A DNA stretch of 64,000 bases from Aurantiochytrium sp. KH105 (Eukaryota > Sar > Bigyra > Thraustochytrida > Thraustochytriidae): contig BGKB01000024.1 in assembly GCA_003116975.1 (NCBI GenBank), forward strand, positions 310,001-374,000. Reading direction: 5' to 3'. Position 1 is the stretch's first letter; each line of letters begins with the position of its first letter. The notes under the pieces are model-generated. The model was given only the letters and a program-made list of their open reading frames with translations. It was not told where the DNA came from and did not search any database. Positions 1 to 64,000 of the stretch are shown here, piece after piece. Position numbers and translations under genes: made by a program.

Positions 1-248
1 CGGCGGCGAGGCGCGGCGAGAGCGCGGGCTGGGGCGTCCGCGCCGCGACGCGCTGCGGCCGCCGGTCTCTCTCCCGCGCTCGCGGCGGCTTCGCTCCTCC
101 TGTTCTGGGACTGCCTGCCTGAACAGCCTGAGGAATCGAGTGAATCGGTTTGAACCTCGCTAAACTAGTCGTCTCGAGACGGCACCGGAGAAAGCAAAAG
201 CGCAACTCCGCCAAGACCTGCTCCGCGCGCCGGAGCGGCTCGCGCGCC
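1..248 (+). other. 5' flank/leader of the TFIP11-like gene
   Basis: GC-rich stretch upstream of the ATG at 249. Part of it is open in the frame of the gene from a TTG at 150, but has no ATG, so I read it as promoter or 5' UTR. No other gene is visible. Confidence 0.4.
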
Positions 249-3200
249 ATGTTCGTGCGCGGCGGCACGCTCGAGGGGTCGGCCGCAGCCAGCAGCAGCA
301 GCAGCGGCGGCGGCGGCGGCGGCGGCGGCGGTCGCGACGTCGGGGCTGCGTTATTTGCGAAGAGCGGGAAAACCAGAGGTCTTGGCTACGCGGAGGACGA
401 CGACAACGTCGAGGAGGAGGGCGAGGGCCACAGGGAGTATGATGTTGGCAATGGCGACGAGGAAAACTTTGAGGAAGAGGAGGACGGGGTCGACGAACTC
501 GCTGAGGAGGATGAGGAGCTCTTCGCGGGCACGACGGGGAGGAAACGGCCTCGAAGGGACGATGCCGACGCCACGTATGGGATCTTCAACCCGGCGTATG
601 GGGACGGCCAGGGTGCAAGGAGTCGCCGTCGTGGCCCGGAGAGCCGGGATCATCAAGTGAGCAGCAAACCCATACAATTTGTGGCCTCTTCAGCGCCGCC
701 GCTCACGAGCGACGATCTGGCAGGAAAGAAAAGCTCATCGCAAGGCAGTGAAGAGAACGGAGCCGGTGCAAAGACAAAGTCAGAAGACGAAGCGCGCCAG
801 GAAGAATTTCGTCGTCTTGTGCTCGGCGCCGATGGCATGTTGCAGAGCGATGCGGAAGAAAAGAAAAAGCAAAAGAAAGAAAAATCTGAAAAAACAGCGA
901 ACCCCGCCGCTGCCTTGGATCCCGCCAAGGCACAGGCGTACGCCAAGTACGGCAAGGGTGGCTTTGCACTTAAGTTTATGCAAAAGTTCAACTTTACCGG
1001 AAGACTCGGCAAAAATGAGTCGGGAATCACCGAACCACTCGCAGTCAAGGCGCGGCCAGAACGCCTCGCGTTAGGAGGCGGTGGCTTCAAAGAGGCCACA
1101 ACGCTGGAGCAGAATAAACGCATTCATCGCGAGCAGTTTGGCGAGTCTGAAGCGGACGCGCGCCGTCGAAAACTCCGTGAACGCGAGCAGGAGGAAGAAG
1201 CAGAGCTTGCCGCGCTTTGGAAGCGCGTCAAAGACAAGCGCGCTACTTCGAGTTCTGGCAAAGGATCTGCTGGCAAGAAAAAGAATGGAAAAGGTGGCCA
1301 ATTCCGGACTGCGGCAGAGGTTCTTGCCGCACAAGAGGCGAAGCGATCGATTGGTGGTGCAACAGCAAAAACAAATAGCTTTTCTGCAGCCGTCAACGCG
1401 TACAAGATTACGGATATGCGCACTGCAACGCCCAAAGTCCGCAATGCAGGCGATGGACTTGATGGAGCTATGGAAATTGATGATGACCGCGATGGCGCAG
1501 GGAGCGTATCTTCTTCATCATCTTCTTCTTCGTCATCCTCGTCATCGTCTTCTTCTTCTTCTTCTTCTGCAGCGTCTGGTGCATCGTCTTCGGGATCGCG
1601 GGCGAGCGCGCGCTCAGGGACAAGCGTGATGTCAGCCGAAAAAGTCCAGCAGCTCGATCCGTCCGTGGGAGGCAAACTTGCACATGCCCTCAAAGCCCTT
1701 GTTGGTAGCGCGGAGACGGTGGTGAACCGGGAGGGGGTTCATGTGAAGCGCCTTGAGGCTGCAATTGCGGACAAAGAGGCCTCGCGGACGAAGCTTGGCG
1801 AGGCTGCGTCAAAGGCTAAAGCAGCTACGGCTCAGGCGAATGCTGCGCTCGCTGCACTCACTGAGGCCTTTGAAGTTGCTACCCGTGATGACTGTGCGTG
1901 GCCAGAGGCGGCGTCCAAGAGTTTGTCGACCTTGACATCCTACTGGGATGAATACCATCCTTTGCAGCGTGAGCTCGGGCGCGATAGCTTTCCATTTCTT
2001 GAAAACGATGCTGCATTGCAGCTCGCTCAGGATCTTTTGGCGGCATGGAGCACTTCCTCTGAGGGCAAGTATTCGTGCACTGCGGAGAAAGAGATCTGGG
2101 GCGGCGAGCTCGATGCGTTGCGTGTCATGCTCGATGCATGGTTACCCTTTTTGCAAGATCGTGCGCGTGTCTCGTCAGCGGCGGTGGTCAGCTTGCTGGA
2201 ATCGACCGTTTTGGTCACCATGGAGCAAGAGATTTGCCGCGGATGGATGCACGCCGAAACGGCGCGGGAAGAAAGCGGCGAGGCGGCACGCAGTGCTCGT
2301 CGCGAGGCCGATGCGTTTGCGCATGCTAGTGTTCTTGTAGCGCAGGCGATCCTACCGGATGCCGGTGCCTTTGGCTCTTTTGCAGGACGCGTGGTGATGC
2401 CTGAGCTCGAGCATCGGGTCGATCGATGGCACCTGTCGTCCAAATCATTGGGGAAGAGGCTCGACTTTTGGATTGTGCCATGGGTGGATGTGCTTCGCAA
2501 GTCGATTCGCTCGACGTTGCACCGGCCCATTCGCCAGGTTCTGACGAAAGCTCTGCGACGTAAGTGCAAGGAGGCCAAGGATATTCAAGGTTGGGCCCTC
2601 GATATTGTGCGTCCATGGCAAGACGTCCTCAGCGAGAATACTTTTTTGCGCCTTGTGGAGGAAGGTCTCTTGCCAATGTTGATTGAATTGTTGCGCACGA
2701 TGCCGATCGAAAGGGATCTCGATCGGCAAGATATGGAACCGATGGTGGCTGCCGTGGCTGTGGCGTCTTTGTTCCCACAGGGATCGGCTCGTGTGCGTGC
2801 ACTCTTTCTCGGGGAATTCTTTCCGCGCTGGCTGCAGACACTTTATGACTGGGTCGCGCTCAGCAACGCGAGCAGCTCCGATACTAACAGCAACGGCAGG
2901 TACGTAGACTTGAATCGAGGTCGTGTGGCTGCATGGTTTCGCGGATGGCGTCGTGTCATGGCGCCTTTGCTTCAAGACCGCCTGTTGCAGGCCCCGTTGG
3001 GACGTGGTCTGGCAATATTGGCAAGCGTGTCGGGAGTGGGGCCTGGGCCAGGCGTGTGTTTTGGTGCGCGGGACGAAGACGCAGGGCGGGAGCAAAAGGA
3101 TCGCGTTAGCTTGAAACGGTTGGTGCCTCGCTCGTCGAGCTATGCGGATGCGCTCGAGGAGCTACAAGAGAAGGCGACGACGACGACCAAAGACCGGAGC

Positions 3201-3509
3201 AAGACTGTAGCTTCGTCTCTTGGATCCGGTTTGCAGAATGATGGTGCGGGCGGGCCATCTAAATCCGCAGAAGAGCTATCGGCGCGGGAGTTTTTGGAAA
3301 GCATCTCGGGCCGACTTTTGCATACAACTTTTATGCGGCATCCGAAACATCCCATATCGGAAGAGGGTCTGCCTGTGTTTCTGCTGGGGAGCAAAACAGC
3401 CCTTGTTTTTGCGCAGGGGACGGCGCGCATGGCGCCAAGTGGATCGACGCGCAATTTCCAGGCTAGCACGCTGGAGCAAGTGGTCGCCCGCGTCAGGCAG
3501 GAGGGCTAA
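249..3509 (+). CDS. TFIP11: TFIP11/Ntr1-like G-patch splicing factor
   Basis: Spliceosome-disassembly factor (known role of TFIP11/Ntr1: activates the DEAH helicase DHX15/Prp43 in the nucleus to release the lariat-intron complex). The open frame runs upstream to a TTG at 150, but the first ATG is at 249, giving 1086 aa. An acidic N-terminal region with Glu/Asp runs is followed by a G-patch around nt 942-1090 (GKGGFALKFMQKF ... LGKNESGITEP), a Lys/Arg-rich stretch, a run of about 20 Ser codons at nt 1509-1568, and a long helical C-terminal half that fits the GCFC-type domain. The order TIP_N-like, G-patch, GCFC matches the family. No intron is needed. The gene is convergent with the carrier gene downstream. 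Confidence in the family is high; the exact start is less certain because the first 33 upstream codons lack an ATG. Confidence 0.88.
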   Translation: MFVRGGTLEGSAAASSSSSGGGGGGGGGRDVGAALFAKSGKTRGLGYAEDDDNVEEEGEGHREYDVGNGDEENFEEEEDGVDELAEEDEELFAGTTGRKRPRRDDADATYGIFNPAYGDGQGARSRRRGPESRDHQVSSKPIQFVASSAPPLTSDDLAGKKSSSQGSEENGAGAKTKSEDEARQEEFRRLVLGADGMLQSDAEEKKKQKKEKSEKTANPAAALDPAKAQAYAKYGKGGFALKFMQKFNFTGRLGKNESGITEPLAVKARPERLALGGGGFKEATTLEQNKRIHREQFGESEADARRRKLREREQEEEAELAALWKRVKDKRATSSSGKGSAGKKKNGKGGQFRTAAEVLAAQEAKRSIGGATAKTNSFSAAVNAYKITDMRTATPKVRNAGDGLDGAMEIDDDRDGAGSVSSSSSSSSSSSSSSSSSSSSAASGASSSGSRASARSGTSVMSAEKVQQLDPSVGGKLAHALKALVGSAETVVNREGVHVKRLEAAIADKEASRTKLGEAASKAKAATAQANAALAALTEAFEVATRDDCAWPEAASKSLSTLTSYWDEYHPLQRELGRDSFPFLENDAALQLAQDLLAAWSTSSEGKYSCTAEKEIWGGELDALRVMLDAWLPFLQDRARVSSAAVVSLLESTVLVTMEQEICRGWMHAETAREESGEAARSARREADAFAHASVLVAQAILPDAGAFGSFAGRVVMPELEHRVDRWHLSSKSLGKRLDFWIVPWVDVLRKSIRSTLHRPIRQVLTKALRRKCKEAKDIQGWALDIVRPWQDVLSENTFLRLVEEGLLPMLIELLRTMPIERDLDRQDMEPMVAAVAVASLFPQGSARVRALFLGEFFPRWLQTLYDWVALSNASSSDTNSNGRYVDLNRGRVAAWFRGWRRVMAPLLQDRLLQAPLGRGLAILASVSGVGPGPGVCFGARDEDAGREQKDRVSLKRLVPRSSSYADALEELQEKATTTTKDRSKTVASSLGSGLQNDGAGGPSKSAEELSAREFLESISGRLLHTTFMRHPKHPISEEGLPVFLLGSKTALVFAQGTARMAPSGSTRNFQASTLEQVVARVRQEG

Positions 3510-4114
3510 GGGAATAAAACGTTGACGTGAGTGGCTGATTGCTTGCTCGATCCGTCATCCGGGCCTCCGGACACTCTTTGTTTATTTCCAGTTTTGAGAA
3601 CGTTCTTTTTGCTCATCGAAAGCAAGTCGCCGATAAAAACACAGGGTAGGAGGGCCTAGGGCTGTAAGACAAAAATGTGTGAATGTCTGTGAATGAATGA
3701 ATGATAGCCTAATGTGATTCGCTTTAGGCTTTTTTCTATGTACGTATAAGCATGTGCCAGAGACACTTTAGTGGACCTGCCACAGATCATATTCATAAAT
3801 GGGTCTCGCGTGAGGTGTGCGTTCCCGTGCGCACACGCCTAATTGTCCCTCCCTAATAAGTTTTTGTTGTTATCATTGTTATTGTATCGAGGGAAAATGT
3901 CGCATGGTTGCCGCCTACCTGCCTACCTACCTACCTACCTACCAAGACTCTTTTGGTATGATTGTTGTTGTCTCTGGGAAGATGAGACGAGGCTGTTTTG
4001 CAAAAGAAGAGTAAAGTAAAGAGAAAGTGAAGTGGAGTGGAGTGTAGCAAAAAGGCTATGGAAAGAACATCAAAGTTTAATCAAAGTCGAACTCGTAGGT
4101 TTCTGTGTCTATGC
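3510..4114. other. Convergent intergenic region with CTAC repeat
   Basis: About 600 bases between two convergent stop codons. It carries an AATAAA at 3513-3518 right after the TFIP11-like stop, T-rich stretches and a CTAC/CCTA tandem run at about 3914-3943. Probably the 3' UTRs of both flanking genes; no coding potential recognised. Confidence 0.5.
3914..3943. repeat. CTAC tetranucleotide repeat
   Basis: Direct tandem copies of CTAC (one variant CTGC) in the convergent intergenic region; simple microsatellite. Confidence 0.85.
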
Positions 4115-5107
4115 CTACTTCTTGTCCTCGGCCTCCTTTTTGAACTTTTCGTCGGCGGCGATCTCCTTCTGCAAGTTCTCAAAGTAGGTGCTGACGCGCA
4201 TGACGACAGTCCAGGTAATAGCCTGACCGGGTGCCAGGCGGGAGAGGCGCGGGATGATACCCTTCCAGAGTGCTGGGAGACCCTCCTCGGCGGCAATAAG
4301 ACGGGCAGTCTGGTACCAACCGGTGTACTTGATCTCGCCAGGCTTGCTGAAGTCCTGGCCCATCATGCGGGTCTTGACAACATCGATGGGGGCGTTAAGG
4401 CAAGGTCCGACGGCGCCTGCCAAGAGGCCGTTGAGGAGGGTCTGCCAGACGGCGAGGACCTTGCCGTCGCCCTGCTCCTTGCCCCAGAGCATCTTGTTGA
4501 GGATGGCCATGCTCATAAAGTTGAAGGCCTGGTTAGAGCCCTGGCGGATGACGGTGGGCATGTTACCGGACCAGAGGCGCTGGATGCCCTCGTTGCGGAC
4601 GATCTTGACGACAACGTCGATGGGGCCTCTGTACATGGGTTCCTGGCCGGCCACGACCTTTTGCTTTTGCAGGCGGGTCTTGATCACTTCAAAGGGGGTG
4701 ACGATCATGCAGGCCTCGAGGGTACCGACGGCGAGACCGGCGGTGAAGTTGACCTTTGCGGACGCGTTGCCCTTGGCGTCGGCGCCAAGCATGACCTTGA
4801 ACTTTTCGAAGGCGCCGAAGCGGAGGGCGTACTTGAGCGTGAGGTGGGTCACGAACGGGGTGAGGCCCTTGTACAGGGCGCCGATGCCCTCGTTGCGGGC
4901 CGTTTTCTTGAGGCAGTCGATCATGCCATTGTACTCGTTGGTCTTGTCGAGCTGGAGGCGGGTCTTGGCGACGTCGAGGGGCTGGAGCGTGCATGCTTCT
5001 GCGACACCGCCGGCCATGCCGGAGACCAGTTTAATGTAGGGGCTCAGGTTTGAGGAGGCCAGCTTGGCGCCGAGGATGTTCTTGATCGGGCTCGGTGCCA
5101 GGACCTT

Positions 5108-5138
<31 letters not shown>

Positions 5139-5224
5139 CGAACCGCGGCGGGCCTCGCGGCCATCACGCTCGTGGGACACAGCACGCTGGCGCTGGCGGC
5201 GCTCACGTTCTCGGGCGTCATCAT
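4115..5224 (-). CDS. Mitochondrial carrier, succinate/fumarate (SFC1) type
   Basis: Solute carrier of the mitochondrial inner membrane. Three carrier repeats are visible with signature Px[DE]xxK motifs: PLDVAKTRLQ, PFEVIKTRLQ and PIDVVKTRMM. Substrate-pocket and C-terminal segments resemble yeast Sfc1/Acr1 (RQGSNQAFNF, AGAVGPCLNAPIDVVKTR, RLAPGQAITWTV), which exchanges succinate for fumarate and links the glyoxylate cycle to the TCA cycle. The open frame extends upstream to a GTG at 5383; the first ATG codons are at 5224 and 5221, giving about 369 aa, with a Ser/Ala-rich N-terminal extension of some 45 residues before the first repeat. A third ATG lies at 5164. The family is secure; substrate assignment is inference from similarity to Sfc1 and could instead be another di/tricarboxylate carrier. 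Confidence 0.85.
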
Positions 5225-5534
5225 CCTCCCCCGCGGTCTGCTGCCTGCTGCCTGCCTGCCTGTTGTCTGTCTGCTCTCTCTCTCTGTCTGTCTGTCGCGT
5301 CGCGCGCAGGTCGTCCCTGTGCGTGCAGTCCGTGGGTCGGGTTGCGCGTCTGTTTGCAATCCGGTTGCACGTTTGCTGTGCACTCACTGCCTTGCCTCCC
5401 TGCCTGCCTTCTCTGCCTGCTCCCGCCTGCCTCGCCCGCCTCGCTCTCGTCCGGGCGCCGCTCGGTCCGCGCGGCCGGGCGATCGCGGTCTGCCTGCTGC
5501 CTGCTGCCTGCCTGCCCGCCCGCCGCGCGCGCGC

Positions 5535-5537
5535 NNN
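5535..5537. other. Assembly gap (NNN)
   Basis: Three undetermined bases inside a run of GC dinucleotides. The token length suggests a placeholder, so the true gap size is unknown. Confidence 0.98.
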
Positions 5538-5816
5538 GCGGCGCCGGCCGGGGCGGGGCGGCGGGCGGCGGGCGGCGCGGCGGCGGCCGGCCTGGGCTCG
5601 CCGGGTCGTGTCATGCGTGTCATGTCATGCGTGTCAGACATGTCGTCTCGCGCGCGCCTGTAAGAGCGAGGAGAGGCGGGGTAGATGATGGATGGATAGA
5701 GGGGGAGGCAGAAGGAGGCCGAGCGCACGTAACCCGAAGAAGCGCTTGCGGCGCTAGCTTGGCCCCGGGGAGGCCGCGAGGAGGGAAGGAATGAAGGAGG
5801 GGAAGAAGAGGAGGGC

Positions 5817-5873
5817 TGGAAGGAAGGAAGGAAGGAAGGAGGGAGGGAAGGAAGGAAGGAAGCAAGCAAGCAA
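5817..5873. repeat. GGAA/AAGC tetranucleotide repeats
   Basis: Tandem GGAA units with one GGGA interruption, passing into (AAGC)n at the right end. The same GGAA and AAGC units recur to about 6020. Confidence 0.85.
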
Positions 5874-6313
5874 GCGAGGAGCTTTTCTCGCGCGGTGAAG
5901 GAATGAATGATGAAAGAGGCAGGCAGAGAAATGGCGAGGCGTGGAAAAGAGAAAGTGAAAGGAAGTGAAAGAAAGATTGGGCGAAGGAAAGAAAGAAGGA
6001 AAGAAAGCAAGCAAGCAAGCGTGAAATGAAGGCAAGAAAGAAAGCATCTATCCATTCATCCATCCATGCATGCATGCATGGGGCGAGGAAGGGAGAAACC
6101 GCGGCTGGACGCGCGGAAACCGCGACGCCGCGCGAAAGGCGAGGCGAGGCGAGGCGAGTCCGCTCTTGCGCTTTCATGGCGAGAGCTCGCCTCGCGGCGC
6201 TGCCGCCGGAACGCGCCGACGTTCATGAATGCATTTCATGCGACGCATTCATATCAAACACGCATTCGCACTCAGGCCAGGAGAGCGGTGCGCGGCGCGG
6301 TGCAGCGCAGCGC

Positions 6314-6427
6314 CATCGATGCGATGCGATGCGATGCGATGCAACGCGGTGCAACGCGATGCAATGCCCTGCAATGCAGTGCAGTGCAGTGCAGTGCAGT
6401 GCAGTGCAATGCAGTGCAATGCGGATG
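6314..6427. repeat. Composite pentanucleotide array (GATGC/GCAAC/GCAGT)
   Basis: Five-base periodicity is kept across the block while the unit changes: GATGC copies from about 6319, then GCAAC and GCGGT variants, then a run of GCAGT/GCAAT units. It keeps all frames open, which explains the long spurious open frames across it. Confidence 0.9.
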
Positions 6428-7075
6428 CGAGGGACTGGAAGCAGCGGCTGCGGATGGGAAGCAGCGGCGGCGGCGCAGTACCGCGCGGCTCGCAAGGTAA
6501 TGCGGGCGCGCGGATGTAATGCGATGCTGCGCACGGATCTGCGGCGCGAGATGAGGCCCGGCCACGCACGCACGCACGCACGCACACAAGCAAGCACGCG
6601 CCGGGTGCAGCGCAGAGCAGCGCCGCGCAGCGCAGCGGCGGCAAGGGTGCACGAGACCGGCCGGCCGGCCGGCCGTACGGCGTGTGCCAGCCAGAAGAAA
6701 TCGGAGGCGCGAACTTGAAAAGGCTGCGCGAGGGACAGCACGCGCGGCGCAGCGCCGTGCGGCAGTGCGATGGACGCGGAGCCAAGGGAGGCGAGGTCGC
6801 GAAAGAACATGTCGTGAGCTCGCGCGAGGCAAGGCCGGCATGGCTGATGGAAAAAGTTCAAATCAAGGCGGAAAATGAATGGGTGGATCGACCCATCGAT
6901 CGGATCGAGCGAGCCCGCTGCCGCCACCGGCCGGCACCGTGCGCGGAAACGAGCTCCTGCTTCGCCTCGCCCTGTCCCGCCTCAGCTCGCAGCGCTTCGT
7001 TGGGCGCGGAATGAGGCCAAGAAAAGACTCGGAACAAGGCCACCCTGAGTCACATCAATTCAAACCGCCCAAGAT

Positions 7076-7077
7076 CG

Positions 7078-7110
<33 letters not shown>

Positions 7111-7120
7111 CCATCATCAT
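7076..7120. repeat. ATC trinucleotide repeat
   Basis: Near-perfect (ATC)n run with one ACC interruption. Confidence 0.9.
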
Positions 7121-7162
7121 TCTCCCGGGCGGGTGGGCAGCTGGCAGACCGACCATGACGAC

Positions 7163-7186
7163 CGACAGACAGACAGACAGACAGAC
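7163..7186. repeat. GACA tetranucleotide repeat
   Basis: Six consecutive GACA units in intergenic DNA. Confidence 0.88.
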
Positions 7187-8783
7187 GCTCGCAACACAAG
7201 CCGCAGCCGCAGCCAAGCAAGGCAAGGCAGAAGGCAAGGCAGACCCTGCTCCTGGGCTCTCCGCTGCTGCTCCTCATCCTCGCCTAGCAGCAGCGCAGCA
7301 GCCATGCTAGCAGGAAGCAGCGCGCGGGCAGGAAGCGGCGCGGCGGCGAGGCGTAAGGAGTGACAGCGCGCCGCGCTCTCGGGCGGCTTAGGTGCAAGCA
7401 GGCGCCCGCCAGCCTGCGCAACGCAATTTACCGTCCCGCGAGGCGCGAGGCGGCGCCGATAGGCCGCTGGCGGTACCGCGCGCGTGCGCATCCGTGGCGG
7501 CGGCCGCTCCGATCGCAGGGCTAGCTCGTTGGTTGCAGGGTCATCCATGGTTGGCTGGCTCTGTCTTGACTGGCTGCAGCTGGTTGATTTGGCGGGATCG
7601 ATCATCGCAGGTATAAAAAAGTGTTGTTGGTTGTTGTTGTTTTTGTTTTTTACCAAGGAGGACCAAGAACTAGCTCGCATCGGAAGCGAGACCCAAGCGC
7701 CCCCTTGGCAGCAGCCAGGGCAGCTGTCCAGGAACGCGCCGCAGTCAGGAAAGCGCATACGGTACGGCGTACGCGGTCAGCAGCCATGGCAGCTGGCTGC
7801 AGCCACGAGTGGCAGAGAATTCAGGCAGGTTAGCAGCTGCAGCTGCTGCAGTAGAAGGCATGCTGATGCATGCAAAGTCACCATTCTTCAGACAAAGTCG
7901 TCCCGTCCCTTCTCGTCCCCTACACCTCACCTCACTTCATTTCATCCGCCTCAACACAATGTCGAGGCCCCACATAAATTGAGAGAAATGGAGGGGGGGG
8001 CAAAGCCCACCAGACTCGGTTGTTACCCGGATACAGACAGGAGGTAGCGCCGGGTCCGGTGCGGCTTCTAAAAGGACAGACTTTGTCAAAAGAATGGCTC
8101 TCCGACAGTCAGTCAGTCAGGCAGCGCCGGGCGGGCCCGACTCGGCTGGGTTGGACGGCGCTGGCTGCAGCTGGCTGCAGCTGGCTGGATGGATGGCCGA
8201 CCTGCTCGAAGAGCGCTGGCATCGACTGTGACCGACCGCGGCCACAGCCACACGAGACAATGCCACTAGCGGAGAATGGATAAGGAGACTCGACTTGTTC
8301 CTGGCCGGTTCAGACGCCGCATAAAGCCTCCAACAATGATGGTATCCGCGAATACGCAGTTGGTACCCGTATCGCTGGCTTCGCGGATTGTCTTCTTCCA
8401 TACCGACTGCGGCGGTGCGGCCCGATGAAGCCTGGCCATCAGAGAAAAATGTAAGACCGAGCCAAGTGCGAATGGCCACGGATGGGTCGAACGCTGATGT
8501 CAGCACACGGTCGGGCAAGTTTCCCAGCCACGAGGCCTGCCTTCAGCACGTCTTACGCAACAAGAAGATTGAAAAATTCTATTATAAACCACCTCTGTTG
8601 TTGCTGCTGCTCAGGCTGTGTGCGATGAACGCAGCTCAGCAAGCCTTTTACACGTCTGCCGTCGTCTGTCGAACTGCCTGAGACTGCCTGCCTACCTGCC
8701 GTCGTTTTACCGAAATGACTGTGACTGCCTGCCCGTCTGGCTGGTGCAGCTCGAACTGTGAAAAGCCAAAGTGACAAGCAAGC

Positions 8784-10241
8784 CTAATCGACCTTGGTGT
8801 GTGTCGACGTTGCGCCGCCAGCCCAAGACCCACGGCGAAAGTAGCGGTGCCAGACAAAGACACCCAACAAGAGGAGCAAAACGCCCACAATCGAGCAGGT
8901 AATAACGATGATCTCAATGTGCGCAGAAGCAAAGGTCACGTCCTTAAAGGTCGCGCACGCGCTCTGTGCAAGGTAGCCGCCGCAGCCAAACCTGTACAAA
9001 TCAAGGCGACTCTCCAACGGCGACGGCTCCACCCGGTTCACCACCCGAGGCCCCTTTCGCGTAAACGTTGGCGCAAGCGCGTCGTCTTCGGGAAGAAAGT
9101 AGCTCACATAGTCCCCCAAAGAGAAAGGGTTGCATCGGGGAAGCACACAGTGCGCCTCGAGCTGCGCACGAATGCCAGAGCGGATCGAGTTGTAAGAGTG
9201 CGCCATGCCCTGCAGCGTCTCCTCGCACAACAGCTTACCGCACGACGCCGCAGACGTGCATCCCAACGCACCGACGAACGGCCCCGGGAAGTCTGACGCA
9301 TAAGCATGCAAGTATCCAAGGTCTTTGTACATTTGCAGACAACCATCGCGTGCGCGCCGCGGAAATGCGCCGGGTTCGAGCGGCGACTCTGCGCTCATGC
9401 ACAGCACCTGCGTCAAATTTCGAGCTGCATCCACGTTACGATAGTCCAGCAGCACAAGCTGCAGCCGAGACATTATCCCCTCTAGCAGACGACCCATGTC
9501 CAGACACAAACCCTCATCCAGGGTCAGCGTCAGCGTATTCGCACTCGCGTTCCGCCCCACATAAAGCTTTTGCGACGGGTCGCAAGCCGAACACAGCAGG
9601 GCAGAATAATAGCCCGCCAGACTTGCAATGAGCCGCGTCACGTGAATAGCAAGGTTTTGATTTCCAATGTCACCCACAAGATGTGAAACGTAGTCGTCGA
9701 CCTTGCGGTAGAGAACACCAAAGTCGAGGTTGGTCGTAAAAACATGCTGCGACAACACTCCCAGTCCGTACGCAAGAAAAGACTGAGGATCTGACTCGAA
9801 GCGAGAAAACATACTTCCCAGCGAATCGATCCATAGATCAAAGTTCTCCGTATCCCCAAGCACCGCGTTGAAACCCTTGACGCTGCAACACGTTGCCTTG
9901 AGCCCGCACATGTTCGCGTTCATTGCCACAGGCGACGCAAGCGTCGTCATGTTGGGCAGCATCGTGAGACGTCTTGACGTGCCCAGCACCTGGTCGCATA
10001 TCGGTCCCCGCGGGTCCGCCCCGCCAACCGCGTCCTGCGCCAGCGCAACGTCCTCCTCCTCCCCCTCCTGACCGGCGGCGGCGGGGCCAGCGTCGTCGGC
10101 CGCCTCGAGGCCTGGGTCCGCGACCCAGCCGTCGCGGCCTCCGGCCCACGCCGCGTCAACTGGATGGGTCTCGGCCAGAGCGGCCGCCATGCCGTCGAGT
10201 GCAGCGCGCAGCGCCGCGGCGTTCTCCTCCGTCTCGCCCAT
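8784..10241 (-). CDS. Orphan Cys-containing membrane protein with C-terminal TM anchor
   Basis: Family not recognised. The open frame begins at a GTG (10409); the first ATG is at 10241 and gives 485 aa. After an Ala/Glu/Asp-rich N-terminal stretch there is a long region with many scattered Cys residues and several NxT/NxS sequons, ending in one strongly hydrophobic segment (IEIIVITCSIVGVLLLLLGV) and a short basic tail. This is the architecture of a type I surface protein, but no signal peptide is visible after the ATG, so the N-terminus may be wrong or an upstream exon may be missing. It is divergent from the first sulfatase, about 400 bases between start codons, so the two may share a promoter region. 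Confidence 0.6.
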   Translation of the reverse strand: MGETEENAAALRAALDGMAAALAETHPVDAAWAGGRDGWVADPGLEAADDAGPAAAGQEGEEEDVALAQDAVGGADPRGPICDQVLGTSRRLTMLPNMTTLASPVAMNANMCGLKATCCSVKGFNAVLGDTENFDLWIDSLGSMFSRFESDPQSFLAYGLGVLSQHVFTTNLDFGVLYRKVDDYVSHLVGDIGNQNLAIHVTRLIASLAGYYSALLCSACDPSQKLYVGRNASANTLTLTLDEGLCLDMGRLLEGIMSRLQLVLLDYRNVDAARNLTQVLCMSAESPLEPGAFPRRARDGCLQMYKDLGYLHAYASDFPGPFVGALGCTSAASCGKLLCEETLQGMAHSYNSIRSGIRAQLEAHCVLPRCNPFSLGDYVSYFLPEDDALAPTFTRKGPRVVNRVEPSPLESRLDLYRFGCGGYLAQSACATFKDVTFASAHIEIIVITCSIVGVLLLLLGVFVWHRYFRRGSWAGGATSTHTKVD

Positions 10242-10643
10242 CGCGCGGCGTCGCACCGCGCCGCCGCGCCCGCGTCCGGGTCCGTCTCCGGAGTCCCTCG
10301 CAAAGTATCTTTGCTCTTCGCTTCTGGCCGTCAACGAGAAAGCAGCCGCGGCGCCTTTGACGAAAGACGTCGAAAGCGACGGTCGAAAGATGTTCCACTT
10401 GCTGACCACGGCCCGGACCCGGACTCGGCCTGGGCCTGCCGCCGGGAGCAGAACCCTTGCACGGGCGACGTGGTGCGCAGGGTCTTGCGAGCGGAGAGGC
10501 CAGGAGGGGATACCTCGGAAACCGGCAAACTCGCTGCACTGCGTGCTGCGCTGCGCTGCGCCGCGCCGCGCCGCGTCGAACGAAGCTTGCTTGCCCCCGA
10601 GGATACAAGTGAGGACCGCGGGCGCAAGCTAGCAAGGTAAAAT
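10242..10643. promoter_or_regulatory. Shared divergent upstream region
   Basis: About 400 GC-rich bases between the start codons of the orphan membrane protein (-) and the first sulfatase (+). The divergent layout suggests a bidirectional promoter. No TATA-like element stands out. Confidence 0.35.
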
Positions 10644-12326
10644 ATGATGCTGGTGCCTCAGAGACTCTCGCGCGCGGTGCTGCTGCTGCTAGTGATCGTC
10701 GTAGCCGGCGTCACGACGACATCTTGCGGTCGTCTGGCACGTGGTGAAAAACCGAACATTGTCATGATCGTCATCGATAGCCTTGGATACGCGGATCTTG
10801 GTTTTCGCAACGACAAGGAGATCGACACGCCCAACCTCGATGCCCTTGCGGATCGAGGGCTCAAGCTAGAGCGATACTATGTACACACCGCTTGCTCTCC
10901 AAGCCGCGCCGCTCTCATGACAGGACGCTATGCGCACCATACCGGCGTCCACGACTCCTTTGAGGCTAGCTCAAACCTCGCTGTTGAATCTGACGAAGTC
11001 TTCCTCAGCGAGCAACTCAAAGATGTAGGCTATGCGACCCACATGATCGGGAAGTGGCACCTCGGACATCACAAGTGGGAGTACTTGCCCACATATCGCG
11101 GGTTTGATTCATTTTACGGTTTCCTCACTGACGGAGGCTGCTATTACATGGGTCGCAGTATTTGCGACTTCAAAACCTATCGGATTTGGTTTCACTATCT
11201 CGAAATGAATGCACCCAAGTGCAATGTCGAATCATGTGTGCGCATACCCTGGGAGGCGCAGAACCAGTACTCGACGGAAAATCTCAGCAACAAAGCAGTG
11301 CAGGCCATTTCGCGCCATGCCGAGAGCTTCAGCGACAAACCGCTATTTCTCTACCTTGCCTATCAAGGCGTAGCTGCAGGCTTTCCCCAGCCGAACCAAG
11401 TGCCGCCCCATTTCGCAGAGCCGTACAAAAAGCGCATCAAGTCGCCAACGCGCCGACAATTCGCTGCCATGCTCTCTGCGCTCGATCAAGGGATTGGCAA
11501 CGTTACACACGCACTCCAGCTGAATGGCTTCAATGACGACAATACGCTCATCATCATCTCTACCGACACCGGCGGGCCCGTCAATACAGAGGACGCTGTA
11601 GGAAGCAGTAATGAGCCTCTCCGGGGCGGCAGACATTCGCTCTTTGAAGGCGGTGTCCGTGGAACTGCCTTTCTCGCAGGATATGGAGTTTCTACCAAGA
11701 ACCGCTCCGTCTATAAAGGCCTCATGCACATTGCCGACTGGTTTGCTACAATTGCGGATGTGGCAGGATTCCCGATCAACTCCTCTAAGCGCCTCGACAG
11801 CCTTTCCCATTGGACACATCTCTCGGGAAGCGCTCTCGACACAACGTCCGCAGTCCGTTCAGAGGTTGTGCTCGGCAACGTCTCCGAGAGCTACGGGACT
11901 GGATTTGCGATGATCGTCGACGAGCAAGGCACGAACGATGAGAGCGCGGCGGGTGGACCCAAACAGTGGAAGATTGTGGCGGGGTCCGCCGGTTATCCCT
12001 TTACGTGGTCTGACAGCGATCCGCAGCCTCATCAGAGAGAAAAGGGTTATCAGCCTCCTTCTTCCAAGCCTTGCAAGCACGGATACTGTCTCTACGAGCT
12101 CTTGTCGGATCCGTACGAGCAGAACGATCTCGCTTCGGACCCTGCATACACGAACGTTCTTGCCAACTTGCGCACAAAGCTTTATGCCGAGCTCGAAACC
12201 TCGCACACGATCGTACCAGACTGCACCAAAGCCCCCGTTGAAAAGTACGAGCAGCACGTTGTTCATGTATGGTACCCGTATTGTGACGACACCTCTCACA
12301 GTACTTTTCCAACCATTACAATTTAG
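10644..12326 (+). CDS. Secreted sulfatase-family protein, probable pseudoenzyme
   Basis: 560 aa, ATG start, hydrophobic signal peptide at residues about 10-26. The fold is that of type I sulfatases, closest in layout to arylsulfatase B. The formylglycine motif CSPSR is intact (Cys84), as are the first metal Asp (Asp45), Lys137-Trp-His139 (GKWHLG) and Asp308. Compared with ARSB and with its tandem neighbour, four active-site positions are changed: the second Asp of the DD pair is Ser46, the His of the QxVH segment is Ala244, the Asn after Asp308 is Thr309, and the Lys of RGGK is Arg330. The family uses these for Ca2+ and sulfate binding, so I infer reduced or lost sulfatase activity, perhaps a binding or regulatory role. 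The frame is intact and not decaying. AATAAA at 12467-12472 lies downstream. Confidence 0.9.
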   Translation: MMLVPQRLSRAVLLLLVIVVAGVTTTSCGRLARGEKPNIVMIVIDSLGYADLGFRNDKEIDTPNLDALADRGLKLERYYVHTACSPSRAALMTGRYAHHTGVHDSFEASSNLAVESDEVFLSEQLKDVGYATHMIGKWHLGHHKWEYLPTYRGFDSFYGFLTDGGCYYMGRSICDFKTYRIWFHYLEMNAPKCNVESCVRIPWEAQNQYSTENLSNKAVQAISRHAESFSDKPLFLYLAYQGVAAGFPQPNQVPPHFAEPYKKRIKSPTRRQFAAMLSALDQGIGNVTHALQLNGFNDDNTLIIISTDTGGPVNTEDAVGSSNEPLRGGRHSLFEGGVRGTAFLAGYGVSTKNRSVYKGLMHIADWFATIADVAGFPINSSKRLDSLSHWTHLSGSALDTTSAVRSEVVLGNVSESYGTGFAMIVDEQGTNDESAAGGPKQWKIVAGSAGYPFTWSDSDPQPHQREKGYQPPSSKPCKHGYCLYELLSDPYEQNDLASDPAYTNVLANLRTKLYAELETSHTIVPDCTKAPVEKYEQHVVHVWYPYCDDTSHSTFPTITI

Positions 12327-12466
12327 CGCCAGCAACTAAACTACTTTTTCCCTAAAGCACAAAGTTGACTCACTGTCATACATGTGAACGATGCATATCT
12401 TGTATGAAGTTACTTGCCTCCGCCCCGTTTCCCTCTCTGGATGGAGTCTTTCGTCTCGCTATGAGT

Positions 12467-12472
12467 AATAAA
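12467..12472 (+). terminator. Possible polyadenylation signal
   Basis: AATAAA 140 bases after the first sulfatase stop. Sequence match only. Confidence 0.35.
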
Positions 12473-12606
12473 AGAGGCAGATCTTTCGTGTCTGGTAGGC
12501 CTGTACTATGCCTAGTATAGGCCTGCCCTTGTGTTAGTGGCGGTTGATTCTTCGATCGTCGGAAAGGCGATCCTGCAGATCTTGCTTGATTCCGGGCAAA
12601 CGCGCC

Positions 12607-12635
12607 CGCTCGCTCGCTCGCTCGTTCGCTCGCTC
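12607..12635. repeat. CGCT tetranucleotide repeat
   Basis: Tandem CGCT with one CGTT variant, just upstream of the second sulfatase. Confidence 0.8.
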
Positions 12636-12744
12636 GGACAGATCTCTGCGCCGCTCACGGGAACCTGCGCTCGTTACAAGGCCTCGGCAAGTAGCCTCAC
12701 GCAGCGGAGCAGGTGGTGAGTGAGTAAGACCTGCAAGAGTGAAG

Positions 12745-14400
12745 ATGCATCGCGGTCCAGAACCGCGTCCCACGAGTCGGTCCACGGCGACGCTGCTGCT
12801 GCTCGCGCTTGCGGTGTTAGCAAGCTACTGCGCTGGTCTTCACACTGAGATAAACAGGGATACAAATGCTACGAAAAAGCCCAACATCATCTTTATGCTC
12901 GTCGACGACCTTGGATATGCAGACATTGGATACCGCAACGACAATGAGATCGACACACCTCATCTCAACTCAATTGTGGCACGTGGCCTTGACCTCGAAC
13001 GCTACTATGTGCATTGCGTGTGCTCACCAAGCCGTGGCGCCCTCATGACGGGGCGATTTGCTCACCACCTGGGTCTGCACAATTGGTTGTGGCCCGCCAA
13101 TAATATTGCCGTCGAACTCGACGAAGTTTTCCTTCCCGAAAAACTCAAAGAGGTTGGCTACAAAACGCACATGATTGGTAAATGGCACCTAGGGCATCAC
13201 AAATGGGGCTACACGCCCAACTATCGGGGATTCGATACTTACTACGGATACTACACGGGCGGCGGAGACTACTACATGGGTCTTTGCGACACCCAGCGTC
13301 TCTGGTTCCAGTACCTTGACGCCAAAAAGCCCAAATGCAGCGACGAACCATCGTGCGTCCGGATTCCTTGGGAAGCGCAAGGCCGCTACTCGACCGAGGT
13401 TTTTGGCGAGAAGGCAGTCGAAATCATCGACAATCACAACACTTCGGAACCTTTGTTCCTCTACCTCGCCTTTCAGGCCGTGCATGCGGGATTCTTTCAG
13501 CCCGACCAAGTTCCGCCACGTTACGTTGAACCGTACGAGAATCGCATTCCGCCAGGCAAGCGTAGGCAATTTGCTGGCATGCTTTCGGCCGTTGACATGG
13601 CCGTCGGAAAGGTGCTCGAGGCGCTCGAGCGCAACGAGTTCACCGATGATAACACCCTCATCATTGTGTCCACAGACAATGGTGGACCTGTCTTTGTTGG
13701 CGATGGCGTCGGCAGTCGCAATACGCCTTTCCGTGGCGGCAAGCACGCTCTGTACGAGGGTGGAGTGCGTGGCGTCGCCTTCATCGCTGGCTATGGCATT
13801 CAGCAGCGTGGCGGTACCTACTCTGGGCTCATGCACATTAGCGACTGGTTTGCGACCCTGGCCGATGTTGCAGGCTATTCGCTTGATACGAAAAAGCCAC
13901 TCGACGGTGTATCGCATTGGGAACGCCTTTCCGCCCCGCCGGGCAAGACATTTGATGGACCTGCATTGCGTACAAAGGTCGTTCTGGGCAACGTCTCGGA
14001 TCACGGCATCGGCTTCGGTGTTCTCTATGACGACGAGGATGGAAAGACGTGGAAGATTATCACGGGAACACCTGGCTACCCTCCCTTTCTTAGTGATGAG
14101 GCCCCAGACCTACTCCACGGTGATAAAGGAAAACCGTGTCATAATGGCTTTTGCCTTTTCGAGATTCAATCTGACCCCATTGAGCAATACGACCTTGCGC
14201 TCAATGCCTCATACGCCTCCAAGCTGGACGAGATGCGTAAGCGTCTTCTCGAAGAATGGGCCACGGCTCATCATCTCGTTCCTGATTGCGACATTCAACC
14301 CATTCCCAAGTTTGAGGAGCATGTTCATTACGCCTGGTGGCCCTACTGCGACAAAGATGGCTCGCCCCTTGGAAATAATGCGATTTTGCAAGAAAAGTAG
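12745..14400 (+). CDS. Secreted type I sulfatase (arylsulfatase B-like)
   Basis: Hydrolyses sulfate esters in the secretory/extracellular space by family assignment; substrate unknown. The open frame begins at a GTG (12739), but the ATG at 12745 gives 551 aa with a clear signal peptide (TLLLLALAVLASYCAGL). All expected active-site residues are present: Asp54-Asp55, formylglycine Cys93 in CSPSR, Lys146 and His148 in GKWHLG, His247, Asp311-Asn312 in STDNGGP, and Lys333. Numbering is close to human ARSB. It is the intact tandem paralogue of the preceding altered sulfatase, with which it shares long stretches such as YRGFD and RIPWEAQ. It would need a formylglycine-generating enzyme encoded elsewhere. 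Confidence 0.93.
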   Translation: MHRGPEPRPTSRSTATLLLLALAVLASYCAGLHTEINRDTNATKKPNIIFMLVDDLGYADIGYRNDNEIDTPHLNSIVARGLDLERYYVHCVCSPSRGALMTGRFAHHLGLHNWLWPANNIAVELDEVFLPEKLKEVGYKTHMIGKWHLGHHKWGYTPNYRGFDTYYGYYTGGGDYYMGLCDTQRLWFQYLDAKKPKCSDEPSCVRIPWEAQGRYSTEVFGEKAVEIIDNHNTSEPLFLYLAFQAVHAGFFQPDQVPPRYVEPYENRIPPGKRRQFAGMLSAVDMAVGKVLEALERNEFTDDNTLIIVSTDNGGPVFVGDGVGSRNTPFRGGKHALYEGGVRGVAFIAGYGIQQRGGTYSGLMHISDWFATLADVAGYSLDTKKPLDGVSHWERLSAPPGKTFDGPALRTKVVLGNVSDHGIGFGVLYDDEDGKTWKIITGTPGYPPFLSDEAPDLLHGDKGKPCHNGFCLFEIQSDPIEQYDLALNASYASKLDEMRKRLLEEWATAHHLVPDCDIQPIPKFEEHVHYAWWPYCDKDGSPLGNNAILQEK

Positions 14401-14463
14401 AACGGGCTCTCATTGTAGGCTCTTCAAGCATAAATAACAATGAAAAAAGGGATAGGCCTTCGC

Positions 14464-14483
14464 GCTCTCTCTCTCTCTCTCTC
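14464..14483. repeat. CT dinucleotide repeat
   Basis: Short (CT)n tract between the second sulfatase and the Rpr2-like gene; pyrimidine-rich promoter-proximal DNA. Confidence 0.7.
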
Positions 14484-14576
14484 TTTTCGCACCAGCTTGC
14501 CCCTTTGCTTGTCGTCACACAACTTCAATGCTAAAATCTGGTTGTTGGTGGTCATTGTCTTGGCGGCGAGCGTGCA

Positions 14577-15596
14577 ATGGCTACAGCGCGCAAGCAACAG
14601 GGCGCCATCGCGCTGGAGGCTTGGCGCGGCCTGTGCGTGCCGACCGCCACCAGCGAGCCCACGCTTGACAAACTCCGAGGTGATGGAGGCAAAAGACGAC
14701 ATGGGTCACAGCGGGTGGACCGTGCGCGTCCTAAAGCCCCAGGCGCTGTGACTTCTTCTCGAGACTCCGTGGCGGCATCGAGGGAACAAGACGAAAGCGT
14801 GGGAGATGTGGCACTAGGGCCACGTGCCGCGGCGCTTGCCGTTCTCGGCCATGTAGCCGTGCGAGCAGCGACCAGGCCATTTGGGTTCTTTTCTCCAACG
14901 CTCTTCAACAAAGATGAAAACGATGACGCAGCCAAGCAAAGCAGAAAACGACCTCGAGACCGACCCTCCACGAGTGTTGGTGAGAACGAAAATCACGCAA
15001 GTGCAGACGAAAAGTTTACTGCCACGCCAAGAGCATGCCAAGGCTGCTGGACCCTCCTCGTGCCAGGAGAATCGTGCTCTCTGCGCACAGAGCCACAGCG
15101 AACGCCCAAACGCTTGTGCGCAGAAAAGGGCGGTGGGCGTGCTATTCTTGTCGCATCGTGCCACGTGTGTGGCGCGCACACGGTTCTGGGCAGAGGTCCT
15201 ACACGAAAGGAAAAGAAATGGTTTCGCCAAGAGGCCGCCGACCCAACGAAAGCTCGAAAGCGGCATCGCCGCGGTGCCAAGACCCCCCGTGGACAGCAGC
15301 AAAAGAAGACACCTGCGAATTCGCAGTCTTCATCAGAAGTCCGCGTCGCTGCTGCCAAAGCACTTGGCGTGCTCGCTGCATCGCAAGCCGCCAGAGCTCA
15401 TGGTGGTGATTCTCTCTTGGATCGCCTTAGTCGCAACAAACAGCAACGATCTATCACAGCATCTTTGACATCTGCGCGCACGAATACAAGTGCAAGTACA
15501 AGCGCAAGCGCAAATGCTTCAAAGCCCGCCGCGAGCCAAACAAAACCTCCTTCAACACTACAGTCTTTTTTCGCTGCACTCAATCGCGGCAAGTGA
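14577..15596 (+). CDS. Rpr2/Rpp21/Snm1-like zinc-ribbon protein
   Basis: 339 aa from an ATG. A central pair of CxxC knuckles (Cys154-Cys157 and Cys195-Cys198), with LVPGESCSLR after the first and CHVCGAHTVLGRG at the second, fits the Rpr2 zinc ribbon found in protein subunits of RNase P/MRP, which process tRNA and rRNA precursors. The flanks are basic, low-complexity and Ser/Thr/Ala rich. The last 15 residues contain STLQSFF, resembling a PCNA-interacting (PIP) box without its leading Gln. The N-terminal region does not match strongly. The assignment rests on the Cys spacing and LVPG context, so it is moderate. Its start lies 176 bases after the second sulfatase stop, same strand. Confidence 0.55.
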   Translation: MATARKQQGAIALEAWRGLCVPTATSEPTLDKLRGDGGKRRHGSQRVDRARPKAPGAVTSSRDSVAASREQDESVGDVALGPRAAALAVLGHVAVRAATRPFGFFSPTLFNKDENDDAAKQSRKRPRDRPSTSVGENENHASADEKFTATPRACQGCWTLLVPGESCSLRTEPQRTPKRLCAEKGGGRAILVASCHVCGAHTVLGRGPTRKEKKWFRQEAADPTKARKRHRRGAKTPRGQQQKKTPANSQSSSEVRVAAAKALGVLAASQAARAHGGDSLLDRLSRNKQQRSITASLTSARTNTSASTSASANASKPAASQTKPPSTLQSFFAALNRGK

Positions 15597-16598
15597 GCAG
15601 GTCTCGTTTTGGCTTTCGACACTTTGTTCATACGAAACGTATGCACCTGTAGAGTTGCCTGACTCCTAACGACTCGCCTTTTCAACCATATCTTGTACAA
15701 TTGCTTGATCCTGTTGTTTTTTCATGCCTCTCGACAAGTACGTTTCTTTTCTTTTCTTTTCTTTTCTTTTTTCGTTTTCTACATTTTTCTCGGATAGAAT
15801 TTTAACGGAGCACCTCATCGTTGCTTTGTTTCCCATCATCTACCTTTTGTCTCTGACGCCTTGCTTGCCGCACGCACATGAACCTCAACTACGAAGCCTA
15901 CACAAACGAGCGCAATGCCGTCACGCATTCATGAAATCTACGCTCACTGCTAGATTTAAGACCTAGGCCATGGCCAAAGCTATCATGCAAGGCCCTAGCC
16001 ATGAACCCATGCAGTTCATCTGAAACCACCGTCCTCCCGTATTCTCCCCGCGCCGCACTCACGGCCATCATCCACCAGCGCGTGCGTCACCTTTCTTTCC
16101 CTCGTTTCCCCACAGCAAAATTACTCCGTCCACTTCTTCTTCGTCGCAGACCGTCCTCCCTCCCATCGTTCCGGGCCAAGCCTCCCTCCAGACCGCGGGA
16201 GCCGCGAGCGGCCGCGGCCTCGGCCCTCCTCGCTCGCACGCAGCTGCAGCACGAGCGCGGGCTTCCTTGCGTCCTCCCTCGCCGCGCCGGGCCGCTAGAT
16301 TCTGGGAGCGCGACGCAAGTCCCCGAGCGAGCGCGTGCAGGCGCCGACCGTAGTAACGCTAGTATAACTGTAGCCAGTGGTCGGGCCGAGTCGTAGCACG
16401 CAAGCAGACGGTGCGTGACGCCAGCAGAGCGGAGCGGAGCAGAGCAGAGCAGAGCCCTTTCTGCCGAGGCAGCGCGCGCGGGCGGCGGTTCGCGTCTGCC
16501 GGAGGGCCCCGGCGGACGGCCCGGAGGCGCCGCGGGCGGGCTTGCTTGGGCTTGCCTGGGATCGGGGCGGAGCGGAGCGCTTGGAATTGCCCGGGACG
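15597..16598. other. Intergenic region with CTTTT repeat
   Basis: About 1 kb. The left part is T-rich, with a (CTTTT)n run near 15745-15770. The right part is C/G-rich, probably promoter and 5' leader of the two-TM protein. An open frame from 16001 is low complexity (Arg/Pro/Ser) and I do not call it. Confidence 0.5.
15745..15770. repeat. CTTTT pentanucleotide repeat
   Basis: Five tandem units in intergenic DNA. Confidence 0.8.
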
Positions 16599-17285
16599 AT
16601 GAGCCTTAGACCGCCTCACGCGAGCTCGCAGGTGACCCCGGAACAGCTGGACACGGTGGAGAGGGTGGCGCAGTTCCTGGAGACGGCGCGCGTCGCATGG
16701 GCGAGTCTTGTCGCCGCGTCTATCTTTGGCGCAGGTGCCATTGGGTTCTACTCGTGCATGGCCGTGTACCCGAACACGACGCTCTTCGAGGCCCTGGGTA
16801 ACATCAGCCTGACGGTGCTGCTGCTCTTCACGACCATCTTCTCGTATCGCCAGGAGCGAGCGCAGCTTCGCATGGCGCTCCTCGTGGCTGGACAAAGGCA
16901 CAGCGTCTCAAGATCTTTTGTCCTTGAGACTGTCCTCAAGTGGCGCCAAAATGCCAAACGATTTCCTATTGCGGCAAACCCGTCTTCCTTCCGCCACCTC
17001 TTGACTAACTATTCCGAGCCCGACGACGGCGATGCCGCGGGGGGAGAAATCGATGGCGATGACGAGAACGACTCTCAAGAGAATGGATATTCCTGGGAGT
17101 CTGTCTACAACAAGATCATGGCACTATTGGGATTTGCAGAGGGAGCCAACGACGGAAAGACCTTTGCAGGTCGCGAGATTCACCCCAGCGCACGGAGCGC
17201 GCCGCACATTCCAGAGGATGCCATGTTCGATCTCGAGGCGCAGCTTGAAACCCAAAGAAGGCCCTCCTCATCTCGTGGTCCATGA
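16599..17285 (+). CDS. Orphan protein with two predicted TM segments
   Basis: Not recognised. The open frame starts at a TTG (16542); the first ATG is at 16599, giving 228 aa. Two hydrophobic segments are visible near residues 33-58 (SLVAASIFGAGAIGFYSCMA) and 65-85 (ISLTVLLLFTTIFSY), followed by a soluble tail of about 130 residues with a Asp/Glu/Gly-rich stretch and a polar C-terminus. A hairpin membrane protein with a cytosolic tail is plausible. The codon pattern and the sharp stop support a real gene. Confidence 0.6.
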   Translation: MSLRPPHASSQVTPEQLDTVERVAQFLETARVAWASLVAASIFGAGAIGFYSCMAVYPNTTLFEALGNISLTVLLLFTTIFSYRQERAQLRMALLVAGQRHSVSRSFVLETVLKWRQNAKRFPIAANPSSFRHLLTNYSEPDDGDAAGGEIDGDDENDSQENGYSWESVYNKIMALLGFAEGANDGKTFAGREIHPSARSAPHIPEDAMFDLEAQLETQRRPSSSRGP

Positions 17286-17906
17286 CGTTGGCCGCTTCTT
17301 TTGCTGGCAAATGAATTGCTGGCACCTGTTAGATTTTGAAAAGGAAAAAGTGACAAAATCGTGAGAGAGTATGGTGCATAACGCTACGCTTCGCGAACAT
17401 TGTCGACCAACAAAATGCGCATGGTTACAAAATACGGACGAAGACGATTTTCCGTTGCCGACTCTTTTGCGCTTCTGACCTCTAACGATAAGCCCGATCA
17501 TACTGTTGTTTTGTGCTCCAATTTTACTGTTGTCACGTGCTCTACTTATGCTGTCATTTTGTGCTCACGCGGTGTTGGCGTCGTCGCGACTGTTCGGCAT
17601 TGAATTCAATGGCAATTCGTCAAGACCTGCAAGAAAGGAGAAGCTTTTGGCTCTCTCCATCGCAGGCTTTTTGACTCCTTGGCCCTCGCGAAAACAATTT
17701 TTTTCCAAGGTTAAGTTGCAGCGTTGATGTTCAGCTTAAAATCGAAATTCTACGCCTAGCCTGCGAAAGTTGCGACGACCGTGGCCGCAACAGATCACCA
17801 CGACAATGACAAAACATGGCAGGCACCTGAAATTCAATTGGGTGTCCCATTGACTGGCCCCGCCGCCACGACGACCCAATAAATCTCTGACCCGCGTGCG
17901 AGGACC
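17286..17906. other. Intergenic region upstream of the NSUN2-like gene
   Basis: About 620 bases of moderate composition, less GC-rich than the flanking genes. No gene seen; presumably the 3' UTR of the upstream gene and the promoter of the methyltransferase. Confidence 0.5.
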
Positions 17907-20756
17907 ATGGACTTCTCGAAGTCATCGCGCCGCGCGCTGCGCAAGTTCGAGCACGAGAAACGGCAAAAGGACGCCGCAGATAGGCAAGAGTCACGCCGCC
18001 GCAAGCAGGAGCGCAAGCAGCGCAAGAATGCAGAAAAGGCGCGTCTCGCGCGAGAGATCCTCGTGGTCCCCGCCACCGCCACCGCCACCGCCAACGACGA
18101 GGGCGAAGACGGCCAGACGTCGTACGGCAATGGTGTAGGCATTCCCGCGCAGTCGCAGAGCAATGATCAAGAAGGTGTCAAGCAGCTCAAGGACGCTGGC
18201 GGCAAGCTTTCCTCCGATGTGCTCAAGGTTCTACGCTCGGACGACGACGCTGGCGCAAGCGGGGGCGGAGAACCCTCGTCGCGCAAAAGACAGCGTCAGG
18301 ACCGTCTCCAACGCAGTGTGGACAGCAAGATGTGGCGTCACTTCGACCGCAAGGATGCCGAGAATGCCAACCCCTTCTTTGCCACATACTACCAGCAGCA
18401 GCTCGATATGAGCCCAGATGGCGAAGACTGGAACCAGCTTGCGGCCACGCTCGCAAGCAATCTCAAAGTTACGTTCCGGCTGAACCGGGGCAGACATCCG
18501 CTGACAGCTGCCGCCCTGGACGCCCGCCTTCGCAACGAATTCCAATTCCGAGGCAGTTTTGTCCGCGTTGGCGTCGATCAAATCCTTGCATCCGGCGAAG
18601 TTGTCAAGCCCAGTCCCTGGTCACGCGACCTCTGGCAGCTCGGCACTGATCGCATTGGTTTCAGCAAGGCCAAGACTCTCGAGCCGCTCTACGAGACGCT
18701 GCGGCGTGAAGCCTCGCTCGGCCATCTCGCGCGCCAAGGCATTGCCTCCATGCTTCCTGCCATGGTCCTTCGTCCGCGTCAGGGACAGACCATTCTCGAT
18801 ATGTGTGGCGCGCCGGGAAGCAAGTCAGAACAGGTCCTGCAAATGGTGGGTCCAACCGGAGCGCTTGTGACCAATGACTCGGACCCAAAGCGCCTCGATT
18901 CTGTCTTTCGTCGCCTCAAGCATGTCGGGCACCCAAACCATGTGGTCATCTGCAGCCGGGGTCAGGACCTCGCGCAGCATGCCGGTGCAGATGTCTTCGA
19001 CGGCATCATTTGCGATGTGCCCTGCAGCGGCGACGGCACGACACGCAAATACCCGCATCTTTGGCGCCGCTGGCGGCCTCGCCACGGAGTACAGCTCCAT
19101 GATCTTCAGCTTGACCTTGCTAAGAGCGCAGCAAGTTTACTCAAGGTTGGTGGCCGCATGGTGTATTCGACTTGTGCGTTGAACCCCGTGGAAGACGAGG
19201 CCGTAGTGGCCGCCCTGCTAGAGGCTGCAGGTGGGGCTCTCCGCCTCGTCAAGATTGACCTCGGCGCGTTTCGCACACGTGCAGGCATCGAGTCGTGGAC
19301 CATCGACGATGAAATGGCAAATGCTGGTCTCGACCGACCCGAGGATGAACAAGCCGATGGTTCAGGCGCGGACACTCGTGAGAGTAAACCAGCACGGAAG
19401 CGGGCACGCAAAGGCCGCAAAGGCAAGGGCCAGGCGCCGGAACCGGTCACAGTAACGCCGACCATGCTGCCACCTCCGGATGCGCGACGCACGCGTAAAC
19501 TCAACCTTCCCTACTGCGCACGCGTTCTTCCGCACGACAATGACACCGAAGGCTTCTTTCTCGCTCTCATTGAAAAGGTTGCGGACTGGGATCTCGTCAA
19601 TGAATTTGCAAAGCGGGCGCCGGCAGAGCAACGTGCTAGCGACAGCAAAGAACTTCTCAGTAAACTCGGCTTCAACCCGCGGATCGCCGCGGACGCCAAG
19701 CTACCCAAGTTGGCTTTTCTGGAGGATCCCCCGAAGAAGATTCTCGATGCGCTCCGTGACCAGGTCGGTATAAGCGCCGAGGCTGATACGCATCGTGACG
19801 TCCGCTTTCGCAAGCTCGCTGCGCGCGACGAAAGCGTCGACAAGCGCTACAAGGCTGTCATGATGAGCAACGCAGCTGCGGCTGTCGTTGATGCAAAGTG
19901 GGCCGCTTCGGGATCCGTTCCCGTCCTTCGTGCTGGCGTCGAGGTCGCGCACTTGCGTTCCACGTCCACGGGCATGGCCTTTTGCGCCCTCCCGCAAGCC
20001 GGCCTTGCGCTTGCAGACACTCTTCTCGGTGACATGAACAGCGACGACGAAGAAGATGATACTACTCCCAAGTTTGCTGCGGAACTTCCTCCGTACGATA
20101 TGATGGCACTCCTCCAAGTCGTCATGGCAAGTATGAACAATGACAGTGACATTGAAGATGGCAGTGCAAGCGAAAGTGATGATGGCGGAGATGGACCGGA
20201 TGCTCCGAAGAGACGTAGAGGTAAGGCAGCTGCGCGTGGACCGCCCGTCCTTGAGATTGGACAACTTGTCGTTGTGCTTGAGGATGAGGACATCGAGGAC
20301 GACGAAGATCTTGAACTGTGCCAGCACCCTGCCTCGAACCTTCTCGTCGACTCCTCAGTGGGTGCCAATCTCGTCCTTGCGCTTCGTCCTTTCGAGATTA
20401 CCACGTCAAGTGCAACGGAAGACAGTGCGGCAGCTGCCTCTGCGAATGAAGCTGTTGAGGCCGGATCGAAGCGCCGCATGTCCAAGGCAGAGCGCAAGAT
20501 GCTCAAGAAGCAGAGTAAGAGCCAATCGTCCTCGGCAAAGACCGTTTCCAGCTCCAAGGCCACAACGAAACCGAGTCAGACTAGGTCGGAGCCGCCCTCT
20601 TTGGTTGACATGTTTGCATCGACGCCGAAGCCTGCTTTTGAGATGGTCATCCAGCTCCGCAAGATTTCACCGAGCCATGTAGAGGTCGTCACGGACTACT
20701 CTCGAATCCTCAGCTATGGCCTCACTCTGCAGCATCATCTTTCGCAGCGCGCATAA
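17907..20756 (+). CDS. NSUN2: NSUN2/Trm4-like RNA cytosine-5 methyltransferase
   Basis: SAM-dependent m5C methyltransferase of tRNA and other RNAs (family role). 949 aa from an ATG. SAM-binding motif I is ILDMCGAPGSKSEQVLQ at residues about 296-312. The release Cys is Cys373 in DVPCSGDGTTRK and the nucleophile is Cys423 in YSTCALNPVEDEAVV. The 50-residue spacing between them matches the two catalytic Cys of human NSUN2 as I recall them. A basic N-terminal segment (FEHEKRQKD, KQERKQRKNAEKAR) may direct nuclear localisation. The C-terminal third carries acidic and Ser/Lys-rich insertions and ends in a conserved-looking globular block. One exon. Confidence 0.92.
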   Translation: MDFSKSSRRALRKFEHEKRQKDAADRQESRRRKQERKQRKNAEKARLAREILVVPATATATANDEGEDGQTSYGNGVGIPAQSQSNDQEGVKQLKDAGGKLSSDVLKVLRSDDDAGASGGGEPSSRKRQRQDRLQRSVDSKMWRHFDRKDAENANPFFATYYQQQLDMSPDGEDWNQLAATLASNLKVTFRLNRGRHPLTAAALDARLRNEFQFRGSFVRVGVDQILASGEVVKPSPWSRDLWQLGTDRIGFSKAKTLEPLYETLRREASLGHLARQGIASMLPAMVLRPRQGQTILDMCGAPGSKSEQVLQMVGPTGALVTNDSDPKRLDSVFRRLKHVGHPNHVVICSRGQDLAQHAGADVFDGIICDVPCSGDGTTRKYPHLWRRWRPRHGVQLHDLQLDLAKSAASLLKVGGRMVYSTCALNPVEDEAVVAALLEAAGGALRLVKIDLGAFRTRAGIESWTIDDEMANAGLDRPEDEQADGSGADTRESKPARKRARKGRKGKGQAPEPVTVTPTMLPPPDARRTRKLNLPYCARVLPHDNDTEGFFLALIEKVADWDLVNEFAKRAPAEQRASDSKELLSKLGFNPRIAADAKLPKLAFLEDPPKKILDALRDQVGISAEADTHRDVRFRKLAARDESVDKRYKAVMMSNAAAAVVDAKWAASGSVPVLRAGVEVAHLRSTSTGMAFCALPQAGLALADTLLGDMNSDDEEDDTTPKFAAELPPYDMMALLQVVMASMNNDSDIEDGSASESDDGGDGPDAPKRRRGKAAARGPPVLEIGQLVVVLEDEDIEDDEDLELCQHPASNLLVDSSVGANLVLALRPFEITTSSATEDSAAAASANEAVEAGSKRRMSKAERKMLKKQSKSQSSSAKTVSSSKATTKPSQTRSEPPSLVDMFASTPKPAFEMVIQLRKISPSHVEVVTDYSRILSYGLTLQHHLSQRA

Positions 20757-21365
20757 ACGCCCCCCTCCTTTCCCCCCAAAAAAGTTGAAAACTTTTCCTA
20801 TTTTCATCCTTGGAACTCTCCATTTTATCTTCGACGCCTTGATGCCGCGTTTTCATCCTTTCGACTCGCTGCTCGTGTGATTTATCAACGTGTTCTATTC
20901 GGCAATGTACAAGGTCTACTAGGCCTAGGTAGTACGAGCGAGCGCCAAAAGCTCATGCCTTTCTCCATCCCAAGACCAAGTATTCGGTCATCGGTCACAG
21001 TCGCTCTCATTGAACCAGATAAGGGCGATCGAACGATCGATTGCTAGTTTGCAGAAACAAAACGACTTGAAGGAGGTGCCTCGACGTGCGAACGAGCGTG
21101 CGCGCGAACGAGCGTGCGTGTGGACGCGCGTGCGCAGACGACAGGGCAGACGGCCGGCCCGCCCACGGTCAATAGGCAGATCTGATTGAAGGCGGGCAAG
21201 GCACACAGAGAGGAGAGAGGGATAGAGACAGCCGGCGAGGCGAAGGCTTCGTCCATCCAGCCCGGATACAACGCGCCTTGGGCGGGGCTGTCCCAGTGCC
21301 ACGCCCACGCGACCGCGGAACCGCGCAGACGCGCAAGATTCCCTTTTGCGAGCGATCATAGGAAG
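20757..21365. other. Intergenic region between NSUN2-like and VPS37A-like genes
   Basis: About 610 bases. A T/C-rich 3' flank with a C and A run just after the NSUN2-like stop is followed by GC-rich DNA with GCGTGCG-type repeats near 21100. Open upstream of the VPS37A start only from a TTG. No gene recognised. Confidence 0.5.
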
Positions 21366-22493
21366 ATGTACGGCGGGGGCATGCACCTGGACAGGAATGC
21401 GCAAATCGACGAGCTTCTGAACACGCACCCGCAATGCAAATTCACTCCCGAGAGGGGGGAGCTTGACTTTGCGCTGCAACTGAAGCGCCGCGACCGCTCG
21501 GATATTGTCATTATTCGCATTAACCTGCCCGCTGACTTTCCCACCAAAGCTCCGCACGCCGTCGTGATCACCGAAAATGTGCGACACCCCTGGATCGACC
21601 CGAACGGGCTCATCATCGGCTGCAGCAGCCTGAACTCGTGGAACTCGCGCAGCCGACTTGCAACGGTGGTCTCCGACATCCTCAATCAATTCATCTCTAT
21701 GCCGCCGCAGATCGGAAGCATGTCCTCGTACTCATCGTCAACGTCGTCACCATCCCCTTCTTCTTCGTCGTCGTCAACACCATATCCGTCCTTACCGCAA
21801 CGCAGACAGTCAACGCCAACCCCACCGGGCGCTCGTGCGAGCAGCAGCGGCTATCAGCCCCGAACTTCGATGCCGTCCCGCCAGTCATACGGGATGTCGA
21901 CGTCTTCGTCCTCGTACACGAATCGAAACAAGACTGACACCTCGGACCAAGACTCGGCCGACATGGATGGCGTCTTCATTCCTCCCGTTCCCGATAGGAT
22001 TGATGAGCTCGATGGAAAAACTCAGGCCGAGCTGGAGAAACTGCTCAACGACGAGGACGAGCTCGAAAAGTTTTTCACGTCTCTTCCCATGCCAACAATG
22101 ACTAATGAGTTCAAGTCAACGATTCTCAAGAGTAACGTGACACAAGCAGAGAAAAACCTATCCTTCAAGGAACATATTGAACAGCTCCAAGCAGAAGTCC
22201 TCAAGTTGCAAGAGGAAGCCGTTCCCAAATGGAATGCTTACAAGGAGCTTGAGACCCGTCAGAACGAGTCAATGCGGCGATACGATCCGCTCCGGCTCCT
22301 CACGCAACTAGAGTCGAGTTGCAACAAACTGGATGACGAATCTGAGCTTCTTGCCAGCGAATTTCTCGCCGAGGAGATCTCTCTGCCAGATTTTATCAAA
22401 CGCCAGATCGAGCTTCGCAAACTGTACCACCTTAGAAAAGCCAAGGCAGAGCGTTTCCGCATCGAGCTCAAGCGCTCGGCTTCGACGCAATAG
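21366..22493 (+). CDS. VPS37A-like ESCRT-I subunit (UEV-like plus Mod_r)
   Basis: Component of ESCRT-I, which sorts ubiquitinated cargo into multivesicular bodies. The open frame runs back to a TTG (21186); the ATG at 21366 gives 375 aa. The N-terminal about 110 residues look like a UBC/UEV-type fold (INLPADFPTKAPHAVVI, HPWIDPNGLI), followed by a Ser/Pro/Thr-rich linker (SSTSSPSPSSSSSS), then a helical C-terminal block (AELEKLLNDEDELEKFF to the end) matching the Mod_r domain of VPS37. UEV plus Mod_r is the VPS37A arrangement. One exon. Confidence 0.85.
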   Translation: MYGGGMHLDRNAQIDELLNTHPQCKFTPERGELDFALQLKRRDRSDIVIIRINLPADFPTKAPHAVVITENVRHPWIDPNGLIIGCSSLNSWNSRSRLATVVSDILNQFISMPPQIGSMSSYSSSTSSPSPSSSSSSTPYPSLPQRRQSTPTPPGARASSSGYQPRTSMPSRQSYGMSTSSSSYTNRNKTDTSDQDSADMDGVFIPPVPDRIDELDGKTQAELEKLLNDEDELEKFFTSLPMPTMTNEFKSTILKSNVTQAEKNLSFKEHIEQLQAEVLKLQEEAVPKWNAYKELETRQNESMRRYDPLRLLTQLESSCNKLDDESELLASEFLAEEISLPDFIKRQIELRKLYHLRKAKAERFRIELKRSASTQ

Positions 22494-22935
22494 GCTTTCC
22501 GGACCTCAACGAAAGTAAAGAGGTCTTGACTCACTGCGCGCTCCTTCTTACTCTGTTCTTTTGTAGTTTGCTTTCAAAAAAAAAAAAACTTTGAGATAGT
22601 CGGCCTACATATCCCGATGACAGAAATCTATTGTGGACGAAGGTCCACAATAGGCACCTATATGACGATTTCCTAATTAATCGGCCCTCCCGGCCCGGTG
22701 GTGCAGAAATACAGAAATATCGTATTGTTGACGAAGGATGACAATAAGTATATGAAATAAGCAGTGTTTTTGAACTGTCAGTTGAAATTTCGGTTACAAG
22801 CGTTCGAGCCTTCTCTTCAATGGGCCGAGTCGTGTTTGCTCGCTTCATGTAGGCGATGATTATGCTGATCTAGCAGGTCTACAGAGCAAGTTTGGAGCTC
22901 AAAAATTCCATGTACATCATCTTGAGATTTAAAAT
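22494..22935. other. Left flank of AT-rich island
   Basis: About 440 bases after the VPS37A stop, including a poly-A run at about 22577-22588 and two similar short inverted repeats. Composition is visibly AT-richer than the neighbouring genes. No gene. Confidence 0.5.
22628..22653. repeat. Perfect 11-bp inverted repeat (hairpin)
   Basis: CTATTGTGGAC and its exact reverse complement separated by GAAG. A related but imperfect copy (TATTGTTGACGAAGGATGAC) lies about 95 bases to the right. Confidence 0.85.
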
Positions 22936-23915
22936 TCAAGTTGCTATGTTCGAAAGGCGAGAAACTCCTATCGATCTCTCTGCCATGGCACTGCGTACAC
23001 TGTACTCATACTCAACGTGCTGGTTGCAAGCCAAAGGCGCGCTGTGATGAGTATGAGAGCATGGCGTGCTTGAACCCGAGTGATGCGAAGATTGCGGTGT
23101 ACTGTTCCTAGAATGGCTTGAAGACACGGTTGGTGACCGACGAGCATAGTTGCGGCGCAGAACAATGTCATCCTCATGCCGCTGCCGCGAACAGGTCTTG
23201 GTGTGCTCTGTTGAGGTTTTAAGCCTTACGTGGAGGGTAACAGGACAAAAATTACAACGCTTTCGGGATCCCTCGCCACACACCACGCATCGTTGCTGAT
23301 TACTCTCTAACTCTAGATGAGAATTCCCACTGAGAAGACGTTTCTTCACACTGTTCGTATTCGCGCTCTGAATGACGTCACGATTTCCAAATGGAATTCT
23401 CAGCTTGGCATGTTCGTCATTTGTGAGCCTCCTTGTGGTGACATGGCCATTCTTCTCCTGTACCGGTCGTCCCAACTCCGTTGCACTGCCAATGACATGT
23501 TCACTTGAAAGGCCCCGCTTGAGCACACTCGCTTTGGCGAGAAGGCCCAGCGTAACCTGCACAAATCCGCTGATGTGGCAGCTCCTTGAGCACTCTTGTT
23601 GGAATCTTTTTAAAGTCTGCCATTCACTATCGAATTTGTTCGATGTAATAATGATCCGCCACACGATCAGTGCATTGATCAAGACGTCGGTAAGCATGCC
23701 GATTTCCACCTTAGTCTTCCAATTGGTTTTCAAAGCGCGAGTGTGGAAGCGCTCTGAGAAATCATCAAGGCCATCCACCCCTTGCTTTGAGGCGCTGCAG
23801 TAATACTGCACCAATGAGCTTGTTAGCCGGACAGGGACGAAATTTCCACTTGACTTTTAAAAGTCGCGAGTGATAGGCGCTCCAAGTCGGGAGGCGAGAA
23901 TCTTCCGATCTTCCT
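22936..23915 (-). pseudogene. Broken piggyBac-type transposase (C-terminal part)
   Basis: The minus-strand frame contains SLVQYYCSASKQGVDGLDD, matching the YNxxxxGGVDxxD block near the end of the DDE_Tnp_1_7 (piggyBac) domain, followed by the helix rich in Trp/Lys and LTDVLINALIVWRI, which fits the family's LDLAIVNAY segment. A C-terminal Cys cluster (CVVCGEGSRKRCNFC) fits the zinc-binding tail of piggyBac transposases. The frame is broken by a TAA at 23857-23859; homologous-looking sequence (EEDRKILASRLGAPITRDF) continues upstream of that stop and then ends at further stops. The catalytic Asp region was not found. A dead, truncated transposase is the simplest reading; an unrecognised intron could also explain part of it. 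Confidence 0.6.
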
Positions 23916-25012
23916 CTGTGTAAGCGCAAGAAATGGCCGACGCCGCACGGTCTCGCAGCTTCATCCTGCGAAACAAGCTTCAAAGGTTCTTAATGGAGCT
24001 TCACCCACTTTTGGTGAAAACTTGTTCCGGTTGCTGCCTGTATTGGCGCTGTTGCTGACAAGGTTGGCACATTTGAGACCGTCACAGCTGGTGCAGATGC
24101 AGCTACGCAATTCAAAGCAGAAGTCGACGATGAAGAAGGCGCGGTACGGGACGAACCACTCTGAAAGTCGGTGTCGCATACCGTGATGAGGTGTTTGAAG
24201 ACGATGGCCCATCGATGGCAGAGTCTATTCTACGTTTCTTGTTCATTCTACAAGCCTTGTGATTTCAACGCTTGTGGCCAAACTCGTTGTACGCATTGCA
24301 CCTCACGGCTTCTATCGATCCTTCAGGTACTCCATTGCGTCGCGTTTCCTGCGCTCTCGGCCAGGTTGCGATGGTTAGGTTGATGGTTAGATCACAGGCT
24401 CCACGATGATGCCGTCTTCGCTGCTCGTGCTGAGCGTGGTGCTTGCTGCGCCGGCGGGCTAGCCCCCTAGGCCACTCGGCCTAGTTCACCAGCGCAAGCA
24501 ACCTGCTTGTACGCAGCCGCGGGCTTGCGTACGCGCCCTGAATAGCCTGCAAACTTATCGTCGGGCAGGGCAACACGCAAAGCGACTTTGGCATCCTCGA
24601 AAAAAAGTGAACTTCCTGTCGCACAACCTTGGGCCGATTTCGTGTGGCACCTAGGGCAAGACTGAGCAACCAGACACAGTGTCATCTCCAAACGCGAAGA
24701 CGTGGAAGGGCAAGAGACTCTAGAAACGGGCAAATCCAGGGTACTTAATGTCACCCTTAATCCACAATACAACATTCTTTTTTAGATGCACCACCTTCCA
24801 AAGGTTCTAAAGTGGATTATAATCCACTTTACAAATCATCGGGATATACCGCACTGCGGACCTTTAAAATTGTCATTCGTCAAATGCTTGCTGTGCTGAG
24901 GGCAAAGTGCCTCCTGTTTTAGGCGTTCTAGTTTGTTACACAACCTACACACTGTGAAAAAAACATCATCCATCGTCCACGCATGATATACTTTGTTATG
25001 TTGGTTTTACGC
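23916..25012. other. Right part of AT-rich island
   Basis: About 1.1 kb of balanced to AT-rich sequence without a recognisable gene. Short open frames on both strands match nothing I know. It may be further decayed transposon sequence. Contains a perfect 22-bp palindrome. Confidence 0.4.
24809..24830. repeat. Perfect 22-bp palindrome
   Basis: AAAGTGGATTA followed directly by its reverse complement TAATCCACTTT, with no spacer. A partial copy (TTAATCCACAAT) occurs about 50 bases to the left. Confidence 0.9.
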
Positions 25013-26758
25013 CTATCGTCGATCGGATCGCACGGGCGCTAAAAGTTTGGACTCGTGCAACGACCGGACTGGACTTCGCATACCCCGTGGGAGATTCGCG
25101 AGTAGAGACGCTTGCGGATTCGGCGCCACAACCGGCCCTGGTCGTCGTTTCGGCTTCACTTCGTCAACTTCGTTATTCTTCTTCTTGGTAGTAGTAGTGG
25201 TCGCAGTGGTGGTAGTAACCACCCGGCCCGCAGCCTGGACAGGCGAAGGAAGCGAGAGTCGTTTTTTCTGAGCAATGCGCGCCTCCTTTGCTGCGCGTGA
25301 TCGATCTTCGAGTTCCTGATGCAAATGCTCTCGTGCTTCATTGCACGACGACTGGACGCGGTGCAGACTTTTGCGTTCGGCATGCAGTGCGTCGACGATT
25401 CTGTCCAATTTCTGCAAGAAAGTTTCCTCGTCCACCTCTCGCTCATGCACAAACGCCACGTGCAAACGTTGCATGTCGGCTTTCAAAGCACTCACACGCT
25501 GATCAGAAGCCTGCAGACTGGCAAATTCATTAGCAGAGATCTCTGCTTCACTCTTGGGAATGGCCAGTTCCCCTCGATCCGCATGACCATCGCTTTCATC
25601 TCCAATGCCAACATGCGGCACGCTGAGCTCGCTTCCCAGAGAAGCCATCTCTGCGACAACTTCGCTTGGTGCGTGCTTGCCCGATCGATTATCCGGATGA
25701 TCACCATCACTTGCACTACCGCAGTCTTCACTCCCGGACGAGCGCCTTCGCCTCCTTCGTGATTTCACCCGTTTCGTAGTTTTGTGCGTTTTCAGCTCTT
25801 TTGCTTTGTTCTTTTCGGGACTGTCATTTGTAAGACGAGAAGTGCGATGCAAGCTACCGTCTAAAGGACGCGCACACCACGAAGCCATCGAAAGGTAGGC
25901 CTTTTCGACCTCTTCCGCTTTTTCGCGTCGACGGGTCTTTTGTTTGGCACTGATTCTTTTCTTGTGCTTCTTCTTGTTCGCCTTCAACAGCTTCAGCTGT
26001 TCTCGCCTTTTTGCCTTCACTTCGCTCTTTTGATTTGCCTCGTTGACAGTGTCTGAGAGACTTTCCTCACCCGCGATCGCGCTCGATGCAGCGACTTTGT
26101 CGTCCATCGTCAGCAATCCAGGACGATCATTATCGTCACAATCCACGGATGGATGATGGCTCTCCTCAGCACTTCGATCTTCTACTACAATGCGACGTGT
26201 ACCATCATCTGCATCTGCATCTGCATCTTCGTCTTCATCTTCATCGTTCTTTGTGTCTGACTTCTTCCCCAGCGCCTTCTTCTCTTTCTTTCCGAACTCC
26301 GTCTCGACCTCGTCCTTCTCGTCGTCGGTAGAGACCTCCTCAACCACTGAGGCCCCTTCGTTTCCAGAGTCTTGCTCGCGCGGAGACCCCGACATGCTTG
26401 TCGAAGCTTGCGCGCGACTTTGCGTGCTTGCGTGCTTGCGTGCTAGCGCGCAAGTGCATGTGTGGTCCGAAGAACCGTGACGAATGACGATGCCCTCGTA
26501 CTCTTTTTTCCTGGCCTGGCCTCGCTGCCCGGTTGTTGATGTTCTTGTTGTTATTGTAAAACGGTGTGCACCAAAGAGGACCCTGCTGTTGGCACGGCGC
26601 ACGGAGGAATCAACGGATGCAAAATGAGGGCGGGAGGGATAGGGGGCGGGCGACACGGAGCCGCGCGGGACGCGCTGGGACGCGCTGCGGCGTACCTCGC
26701 AAGCTCGCGCTGCAAGAGAGAGACGCAGAGCACGCCTCGACACCGCGTCGGGCTCCAT
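25013..26758 (-). CDS. Orphan Lys/Arg/Glu-rich coiled-coil protein
   Basis: Not recognised. From the ATG at 26758 it is 581 aa; the ATG at 26395 (460 aa, beginning MSGSPREQDSGNEG) is an equally good start because the first 121 residues are low-complexity Arg/Ser/Thr. There is an acidic stretch (DEDEDEDADADADD, encoded by a hexamer-like repeat near 26210-26248), then a strongly basic region (KAKRREQLKLLKANKKKHKK, further RRRRRR), and a heptad-like helical region near the C-terminus (LKADMQRLHVAF ... LQKLDRIVDALHAERKSL). It is divergent from the dynein heavy chain, so a flagellar link is possible but is only inferred from position. Confidence 0.6.
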   Translation of the reverse strand: MEPDAVSRRALRLSLAARACEVRRSASQRVPRGSVSPAPYPSRPHFASVDSSVRRANSRVLFGAHRFTITTRTSTTGQRGQARKKEYEGIVIRHGSSDHTCTCALARKHASTQSRAQASTSMSGSPREQDSGNEGASVVEEVSTDDEKDEVETEFGKKEKKALGKKSDTKNDEDEDEDADADADDGTRRIVVEDRSAEESHHPSVDCDDNDRPGLLTMDDKVAASSAIAGEESLSDTVNEANQKSEVKAKRREQLKLLKANKKKHKKRISAKQKTRRREKAEEVEKAYLSMASWCARPLDGSLHRTSRLTNDSPEKNKAKELKTHKTTKRVKSRRRRRRSSGSEDCGSASDGDHPDNRSGKHAPSEVVAEMASLGSELSVPHVGIGDESDGHADRGELAIPKSEAEISANEFASLQASDQRVSALKADMQRLHVAFVHEREVDEETFLQKLDRIVDALHAERKSLHRVQSSCNEAREHLHQELEDRSRAAKEARIAQKKRLSLPSPVQAAGRVVTTTTATTTTTKKKNNEVDEVKPKRRPGPVVAPNPQASLLANLPRGMRSPVRSLHESKLLAPVRSDRR

Positions 26759-26959
26759 CGTGTCCCGGCAGCGGCCGGGAACCGCGCGTAAAGGTCAATT
26801 TAAAAGGTGTCTTGCGTCAAGAAGAAGAACGTTAGCAGCAGCAGCCTCGTTAGAGCTTCCTTTGCAGCAAAGCCGAGACCTAGCCCCGCCGGGGCGGAGC
26901 GGAGCAAACTCAAGCTCTGGAGGTGGTTCTTCGGGCCTGCGGGAGAGATCGTGGCCGCG
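26759..26959. promoter_or_regulatory. Bidirectional promoter region of coiled-coil and dynein genes
   Basis: Only 201 bases separate the outermost possible ATG codons (26758 on minus and 26960 on plus); 564 if the minus gene starts at 26395. A TTTAAAAG element at about 26799 could act as a TATA-like box for the dynein. Function is inferred from layout. Confidence 0.35.
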
Positions 26960-29900
26960 ATGGACTCCACGATCCTTCCCTATGGACGCCGAAGTAGCAA
27001 TCAAGAGGACGACGACCCTCGCGTCGAGACCACTCAAGTCGAGCCCGCCAAGTCGCCAAGGGGTCTTCTTCCCTCACCAGCAAGAAAGCTTGCGCTAGGA
27101 TTCGTGCCGCCCACGGCTGCATCACCGCGGCACGGGTCGCCGCGACGATGGTCGCCCATGAAGCAGCGTCGAGCCAAAGCACCGCAAACGCCCAAAACCA
27201 TCAAAGAACTCAATCTCCTTCAAATGAATGATCAGGACCTTGGTCTTGGGAATTTAGGCTCGCTTCCGCCCTTCAATGCTAGCTTCTCCCCAAGGCCCCC
27301 AACACAGAGCGCACGTACGTCCGGGACACGGGTATTGTCTGGCCCAAGTGGTGTTACGAGATTCGAGTCGGAACGAGGCGCCTTTTCCGCGAGAGGACGA
27401 TTCACCACCGAACCTTCCCAATCTTCGCCGCGGAGCCAGCGCGACGCTCACGAGTCTCCGCGTGCAAGACCGAAAATATCCGTGTCGGAACTGGGCAAGG
27501 CAGAAGGTATTGCTGAGTATGAGTTCACGCGAAATGTACAACGCTCGTTTCGCACAGGCGAGGACGCCGTTTCATTTTTCGCGCTACATGGAGCTAATAC
27601 ACCGCTCAAATTTGTGCATTTGAACCGCGCGCCTCAGGGAAAACGATTCAGACCTTATGATTTGGTTGTGGTGCAACCCGAGGACGTAGACCCAGAGCAC
27701 TTTACCATGTCGGCAGCAGGCGTCGTGCGTATTGCTCCGGGCGAGCCATCTGGTTTCACACCGTTATCCGAGTGGATGCGTTTGTCCACGACCTTTAATG
27801 TCATCTCTTCGATTCGTTTCTTCAAACACTACCTCGTCTTCAAAACATTCCATCTCTGGCGCTCGAGCATTCGATACAATTTGTACAATTTGCAGCGCAA
27901 AAAGCTGGCTCAGAGGCTCTTCCTTGCGAAAAAATCATTTTGCGAGCCACTTCTCGAAGTAAACAAGTTCATCGCCGATATGCATGACGTGACTCTTCTT
28001 GATCTGCGGTCGCAAAAGACGTACGAGGCAAACCATTTTGCAGATCACCAGACCCAGAAACGAACGCATGCCGCAAAAGAGCTGGAGCGCATGATGGAAA
28101 AGCTTCAGCACGTCGTTGAGCGAGTTTGCACGGAGGCCACGCGCAGAGCCAAGATCAGCAACGAAGCGTTTCAGAGCAGCATCAATGGCTCAAGCAATCC
28201 TCGCGAGCTCAAGTCGCGGTCGCTTGTCGCGCTGAAAAAGGAGCGCGCCGATCGCGTGCGAGCACTAAAGACAGCCATGCACGAAGCGTCAATGCTCGGC
28301 GACTTCATCCGTCTGGCCGACTACATGTGCGTCGAGAATCTTGTAAAGATGTGCCTTCGCTCGCATAAAAACATGCTCGACGAGCTCATGCGGACTTCGA
28401 GAAAGAACGGCATGTTTGAGACCGCGGTGCGCTTCACGCCAGAGCGCGAGCTGCAGTTTGTTCCCGACTGCGAGCGCATCTTGGCTCTTCTGGAGGACCT
28501 CAGTGCCTCCACTGTAAGGGCGGTGGGTTCCGTCCCGCGCATCATTTTTATTCGTCCCTTTAAGGGGATTGTGGCCCCTCTTATTGTCGACAGCCCTGAC
28601 GTGCGAAACCTCGTCGTGTCTTCAACATATTTCAACCATCTTCGCAGACGCATGGATGCCAAAGTCGACGCTGACTTCGCCGATGCACAAGAATACGCCG
28701 CCACCTTTGAGCAGCTCATGCCCATATTCGCCTACAACCAAGACTTCGACTTTGAGGCATACAAACATCGCCCCGAGCTCGAGCTCAGCACAATCAAGAA
28801 TGACATGGCGGTGCTTTCCGCCTGGGGAAAGGATTTGGAAAAGATGCGTGTGGGGAACACCGTCGGAATCCTCTATGTCGAGTCGCGCAAGCTTCGCGGC
28901 TCGCTCCACCCCATTATCGAGCGTGGCTTGGATCGCATGAAGTCTCTTCTCGCAGACTTGGCCCGTGAGAAATGCGGTACCCTTCTCGAGCACTATAAAC
29001 TTCGCATTCGCGAGCTCGATACACAGCCTGCCATTCTTCGCGAGTTCGCAGCACACGTCAAGTACGTGCAGCAGCTGAAAGTCGACACCCCAGAAATGCT
29101 GCGAAATTCCGCCACAGTTGAGGAGATGTACCGTCTCTGCAACACATATGGCGCACGGGTCTCGTCCGTCGATATGGTTCAGTTCGATGATCTCAAACAC
29201 TTTACAGAGACCTTTGCTACCAATCGAAAGGATGCGGAGATCTTTATTGCGTCCAAGCTGCCAGAAATGACGCAGACGCTCGACATGAATATTGCCAAGC
29301 TCGGAGACCAACTCGTTCAACTGCGTCAGCATATTCAGTCTGGGGTCCTTGTCAACCCAGACACAGAGCCCAAGATTGCTTTAGATGACCTCGAAGCCGT
29401 GCGTGCCAAGCTGGACCAATTTACGGATCTCAGCAAGACATACTCGCAGTACCAGGAGCTCTTCGGTATCCCCGTGTACGACTACAAGAACTTGCGCGAG
29501 ACTGAAGACGCCTACCAAGTTCAGTTCAATCTCTGGACCACCATCAAGACATGGATGGAGAAGACGTCCGCGTGGTATCATTGCGACTTTCTGCAGCTTG
29601 ACGTCGAGACCCTTGCGCAGGAGACGCAAATTGTGTTCAAGGATGCAAGCCTTGCCAACAAGCGCCTCGCGAATGCCGTGACACAACGCTTCCTCGACGC
29701 GTGCACTGATTTCAAGTCGCGAGTGCCCGTTGTGCTTGAGCTGGGCAATCCTTCTATGCGCCCGCGTCACTGGGAGCAGATTTTCACTGCGCTCGGGCAG
29801 CCGTGGTTCCCATCGAGCACATTTACACTCGACAATCTCACCGATTACGACATTTTTGGCAAGTCGGCCTTTGTCAGTGAAATTTCAGGCATTGCCTCGG

Positions 29901-32900
29901 GTGAGGCTGCGCTCGAGGCCTCGCTTGCAAAGATCAAACAGGCATGGGACGACTCGCGTTTCGAGCTCCTCCCCTACCGCGACGCCAAGAGCGTCTATAT
30001 CCTCGGTGGCCTTGAAGAGATCTTTACGTTGCTGGAGGACCACCAGGTCACTTTGCAGACGATGATGGGCTCTCGCTTTCTGCAGGGCGTCCGAACTGAG
30101 GTTGAAAGGTGGCAGCGCAAACTCTCGCTGCTTGCCGATACGCTCGACGAGTGGGTCGCTTGTCAGCGCAACTGGATGTACCTCGAGACCATTTTCTCAG
30201 CAGATGACATCCAGCAGCAGCTCCCCGAAGAGGCCGAAAAGTTTCAGATGGTGGATAGACTTTGGAAAGATGCTCTCCTTCGCACCAAAGAGGAACCCCT
30301 CGTGATCCACTGCATCTCTCGAAGCATGCTGCAGAGCGGTAAGGGGCCTTCAGCGCCCTCTGGCAAGCCTGGCGAGGGAAAAGACGGTGCCGCGGGAGAG
30401 AATCCCGAAGACAGCGATAAGCTTTTGCAACGTTTCGTGTATTGCAACCAATTGCTCGACGAGACGCAGAAATCGCTCGAAAACTATCTCGAGACAAAGC
30501 GGTCAGCCTTTCCGCGTTTCTACTTTTTGTCCAATGACGAGCTCTTGGAGATTTTGTCGCAAACGCGAGACCCTCACGCCGTTCAAGCGCATCTGGCCAA
30601 GTGCTTTGACTCGATGAAGTCGCTGCACTTCCAGCCCGAGTCCGAGGCGCCAGCTTCCGTGCCCAATCTCATTCTTGGAATGACCTCTGCCGAGGGCGAG
30701 TACGTCAAATTTGATGCCACGATTGATCCAAACGGGCGACCTGTCGAGTCTTGGCTTGCGTCGGTCGAAGAAGCCATGCGTGCAACCCTCTACACCCGCA
30801 CAAAGGATTGTCTCAAGGACTATAGTACGGTGTCACAAATCTCACGCCGCGAATGGATCTTTGCGCACGTTGCGCAGAGCGTTCTTGTGGTCGATCAAAT
30901 TCTCTGGACGCAGAATACTGCCGCGGCGCTGCGCGACAATGCCGTGGCGAATCATTACGAGTTTTCTTTGCAACAGATCGACGCTATGATTCAGATTGTA
31001 CGCGGGTCTCTCACAAAGCTTGAGCGCACCCTGGTGGGCGCCCTCATCGTTCTCGATGTGCACGCCCGCGATGTCGTCAATCAATTCCAGAAACAAGGAA
31101 TTGCCTCAACTTCGAATTTCGAGTGGACTCGCCAACTACGCTACTACTATGATGTTGACGTCGAGGATGTCATGGTGCGTCAGACAAACACTTCATTTCG
31201 ATACGCGTACGAGTACCTCGGCAACACGCCTCGCCTCGTGATTACACCGCTCACCGATTTGTGCTACATGACGTTAACCGGCGCGCTCCATTTGCGCTTC
31301 GGCGGAGCTCCTGCGGGCCCAGCTGGAACGGGAAAGACAGAGACCACCAAGGATCTCGCCAAGGCACTTGCTGTGCAATGCGTTGTATTCAATTGCTCCG
31401 ATGGTCTGGATTACAAGATCATGGGTCGATTCTTCTCCGGCCTGGCGCAGTGCGGCTCATGGAGCTGCTTCGACGAGTTCAATCGAATTGATATTGAGGT
31501 CCTCTCTGTCATCGCGCAGCAGATTCTCACCATTCAACAAGGCATCATTCACGACCAGACAGAAATTGACTTTGAGGGCAAGCGTATCCCACTGAATGCC
31601 AATTTTGGCGTCTTCATCACCATGAACCCAGGATATGCGGGCCGCACAGAGCTACCCGACAACTTGAAGGCTCTGTTTCGGCCCGTGGCAATGATGGTCC
31701 CGGATTACCGCCTCATTGCCGAGATCATTCTCTTTTCCGAAGGCTTCAGCAACGCGCTGCCGTTGAGCAATAAAATGACGCAGCTCTACAAGCTGAGCTC
31801 GGAGCAACTCAGCAAGCAGGACCACTACGATTTTGGAATGCGCGCCGTCAAGTCGGTCTTGGTTGCGGCCGGGAATTTGAAGCGCATGGAGCCTGACACG
31901 AGCGAGGACCTGCTTCTGATTCGCGCTATGCGGGACAGCAATGTGCCCAAGTTCCTCGAACACGATCTCGATCTCTTCAAGGGGATTCTCGGGGATCTTT
32001 TTCCTGGCCTGCAAGTACCCTTTGTGGACTATGGAGATTTGCAGGAGGCGATCGAGGCTGAAATTGTTCGTGAAGGCCTGTCTCCTGTCCCATCCTTTGT
32101 GCGAAAGGTCATTCAGGTGCACGAGACTCAGCTCGTGCGACATGGCATGATGCTTGTCGGTGAGACGGGTTCGGGGAAAACGACGAACGCTCGGATTCTT
32201 GCCAAGGCTCTGACTTCGCTCGCAAAGAGACGGGGACCCGATGCTCCGGAGGACGCCTTTATTCAGCAAGTGCAGCGCATAATTTTGAATCCCAAGTCCA
32301 TCACAGCAGGAGAGCTGTACGGCATGTTCAACGACCTCACGGGCGAGTGGAAAGACGGTCTAGTCCCGCACATTGTGCGATCTGTCATTCGGGAAGAATC
32401 TGGTCGCAAGTGGATCGTCTTCGATGGTCCCGTTGATGCCGTTTGGATTGAGAATATGAATACAGTGCTTGATGACAATAAGACGCTGTGTCTGGCAAAC
32501 TCTGAGCGTATTAAGATCCCATCCTCAGTGCACATGCTCTTTGAAGTGCAGGATCTCGCGGTTGCATCCCCAGCGACGGTGTCGCGGTGCGGTATGGTTT
32601 ACATGCAGCAGCTCCATATTGGCCAGGCGGCGCGCGTTGATGCGTGGGCCCGAAGCATTGGTCTCGAGGACATGATTCCATCCCAAGCTTCACGTCTGTG
32701 CAAGCTCATCAAAGAACGTCTTCCCGCAGGAATCGCGTTTGTTCGCCGCGAGTGCACCGTAAATATCCCGACGTCAGAAGCACACGTGCTTGCCAACTTT
32801 CTCAAGCTCATGACCTCTCTGCTTGCCTTCCAGGATGTAGTCGAGTCGCATGCTTCGCTCGAGCGGCTCGTCAACATGCTGTTTGTATTTTGTTTTGCTT

Positions 32901-35900
32901 GGTCCGTCGGAGCGGACATTGATGGCAAGGATCAAGCGCGATTTTCGGAATACACTATTCGAGAATTGGCCCCACTTCTCGACGGGGCTGGAAAAATGGA
33001 AAACGTGTTCAATTACTTTGTCGAGCCCTCGAGCGCAGCTTTCATTCCCTGGTCGCGTGCCGTACCTACATTTGAGTACCAAATGGCCACGCCGTACTTT
33101 GATCTGCTCGTGCCAACGCCGGAAACGACAAAGTACACGTATCTGCTTCGTCTCATGGCACTGAATAAGAACAATGCGCTAATCATGGGAGAGACGGGTG
33201 TTGGCAAGTCCGTCATCATCAGTCAATTTCTTCAGCGTATCTGCGCCGAGCAGGCCGTTATTCCTTCTTCGGGCGCCGGACTTCAGGATGGTGACCTGCA
33301 ATCAGGTCAATTGGGAAGCGAATCCACTAGTGATCGCAAGCCATCTCTGCACCGCGGCACGAGTCTTCGCTTCAGTCGTTTGCGCAACAACCGATCAAGC
33401 GAGTTCACGCACGCGATCATTAACTATTCTGCACAAACGCATCCGCACAACGTCTCGGAAATTCTCGAGGCCAACTTGGAAAAGAAGCGCAAAACACTGC
33501 TTGGCCCGCCCGGTGGGAAGCGAATGCTTCTTTTTGTCGACGATCTCAACATGCCCACGCTCGAGACATATGGCGCACAGCCGCCGAACGAGCTTCTCCG
33601 CCAGATCATCGACCAAGGCGGCTTCTACGACACCGAAAAATTGTTCTTCAAGTCCGTGCTTGATGTCAATATCATGGCAGCCTGCGCCCCACCCGGTGGC
33701 GGTCGTAGTCACGTACCAGCACGCCTGCTTCGTCACTTTAACACGCTCTGGATGCCGCAACTTGCAAGCTCTTCGCTCCAGTCGATCTTTGAAGCCATTC
33801 TTGGAGGTTTTCTCAATGCAGAGCTTCCGGTATACGCGGAGCTGGCAGCGCCGCTCGTGCGAGCGAGCATCACGGTGTACGAGAGTGTGCTCAAGGAGAT
33901 GCTCCCCACTCCAAGCAAGAGTCATTACACCTTTAATCTTCGTGATCTAAGCAAGGTCGTTCAAGGTGTTCTCATGGTGCGCGCTCCGGCATGTCAGGAC
34001 AGAAACACGCTGCTGCGTCTTTGGATGCACGAAGAAGCGCGTGTCTTTCGCGACCGCCTTCTTTGTGTGGAGGACAGGACCTGGTTTGACGAAACGTGCG
34101 CGGACGCCCTTCGAGCCTTTGTGACAGGATTGGAAGCTGCTACACCAGAAGGCTCCGAGCAAAGTGCGCTCGTGTTTGGTACCCTAAAGCAGCAGGATTC
34201 ACGCGCGTATGAGCTCGTTGCAAGCTCCTGGGAAGAGGTGACAGCTCTTGCGGGGCTTTTGACCGATCATCTCGATGAGTACAACATGACATTTCCAACA
34301 CGGATGGATCTGGTCTTTTTCCGCGACGCCATTCTTCACGTTGCAAGAATATGCCGCGTGCTCTCGCAGCCGCGCGGCAATGCTCTGTTGATCGGCGTGG
34401 GCGGCTCGGGTCGACAGAGTCTTACTCGTCTGGCCACTTTTATTTGCGGATATGCTTGCGAATCGATCGAGATGACACGAGGATACGGGCCTGCAGACTT
34501 CCACGAGAGCCTTCGGGGAATCTTGCTGCAGGCAGGCTGCGAAGAAAAGCATGTGACGTTTCTTTTCAGCGACACGCAGATCGCGCACGAGAGCTTTTTG
34601 GAGGATATCAACAATCTCCTCAACTCTGGCCAGGTTCCCAATCTCTTTGAGCCAGAGGACAGAGAGAAGATACTCAGCGCAATGCGCCCTATTGCAAAGG
34701 CCAAGGGGCGCTCCGAGGCCCGCGACGATTTGCTGGCACTCTTTACAGATCGCGTTCGGGAACAGCTGCATATCGTGCTTGCGTTTTCGCCAATCGGATC
34801 TGCTTTTCGTGCACGGTGCCGCAAATTTCCGTCTCTGGTAAACTGCTGTACAATTGACTGGTTTGATCCCTGGCCTCAAGACGCGCTCTACTCGGTGGCA
34901 CGGTTCTTTCTTATCCAAAACGATCGTGCGTTAGGTATTGAGGCGTATGTGGATCCGCTGTGCCAAATGTGCGTACACATTCACAAGTCTGTCGAAGAAG
35001 CGAGTGTCGCCTTTCAGGAAGAGATGGGCCGCTATAACTACACGACACCAACGTCATACCTGGAGCTGATCCGCGCATACAAATCGATGCTAGCGCAGCA
35101 GCGCGAGGCCGTGTCACAGCGACTCGCGCGGTATCAAAACGGACTCTCCAAGCTTAAAGAGACCGAGGAGGTGGTGGCAGGTCTACAGGAGACGCTCACA
35201 GATCTTGTCCCGAACCTTGAAAAGGCCCAAGCAGACACTTCTGCACTGCTCGAGCGCCTGGCCGCCGACCAAGAGGTTGCTGACGCTGCCAAGGAAGTGG
35301 CTACCAAGGACGAAGCCGTTGCTCAGGAGGTGGCAGCGGAAGTAAACAAGATCAAGGTTGAGTGTCAAACTGATCTCGACGAGGCCATGCCTGCGTACGA
35401 GTCAGCCGTTCAAGCGCTCGACCTTCTCGACAAGAAATCGATTCAGGAGGTCAAGTCCTTTGCGCAACCGCCAGAGCTCGTTGCATTCACAATGGAGGCC
35501 GTATGCATATTGCTTGGTGTGAAGCCGGATTGGTCGTCCGCAAAGAAGGTGCTCAACGATCTCAACTTTTTGCAGCGCCTCATCGACTTTGACAAGGACA
35601 ATATTGACCCCAAAAAGATCCGTAAGCTCGCCAAATATGTCAACGAGCCGGACTTTAATGCCGAAAAGATGAAGTCCGTCTCCAGCGCAGCCTGTTCTCT
35701 TTGCATGTGGGTGCATGCAATTGTCAAGTACGATTCTGTCTGCAAGAACATTGCACCGAAAAAAGCTAAACTCGCAGAGGCTGAAGCAAACCTTGCCACG
35801 GTGGAGAAGGAGCTCGCTCAGAAGCGCGAGAACCTGAGCGCCATTACGGCCAAGCTCGAGGCCCTGCAATTGCAGTATGACGAGAGTCTGCAAAACAAAA

Positions 35901-38900
35901 AGGACATCGAGGCCAAGGCACAAAATACAGAGGTTCAACTTGAGCGTGCGCAAAAACTAATCTACGGCCTCGCTGACGAAAAGGTACGCTGGACAGAGCT
36001 CGAGGCAACCTTGCAGGTTGATCTGAAGAATCTTGTGGGTAATATGATTCTCGCAACGGGCAGTATCGCCTACCTTGGGCCCTTCACGGCGAGCTTTCGC
36101 GCGCGTCTCGCAAAGGGCTGGGCGCAGCTTTGCCGCAAGAAGAACATTCCAGTGCAAAGCACGGAAGTTTCCGTCGAACGACTGCTTGCAGACCCGGTTG
36201 CGGTGCGTCAATGGCACATCGACGGTCTTCCTGCAGATCGCTTCTCGACAGAGAATGGCATCATTGCCACGAGCGCGCGGCGCTGGCCTCTTCTCATCGA
36301 TCCACAGGGCCAAGCCAACAAGTGGGTTCGCAACACGTATGCGCAGCGAGGTGATGGCGGGCCAGGAAAGGACGCGAACGAACTGCAGGTTATCAAGCTC
36401 TCCAATAGCGACTTTTTGCGTTCGCTCGAGAACGCAGTGCGTTTCGGGAGCCCGGTGCTCCTGGAGAACGTTGGCGAGACACTCGACGCAACGCTCGAAC
36501 CCATTCTGCTCAAACAGACCTTTAAACGGGCTGGCCAACTTATGCTTCGCATTGGGGACAGCGACGTTCCTTACTCGGAGGACTTTAAGCTCTTTATCAC
36601 GACCAAGCTGCCTAATCCGCACTACATGCCCGAAGTCATGGTCAAGGTGACGGTCATCAACTTCACTGTGACGCTTTCAGGACTCGAAGACCAGCTACTG
36701 GTGGACGTTGTGCGTTGCGAACGCCCTGACCTGGAGCAAAAAAACGACGAGCTCGTGGTGTCCATTGCCAATGACAAGCGCGCGCTCAAAGATATTGAGG
36801 ACAAGATTCTCCAAATGCTCGCGAACTCGTCAGGAAATATTCTCGATGACGAAGAGCTCATCGAGGAGCTCGGCAAGTCCAAAATCACCTCGCAAGCAAT
36901 TTCAGCCCGCATGGACGAAACAGCTCTGACGACGGAGGAGATCAACGCTGCAAGAAATGTTTACCGACCCGTGGCGAAGAGAGGGTCCGTATTGTACTTT
37001 GTGATTGCATCTCTTCCGGCCATAGACCCGATGTACCAGTTTTCACTACAGTACTTTTCCAAGCTGTTTGTACTCGTTATCGAGTCCGCGGAGCAGGAGT
37101 CTGACGTTGCTCGGCGCATTCTTCAGCTTCTCGACGTCATTACGGCAAAGGTGTATGCCAACATTTGCCGTGGCTTGTTTGAGCGGGACAAGCTTGTCTT
37201 CAGCTTCAAGATGGCCGTGGAGATTTGGCGCAATGACGGGCGCATTCCCGAAGTGGAGTGGCGTCAATTTCTTATGGGCTGTCTTGAGCCAGAAAGCGGA
37301 TCAGCTGCAGGAACACAAGAAAGCGCCGCGGATCCACCCGAGTATCTTCCAGACAAGCGGGTTTGGGTGGAGCTCTGTGCATGTGATGCGCAGATGCCTG
37401 CCTTCACGGGCCTGCTTGCTTCAATGCAACATGAAAACGATGGCGCGGCCTGGGCCGACTGGTGCGAGGCGGAGAGTCCGCATGAATGCGAGCTTCCGGG
37501 CGACTGGGAGTCGCAGGTGAGCCCATTCCAGCGGTTGCTGCTTGTTCGTGCCTTGCGAAAGGAGAAATTACGGGCTGCGACCTGGCACTTTGTGGCCAAA
37601 GCGCTGGGACCTTCGTACGCTGACTCGCCACCATTCGATCTCCACGGCGCTTACGCCGACTCAACCGCCGTGACACCGATCATTTTCATTCTCTCGCCTG
37701 GAGCAGATATCAATGACTACTTTTTAGAGATCGCTCGAGAGTGCGGCAAGAGTGGCGCGAGAACAAAGATGATCTCGCTGGGTCAAGGGCAAGGGCCTAT
37801 TGCAGAGAGACTCATTGTGGAAGGCCGCGAAACAGGTGACTGGGTATGTCTTCAAAACTGCCATTTGGCAGTGTCCTGGCTTTCGCGCCTCGAGCAATTG
37901 CTCGAAGCTGTAGATCCGCAACAAGTGCACCCAGAACATCGTTTGTGGCTCACTTCTGATCCGAGTCCAAAGTTCCCGGTGGCTGTCTTGCAGAATGGTA
38001 TCAAGATCACCAATGAGCCCCCCCGCGGTCTTCGGGCAAACATGGCGCGCAGCTTTGCCGACCTCAGCGCCGACGAGTACATTGCTGGTTCGCCCACTTG
38101 GAAGCGTCTGCTATACGGCCTCGTCTTTTACAACGCGCTCATTCTAGAGCGTCGCAAATTTGGTGCTGTTGGGTGGAACATACCGTATGGATGGATGAAC
38201 TCGGACATGAAAACGGCCATGATGCAGCTCAAGCTGTACCTTGCCGAGAGCGACTCGAATGGGGATGAGATCCCATTCCAGACTTTGCTCACTATGGTGG
38301 GCGACGTGACGTACGGAGGTCGCATCACGGACCGAATGGACCAGCGTACGAACCGTTCTATCCTCATGCAATTTTTCAATCCTGAAATTCTTGCTGATGG
38401 CTACTCGCTTGTGGGAGACGCCGAGGGAATAAAATCCGCGCCGTCATCTTCATCGGTGCATCAGCCTGGTGTGTACGAAGTCAAAGCAGGCGAATCGCTC
38501 GAGATCGTCCAGTCGGCAATTGCCAATCTTCCTTCCACGGACCGACCTCCTCTCTTTGGACTGCACAGCAACGCGGATATTACCTTTCAGCAAAACGAGA
38601 CGAACGAGATGCTCGCAACGCTGATTGCCTCTCAAGTTGACGATGGCGAGGCAGGCACGAGCGGGTCCGGAGATAATGATGATCTTGAGGAGGCAGAGAC
38701 TTCGGATCTTCAACCGACGGGGCAGGAAGACGGAATGGAGGCCGGCGCAGAAAGCGACAATGAGGTCGTGGCGCGTCTGGCAGGGCAGATCCTTGAGCGT
38801 GTGCAGCGCATGCCGCACCTCTCGCGAGATGACCCTAATGCCTCTCCGGAGACCTTTGCGCTTCTCGATGGACGAGTCAACTCCCTGGGTGTCTTTCTTC

Positions 38901-39697
38901 ACCAGGAGATGACTCGCTTTGAGCATTTGCGGGCATGTGTGGAGTCTTCTTTGCAGGAACTCGACAAGGCTACACGTGGACTGGTGGTTATGTCGGCAGA
39001 GCTCGAGGACATGTTCCAGCGGCTTTTGTATCAGCGTGTCCCTGCTTCCTGGCATGCAGCGGGTTATCCGTGTCTTAAGCCTTTGGGAAGCTGGACGAAC
39101 GACTTTCTCGCAAGGCTTGACTTTTGCCACTGCTGGCTTACGCAGGGACCGCCAACCTCGTACTGGATCTCGTCATTCTTCTTCCCACAGGGATTTATTA
39201 CGTCTGTCTTGCAGATGCATGTGCGCAAGACACAGACGCCGATCGACGTTCTAACCATCCGCACGCACCTGACGGCTATTGGATGCGGGTCTGACGTTAC
39301 TGGCAGCCCTAGTCTTGCAGGCGTACGAGCGCCCAAGCACGGTGTTTACATTCATGGTCTCTTTATGCAGGGTGCCCGCTTTGACGCGGAGAGGTCGATG
39401 GCGATTCAGGAGTCGTTCCCGAAGGCTCTCTTTGACGAAATGCCACTCATCAATTTGGCCCCCTCACGAACTGACGTGGCGGAGGATGAAGAGGAAAAGG
39501 AACAAGCTGCAGGTCTTGAGACAAGAAAAGAATTCACCTACAGCTGTCCTTTGTACAAGACCTCATTGCGTGCGGGAACGCTCTCCACCACAGGCCACTC
39601 CACCAATTTTGTCATTGCGCTGGACATTCCATCACAAGTGGACCCAAATCACTGGGTGCGCCGGGGCGTTGCGCTCTTGACGATGCTAGACGACTAG
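26960..39697 (+). CDS. Axonemal inner-arm dynein heavy chain
   Basis: Microtubule minus-end motor of flagellar inner arms. The frame is open from a GTG at 26807; the first ATG is at 26960, giving 4245 aa in one exon. P-loops: AAA1 GPAGTGKT at residues 1453-1460, AAA2 GETGSGKT at 1734, AAA3 GETGVGKS at 2077, AAA4 GVGGSGRQS at 2479. Between AAA4 and AAA5 lies the coiled-coil stalk with the microtubule-binding tip (about 2700-3010). AAA1 flanks (VVFNCSDGLDYKIMGRFFSG, FDEFNRI) and the C-terminal LSTTGHSTNFVIA segment are typical of the monomeric DNAH1/3/6/7/12 group; the closest member cannot be decided by eye. An acidic stretch (GDNDDLEEAETSD ... AGAESDNE) sits after the QQNETNEMLATL segment, where relatives have a short Gly-rich loop. 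Confidence 0.95.
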   Translation: MDSTILPYGRRSSNQEDDDPRVETTQVEPAKSPRGLLPSPARKLALGFVPPTAASPRHGSPRRWSPMKQRRAKAPQTPKTIKELNLLQMNDQDLGLGNLGSLPPFNASFSPRPPTQSARTSGTRVLSGPSGVTRFESERGAFSARGRFTTEPSQSSPRSQRDAHESPRARPKISVSELGKAEGIAEYEFTRNVQRSFRTGEDAVSFFALHGANTPLKFVHLNRAPQGKRFRPYDLVVVQPEDVDPEHFTMSAAGVVRIAPGEPSGFTPLSEWMRLSTTFNVISSIRFFKHYLVFKTFHLWRSSIRYNLYNLQRKKLAQRLFLAKKSFCEPLLEVNKFIADMHDVTLLDLRSQKTYEANHFADHQTQKRTHAAKELERMMEKLQHVVERVCTEATRRAKISNEAFQSSINGSSNPRELKSRSLVALKKERADRVRALKTAMHEASMLGDFIRLADYMCVENLVKMCLRSHKNMLDELMRTSRKNGMFETAVRFTPERELQFVPDCERILALLEDLSASTVRAVGSVPRIIFIRPFKGIVAPLIVDSPDVRNLVVSSTYFNHLRRRMDAKVDADFADAQEYAATFEQLMPIFAYNQDFDFEAYKHRPELELSTIKNDMAVLSAWGKDLEKMRVGNTVGILYVESRKLRGSLHPIIERGLDRMKSLLADLAREKCGTLLEHYKLRIRELDTQPAILREFAAHVKYVQQLKVDTPEMLRNSATVEEMYRLCNTYGARVSSVDMVQFDDLKHFTETFATNRKDAEIFIASKLPEMTQTLDMNIAKLGDQLVQLRQHIQSGVLVNPDTEPKIALDDLEAVRAKLDQFTDLSKTYSQYQELFGIPVYDYKNLRETEDAYQVQFNLWTTIKTWMEKTSAWYHCDFLQLDVETLAQETQIVFKDASLANKRLANAVTQRFLDACTDFKSRVPVVLELGNPSMRPRHWEQIFTALGQPWFPSSTFTLDNLTDYDIFGKSAFVSEISGIASGEAALEASLAKIKQAWDDSRFELLPYRDAKSVYILGGLEEIFTLLEDHQVTLQTMMGSRFLQGVRTEVERWQRKLSLLADTLDEWVACQRNWMYLETIFSADDIQQQLPEEAEKFQMVDRLWKDALLRTKEEPLVIHCISRSMLQSGKGPSAPSGKPGEGKDGAAGENPEDSDKLLQRFVYCNQLLDETQKSLENYLETKRSAFPRFYFLSNDELLEILSQTRDPHAVQAHLAKCFDSMKSLHFQPESEAPASVPNLILGMTSAEGEYVKFDATIDPNGRPVESWLASVEEAMRATLYTRTKDCLKDYSTVSQISRREWIFAHVAQSVLVVDQILWTQNTAAALRDNAVANHYEFSLQQIDAMIQIVRGSLTKLERTLVGALIVLDVHARDVVNQFQKQGIASTSNFEWTRQLRYYYDVDVEDVMVRQTNTSFRYAYEYLGNTPRLVITPLTDLCYMTLTGALHLRFGGAPAGPAGTGKTETTKDLAKALAVQCVVFNCSDGLDYKIMGRFFSGLAQCGSWSCFDEFNRIDIEVLSVIAQQILTIQQGIIHDQTEIDFEGKRIPLNANFGVFITMNPGYAGRTELPDNLKALFRPVAMMVPDYRLIAEIILFSEGFSNALPLSNKMTQLYKLSSEQLSKQDHYDFGMRAVKSVLVAAGNLKRMEPDTSEDLLLIRAMRDSNVPKFLEHDLDLFKGILGDLFPGLQVPFVDYGDLQEAIEAEIVREGLSPVPSFVRKVIQVHETQLVRHGMMLVGETGSGKTTNARILAKALTSLAKRRGPDAPEDAFIQQVQRIILNPKSITAGELYGMFNDLTGEWKDGLVPHIVRSVIREESGRKWIVFDGPVDAVWIENMNTVLDDNKTLCLANSERIKIPSSVHMLFEVQDLAVASPATVSRCGMVYMQQLHIGQAARVDAWARSIGLEDMIPSQASRLCKLIKERLPAGIAFVRRECTVNIPTSEAHVLANFLKLMTSLLAFQDVVESHASLERLVNMLFVFCFAWSVGADIDGKDQARFSEYTIRELAPLLDGAGKMENVFNYFVEPSSAAFIPWSRAVPTFEYQMATPYFDLLVPTPETTKYTYLLRLMALNKNNALIMGETGVGKSVIISQFLQRICAEQAVIPSSGAGLQDGDLQSGQLGSESTSDRKPSLHRGTSLRFSRLRNNRSSEFTHAIINYSAQTHPHNVSEILEANLEKKRKTLLGPPGGKRMLLFVDDLNMPTLETYGAQPPNELLRQIIDQGGFYDTEKLFFKSVLDVNIMAACAPPGGGRSHVPARLLRHFNTLWMPQLASSSLQSIFEAILGGFLNAELPVYAELAAPLVRASITVYESVLKEMLPTPSKSHYTFNLRDLSKVVQGVLMVRAPACQDRNTLLRLWMHEEARVFRDRLLCVEDRTWFDETCADALRAFVTGLEAATPEGSEQSALVFGTLKQQDSRAYELVASSWEEVTALAGLLTDHLDEYNMTFPTRMDLVFFRDAILHVARICRVLSQPRGNALLIGVGGSGRQSLTRLATFICGYACESIEMTRGYGPADFHESLRGILLQAGCEEKHVTFLFSDTQIAHESFLEDINNLLNSGQVPNLFEPEDREKILSAMRPIAKAKGRSEARDDLLALFTDRVREQLHIVLAFSPIGSAFRARCRKFPSLVNCCTIDWFDPWPQDALYSVARFFLIQNDRALGIEAYVDPLCQMCVHIHKSVEEASVAFQEEMGRYNYTTPTSYLELIRAYKSMLAQQREAVSQRLARYQNGLSKLKETEEVVAGLQETLTDLVPNLEKAQADTSALLERLAADQEVADAAKEVATKDEAVAQEVAAEVNKIKVECQTDLDEAMPAYESAVQALDLLDKKSIQEVKSFAQPPELVAFTMEAVCILLGVKPDWSSAKKVLNDLNFLQRLIDFDKDNIDPKKIRKLAKYVNEPDFNAEKMKSVSSAACSLCMWVHAIVKYDSVCKNIAPKKAKLAEAEANLATVEKELAQKRENLSAITAKLEALQLQYDESLQNKKDIEAKAQNTEVQLERAQKLIYGLADEKVRWTELEATLQVDLKNLVGNMILATGSIAYLGPFTASFRARLAKGWAQLCRKKNIPVQSTEVSVERLLADPVAVRQWHIDGLPADRFSTENGIIATSARRWPLLIDPQGQANKWVRNTYAQRGDGGPGKDANELQVIKLSNSDFLRSLENAVRFGSPVLLENVGETLDATLEPILLKQTFKRAGQLMLRIGDSDVPYSEDFKLFITTKLPNPHYMPEVMVKVTVINFTVTLSGLEDQLLVDVVRCERPDLEQKNDELVVSIANDKRALKDIEDKILQMLANSSGNILDDEELIEELGKSKITSQAISARMDETALTTEEINAARNVYRPVAKRGSVLYFVIASLPAIDPMYQFSLQYFSKLFVLVIESAEQESDVARRILQLLDVITAKVYANICRGLFERDKLVFSFKMAVEIWRNDGRIPEVEWRQFLMGCLEPESGSAAGTQESAADPPEYLPDKRVWVELCACDAQMPAFTGLLASMQHENDGAAWADWCEAESPHECELPGDWESQVSPFQRLLLVRALRKEKLRAATWHFVAKALGPSYADSPPFDLHGAYADSTAVTPIIFILSPGADINDYFLEIARECGKSGARTKMISLGQGQGPIAERLIVEGRETGDWVCLQNCHLAVSWLSRLEQLLEAVDPQQVHPEHRLWLTSDPSPKFPVAVLQNGIKITNEPPRGLRANMARSFADLSADEYIAGSPTWKRLLYGLVFYNALILERRKFGAVGWNIPYGWMNSDMKTAMMQLKLYLAESDSNGDEIPFQTLLTMVGDVTYGGRITDRMDQRTNRSILMQFFNPEILADGYSLVGDAEGIKSAPSSSSVHQPGVYEVKAGESLEIVQSAIANLPSTDRPPLFGLHSNADITFQQNETNEMLATLIASQVDDGEAGTSGSGDNDDLEEAETSDLQPTGQEDGMEAGAESDNEVVARLAGQILERVQRMPHLSRDDPNASPETFALLDGRVNSLGVFLHQEMTRFEHLRACVESSLQELDKATRGLVVMSAELEDMFQRLLYQRVPASWHAAGYPCLKPLGSWTNDFLARLDFCHCWLTQGPPTSYWISSFFFPQGFITSVLQMHVRKTQTPIDVLTIRTHLTAIGCGSDVTGSPSLAGVRAPKHGVYIHGLFMQGARFDAERSMAIQESFPKALFDEMPLINLAPSRTDVAEDEEEKEQAAGLETRKEFTYSCPLYKTSLRAGTLSTTGHSTNFVIALDIPSQVDPNHWVRRGVALLTMLDD

Positions 39698-39959
39698 ACC
39701 TGATAAGATGGCCTTGGGCACAATACACAAGCGATAACTTTTGCGAATTTTTCTCTCTTGCTACAAAAATCCAGGAGATGGTTGTTGTTTCCGATGTTCT
39801 TGACGATGAGGTCCTGCATGTGGATGAGGGTGTGTAATTTAGAGAGATACCGGAAGATCTGGCACGAGTTTCTTGATTGATTGGCATGGCGTCCAAGTTC
39901 TTTGAAATCAATCATGAGATGGGAGAATACAACAAAAAATACATAAAAAGAATGATAAT
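39698..39959. other. Convergent 3' region of dynein and GH31 genes
   Basis: 262 bases between the two stop codons, containing 3' UTRs only. An A-rich stretch (AATACAACAAAAAATAC) lies near the GH31 stop. Confidence 0.5.
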
Positions 39960-42755
39960 CTATGCGAGGACCTCTCGAATAGACTTGGCCACGTGTGCGG
40001 CCTCAGGGAGATGCAAGACACAGGGTTTGCCAAGGGGGGCCGCGCACTCAAACGTTGAACGAGGTGCGGGGTTCTCTCCTGTGAAAACGTGGGTCCAATT
40101 TCCTTCTGGAATGTAGCATGGACGTGAAAACTTGTTCGCGCTAAATACAGGACACACGAGAAGGTTCGAACCAAGCAGAAACTGGTCGTGCGCCTTGCGT
40201 GCGCGAAGGTCATGAGGAAATTCCAAAAACAGATGCCGCGCCAAGGGGGCACCCGTTCTGTAGGCCAGCTGCATGAGAGGCTTCTTCACCAGCGCGAAGA
40301 GCTCGCGGTGCAGACGGGCAAATCGCGCAAAGTGATCAATGACTTCCGGATCGACAGCCTGCGCAGAAATGTCAGGAAGCACGCCTTCATGCGTTCGGAA
40401 GACTGCATCGGAAAAGACATTCATTTCAGCCCAGCGCATAAAGAGTTCTGGAGAGCGCTTGACGCGAATCACGCCAAAGCGGTCAAACATTGTATACCCG
40501 CCAATGTCGCTGTGCGAGAGACTGAAGCCAGAAAAGCCAGCAGAGAGAACACCCGTGAGAGCGCTGCGCATGCCGTCGTGGTGATCAAAGGTTGTCATTT
40601 GGTCTCCCATCCACATGAGCGTGCTGGCGCCTGGCGAACGGCCGCCAGCAGCACGCATGAAGAAGACAGCATTTTCTGCTAAAAAGTCGTTGGCCTCAAT
40701 CGCCTTGCGGCAGGTCTTGGCCCAAAGCACGGGGAATTCGTTGTGCATTGAGCTTGCATCGCCCGAGTGCAGCGTCGCATCGAGCGGAAGAGATTCGGCG
40801 AAGTCAGCCATAAAGCCCATAACGCCATGCACGTTATTGAAGCCGTCCGAGGCGCGAAACATGCGCTTGAGGATGACTTGGTCAACATACCAATCCTGGC
40901 AGCGCGGATTTGTGAGATCAATGGTGGCAAAGGTGAAATCTGGTGTGGCGCTGGCCTGGATCTGCACAGAGTGACCGTCGGCATTCTTGATGAGGCAGTT
41001 CTCTGCCAGAGCCTCCTGATAGAGCGTGACGCTCTCGTTTGAGGCGCCGCCCGTATTGGCAAGGTAGGCGTTGATGTACGAGAGGACGTAGATCTGGTCA
41101 TCTGCGAGTTCGCGAAGGAGAAGGTCCCATCCCGGATAGTGGGCGTGAGAGACCTCCCAGTTCCACTGCAAACGACGACCAAAGTCCGTCTCGCGCTTCC
41201 CGGTCCAGTCCTGGAGCCAAAGCGCCGCGAGCGGAACATGAGCGGCTTTGAGCGTTGCGACATGGTTGCGAACTTTTTTCGTCCCTCCTTGAAGCCCGAG
41301 AATTGCGCCATTGCCGACCCAGTCGGGAAGGGGGCGCATGCGACCAGCGTGCTCGCGCGTGTACGTTTCAATGATTTTAAGTGGCGAGCTCCGCACCACA
41401 AAGGCGCCTTCGACACTTGAAGCATTGACCTCGACTGTGATGGCGTCGGGACGGGTCAGGTCGAAGAGCGCAAAATCTGTCGTGGAAAGATACATGGAGC
41501 GCATGGCGCTTGTGAGGTAAAAGGGGGCCGGCGCATAGGAAGTTTGCCAGCTCCCTGCAGCACGCTTTACAAAGAAGTTGACCAAGTAGGAAATGGGCTG
41601 AAGACCGCGCCCAATGCCTTGTTCCTGCGTGAAGATTGGCACGCACCCTCCCTTCATGTCCGTGTACGAATACTGGATTCCAAAACCGTAGACACTTTCT
41701 GCTGCGGATGACTGATGCCGAATATAGGCTCGGCGAAGGGGTACATTACGCGCAGAACCGTTTACTTTGCTTTCACTGGCAAGGGCTCGCGCGGAAAAAG
41801 AAATGTGATCAGAACCGGATGCCTCGAGACGAAATTCGTACGGGATTTCAGCCGATGCAGCAACGTCCACTTTGCCCTTCGTGTCTTTGTCATCATGACT
41901 CTGCTGGGAATGTGCAAAGACGAGAACGCCCCGAACGCTCACTGTGAGGTCTGTGGAGCGCTCGATGGCGTCGATGGTTTGACGTACACTAAGGTCACGC
42001 GCGAGGTCCTGGAAAGCGTAAAGCCCCATTTCTTCATCATTGGGTGCCGCGAAGGATCCTTGTCGGGCGCCCACGAAGAAAGCCTCGGACGGCAGATTGG
42101 CAAATACACTACGACGCGCAGGCCCGGCGGTCAGCTCCAGCGTACCACGTGCAGCGTCGACCTGGAGTTGGAAGGCGCCGAGCTCGAGTGTTGTACTTTC
42201 AACGCGAATTTCGAGGTCGCTCGGCGTTTGGAGCTGAGCAAAGCACTGCGCGTCCGAAGCCGAGGTCTGGAAGACAAAGGCAAGGATTCCGATTGCCAAC
42301 ACGACAGCTGCATAGTTGTGCGAGGCATCACGGCATCCGCCCTGGTCATCATCCCGGTCAGCACGCTTGGATTGCGGCGCCGCAGCTGCTGCGAGGAGCG
42401 CACACGAGAGGCCCATGCAGGCGGTGGACATGTGGATGGCGTTGAGAGAGAGCGTAAAGTCTGGGTCCACCGCAATGGATGCAAGAACGCCTGCACAGAG
42501 CCCTGTCGTGGAGATTGTGCCCGCAAGTTTGAAGGCATGGGACGCGATGAGTCCTGCGCTCAGCACGGCGCTGACAAAGAGCATTGTCACTGCGAGCACA
42601 GCGCTTATTGACACCATTTCGATGGCCTCGTGCGGGTACACGGCCAGGCCTACCATGTTGTGAAGCACGAAAATATGGTCGAGCAGGCCGCCTCCGAAGC
42701 AGAGTGCTGCCGACGCCGCGCACGTAGCAGCGGCCAAGGACCTGAGCGGCGCCAT
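39960..42755 (-). CDS. GH31 glycosidase, candidate sulfoquinovosidase, with N-terminal membrane region
   Basis: Candidate alpha-sulfoquinovosidase: releases sulfoquinovose from sulfoquinovosyl glycerides. The frame starts at a TTG (42959); the ATG at 42755 gives 931 aa. Residues about 1-185 hold some five hydrophobic segments (e.g. SISAVLAVTMLFVSAVLSAG, YAAVVLAIGILAFVFQ); the GH31 domain follows. The nucleophile is Asp651 (GFMADFAE) and the acid/base Asp718 (MGDQM). The residues that bind sulfonate in E. coli YihQ (Arg301, Trp304, Tyr508) correspond to Arg528, Trp531 (GRRLQWNW) and Tyr754 (SDIGGY). Spacing agrees: Arg to Trp 3, nucleophile to acid/base 67, acid/base to Tyr 36, as in YihQ from memory. 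An ordinary alpha-glucosidase would lack this set. Membrane topology and substrate are inferred. Confidence 0.88.
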   Translation of the reverse strand: MAPLRSLAAATCAASAALCFGGGLLDHIFVLHNMVGLAVYPHEAIEMVSISAVLAVTMLFVSAVLSAGLIASHAFKLAGTISTTGLCAGVLASIAVDPDFTLSLNAIHMSTACMGLSCALLAAAAAPQSKRADRDDDQGGCRDASHNYAAVVLAIGILAFVFQTSASDAQCFAQLQTPSDLEIRVESTTLELGAFQLQVDAARGTLELTAGPARRSVFANLPSEAFFVGARQGSFAAPNDEEMGLYAFQDLARDLSVRQTIDAIERSTDLTVSVRGVLVFAHSQQSHDDKDTKGKVDVAASAEIPYEFRLEASGSDHISFSARALASESKVNGSARNVPLRRAYIRHQSSAAESVYGFGIQYSYTDMKGGCVPIFTQEQGIGRGLQPISYLVNFFVKRAAGSWQTSYAPAPFYLTSAMRSMYLSTTDFALFDLTRPDAITVEVNASSVEGAFVVRSSPLKIIETYTREHAGRMRPLPDWVGNGAILGLQGGTKKVRNHVATLKAAHVPLAALWLQDWTGKRETDFGRRLQWNWEVSHAHYPGWDLLLRELADDQIYVLSYINAYLANTGGASNESVTLYQEALAENCLIKNADGHSVQIQASATPDFTFATIDLTNPRCQDWYVDQVILKRMFRASDGFNNVHGVMGFMADFAESLPLDATLHSGDASSMHNEFPVLWAKTCRKAIEANDFLAENAVFFMRAAGGRSPGASTLMWMGDQMTTFDHHDGMRSALTGVLSAGFSGFSLSHSDIGGYTMFDRFGVIRVKRSPELFMRWAEMNVFSDAVFRTHEGVLPDISAQAVDPEVIDHFARFARLHRELFALVKKPLMQLAYRTGAPLARHLFLEFPHDLRARKAHDQFLLGSNLLVCPVFSANKFSRPCYIPEGNWTHVFTGENPAPRSTFECAAPLGKPCVLHLPEAAHVAKSIREVLA

Positions 42756-43289
42756 GCTGCCCGAGCTTTCCTCGGCTGCTACCGCGGCGTCTTCTCCTCC
42801 TTCTCCTCGTCGTCCTTCTCCTCGTCGTCCTTGACTGGAGGGGTTTCCGACTTTGTCGATTCGGTCTTGGGGCTTTTCTTCTCCTTCCAGCCGCTGCTCG
42901 CTCGCTCGCTTGCTTGCTTGCTTGCTGGTCCTTGCGAAGCTCGCTCGACCTTTTGGCAAGGTTCGCCGTTTGCTTCACCCCGCCGGGCCTCGCGCTGCTC
43001 TGCCCTGCCGCTTGGCGCGCTAGCTTGGTCGCTGGCGCGACTCGGGTCTCCTCGCCCAGGCAGGCCCTGGGGCCCAGCTAGTGCGCGCGCTACAAGTCTC
43101 CTCCTACCAGGCCCACTCACACGCGAGCTCACCGAGGGAGTTCATCAAGTTGCGAGCCGCTCAGCTTGCAGTTGCTGCAGGCTGCTGGCCGCGCTCGATC
43201 GATTCCTGACAGCGGCGGCTGCTGTGCTGCTGGTTGGCACGATCATGCCAAGCCAAGCCCAGCCGCGCCAGGCCGCGCCAACCCATGTC

Positions 43290-43327
43290 GTGCTATGCTA
43301 TGCTATGCTATGCTATGCTATGCTATG
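43290..43327. repeat. TATGC pentanucleotide array
   Basis: About seven tandem units in intergenic DNA. Confidence 0.9.
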
Positions 43328-43350
43328 TCACAGAACCACCGTGCCATCCC

Positions 43351-43405
43351 ATCGCATCGCATCGCATCGCATCGCATCGCATCGCATCGCATCGCATCGC
43401 ATCGC
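43351..43405. repeat. ATCGC pentanucleotide array
   Basis: Eleven perfect tandem units, followed to about 43460 by CATGC/CACGC units that keep the five-base period. Confidence 0.92.
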
Positions 43406-43525
43406 GCCATGCCATGCCACGCCACGCCATGCCATGCCTTGCATGCCATGCCATGCCTCCATCTACAGACAGTGTGTGGACCGTCGGCCCGCGCCGCACC
43501 CATCGCGCCAGCCAGGCACATCCGA

Positions 43526-43621
43526 TCTCCTCTCGTCTCCTCTCGTCTCCTCTCGTCTACTCTCGTCTCCTCTCGTCTACTCTCGTCTACTCTCGTCTAC
43601 TCTCGTCTTCTCGTCTCGTCT
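43526..43621. repeat. 10-bp pyrimidine-rich tandem array
   Basis: About nine units of CTCGTCTCCT alternating with CTCGTCTACT; strongly strand-asymmetric (C/T on plus). Confidence 0.9.
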
Positions 43622-44602
43622 CCCGTCCCTCGCCTCCCCTCCCGCGCCTGCTGCGCCCCGCGCGTCTCCGCCACGCGCCGCAGCTCCGCGCCGCGCCGAT
43701 CTCGGCCGCCAGTTCACGAGCTCGACCTGGCCACCAGCTACAGTATGTGTACCTGGCACGATGGGTGCGCTCGAGGGAGGGAGGGGCACCCGCACGCACC
43801 GGCGGCCCGCGTCGATGGCGGCCTCGACGGTCTTGTACGCGCCGGCCCCGACGCGCGCCGTAGTGCCGATGTGGGAGTGGTTTGGCTGCCCCCCCCGCGA
43901 GGTTCGTCGTGAAGCTTTGGAGTGTGTCCACGATGTGCACAAGGGGTGCATTCTGCGATAGTGTTTTTTTAAGGTGGTTGTTTCTGGGAAAGGTAAGAAA
44001 GATGCGATGGACAGTCGGGGAAGAGAATGGTTAGGAGGTAAGGTGGGTAGTAGATCCAGCATACGATGATCATCTCTCGAGCAGAACAACAAGCACGCGA
44101 CGACCTCGTTGCTGCGCAGATCAGGTACGTGTCCGGCGCTTCGAGGAGAGAGCTCGCTCGCTCGCTCGCTGATCGGCTGGCTGGCAGGCAGGCTCGCTCG
44201 CTCGCCCGCTCGCCCGCCCGCTGGCTCGGCTGCTCGAAGGCAAGGTCGCGCAGAATACACGTGGAGACAGATTCGCTCCCCCGTGCGCACGCAGGTGCGC
44301 AGAGCCTTGCACAACAACGGCTTCTGCCGCTGACCAGGGCTCGGCGTGGGGCAGCGTGAGCGGGGGCGAGACAGTGCGGCGAGGTGGCGGGGAGCGAGGA
44401 ACTCGCGTCGGAGCATCCTGAGCGGTTTTTGGAGGGAGTGCGCATCGAGAGAGATGATGGACAAAGACTGACAGATCCGACGCTCGTCGGCTTTCCCGTT
44501 CGTTCCCTTGTTACGTCCGCGCTCGCGAACCTGGTTGGAAACGTGCAGAAACCCACGCGGAGACTACACTTGAGTTGATTTCTACAAAACAAAAGAGAGA
44601 CA

Positions 44603-45046
44603 ATGTCGCAGCGCATCGTCGTTTGCTCTGGGTACTTTGACCCGATGCACCTGGGCCATGTCGAATACTTGCAAAAGTCGCGCGACCAGGGCGACAAGCT
44701 GATCGTCATTGTGAACAGCGACAAGCAGGCCAAGATGAAGAAGGGCCAGTCGTTCATGGCCGAGCAGGAGCGTGTGCGCCTCGTGCGTGCTTTGGACTGT
44801 GTCGACGCTGCTATCATTGCTGTCGACGACGATCGCACGGTGTGCAAAACCCTGAGCCTTTTGCACCCGGACGCCTTTACCAACGGCGGCGACCAGACCA
44901 ACGAGTCGATCCCTGAGGCTGCTGTGTGCTCAAAGCTTGGCATTGAGCTCGTCGATGGTCTTGGTGGCAAGGTGCAGTCGAGCTCGTGGCTCCTCGCGCG
45001 GAGCCGGGGCGAGTCCATCAAGGTCAAGGCCGACCCCAACGAGTAA
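44603..45046 (+). CDS. Small HxGH nucleotidyltransferase (cytidylyltransferase-like)
   Basis: 147 aa from an ATG. The N-terminal GYFDPMHLGHVEYL carries the HxGH active-site motif (His16, His19) of the cytidylyltransferase superfamily. VNSDKQAKMKKG and the following region resemble RfaE2/HldE-C (heptose-1-phosphate adenylyltransferase) and TagD (glycerol-3-phosphate cytidylyltransferase). The C-terminal motif that is ISTT/ISST in relatives reads VQSSSWLL, so the substrate cannot be named. It is a complete single-domain protein, unlike eukaryotic ECT/CCT enzymes, which are longer. One exon. Cytosolic, no targeting signal seen. Confidence 0.82.
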   Translation: MSQRIVVCSGYFDPMHLGHVEYLQKSRDQGDKLIVIVNSDKQAKMKKGQSFMAEQERVRLVRALDCVDAAIIAVDDDRTVCKTLSLLHPDAFTNGGDQTNESIPEAAVCSKLGIELVDGLGGKVQSSSWLLARSRGESIKVKADPNE

Positions 45047-45771
45047 AGCCGCTACTTCGTCATATCTGCGTCCCGCGTCGATCTTTTCTTTTAGAAAGAA
45101 TTTCGGGCCACTTTATCTGCGCTTGAGCACGCGGCATTTTCGAGTGGCCCAAGCCCAAGCGTGTGAGTGTATTGCAAGATCCTGTCGAGAGGCAAGAAGA
45201 TTAGGAAGGAAGCCAGTATCCCACACGTTTTCAAGAGCGCGCGGGAGGGAGGGGCGCGTGAGACCTGGCAATCCCTGCCAAACAAACCGACCTCACGTGG
45301 CCTCTCATTTCCTCTTCTTCCTCCTCTCCCTTCTCCTCTCTCTCTATCTCTCACTCACCTGCTCTGCTCTGCCCACGTCAGTTCGTGACACCTCGAACGT
45401 CGAGAGGTCACGCACCGAAAGAAAGAGCACCGTCTAGGCTTCTTACTCTACTACGTACTTAAAGACTTGAAAGGAAGGAAATGAAATTTACAAAAGAAAA
45501 AGGACTACTCAACTTGGACGATCGATCATCATGCGCGCGCGAACGAAATGGATGTATACACGAAAGAATAGCGCGCTGAGTGATACGACACGACATGGCT
45601 GCCCGCCAGAAACCCAGAGGTGAGAAAAGAAAGAAAGAAAGGAAAAGAACGCAAAGCGCCATCGAGATCGAGGGTAATAGTCGCGTGATCTCTACACGCC
45701 AGCAAAAGATTCCCGCTGGAAAAGGAGGGCATGAGGAAGAAGAATGAAATCGAGGAAAATGGACCGCCCGC
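45047..45771. other. Convergent intergenic region
   Basis: About 725 bases between the nucleotidyltransferase and SelO stops: pyrimidine-rich (CTCTCTCTATCTCTC near 45335-45350) then A-rich with AAAGAAAG repeats. 3' UTRs; no gene recognised. Confidence 0.5.
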
Positions 45772-47697
45772 CTAAGAAGAGCACGAAAAGAAGGCAACGC
45801 CTGGCTTGCGACGATGGCTCTCGGGCACACGTCGGTAGTAGGCGGCCTCGAGATCCGGATGTTCGTCGTACGGCGTCTCAAACAGCTTTTGCATGGTGCG
45901 AAACGGGCCGTAGTCCTTGTTTTCGGCAGCTTCGTAAGCTTCCTTGAGCATCCATTCGCGCGGCACGTACTTGGGATTGTTGGCACGCATGGTGGCGAGA
46001 CGCTTTTCTTCGGACATGTCAATGTCGGCATGGACCAGGACGAGCCACTGCGTAGCCCAGTTCTCGAGAGCCTTGCGCTGCTCCGCATCGAGAGGCTCGT
46101 ACGCGGCACGCTCTTCGAGCATGGCGACGAGGTCCGGAGCATTCTGGCGACTGATGACATCGTTTGTGACATTCGAGAGCTCGCGGAAGAAAATCGTGTA
46201 GTCCATGTTGATGAGTGCCGGGTAGAGTGGCTGCCACAAATCCTTTTCAAGGCTCTCCTCGTCGTCGCCAGGGCGAGCACTGGCACTGAGGCCGAGCTTG
46301 GCACGAATCATGGCGTTGCGTTCCTCCGCAAGCATGGCTGGGTACCCGTCGCGCACAATCTCCTTGGCGCGAGCCAGGACATCAGGGTCACCCTCCTCCA
46401 AAAGAGGGGTAATGGCCTGAGCAAAAGTGGCGACATTGACCTGAGCGGCAACGCGTTGGCGCTCAAAGCCGAACTTGCGATCCGGGTCACTCGTGAACGG
46501 GGTCCACAGCGGGTGGTACGACTCGATGAAACCAAAGGGGCCATAGTCCATCGTGAGTCCGCTCAGAAGACAGTTGTCTGAGTTCATGTTTCCTTGCACG
46601 TAGCCAACCCGGTTCCAGGCGGTGGCGAGGTGCGCTTGGCGCCGGGCGAGGACCGCGAGCATATCCACGAGGACTTCGGGCCAGCCAGACTTGATGCGAG
46701 GGACCAGGTTGGGAAATTCAATGCGGATGCAATGCTTGAGAAACTTTTCGAGGCCTTCCTTGGCACCCTCCTCGCCGCGCGCAAGTCGGCGCATGTAGAG
46801 TTCCGCTTGGCCGACGCGCAGAAACGAACTGGCGGCACGGCATGTGATCGCGCATCGTTCCTTGCGCATGGTATCGGGAGGGAAATCGTAGTTGGAGGCC
46901 GGGACGGTATCCCGGTACCAGGCACGCGGCACGGTCTCGACTTCCGAGGCAACGAGGGAAACGGCGCGAGTGGTTGGCACCCCCAAATGGTGCATGGCCT
47001 CGGAAACGAGGAACTCGCGGACGCTGGAGCGCAGGACGGCGCGACCATCAAAGTTACGAGCAAACGGCGTGGGTCCGCATCCCTTGAGTTGAAGCTCCCA
47101 GCGTGCGCCATCGGCGCCCACGTACTCGCCAATCGAGCATGCGCGGCCATCGCCGTAGCCCTTGCCGTTGAAAGGGTCGGGCGACTCGATGGGTTGACCA
47201 AAGACAGAGACGGCGTACGGCGTGCACCAGGAGTCGACGCCCTTGGTGTCTGCCGAAAAGAGGTCGAGAAAGTCCTCGCTGTCGATCATTTCCTGCGAGA
47301 GGCCGAGGCGCTCGCTCATGTCCTCGGAGATGGCGATGCGGTATGGCTGGTGGAGCGGGGTCGGTTCAATGCGCACATAGTGGCCCTTTTCTACGGGTCG
47401 GGACTCTCTGTTGGGGAAGAGCTCGCGTTCGCGCGGGTCTGCGTCCAGGTCTCTGAGCAGCGAGTTCTCGCGGCGGCCCAGAAAGGGTCCCAGCACGCCC
47501 TTGGTGATGGCGGCGTCGTCCTCGGCCGCCATTTGGTGGAGCAGCGTGGCCACCCCTCGCTTCGGCACGATCTCCGGCGCGGGCGGCGCCGCGAGCGAGG
47601 CCTGCGTCCTCTTCTGCGCCTTTGCTCCCCGCTCGTGAGGCTGTACGCTGCGCAGCTGCCTTCCGAGTCGAGCAAGGCGGTCTGCCTGTCGCGACAT
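45772..47697 (-). CDS. SELENOO: SelO/YdiU pseudokinase (protein AMPylase), Cys form
   Basis: Mitochondrial or bacterial-type protein AMP-transferase with a kinase fold that binds ATP in flipped orientation (known for SelO). 641 aa from an ATG. Family segments are plain: WELQLKGCGPTPFARNFDGRA with the catalytic Lys, VGYVQGNMNSDN, and LTMDYGPFGF with the metal-binding Asp. The Arg/Gln-rich start (MSRQADRLARLGRQLRSV) could be a mitochondrial presequence. The C-terminus ends SCSS followed by TAG: the third residue from the end is Cys where animal SelO has selenocysteine, so this is a Cys homologue. One exon. Confidence 0.94.
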   Translation of the reverse strand: MSRQADRLARLGRQLRSVQPHERGAKAQKRTQASLAAPPAPEIVPKRGVATLLHQMAAEDDAAITKGVLGPFLGRRENSLLRDLDADPRERELFPNRESRPVEKGHYVRIEPTPLHQPYRIAISEDMSERLGLSQEMIDSEDFLDLFSADTKGVDSWCTPYAVSVFGQPIESPDPFNGKGYGDGRACSIGEYVGADGARWELQLKGCGPTPFARNFDGRAVLRSSVREFLVSEAMHHLGVPTTRAVSLVASEVETVPRAWYRDTVPASNYDFPPDTMRKERCAITCRAASSFLRVGQAELYMRRLARGEEGAKEGLEKFLKHCIRIEFPNLVPRIKSGWPEVLVDMLAVLARRQAHLATAWNRVGYVQGNMNSDNCLLSGLTMDYGPFGFIESYHPLWTPFTSDPDRKFGFERQRVAAQVNVATFAQAITPLLEEGDPDVLARAKEIVRDGYPAMLAEERNAMIRAKLGLSASARPGDDEESLEKDLWQPLYPALINMDYTIFFRELSNVTNDVISRQNAPDLVAMLEERAAYEPLDAEQRKALENWATQWLVLVHADIDMSEEKRLATMRANNPKYVPREWMLKEAYEAAENKDYGPFRTMQKLFETPYDEHPDLEAAYYRRVPESHRRKPGVAFFSCSS

Positions 47698-49674
47698 GCC
47701 TCTTTTCTGCGTCCGTCCGATACTCCGCTGCTTGCTTGCTTATTTACTTGCTTACTTGCTTGCTTGCCGCCTCCGAGACGGCGTCTCTCTCTCGCTCACT
47801 CCCTGTTTTTTTATTTCTTTATGGTCTCGCTTCCGCTCTCGACGAAGGGTGAGCGAGCTAGCGATAGCTCGCTCTCGGCGCTCGGCTCTTCGCGGTCGCT
47901 CGGTTCTTCGCGGTCTCGGCGACTTGGACGAGCTCGGGTTTGGTTTTTGGTGGCGAGAAGGTCTTTGCGGGTTTGCTGCGATTTGGTCATCGCCATTTCT
48001 CTGCTCGCTCGCTCCTTCTCCGCCTCTCCTGCTATTTCATATACCACCTGGCTGAAGCGCTCTGCAAATGAACAAGTATACATAACAAGCAAGTAACAGC
48101 ACGCACCAGCAACAGCAACTGCAAGCTTTCGCAGCTCGCGACCCGCCAACAGAGCCTTTTCGCCGTGACGCGCGGGGGACCTCCTGGACGTCCTCTCCAC
48201 TGCCAAAAGCCAACATGCACGTCACCTCCTCCTCCTCCTCCTCCAAGACCAGCATCAGTGCGCAGACTCTCTCCCGAGCAGTGTCACCGCGGTCCTCGGT
48301 GTGCGACCGACGCATGCGAGCGTCCGTCCGCACCGTGTGCACCCCTCCTCCCCGCCGCGCTGCGCCGCGACGCGGGTCGAGCCGCGCGCCGCGAGCGGGC
48401 GACCAGCACGCTCCTCGCGGGCGGCGCGAGGCGGCCGTGCACGTGCTGGAGCGCCTTGTGCTGGTCCTCTTGCTGGTCGCGGACGCGGGCCCGGTGTGGG
48501 CGGCGGGGGCACCCGGCGGCAGCAGTGCAGCCGCCGCCAGCAGGCAGGCAGGAGCAGCAAAGCACTCGCACAGCCCGAGCGGCGGGCGACCCCGCCGGTA
48601 ACATCGCGCGTCGCCGCGTCATGACCTTGAGTCCGCGCGCGCGGCGCCTGCGAGGGTGGTGTGGCGCGCACCGACATATCGACATCGCGGCGCTCCGCAG
48701 CATTGGCCGCGCCCGCATCCGCATCCGCATCCGCATCCCCGGCGCCAGTGGCCGTGGATGCAGAGCAGAGTAGTGCAGAGCAGAGCAGACTGGTCTCACC
48801 GCCGCGCCGCGCCGCGCGCGATGTGACTGTCGGCGACCACCAGCTGCAGCTTCAGGGGGTTGACGCCGAGGACGGGGACGAGGACGCGATTTTTATGCAC
48901 GCTGCAGCTGCTGATGCTCGCGGCAGTGGCAGACGTGAATGTACGTCGGGCTTGTGGCCTGACTGAGGCTCCGAGGGTTGTGCGCGCATCCCGGGGCTCG
49001 CTCGCGGCGAGCGGGAGAATCCGCGCCAAGCCGCCACCGCAGGACGCAGCCGGGGACGAGCCACTGCAACTTCGACGTGGCCTGCACTGACTGGAGGCGA
49101 CGCCTAGCGGTCTACTTGTACCGCTGATGCTTGCCGCGTGTGACTCGAAAGTCAGCTCCGCATTATGGTACGATGCACTCCCATGGCCGCAGCGGCTGGT
49201 TTCGCTGTCGCTGTCGCTGTCGCGCGAGACTGCCGTTCGCAGCCGACATGCGACATGCGAGTCGCAGTCGCAGACGCTGGTGTGGCGATCGAGGCACATC
49301 CGCCAGTAACTGAAAAAGAAAGGAGAAAGGAAAAAAGGACCGGCAAGCCGAACGCAAGCGCAACGCAAAGCGAAAGGCACAACGTGGAAAACACGAAGGA
49401 AGACCGGAAGCAGTTGCTAGCTTCTTTAGAACAAAGACGAAGCGCAGCACGAATGTGAGCAAAATGCAAACGTAAGCAAACACAGCAAGGCCATGCACGA
49501 AGCGCAGGGCTCAAGCAAAGCACAAGCGAAGCGAAAAACCAGACGCCATGGTATGCAAATGTTGCACAAGAGATGAACGCAAGCTAACATGCGGCGCTTC
49601 GTAAAAAGCAAACGCATGGCGAGCTAGCATACATTAAACGTAACGCAGTCGCATACGTGAAGCAAAGAACGCAG

Positions 49675-49782
49675 AGCGAAGCACGAAGCACGAAGCACGA
49701 GGCTCGAGGCACGAGGCACGAAGCATGAAGCATGAAGCACGAAGCACGAAGCATAAAGCACGAAGCACGAAGCACAGCAAGG
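49675..49782. repeat. GAAGCAC heptanucleotide array
   Basis: Tandem GAAGCAC units with variants GAGGCAC, GAAGCAT and AAAGCAC. Confidence 0.88.
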
Positions 49783-49939
49783 AGCAAACTCAGAGCAAAT
49801 GTACAGGAAACTCCAGGCAATCGTAAGGCCAGCGGAGAAGCCAACTAGTGCTAGGCCTAGTGCTGGCGCTTATGGCATAGTGTCTAGTACCAGTGCTGGA
49901 GCCAGAGCCTCGTGCTAGCACAACGTGTCGGTGATCAAA

Positions 49940-49970
<31 letters not shown>

Positions 49971-49971
49971 C
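49940..49971. repeat. AAGC tetranucleotide repeat
   Basis: Seven or more perfect AAGC units. Confidence 0.88.
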
Positions 49972-50380
49972 AAGGCTCAAACGAGCAAAGACGAAATGAA
50001 GAAAATGAAAAAATAACTTTCATTTTTCGATGGCGACGCCAGTCCAGACAAGGTGAAGCGTAGTAGGCGCAGCGGCTCACGGCATACAAGATGCCAAAAT
50101 TCGGATGCGGCGTTGGGTTAACGTGGGTTTAAGCGCGCCCCCTCTTCCGCACCCAGGGTGTCTAACCCCGCCACGCGGCTGCTATGCAGAGCAGCACTAT
50201 TTTACGTGACGAGATTGTCATCAGGTGGCAAACTTGTAAGCGGTGAGACGAGTCCTACTACGACAGAACCAAACTCCAGGTCCTGGCGGTCGCGTGCCTT
50301 CGACTTGCGAACAGACACGGTATAGGCACTCCCTGAATAAGGCTTTTGGGGGCGGTTCAGAGTGGACCACCAGCAATTCC

Positions 50381-51229
50381 TTAGCTCAGGAGCTCCTTAA
50401 TGTCGTCCTTGATCGGCTGCTCAAACTTCTCCGGGTGAGGATGGTAGCGCTTGATCGGCTTGCCGTCGGGACTGATGAGGAACCACTCAAAGTTCCAGAT
50501 GACGTCCTGCGGCACAACCGGGCACCATCCCGCCGTGCGGAAAGTCTTGTTGTTCTGGATGCCGAACGGGTTCTCGAACTCATACTGCGGCGTAGTGTTA
50601 CGCAGCGGCATGGCGTTGATGAGCGTCTTCCAGAACGGGTGGATGTTCTCGCCTGCGACTTCGCACTTCTCCATGAGCGTGCAGTTGGAGATGAAGCCCT
50701 ATCGATCGCAATTGTCAAGCACACCAGTCAGCCAGGCAGCCAAGCAGTGCGTTGTCAGTCACTATTTCCTTTTTCGCCCTACTACATGTGTAGTGAGGCA
50801 TTGCATTGCATTGCATTGCATTGCGTTGCATTGTCTTCGTATTGGACTTACCTCACCAGGGCGCACGTGCTTGAGCGAGTTGAGAATCTCCTCCTTGTCG
50901 TGGTAGTTCTGGTATCCGTGCTGATTGCACGGGAACAGAAGCACCTCGAGCTTGTCGCCATACTGCTCCTTGAGCTCGTTGGCGAGTTTAAACCCCATGG
51001 TCGTCGTGCCTCACGTGGTCGCCACGTTCGACACGAGGACGGCCTTGCCCTTGAGGTCGTCCAGCTTGACGGTCTTGCCCTCGATGAGCGTCTTGGCCTC
51101 CATGCCTGCGCCGATGAGCGTGTGCTCGCTCATCTCATACCGCGTCCGCTTGTTGCTCTCCGCCATGGTGCTCAGCCCGCGCCACGAGCTCCCCACCACG
51201 CGACTCTGTCGCACCGCCGCGCGAAGCAT
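50381..51229 (-). CDS. Selenocysteine glutathione peroxidase
   Basis: Reduces H2O2 and lipid hydroperoxides using glutathione or thioredoxin. Two exons, 51229-50852 and 50698-50381, together encode 231 aa if the in-frame TGA at 51013-51011 is read as selenocysteine (U73). That TGA falls exactly where GPx enzymes have their catalytic residue: ...LVSNVATT-U-GTTTMGFKLANEL matches the family pattern NVAS.UGTT. The tetrad partners are present: Gln in FPCNQHGYQ, Trp and Asn in WNFEWFL. The splice restores VRPGEGFISN, as in GPX1 VRPGGGF. The N-terminus (MLRAAVRQSRVVGSSWRGLS) looks like a mitochondrial presequence; a second ATG at 51166 could give a cytosolic form. Confidence 0.88.
50699..50851 (-). 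other. Intron of the glutathione peroxidase gene
   Basis: 153-base GT-AG intron on the minus strand: donor GAG|GTAAGT, acceptor CGATAG|GGC. Removing it joins RPGE to GFISN in frame. It is the only intron I could establish in the window. Confidence 0.88.
50798..50833. repeat. GCATT pentanucleotide array inside the GPx intron
   Basis: About seven units with a GCGTT variant, lying wholly within the intron. Confidence 0.9.
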
Positions 51230-51822
51230 CTCTCGTCAGCCTCTCGTTCCGCGTCTGCTGCCTCCCTCCCTGCCTCCCTGCCTCGCTGCAGCCGCCGTCG
51301 TCCTCCCGCCTCCTCCTCCTCCGTCTGTCTCCGTCTCTCTCTCTCTCTCTCTCTCTGCGTCTGTTGGGGCCTGGCGCCCTTCCTCCCTCCCTCTGCCCCG
51401 CTGCCAACTAATGTAATGTAACTACCTGCAAACAGAGGACCAACCAGCGCCCCCAGCCAGCTCCTTCCTGCTGCCGACAGTGGCCGCTCAGAACGGATAC
51501 GGAACGTTCCGTCTCGCTGGAGAGAGGGGAGAGAGGCTGGGGATTGATCGGCCGCTCGATGGGCTGACGCAGGCAGCAGGGGCGGCCTCCGCGCTGGCGA
51601 GGCGAGGCCGGCGGCCGCCCTCCCCCGCGTACGCCGCCGGCCACGCGGGCAGATGGGTGGCAGGGACGCGGACGAGGGAGGGGCCGGCCGTGTGGACGTG
51701 CGCGCGCCAGGCAATCACTCACTCACTCAATCATCCGGCCGCCATCCCATCCCGCCATCCAAGCAAGCGTGCGACCGCTCCGTCCAAGCCGGGCGCGCGG
51801 GGAGGAGAAGGAGGCGAGGCGA

Positions 51823-51840
51823 GGGGGGGGGGGGGGGGGG
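51823..51840. repeat. 18-base poly-G run
   Basis: Uninterrupted G18 on the plus strand followed by C; likely length-variable and a sequencing hazard. Confidence 0.9.
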
Positions 51841-52565
51841 CGGGCGGTCCGCGCGTGCAGCGTGCTCGCCGCCGCGTCTCTGTCCACGTACCTGGTCTCG
51901 TTCTTTCAAAGGCTGCGGCGATCGGCCGCGATTGGGATCTGCCGCCTCTGCCAGGCACAGGCAGCTGCAGCGTTCTTCACCATGTTGTCTAACTAACACC
52001 ATCGCATCACCGCCATGAATGAATGACACTGCCTGCGGGACGGTTTTGTGGCAACGATCGCTCCTCTGCGCCGGCGTGGGCGCGTCGCTCCGCGTGGGCT
52101 CGCCTCGGAGAGTCCGCGTCTGCGTCTGCCAGCTCGACAACGCAACGGCCAGGAGCAGGCAGGCCGGCGGCGCGTGCGGCGCGCGGCCCTGGGGCGGCGC
52201 GTGCAAGGCGCACAACTTGGTATTTGTTTATTTGTTTATCTGGGCCTATCATGGTGGATGGGACCGGTCGTTGAAAGCCATGTCCACGGCCGGATGGCTC
52301 GTGCTGCTGGCATTGTGCGCGGCAGCGGAGCGCGCGCGCGCGCAAGGTAAGCTGCAGCTGCAGTGGCTGGCGGCTGAGATGTGCTCGAGGCCAAAACAAG
52401 CGCTGCTGCTGTTGGTTGATCGTACGGTCGGGCGGTCGGTCCGTGAAGGTATCTTACGTGTGTTACAGACAGAGAGAGGAAATGGTGGAAGACGGAGAAA
52501 TTGCAATCCCGCGGTGAATGGTGAGTCGTACCAGCGCCTCACCGACCGCCGACAGCGACAGCGAC

Positions 52566-52587
52566 TGACCGACCGACCGACCGACCA
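52566..52587. repeat. GACC tetranucleotide repeat
   Basis: Five tandem GACC units. Confidence 0.85.
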
Positions 52588-52748
52588 GCATTGCACCGTC
52601 TGCTGCTGCGGCCGCGGCCAGGCCCAGATGGCTGCAGCTGCGTGGCTGATGGTGACGATGAGGCTGCGCGGCGGCTTGGCGTTTTCGGGCTGCCAGCCAG
52701 AGTCAACCGAATGCGGGATTGTCACATATTCCTCACAGGCTGGCAAGC

Positions 52749-52776
52749 AAGCAGGCAGGCAGGCAGGCAGGCAGGC
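52749..52776. repeat. GGCA tetranucleotide repeat
   Basis: Tandem GGCA units flanked by AAGC units. Confidence 0.85.
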
Positions 52777-53322
52777 GGGCAAGGACGAGAATACTTGGTT
52801 GCAGTTCACAGGTAAACCACGGTTGCGGTTAGTTTTTGTTCGCGAAGGCCAAACTCGAAGGCAAGACAAGACAAAACAAGAGAAGAGTAGGCAGGGCACT
52901 GCAAGGCTAGAGCACTCTGGCTTGCGGAAGTGAGAACGGGCTGGAGGACGCAACGAGCAACAGCAACCATGGCAAGCTGGCCAACAGTAAAATAGTTTCG
53001 GATCGAGGACGGACCAAAAGAGGGAACGAAGAGTCCCAGCCAAGGTGACGACGACAACAAGGACAAGAAGAAGAAAAGAGCAAACAGAGGCTGACCCGCA
53101 AGCATGATTAGTATTGTACACAGGGTTGAGAGAAGGTGGCTCGTGGCTTTCCCAGGCTGCGCGGGCGACCGACCATGGTTGATTTCTGCCCGCGCGGCTG
53201 CGCTGCTCCCGATGTCTCAGACCTTGACGAAGTCGTCGCGGATGGGTACAAGATGTAGCTCAAAGCCTAGCCATGGCGAGAAGAGGCTAGGTTCTATCTG
53301 CAGTGCTTGCATGCGGGGCCGC

Positions 53323-53841
53323 TCAGGCGTCGGCGGGGATCTCCTCGGCGGGGGCCTCGGCCTCCTCCGTCTTGGCGGCTTCGCCCTCCTCGGCGGGCGC
53401 GGCCTCGCCCTCGGCGGGTGCAGCGGCCTCACCCTCAGCAGGAGCGGCCTCACCCTCAGCAGGAGCGGCGGCCTCGCCCTCAGCGGGGGCGGCGGCCTCG
53501 CCCTCAGCAGGAGCGGCGGCCTCGCCCTCAGCGGGGGCGGCAGCCTCGCCCTCAGCGGGGGCGGCCTCGCCCTCAGCCGGCGCGGGCGCCTTGGCGGCCT
53601 TAATGTACTCCTCGAGCTGGGCCTTTTCGTACTCGTCGTTCACGCCGTCGCCGATCTGGGCGAGAAGGGCGAGCGCCTTCTCCTTATCGAGCTGGTTGCC
53701 CTCGTGGGCGGCCACAGCCTCGGCAATCTCGTCCTTGGTCTTCTTGGAGCCGTCCTCCATCTCGGCAGCCATCGTCTCGACGACGTCGAGAGCGGCCTTG
53801 TGATCCTCCTCGAGGCTGGCGACGGAAACAGCGGAGCCCAT
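53323..53841 (-). CDS. Small acidic PAEGEAA-repeat protein, probably N-myristoylated
   Basis: Family not recognised. The frame is open from a GTG (54099); the first ATG is at 53841, giving 172 aa. The N-terminus MGSAVSVAS fits the N-myristoylation signal (Gly2, Ser6). Residues about 10-85 are a charged, helical-looking globular part (EEDHKAALDVVETM ... DKEKALALLAQIGDGVNDEY). Residues about 87-155 are eight copies of PAEGEAA or PAEGEAAA plus one degenerate unit, then an acidic tail (TEEAEAPAEEIPADA). A membrane-tethered protein with an extended acidic, Ala/Pro-rich spacer is a reasonable reading. The repeat is also a coding minisatellite on DNA level. The real start is well supported because upstream codons are open only by chance and lack ATG. 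Confidence 0.7.
   Translation of the reverse strand: MGSAVSVASLEEDHKAALDVVETMAAEMEDGSKKTKDEIAEAVAAHEGNQLDKEKALALLAQIGDGVNDEYEKAQLEEYIKAAKAPAPAEGEAAPAEGEAAAPAEGEAAAPAEGEAAAPAEGEAAAPAEGEAAPAEGEAAAPAEGEAAPAEEGEAAKTEEAEAPAEEIPADA
53388..53595 (-). repeat. Coding minisatellite (21/24-bp units, PAEGEAA)
   Basis: Near-identical 21- or 24-base units read in frame; the Ala-adding triplet explains the two unit lengths. Confidence 0.85.
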
Positions 53842-54215
53842 GGTGTCTTGAGTTGGTTTCGAACTGGAGCGCGAGCTGGTCGAGCTTGGCTTGGCTTGCT
53901 TGTGCTTGTGTGCTTGAGGACTTGTTTGGACTTTGGAGGCCAGGAGTTGCAGGTCTGCTCTCTGCTCTGGCACCTGCAGGCAGGCGCCCGCTGTCTGAAA
54001 GCGAAGCCTCCCTTGCTTGCCTCTTCTTACCTTTGCAAAGAATTGACAAGGGCCAAGAACGAGACTTTTATCGGTTGTAAATTTCGCTCCGCGCCGCACA
54101 ACTCCGCGCAGCTCCCCCGCTTTTCCGAATGTGGATAAAAAGGGAAGGATGGGTAGAGGGAGGGTGAGAGGGAAGGAAGGAAGGAGGGAGGGAGGGAGTG
54201 AGGGAGTAGAGGCCG

Positions 54216-54254
54216 CGCCGTACCGTGCCGTGCCGTGCCGTGCCGTGCCGTGCC
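54216..54254. repeat. CCGTG pentanucleotide array
   Basis: About seven units (first CCGTA) in intergenic DNA. Confidence 0.9.
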
Positions 54255-54594
54255 ATACCTTGCCGCCGTCTTAAACTTTTTGGTAATCCGCAACATGAAT
54301 TCCATTGTTCTGGCTTGCAAAAAAAAGCTTACAAAGCTAGCCATCAATCACCTCACGAGCCAACCAGCCAGCCAGCTGCACCTTCTCCCTGCCTCCCGCC
54401 TCCCGCCTCCCTCCCCCTCTGTGGTCCAATGCTTGTGCGGAGGCCAAAGTTGATTGTTGATCCATCTCCGCGCTCTGCAGGCTCCGCGCCATCCTGGTCC
54501 CGACGCGTAACGGACCTCTACTCTTTTGGCTACTAGTCCGTGCGCAACCATGGTGCTGCTGTGGCCATTGCTTCTCTATAGCTAGCAACAAAGA

Positions 54595-54634
54595 AGGCAG
54601 GCAGGCAGGCAGGCAGGCATGCAGGCAGGCAGGC
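54595..54634. repeat. GGCA tetranucleotide repeat
   Basis: Nine or more GGCA units with one TGCA-type interruption. Confidence 0.88.
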
Positions 54635-54773
54635 CTCCGTCATGCTCGAGCTCGACGTGACCCCGGCGTGGCGACGCGGCCGCGCGTGCGCGAGCGCGCT
54701 CTCAGAAATGGATAAATTGGTCCATCGCCAGGTCCGCCCGGCTCCGAGTCCGGGGCACCACCGCACTCTTAAC

Positions 54774-54817
54774 GCACGAACGCACGCACGCACGCACGAA
54801 CGAACGAACGAACGAAG
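54774..54817. repeat. CGCA/CGAA tetranucleotide repeat
   Basis: (CGCA)n passing into (CGAA)n. Confidence 0.85.
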
Positions 54818-55678
54818 CGACGGAGGGTGGAAAGAAGGCACAGGACAATCAACGCCAAGAGGACAAGACGATGGAGACATTCTTAGGCAAGGCCGCCCCG
54901 CCCCCGAGACCGACCGGCCGACCGACCAAAAATATGGAAGAAGGACTCGGCTCCGCGCCGATGTCCTTCCAAGTTGGACACGTACGCCGCGCATACGCCC
55001 CATGGCGCACGCTTGGCGCAATTTCGTTCCGGGTCAACAATTTCCCGTCAAAGCAAAGCTTGCTTCAGTTGGCTTGACACACGCACTTCAGGTGCTTCAA
55101 GTGAAAGCGAGTCCAAGCTACGCGGCGCGCTCGCGCTGTCCATTCACGGCGAACAGGCTTGCGCTCGCGTCCAACTCCTGTGGTGCGCGGGCCCTTTTTG
55201 CCGAGGCCGCGCCATCTTTCATCAGTCTCTCTCTCGAGCGCGCGCTCTCGCCACGTGCATTGGCCAAGAGTGAGTGCTCTTTCACATAAGGTGAGTTTCT
55301 CTATCGTATCGCAACACATCATCCATTCACGTACAATCCGCGTCGCTTTCCTACATCAGCATGTTGCTTGCTGTCAACAATCAGTGGAAAAACGTGCTCG
55401 CCATCACTCTCCGCGGCAACTCAGAACCGCGAAGTTGGGACAGCTCCTGGCGAACAATTGCTCGCGGTTGCGCATGTTTCATGGAAGAAAAACCAGATCC
55501 GGCCAGCGGTAGAAGGAAAATATGCTTCCAGCCGCAACGGGCCACAACTGCAGCCTCCTGCAGCATGGCGGGCGGCCATGCCTTTGAACCACCGCATTGT
55601 CATCCGGAGAAACTTGCGGGAGAGTCTGTGAGAGACAGAAGAAAAGAAAGAAAAAGGAAATATAGAGGCCCTGGCCAT

Positions 55679-55737
55679 GGCCGCCGCCACTGGCCGCCGC
55701 CACTGGCCGCCGCCACTGGCCGCCGCCACTGGCCGCC
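55679..55737. repeat. 13-bp tandem array GGCCGCCGCCACT
   Basis: Four full units and a partial one, 130 bases upstream of the CLPTM1-like start. Confidence 0.9.
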
Positions 55738-55871
55738 AAATTCGAACGTAACCGATACCTGTGAAGGGTTGCGCAAAATGCGTTGCGCAAAATGCGTTGC
55801 GCAGGTAACCAACCCAACCCAAACCTGTCTCCGAGGCTGCTGAGCATAGGCCATACTAGACTAGACTCGCG

Positions 55872-57524
55872 ATGCGGTACGCGCCGAGCTTCAGGACCAT
55901 TGCAATCGCTGTCTTCACTGCGTACGTTGCGTACGTAGCGGCGCAGCTGCGCACCATCCTAAACCCGGCCGCGGCCATCGCAGACGTTGACCTGGCCCGC
56001 ACGCCGACATGGGACCCGCTCTGGCCGCCCGGACAGCGCTTCTCCGCCCGTGTGTGGCTCACTGGTGCAAGGCCTTCCAGCCGCGTTGAACCATCTCCTG
56101 ACAAGGGTAACCTCTTGCTCTGGTCCTCGCAACGAGACCAGCTGGCTTTCGACACGGAGGCAAGCTTCGCGCTCGACCTTAATCTCACGAGCAAAAATGT
56201 TCCCAACCAGCTCTGGTCCCGCCTTGCCCAAGATCAAAGTCTATACGCCGTATTCTGTCTTGGGGCCACAGGGTCACCAACACGCTGCGTAGATACGTCG
56301 CTTGTCAAGCATCTCGATCTTACCGCGCCACGACCAACTCGATACCTCGTTGCAGAATGGCCACTTCTTGGTAGCCTGGTTCCCGACGAAAGGCCCGAGG
56401 AAACTGCCACTCCAGCGACTCGGAAAAACACACGCATCGGATATTGGACACCGCGCGCATGCGCAAGTCTTGTTGCAGACTGGACACGCTGGCCAAAAGA
56501 TCTCACTACACCTCACATCGTCCGGGCCAACCTGCCCATTGACAGGAATCGCCAAGGCCACTACCTACCCGTCGTCTATGCCGATCAGCTTGGACTTACC
56601 AAGGAAAAACTCATTCAGATCAATACCACAAACCATGCTCTGCCCTTGCGCCTCGAAATTGGACCCATGTCCATGGCGCGCTGGCAGTTCAATGCCCACA
56701 TGGAAGAGTCCCTGCGCCTTATGCGTGACCTCGGATCCTCGGCAAAAGACATTGACGATCTTCGTCACATGCTCACCGAGACAGATCCGACCCTTCTCGC
56801 CGTCACCATGCTCGTCTCCATGGTACATCTCTTGCTCGACGTTCTCGCCTTGCGATCAGACATTTCCTTTTGGTCCAACACAAAATCCACTGCCGGTTTG
56901 GCTGTGCGACCCCTCGCCATCGACCTCATCTCGCAAGTCATAATTGCTGCCTATCTTGCCGAGCAGGACACTTCGCTTCTTGTTCTCGGTCCAAGCGTTG
57001 CAGGTATCCTTGTCCAAGCTTGGAAGGTGCAACGCGCCTTTCGACTCCGTCGCAACGAAGACGCAGACACTCACACCTCTGCACTCGATAGCTCCGCCAC
57101 GCGCACGCTTGCCCTGGCTCTCGCTCCTCTGGTCCTTGGTTACACATTGCACTCGCTTGTGCGGGAAAAACATGCCAGCTTCTACGCCTGGGCCGTTGGA
57201 AGCCTCGCCTCGTGTGTTTATGCGCTGGGCTTTGTCATGATGACGCCGCAGATTTTCATCAACTACAAGCTCAAGAGTGTTGCCAAGCTGCCCTGGGAGT
57301 ATTTCATCTACAAATTCGCAAACACCTTCATCGACGACCTCTTCGCCTTCATCATTCGCATGCCCACGATGCACCGCGCTGCCGTCTTTCGTGATGACCT
57401 CGTCTTCTTCGTCTACATGTACCAGCGCTGGATTTACCCTGTCGACTCCTCACGTCGCGAAGATGGACTTGGCGACGAGACCGAATCGAATGCAACACAA
57501 CCCTCTAAGCTCAAGTTACAGTAG
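55872..57524 (+). CDS. CLPTM1/CLPTM1L-like multi-pass membrane protein
   Basis: 550 aa from an ATG. An N-terminal hydrophobic segment (IAIAVFTAYVAYVAAQL) precedes a luminal domain; several TM segments lie in the C-terminal half. Diagnostic family stretches near the end: FVMMTPQIFINYKLKSVAKL, FIDDLFAFIIRMPTMHR and DDLVFFVYMYQRWIYPVD. In animals CLPTM1L is an ER lipid scramblase for glucosaminyl-PI in GPI-anchor synthesis, and CLPTM1 retains GABA-A receptors in the ER. Which of the two this resembles more is not decided here. One exon. Confidence 0.9.
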   Translation: MRYAPSFRTIAIAVFTAYVAYVAAQLRTILNPAAAIADVDLARTPTWDPLWPPGQRFSARVWLTGARPSSRVEPSPDKGNLLLWSSQRDQLAFDTEASFALDLNLTSKNVPNQLWSRLAQDQSLYAVFCLGATGSPTRCVDTSLVKHLDLTAPRPTRYLVAEWPLLGSLVPDERPEETATPATRKNTRIGYWTPRACASLVADWTRWPKDLTTPHIVRANLPIDRNRQGHYLPVVYADQLGLTKEKLIQINTTNHALPLRLEIGPMSMARWQFNAHMEESLRLMRDLGSSAKDIDDLRHMLTETDPTLLAVTMLVSMVHLLLDVLALRSDISFWSNTKSTAGLAVRPLAIDLISQVIIAAYLAEQDTSLLVLGPSVAGILVQAWKVQRAFRLRRNEDADTHTSALDSSATRTLALALAPLVLGYTLHSLVREKHASFYAWAVGSLASCVYALGFVMMTPQIFINYKLKSVAKLPWEYFIYKFANTFIDDLFAFIIRMPTMHRAAVFRDDLVFFVYMYQRWIYPVDSSRREDGLGDETESNATQPSKLKLQ

Positions 57525-58091
57525 TACTTCTGACTTCGCGTCTACTTGTATTCCCGGTCATGCCTGCTCCGTCCTCGGACCCCGTCGCCAGCGGCCTCTA
57601 ATGCCTGAAACAACAATGTAGGCGCGCACTGCTTCAATGCGAATGCCTTTTTTATTTTTTTCTTCAGAAATGTAGTATAAAATTGCTACTGGCTGCTTAG
57701 TCGCGCCGCATCGCAGCCCACTTCGCGCTGCACTGCAGCCCACTCCAACGCCGCCATCGGACCTCACTTCCTGAAAAGCAGCGCCATATTTCGCTGCTTT
57801 CGATGGCTTTTCTTTTTAGTGATTATGAAATACTTTGTTCATTGCGCGTGCGTCTTCAAGTTCTTGCTGAAATCCTTCAGGACCAAAGCATGTTACTGAC
57901 AGGCCCCAGACTTTTCACATGTCAATCTCAACTCGAAAACGATTCGTTTGACCGATACTAACGTAGTGGTAGTACACACCTTGGAAAACATAAAAACTAA
58001 AAGTGACACGAGACGAGCGCTCTCAGGTTTCAGGTTTCAGGTCTGGCTGGAGGCAAAAGAAGAACTCGGCTCAGCGCTGCCGCCAAGGCAG
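57525..58091. other. Intergenic region upstream of the ANK-FN3 gene
   Basis: About 570 bases, T/A-richer than the genes. The downstream gene's frame is open back to a TTG at 57948, but has no ATG. No separate gene seen. Confidence 0.5.
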
Positions 58092-61000
58092 ATGGCGACG
58101 CTGCGCGAGCTGCGCGGGCCGCGATGGCGCCAGCCTAAAGGTGGCGTTCCCGGCCGAGGCGACCTCGATGAGGAGCTCGATCGCCGCGCAGCGCTCGCGG
58201 CGCGTAAACTTCGCGCGGAAAGACGTGCAAGTGTGGCCACGGACGACACTCTTGGCGTGGGCGTCTCGTCGGTATTTTCGCCACACCTTGAGAAGATACC
58301 TCGCTTCTATGTCGCACCCAAACAAAAGAATGTTCCGGCTGGTATTGCCTTTCGCGACAAACCTGGCGCCGTCGCTCGTCTGCTCATCGAAGCCTACCGT
58401 GGCACTGGCAAGGAAGTCCTGCTTGCTGCTCGTCTTGCGCGCCGGACACTTGAAATGCTCGAGTACGAGCTACGCAGTCCACGTTCTGACATCTTCATTG
58501 ACGCCGCAGGCTCTGGGCAAGTCGATAAACTAAGATCCATGCTCGACGCAGGCCAAGAGATTGACGCACAGCACACAGCTGCAGGGTACTCCGCGCTACA
58601 TGCTGCTGCAATGTACGGCCATCTGGGAGCCGTTCAAATGCTGGTCCAGCGCGGGGCCGATATACACTGCCAAGACCGAGACACGCGCGGTACCCCGTTG
58701 CACGCAGCTGCAGAAAATGGACAGGCACCCATTGTGCGTTTTCTCGTCCGAGAGGCCGGCATTGACAAAATGCGAAGGAACTCGTACGGGCTCACAGCAT
58801 TTGACTTGGCCCACGAAAATTCGCACGATCTCATCGAGGACACCTTGCGTGAACCCCCCGCACAAATTAATACCACAGCGTTGCGCGGCCTCGCCGAGCC
58901 ACGATCCTGCACCATTGAATGGGACATTCCCGATGACCATGGCGTGGAGATTCAAGAATACGAAATCAGCTGGGTTCCTATCGGAGGCGTTGAGGCGGCA
59001 TTGTTTCCAGACCGGGCTGAAGTTGTCAACCGTGACGTCATCGATGCGACACAATTTGGGCCCAATCCGCATGCCCAGGAGCGAATTGCAGCTTTGGAGG
59101 CTTGTTTTGCCAAAAAGGCAGCAAAAGAAGCCAAACTTGAACGAAAGCGTCAACGACAGCTGCGTGCCCAAGCTCGCGCCAGGACCAAGCTCATCGCCTC
59201 ATCGACTGCGCATCTCGGTATTGATTCGGAAGATTCCGATGATGAAGACGACGATGAGTCAGAATCCGGGTCAGAATCCGAGTCTGAAGTAGAGGCCGGA
59301 TCCGGGCCTGGGCTTGCGAACATGGCCAAGTCGCAATCTCCTCAGTCTCTCGCAGACGCAAAACCCGATGCGATGCGTCGCAAGGGACCACACAAGTCAA
59401 AGACAGAAGCTAACAACCAGGATTCTTCCACGCATACAAGAGGACGATATGCATTGACTGGCATCCTTATGCCCTCCACAGAGTATGCCATTTCCGTACG
59501 TGCAAAGAGCATTGCAGGCTGGGGCACGGCAGGAGAGCGACTTCGCGTCACCACCGCACCAGATGTACCAGACGCCCCTGGCATGCCGCGGCTAGCGCCA
59601 ACGGGCGCAACATGTGTATCGGTCGATCTCGAGTGGAACGCGCCTCCATGCAACAACGGTTTCGTTGTCGACACCTACGAGCTCGAAGCGCGTCGCGCCG
59701 ACGACCCTGCATCGACCTTTTTCACCGTCTCTGAGTCTATTATTGGCAGCAAAAAGGCGTGTGTAAATGGTCGGTCAGGTAACACCTGGGTGCTCGACGA
59801 ATTTCGTGTCACCTCTTACACGGCGGAAAACCTAGAGAGCGACACAGCGTACATCTTTCGCGTGCGGGCAAGAAACAAGGTCGGAGATTCCGCATTTGGT
59901 CCGCAAAGCGTTCCGCTCACAACGCGCCCCCCCGCTCGCGGGGTTTTTGCATCATCAACGACGCTCGAAATTGACTGGTCCGAGAGCATCGACGCCAAGA
60001 TGATTGATCGAGGAATCGTGCGATGGGAGCTGCAGCGTACCGTGCCCCCGAGCGCTCGCGTCGCCACAATGACGACGACACTCGAGCCTTCCTTACCCGA
60101 GGATGAAGACATGGATGATCTAGCTCTCACCAAAAACGAGTCAAACCTCAAACTCGAAGGCCGCCACGACGCTGAAACACAAGAAGGAAAAGGGGCTGAT
60201 GACGATGAAGATGACGCCTATGATTGGCGAAATGCTCCTTGGGAGACAGTGACGACGCAAATCGTTGGCGACGAACGCGGCTTTGTGGTGCGGGATCTGC
60301 AGCCAGCAACCATGTATTTTGTACGGATTCGCCCCACGTTTCGCGACGAGGACACCGCGAGACTGCCATGGAAAGAGTGCCCGGTTTCGATTGGCCTAGT
60401 AACGAGCATGGCTGTCCCCAACGAGCCCCTTGCTCCGATCGTCAGCAGCCCATCCGAATTTGATGGCGAGCTTACAGACGTGTGGCACGACGCAATTCGA
60501 ATTACGTGGCGCGTACCGCGTGACAATGGAAACCCAATCTCCAAATTCGGTCTTCGCTGCGCCGATGTAGGGCTCGGCGCGTGGCGGGCAGCGGCTCCTT
60601 CGCAAGTGATCTACGATCCGCAGACTTCGGGTGCAGATCCTGGATATGCGTCCCAAATTGTACGAGGGCTTGACCCCGGGCGAACTTACAAATTTGCAGT
60701 TCGGGCTTACAACGACAAAGGTTGGGGCCCTTTTTCGTCGCCCAGTCTGCCGATTGCAACGCGCCCCTCTGACCCGCCAGGAGCTCCTCACTTGGTGTCG
60801 CGAGCAGACTCTGTCATCCGCATCGAGTGGGAGTCTGCAGCTGGACTTGGAAGAGCGCTCAAGGATGGCGAAAGCGACACGGTGCGCTACGAGGTGCAAA
60901 GCAAGATCGTCGAAGACCCAGACAATCGAACCTTCAATCTCTGCACGGACTCTTTAGATCCGCTCGCGATATGGACGACACCAGCATCGGGCCGCGACAT

Positions 61001-61136
61001 TGCAAGCACCGCAGCCTCTCTCACAGACCTTCAACCGGTGACGGCTTACTACTTTCGCGTACGCATGAGCATCAACGGCCGTTGGACCAATTATTCCAAG
61101 CCTTCATCGGTAATACGTACGATGCGGCGCTTTTAA
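58092..61136 (+). CDS. Ankyrin repeat plus fibronectin type III protein
   Basis: Probably an intracellular scaffold; no signal peptide or TM. The frame opens at a TTG (57948); the first ATG is at 58092, giving 1014 aa. About three ankyrin repeats come first (YSALHAAAMYGHLGAVQMLV, TPLHAAAENGQAPIVRFLV, LTAFDLAHENSHDLIEDTL). About five FN3 domains follow, recognised by paired signatures such as IEWDIPDDHG ... TEYAISVRAKSIAGWGTAG, VDLEWNAPPCNNGFVVDTYE ... YIFRVRARNKVGDSAFG, ITWRVPRDNGNPISKF ... YKFAVRAYNDKGWGPF, and IRIEWE ... YYFRVRMSINGRW. Two FN3 domains are split by charged inserts: a Lys/Arg then Asp/Glu/Ser stretch in the first, an acidic stretch in the third. Animal ANKFN1 has the same domain pairing. 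Confidence 0.85.
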   Translation: MATLRELRGPRWRQPKGGVPGRGDLDEELDRRAALAARKLRAERRASVATDDTLGVGVSSVFSPHLEKIPRFYVAPKQKNVPAGIAFRDKPGAVARLLIEAYRGTGKEVLLAARLARRTLEMLEYELRSPRSDIFIDAAGSGQVDKLRSMLDAGQEIDAQHTAAGYSALHAAAMYGHLGAVQMLVQRGADIHCQDRDTRGTPLHAAAENGQAPIVRFLVREAGIDKMRRNSYGLTAFDLAHENSHDLIEDTLREPPAQINTTALRGLAEPRSCTIEWDIPDDHGVEIQEYEISWVPIGGVEAALFPDRAEVVNRDVIDATQFGPNPHAQERIAALEACFAKKAAKEAKLERKRQRQLRAQARARTKLIASSTAHLGIDSEDSDDEDDDESESGSESESEVEAGSGPGLANMAKSQSPQSLADAKPDAMRRKGPHKSKTEANNQDSSTHTRGRYALTGILMPSTEYAISVRAKSIAGWGTAGERLRVTTAPDVPDAPGMPRLAPTGATCVSVDLEWNAPPCNNGFVVDTYELEARRADDPASTFFTVSESIIGSKKACVNGRSGNTWVLDEFRVTSYTAENLESDTAYIFRVRARNKVGDSAFGPQSVPLTTRPPARGVFASSTTLEIDWSESIDAKMIDRGIVRWELQRTVPPSARVATMTTTLEPSLPEDEDMDDLALTKNESNLKLEGRHDAETQEGKGADDDEDDAYDWRNAPWETVTTQIVGDERGFVVRDLQPATMYFVRIRPTFRDEDTARLPWKECPVSIGLVTSMAVPNEPLAPIVSSPSEFDGELTDVWHDAIRITWRVPRDNGNPISKFGLRCADVGLGAWRAAAPSQVIYDPQTSGADPGYASQIVRGLDPGRTYKFAVRAYNDKGWGPFSSPSLPIATRPSDPPGAPHLVSRADSVIRIEWESAAGLGRALKDGESDTVRYEVQSKIVEDPDNRTFNLCTDSLDPLAIWTTPASGRDIASTAASLTDLQPVTAYYFRVRMSINGRWTNYSKPSSVIRTMRRF

Positions 61137-61393
61137 TTTTAAACGTGGAAGCTTCTTTTTGACCGAGATTGCTCATATTGAATTTGTAGATCTTTCGTTT
61201 TTGGTCACTTCTCGCCAGTAAAACTTCGTCGAAAAGATTCTTCACATGTCAAGACGACGGAGAGGGTATAGAGTTTGTATTAGAAATTCCAACCAAGGAA
61301 CACACAAGTGGAAGAAAAGAAGAGAGAAAAGAGAAAAGAAATATCAAACGCAGGTGAAAATTTGTGTTACCACTTTGGGTCATGAACAATTTT
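61137..61393. other. Convergent 3' region
   Basis: 257 bases between the ANK-FN3 and eIF3d stop codons. A-rich (AGAAAAGAGAAAAGAAA); 3' UTRs only. Confidence 0.5.
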
Positions 61394-63103
61394 TTACTGC
61401 TCGTACTCCTCGTCGTCCTCATCGTCGTAGTCCTCGTCATCCTCATCTTCGTCGCTGTCCTGGTCGGCGTAGGACATGGGCACAGAGTAAATCTGGATGA
61501 TGGGCTTGTTAGGGTCCTTGAGGAGAACGTACTTGCCAGCGGGATGCTTGTAAATGATGTCGGCGAGCGACTTGATAATGCCCCACATGTTGGTCTCCTG
61601 CATGTTGATCTGCGCAGCAAAGTCTTTGGGCTTGTAGCTCTGGGTGGCAAGAATGTTGTGGTTAAAGGGATCCTTGACGCTAGCGCGGCTGACAAAGCCA
61701 ATCTTCATGTAATCGGCGCCAGCAATAAGTGACTGCGCGGTCCACTTGCCCATCTTGCAAGCGTTGTTCTTGAGCTCAGTGGCAATGACAGCACCACGCG
61801 AAGAGTCAATCTTGCTACGCCAGGGAGCAGCGCCAGAAATCTTGGGGTTCGCCTCGTTAATGGCAAAGAGCGTGAGGTAGTGGTTGCCCTTCTTACCAGG
61901 GAGGTTCTTGCGCATGTAGCCATGGAGCTCGGTACGGGCGACGAGGGAAAGGTCGTCCGAAAGCTTCCACTTGCGGTACTTGTAGGCAAAAGAGGCAGGC
62001 TCGGTGCCCTCCTCCTCCTCCTCGGGGTCCCAGAACGGGTTGGGCGCAGGAAAGGTCTTCTTCTTGCCCTCCTTGTCCACAGCCTGCTGAGAAAAGCTTT
62101 GGTTAATAGCCGAGGCCTCAATGGAAAGCTTTTCCGGCTGATCGTAGGCAGCAATCGTAAGCTTCTCGTTCTCCTGCGGCTGGCGCTGGGCCATGGTCTC
62201 GTTGACCGTGAGCATCTCGAGACCCGAGTCCTCGCGCTTATCGAGGAACATGAGGCCGTTCTCCATGCGCGTAAAGTACACGTCCCAGGGCTTGACCGAG
62301 CGCGGCGCAGCCATGAGGTGCGCGAGGAGCTCGTCCGTGGCAAAGAGGACGCGCTCTCCCGAGCCCTTGCGAGCGTATTCCTGTGCGTACTCCTGCATGA
62401 CAGGATCGTCGATGGTGGTGGTAGCGTTGAACTGCACGTTGTTGAATCGCTTGACCTTTTGTGGCAAGCGCGTGCTCACGCGGTCGAGCTTGTCGTCGAA
62501 GCGGTACAAGTGGCCGCAGGTCTTGAGCTCCTCGGCCTTGGGGGGCGCCATCTGCAGCTTGGTCAGGGCCGGGAGCTCGAACTGCTCGAGCATCTTCCAA
62601 TCGGGGCCAACCTTGACGGAGGGCTCCACCGTCGGCAGGTTGCGCTGGTTCCAGCGCTGGCGAGGGCGGCCTCCGCGTCCACGCCACTGCTTGCCGCGGC
62701 GAGCGTGCTGGACAAGATATTTGGCCTTCTTGCCCTGGAGCAGCTTTTCGGGCTCCTGCTCGTTGCGCTTGGCGTGCCACCGGCGGTTCGACTGCCAGCG
62801 TCCGCGGAAAGAGCGTCCGCGCATCGAGCGGATCGTCTTGGCCTTCTTGTCCGGATCCTCCACCATCTTAAAGGTCTCCCCGTTGGCCTCGGCCTGGGCG
62901 GCGGCCTCGCGCTCGGCGGCCTCGCGCTCGCGGTCGCGGAACCTGCCGCGCCCGAACTTGGACGCCGAGAAGTCCGCCGCGCGCCCGAGCTTGTCATTCT
63001 TGCCGAACGTCGCGAACGGCAGCCGCACGAACTTCTCCGGCAGCGTCGTCGGGCCCCAGCCCTCGATGTTCACGTGCACCTCCGGCAGGTAGAAGGACGC
63101 CAT
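61394..63103 (-). CDS. EIF3D: Translation initiation factor eIF3 subunit D
   Basis: Subunit of eIF3 that recruits mRNA to the 40S ribosome and can bind the cap of selected mRNAs. 569 aa from an ATG. The N-terminus (EGWGPTTLPEKFVRLPFATF) and the following Arg/Gly/Gln-rich RNA-binding stretch (RGKQWRGRGGRPRQRWNQR) are typical. The cap-binding domain region carries conserved family blocks such as FATDELLAHLMAAPRSVKPW and the downstream KIGFVSR ... HNILATQSYKPKDFAAQINM. The C-terminus is a run of Asp/Glu (DSDEDEDDEDYDDEDDEE). One exon. Confidence 0.95.
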   Translation of the reverse strand: MASFYLPEVHVNIEGWGPTTLPEKFVRLPFATFGKNDKLGRAADFSASKFGRGRFRDREREAAEREAAAQAEANGETFKMVEDPDKKAKTIRSMRGRSFRGRWQSNRRWHAKRNEQEPEKLLQGKKAKYLVQHARRGKQWRGRGGRPRQRWNQRNLPTVEPSVKVGPDWKMLEQFELPALTKLQMAPPKAEELKTCGHLYRFDDKLDRVSTRLPQKVKRFNNVQFNATTTIDDPVMQEYAQEYARKGSGERVLFATDELLAHLMAAPRSVKPWDVYFTRMENGLMFLDKREDSGLEMLTVNETMAQRQPQENEKLTIAAYDQPEKLSIEASAINQSFSQQAVDKEGKKKTFPAPNPFWDPEEEEEGTEPASFAYKYRKWKLSDDLSLVARTELHGYMRKNLPGKKGNHYLTLFAINEANPKISGAAPWRSKIDSSRGAVIATELKNNACKMGKWTAQSLIAGADYMKIGFVSRASVKDPFNHNILATQSYKPKDFAAQINMQETNMWGIIKSLADIIYKHPAGKYVLLKDPNKPIIQIYSVPMSYADQDSDEDEDDEDYDDEDDEEYEQ

Positions 63104-64000
63104 CGTCCCGGGATCGATCGATCGACCGACCGACCGCCTCCGCCTGCGGACCTACGCGCCTCTGCGCTCCTGCGCTCCCTCGCGCGCTGCGCCCCGCGCG
63201 ACCCTGCGTCTGCGCCTGCGACTCCGCCTTCTGCTCCTCCTCCCCGCCCTTCTCCTTCTGCTGCGGCTGCGCGTCCTGCTGCTGCTGCTGCTGCTCCACT
63301 CGCGACCGTCCATTGGCGCCAGTTAGGTTTGGTTGGGGTCGGTTAGGGTTGCGTTTGGGGGCCTCCGGGCACCGGATCGATCCTTTCGTCTCGACTCGAC
63401 TCGTCTCGACTCGACTCGACTCGGCGCGGGACGCGGACTCGCTGCACTCGCATCCCCGTCGGTCGGTCAACACGGGTCAGCCAGCCGGCCAGACGACGAG
63501 AGAGGCAAGAGCGAAGGAGACTGACTGTGACGTTCGTTGATAAGAACACAAACGAAGCAGACGAGCAGCTGGATGGTCAAGCTTGTACGTAGAAAAAAAA
63601 GAAAAGAAAAAAAAGGGAGGACAAGGACATGGCGAGCGAGCCCTGCGTGCCTTGTGACTGAGGTGGACGCGCCGACGCCGAAAGCTTTCCCCCATGTATC
63701 CGCCAGCTTCGGATGCCCTCCCGACGATCGATTGCTGGACGGCGAGCAAGGCAAGCGCGCGCGAGCTGTCTCCGCAATCGCATCATGAGTGAGGCAGGCC
63801 CATCTATCGCCAGGAGCGACGGTTAGGCCATTCTTCGGCGCGGCTGCGCGCCGAATTCCGTTTCCGTTGAGCGTTGACGCGGGAGCAGGTCCCGGACTTC
63901 TGGGACGCGTGCAACCAAGTTGCCATTGCGGCAGGGCCAGAGCCGAGGCGAGGCGAGCGAGGCAAGAGGCGAGGCAAGACAAGCGAGGCAGGACAAGCGA
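63104..64000. other. Upstream region of eIF3d to the window end
   Basis: About 900 bases. GC-rich leader with (GACC)n near 63120-63135, a GTTAGGGTT match at about 63343, a TCGAC-type repeat at about 63390-63420 and A-rich DNA near 63590-63615. No gene recognised; the window ends inside low-complexity GAGGC repeats. Confidence 0.5.

Follow-up and report, generated by a model that had tools for sequence, protein, structure and literature searches.

Within the window, by which we mean the whole analysed stretch of 64,000 nucleotides of Aurantiochytrium sp. KH105 DNA, the minus strand carries at positions 39960..42755 (stop codon included) a gene, here called A, for a putative membrane-anchored sulfoquinovosidase-like GH31 protein of 931 amino acids. 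It is a single intact frame of 931 codons with no internal stop, running from an ATG at 42755 to a stop codon at 39960-39962. Upstream of this ATG the frame stays open to a TTG (999 codons). A second copy of the gene, 96% identical, lies on another contig (G000:C13, L011), and because the two copies diverge strongly upstream of the ATG and align from the ATG onward, translation probably begins with the ATG at 42755. The same dynein tail adjoins the gene on both contigs. The GH31 part of A is under purifying selection between the two copies, with a dN/dS of 0.14; for its paralogue B, described below, the value is 0.175 over 878 aligned codons, one B copy running into a stretch of N. The N-terminal part of A differs between the copies by 14 non-synonymous and 3 synonymous changes (dN/dS 1.6), so that its conservation is not demonstrated. 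The GC3 of gene A is 0.625, and that of seven other genes in the window ranges from 0.60 to 0.83. Two sulfatase genes are also found in the window.

The N-terminal region contains five hydrophobic segments within residues 7-167, in line with the estimate of about five segments ahead of the GH31 domain in a preliminary description of the locus. Defined by a Kyte-Doolittle mean of at least 1.5 over 19 residues, they cover, all on the minus strand, residues 7-25 (42681..42737), 47-65 (42561..42617), 78-96 (42468..42524), 107-125 (42381..42437) and 149-167 (42255..42311), the catalytic part following the last one. In the predicted structure of A, this region forms five long helices of low confidence. 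At a stricter threshold B has three segments and its paralogue C four, each reaching five at a looser threshold only, and the count of five spans is firm for A only. A Pfam search of the N-terminal region, extended to E 10, found no domain that passes the cut-off in A, B or C. Loops of A that are predicted to be cytosolic contain six Lys and Arg residues versus none on the non-cytosolic loops (6 versus 1 in the second copy), and from this charge pattern we infer a topology that would place the catalytic domain outside the cytosol. All four N-glycosylation sequons of A fall within the catalytic part.

The catalytic part spans residues 180-931 (39963..42218, minus strand) and consists, according to model m2a060ad80845 and Foldseek, of an N-terminal beta domain, a (beta/alpha)8 barrel and C-terminal domains. 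Pfam recognizes the GH31 TIM barrel PF01055 at residues 492-816 (40308..41282, minus strand; 105.7 bits, cut-off 23.5) and the GH31 C-terminal domain PF21365 at residues 835-909 (40029..40253, minus strand; 59.4 bits, cut-off 24.4). The NCBIfam model of YihQ, NF007746, scores 581.2 bits with A and 581.5 with the second copy for a cut-off of 553. In the structure model, pLDDT is 90 or more in most ten-residue blocks of the catalytic part, and its fold resembles that of solved sulfoquinovosidases over that of other GH31 enzymes: the top 23 PDB chains found by Foldseek all come from four solved sulfoquinovosidases with a target TM of 0.91-0.94, and other GH31 structures reach at most 0.69 among the 50 matches listed. 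In the same way, a PDB sequence search with A ranks the solved sulfoquinovosidases first (E 4e-97 to 4e-93), with a gap of about 69 orders of magnitude to YicI, the GH31 that comes next (7e-24).

Alignment to E. coli K-12 YihQ pairs Asp651 (40803..40805), the putative nucleophile, with Asp405 and Asp718 (40602..40604), the putative acid/base, with Asp472. Arg528 (41172..41174), Trp531 (41163..41165) and Tyr754 (40494..40496) are aligned with Arg301, Trp304 and Tyr508, which we take to be the sulfonate-binding three of YihQ. These five correspondences had been read correctly in the preliminary description, as had the equal spacings of 3, 67 and 36 residues. Two more residues match, Gln489 (41289..41291) with Gln262 and Gln515 (41211..41213) with Gln288 (all seven codons on the minus strand), and the intervals 262-288 (26) and 288-301 (13) are also equal. 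Gln262 and Gln288 have their own roles in YihQ, and the residue sets of such enzymes are named QQRWY and KERWY; at these two positions, where a Lys/Glu variant also exists, A carries the Gln pair.

The genome holds three paralogues of this type. All seven YihQ residues (Q262, Q288, R301, W304, D405, D472 and Y508) are kept in A and B, and C is degenerate and has lost the site, its Tyr508 column being unsure since it reads Tyr in one alignment and Val in another. With NF007746, B scores 456 and C 283, both below the cut-off of 553. At least five GH31 pairs are present in the genome. Two other GH31 types keep both Asp and lack the two Gln, the Trp and the Tyr; an Arg happens to fall at 301 in their alignment. 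L001, a GH31 gene other than A, reads by eye as glucosidase II-like.

In four trees A lies outside the YihQ clade and joins or borders an uncharacterised, mostly exported bacterial GH31 clade, hereafter clade II (L015-L036, L038, L039, L064 and further loci), which rules out a simple YihQ orthologue. YihQ is the one functionally characterised enzyme on its side of these trees, AtSQase, SftG and BmSQase being absent. The first tree comprised 47 of 88 aligned sequences, the next two 46 and the largest 75 of 102, the latter leaving out duplicate loci, thinned near relatives, the distant rows L129-L132 and YicI. In a first quick tree long branches had met (B with C), and the tree was rebuilt after removal of C and two distant GH31 genes. 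Clade II together with A and B forms a group of 26 rows with support 96/98, and of 52 rows with support 100/100 in the larger tree. Among 31 columns that separate both clades, A has 18 clade II letters and 5 of the YihQ clade, and B has 16 and 2. The identity of A is 33-37% to YihQ-clade rows and 35-44% to clade II. Placement in a GH31 tree with YihQ, put forward in the preliminary description, thus went against membership of the YihQ clade, yet AU tests did not reject A and B beside that clade (p 0.112 and 0.098).

At position 301, 43 of the 50 bacterial clade II rows carry Gln and the other 7 carry Arg, whereas Trp304 is kept in 50/50 and Tyr508 in 44/50. Arg301 is present in 23/23 rows of the YihQ clade, including five rows with the Lys-Glu variant (observed in L095, L096 and eight further loci), and the Arg of A and B is therefore the residue expected for sulfonate binding. 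A groups with or next to a clade that mostly lacks the Arg of the Arg-Trp-Tyr set and retains the Trp and, for the most part, the Tyr, a result that lowers the sulfoquinovosidase claim without refuting it, because A and B keep Arg301 and the AU tests leave room for a YihQ-side place. One of the searches for relatives matched 40 genomes, of which 20 loci were read, and it enters the counts at position 301 with its higher-scoring matches. The genome samples include their own centre genomes, known to match, and the single match of one sample is its centre. A viral_contigs scan for viral carriers gave 67 pattern matches and no relative.

A strong N-terminal hydrophobic segment is found in 15/23 clade II rows and 0/56 rows of the YihQ clade (L018 and L030, truncated at the start by the contig end, are outside the count; the lipobox and twin-Arg patterns cover the clade II rows). 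The statement that bacterial sulfoquinovosidases are soluble thus holds for the YihQ clade and fails for the nearest bacterial relatives of A. Matches to the E. coli yih proteins were sought near clade II genes and found at 0/25 loci, which is weak evidence because 19/55 YihQ-clade loci are likewise empty. Pfam analysis of 20 chosen neighbours from 11 clade II loci revealed a sulfatase next to L015, a sulfate permease in the vicinity of L016 and, adjoining L032, a TauD-family protein, the others having functions with no visible link to sulfoquinovose. Deducing the function of clade II from gene context was dropped, the neighbours being too scattered. To our knowledge, no activity has been measured for any clade II enzyme.

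The genome was also searched for sulfoquinovose catabolism genes. Six-frame searches gave no match to YihS, YihT or SmoC-like proteins, which are weak negatives as they were run with no positive control. PF07221 likewise had no match; it was positive in 2 of 14 controls, and it may miss YihS because E. coli, which has YihS, is not among the positive ones. The YihV query gave only kinase-like matches of 31-34% identity over longer alignments. If these weak negatives hold, it may be the lipid or glycerol moiety of the substrate, and not the sulfo-sugar, from which the cell profits.

Taken as a whole, A may well be a membrane-tethered GH31 hydrolase that works outside the cytosol on sulfoquinovosyl lipids or sulfoquinovosyl glycerol. 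From the proposal of a membrane-bound sulfoquinovosidase there stand the sulfoquinovosidase-type GH31 domain and the seven-residue set, preceded by a membrane region, in a eukaryotic genome of thraustochytrid-like character; the tree grouping and, as weak negatives, the missing pathway matches speak against it. The product of gene A would be a sulfoquinovosidase-type alpha-glycosidase of family GH31 with a retaining mechanism. It would cross the membrane five times, so that its N-terminus is cytosolic and its catalytic domain faces either the cell exterior or a compartment lumen. Catalysis would begin with attack of Asp651 on the anomeric carbon of the alpha-sulfoquinovoside, Asp718 serving as acid/base; as in YihQ, the sugar and its sulfonate would be bound by Arg528, Trp531 and Tyr754 along with Gln489 and Gln515. 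Debris of algae or plants would be the source of the likely substrates, sulfoquinovosyl glycerol or sulfoquinovosyl diacylglycerol, and sulfoquinovose plus glycerol or diacylglycerol would be released. We infer the topology, substrate, cellular site and role of A; the match of its active site to that of the bacterial sulfoquinovosidases makes it a testable candidate for a eukaryotic sulfolipid-degrading enzyme, even though its nearest bacterial relatives belong to a distinct, uncharacterised branch.

A bolder and tentative scenario is that the three multi-span proteins might serve in scavenging sulfolipids at the surface, A and B as active tethered sulfoquinovosidases outside the cytosol and C as a dead partner or sensor. 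They might then descend from an early sulfoquinovosidase branch that bacteria mostly re-targeted through an Arg301 to Gln change, and A might be, as far as the searches reach, the first eukaryotic GH31 sulfoquinovosidase. Among the matches listed in the titles and abstract openings of open-licence literature, no eukaryotic GH31 sulfoquinovosidase is reported. Some animal genomes may carry proteins automatically named 'sulfoquinovosidase-like'. A complete YihQ active site in a eukaryotic protein makes eukaryotic sulfolipid degradation testable with one domain and one chromogenic substrate. The uncharacterised clade II borders the sulfoquinovosidases, and its substrate would reveal how a sulfonate pocket arises or disappears.

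Other explanations have to be weighed. A and B could possibly be membrane-tethered clade II alpha-glycosidases with another substrate, for example a 6-O-sulfated or otherwise 6-substituted cell-surface sugar, their YihQ-like pocket being a shared ancestral frame. The tree position with clade II, its mostly exported members (15/23 versus 0/56), the absence of yih genes at its 25 loci and the merely kinase-like pathway matches of the genome (weak negatives) would all fit, as would the two sulfatase genes of the window and the fact that clade II keeps Trp304 and mostly Tyr508 and swaps Arg301 for Gln. However, A and B have the Arg found at 301 in all 23 YihQ-clade rows, and the alternative substrate has no name, no measured clade II activity being known to us. 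We regard this explanation as less likely.

A function of A within the secretory pathway, where it would process endogenous glycans from a position like that of glucosidase II or MYORG and have no nutritional role, is improbable. The sequons, a predicted anchor that puts the catalytic domain in a lumen or outside the cell, and the few GH31 pairs of the genome (five found, a lower bound) are consistent with it, but L001 reads by eye as glucosidase II-like, and the similarity of A to MYORG and glucosidase II is far weaker and partial in length (E 4e-13 and 5e-10). That the gene is a bacterial contaminant or was acquired from bacteria very recently is extremely improbable: although the closest sequences are bacterial, in a search set assembled without a eukaryotic collection, the common dynein neighbourhood on two contigs, a codon composition inside the range of the window genes and the multi-segment N-terminus, bacterial clade II rows having at most one segment, led us to reject this origin. 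The existence of three paralogues also argues against it.

With MYORG and glucosidase II, A shares the GH31 barrel and a predicted lumenal or extracellular placement, but the sequence match is weak and partial, and the glucosidase II-like protein encoded in the genome has other residues in the pocket. GH188 NAD-dependent sulfoquinovosidases (SqgA), a family reported in eukaryotes too according to passages of PMC10755693, would resemble A in the outcome of the proposed reaction, whereas family and mechanism are unrelated. Bacterial clade II is like A by tree, separating columns, identity (35-44%) and the N-terminal export or anchor signals of most members; unlike clade II, in which Gln prevails at 301 (43/50) and the signal or anchor is a single segment at most, A and B have Arg301. 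From the YihQ-type enzymes (E. coli YihQ, A. tumefaciens AtSQase, E. rectale SftG and BmSQase), A differs by an additional N-terminal stretch that bears five hydrophobic segments, its predicted extracytoplasmic location, its eukaryotic origin, its place outside the YihQ clade at 33-37% identity and the lack of matches to sulfoquinovose pathway genes in its genome (weak negatives). Nevertheless, it is with these enzymes that A shares the GH31 fold (TM 0.91-0.94), the Asp pair, the residues equivalent to Arg301, Trp304 and Tyr508, and the Gln262 and Gln288 positions.

Gene A, the GH31 gene of the window, is an unbroken minus-strand frame at 39960-42755 encoding 931 residues. Pfam recognizes the GH31 barrel and C-terminal domain in A, and the NCBIfam YihQ model scores 581 bits for a cut-off of 553. 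When the PDB was searched by sequence, the top six distinct sequences all came from four solved sulfoquinovosidases (AtSQase, BmSQase 8r56, YihQ and E. rectale 6pnr; E 4e-97 to 4e-93) and the next match was YicI (E 7e-24); the E. rectale enzyme, SftG, is covered in Section 5 of PMC11968277. An AlphaFold2 model of A built with 46 sequences had a mean pLDDT of 81; in the catalytic part most ten-residue blocks reach at least 90, and the first 170 residues are low. When this model was compared with the PDB in Foldseek, the first 23 places went to sulfoquinovosidase chains (target TM 0.91-0.94), and the remaining GH31 among the 50 matches listed were at or below 0.69.

The catalytic Asp pair and the Arg/Trp/Tyr set picked out in the preliminary description were confirmed by alignment to E. 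coli K-12 YihQ. All seven positions align without exception (YihQ/A: Q262/Q489, Q288/Q515, R301/R528, W304/W531, D405/D651, D472/D718 and Y508/Y754), and five of the six intervals between them are equal, A having 19 extra residues between 304 and 405. Both Asp, and an Arg aligned at 301, also occur in the genome's other two GH31 types, which lack the two Gln, the Trp and the Tyr. It is somewhat probable that A has sulfoquinovosidase activity, in which case it would cleave alpha-sulfoquinovosides by retaining double displacement, outside the cytosol.

GH31 barrels were found at no fewer than 10 places in the assembly (76.0 Mb, 367 contigs), grouping as five pairs, as a two-haplotype assembly would give. 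Gene A is present in the window (contig C24) and on C13 with 96% identity, both copies adjoining the same dynein heavy chain tail; the dynein frame of the window (26807-39697, plus strand) is intron-free, encodes 4296 aa and contains Pfam dynein motor domains. The 5' extension of the frame beyond the start of A is not conserved between copies, so the start initially assigned is probably correct. Comparison of the copies gives the GH31 part 46 synonymous and 22 non-synonymous differences and a dN/dS of 0.14, a value indicating purifying selection; the first 175 residues hold 14 non-synonymous versus 3 synonymous differences, so the evidence for conservation is confined to the GH31 part. GC3 is 0.625 in A and 0.60 to 0.83 in seven other genes of the window. 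The window also contains tandem sulfatase genes (10644-12326 and 12739-14400, plus strand; PF00884, 149 and 167 bits) some 26 kb away from gene A, a SelO protein adenylyltransferase gene (45772-47697, minus strand; 251 bits) and a frame in which fibronectin type III domains come after ankyrin repeats (57948-61136, plus strand).

Two paralogues, B and C, form with A a single clade (support 100, quick tree). In paralogue B (979 aa; C87/C30) all seven pocket and catalytic residues are present, and its score on the NCBIfam YihQ model is 456, under the cut-off. Paralogue C (L009 and L010 on C126/C111, 1148 aa) is a YihQ-like GH31 in which the pocket residues are replaced, with G, R, S and L where Q, Q, R and W are expected and Glu at the acid/base position. 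Between-copy dN/dS of the GH31 part is 0.175 in B and 0.26 in C; C is therefore likely a maintained pseudoenzyme.

The five or so hydrophobic segments initially noted ahead of the GH31 domain were placed in A at residues 7-25, 47-65, 78-96, 107-125 and 149-167, a region in which no Pfam family exceeded its cut-off. At a loose threshold A, B and C alike have five, and at a stricter one B has three and C four; the catalytic parts of B and C hold stretches as hydrophobic as their weakest N-terminal segments. According to the positive-inside rule, loops rich in positive charge face the cytosol, and Lys plus Arg counts in the successive loops of A (1, 0, 1, 0, 4; 1, 0, 1, 1, 4 in the second copy) thus predict an N-terminus inside and a catalytic domain outside. 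The four sequons of A all lie within the catalytic part.

Bacterial relatives fall into the YihQ clade and a second, apparently uncharacterized branch, clade II. Among the best 80 of 171 loci from a genome contig scan, 25 belong to clade II (L015-L036, L038, L039 and L064), including the 23 top BLAST scorers; further samples of 398, 396, 282 and 395 bacterial genomes, each counted with its centre genome, held 16, 17, 40 and 1 genomes with a match at E 1e-60. In clade II 15/23 loci have a strong hydrophobic segment at the N-terminus, against 0/56 in the YihQ clade, and five further clade II loci have a lipobox or twin-Arg pattern, suggesting that many clade II proteins are exported or anchored. 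Homologues of E. coli yih genes flank 36 of 55 YihQ-clade loci and none of 25 clade II loci, and two alphaproteobacterial genes with the Lys/Glu variant of Gln262/Gln288 sit in apparent sulfoquinovose operons. In the 75-row tree set, position 301 is Arg in 23/23 YihQ-clade rows; of the 50 bacterial clade II rows, 43 have Gln and seven Arg, all 50 keep Trp304 and 44 keep Tyr508, and A and B have Arg at 301. One Actinobacteria MAG carries an Arg copy (L015) alongside a Gln copy (L023). L143, L144 and L147 share a His-Glu-Arg-Trp-Trp pocket at five positions, unlike either known variant, and in L148-L153 the Gln262 position is Ala and 'WNQTW' or 'WTQTW' replaces the usual 'WLQDW'. The contig of L064 is labelled as a Klebsiella pneumoniae MAG, which probably reflects a binning error.

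As to the proposed placement in a GH31 tree, A and B group with clade II, yet a YihQ-clade position was not rejected. Clade II with A and B was supported at 96/98 in a 46-row tree (YihQ clade 99/97) and at 100/100 in the 75-row tree, whose bootstrap is not fully settled; clade II had 93 in two quick trees. Apart from the YicI outgroup in the 46-row and one quick tree, YihQ is the sole member of these trees with a known activity. Forcing A and B onto the YihQ clade cost 17.1 and 3.4 log units in two trees (AU p 0.112 and 0.098). Of 31 clade-separating columns, A follows clade II at 18, the YihQ clade at 5 and neither at 8, and B follows them at 16 and 2, respectively. Together with Arg at 301, this suggests that A and B branched off early, having a background closer to clade II and the sulfonate-position Arg of the YihQ clade. 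In the 75-row tree L128 branches first and A and B sit at an unresolved fork close to the clade II base; position 301 requires four state changes there and five on the smaller tree. Retention rather than regain of Arg301 in A and B fits its presence in early branches (L128; L026 with L143, L144 and L147). That A acts on a different alpha-glycoside, of clade II type, is a tentative alternative consistent with this background; Arg301 and the complete pocket argue for a sulfoquinovosidase.

The sulfoquinovose catabolism genes suggested as a check did not emerge, and these negatives are weak. Six-frame whole-genome searches with YihS, YihT and a SmoC-like monooxygenase as queries, run without positive control, gave no match. 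PF07221 gave none either, with 2/14 controls matching; YihS-bearing E. coli was not among these two, so the model may miss YihS. YihV matches reached 31-34% identity over longer alignments, a level any sugar kinase might give, and such searches can overlook split genes. An endogenous glycan-processing role for A is improbable. Should A be a sulfoquinovosidase, its product might be exported, enter another route, or matter less than the freed glycerol or diacylglycerol. The genome also contains a PUFA-synthase-like set: a PfaA-like frame (930 bits, model cut-off 1010), an opposite-strand frame about 5 kb away that this model matches too and, on a different contig, a third frame that is PfaA-C-terminal-like; 11/14 control genomes also match this model, none above cut-off. 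Divergent PUFA-synthase genes are a thraustochytrid trait, and the set plausibly fits such a host, as support and not proof.

According to PMC9594981, plants and algae have been observed to degrade sulfoquinovose, the eukaryotic enzymes being described as still unknown. PMC12890257 reports no characterized eukaryotic pathway and mentions GH188 in marine algae, the passages covered of PMC10755693 give GH188 eukaryotic members without mention of eukaryotic GH31 sulfoquinovosidases, and PMC6050695 lists GH totals for thraustochytrid genomes, 'GH31' being absent from its main text. Among the open-licence titles and abstract starts listed, none reported a eukaryotic GH31 sulfoquinovosidase. Relative to the sequences and literature searched, A would be new in its eukaryotic setting, multi-span anchor and tree position, and its chemistry would be the same as that of YihQ.
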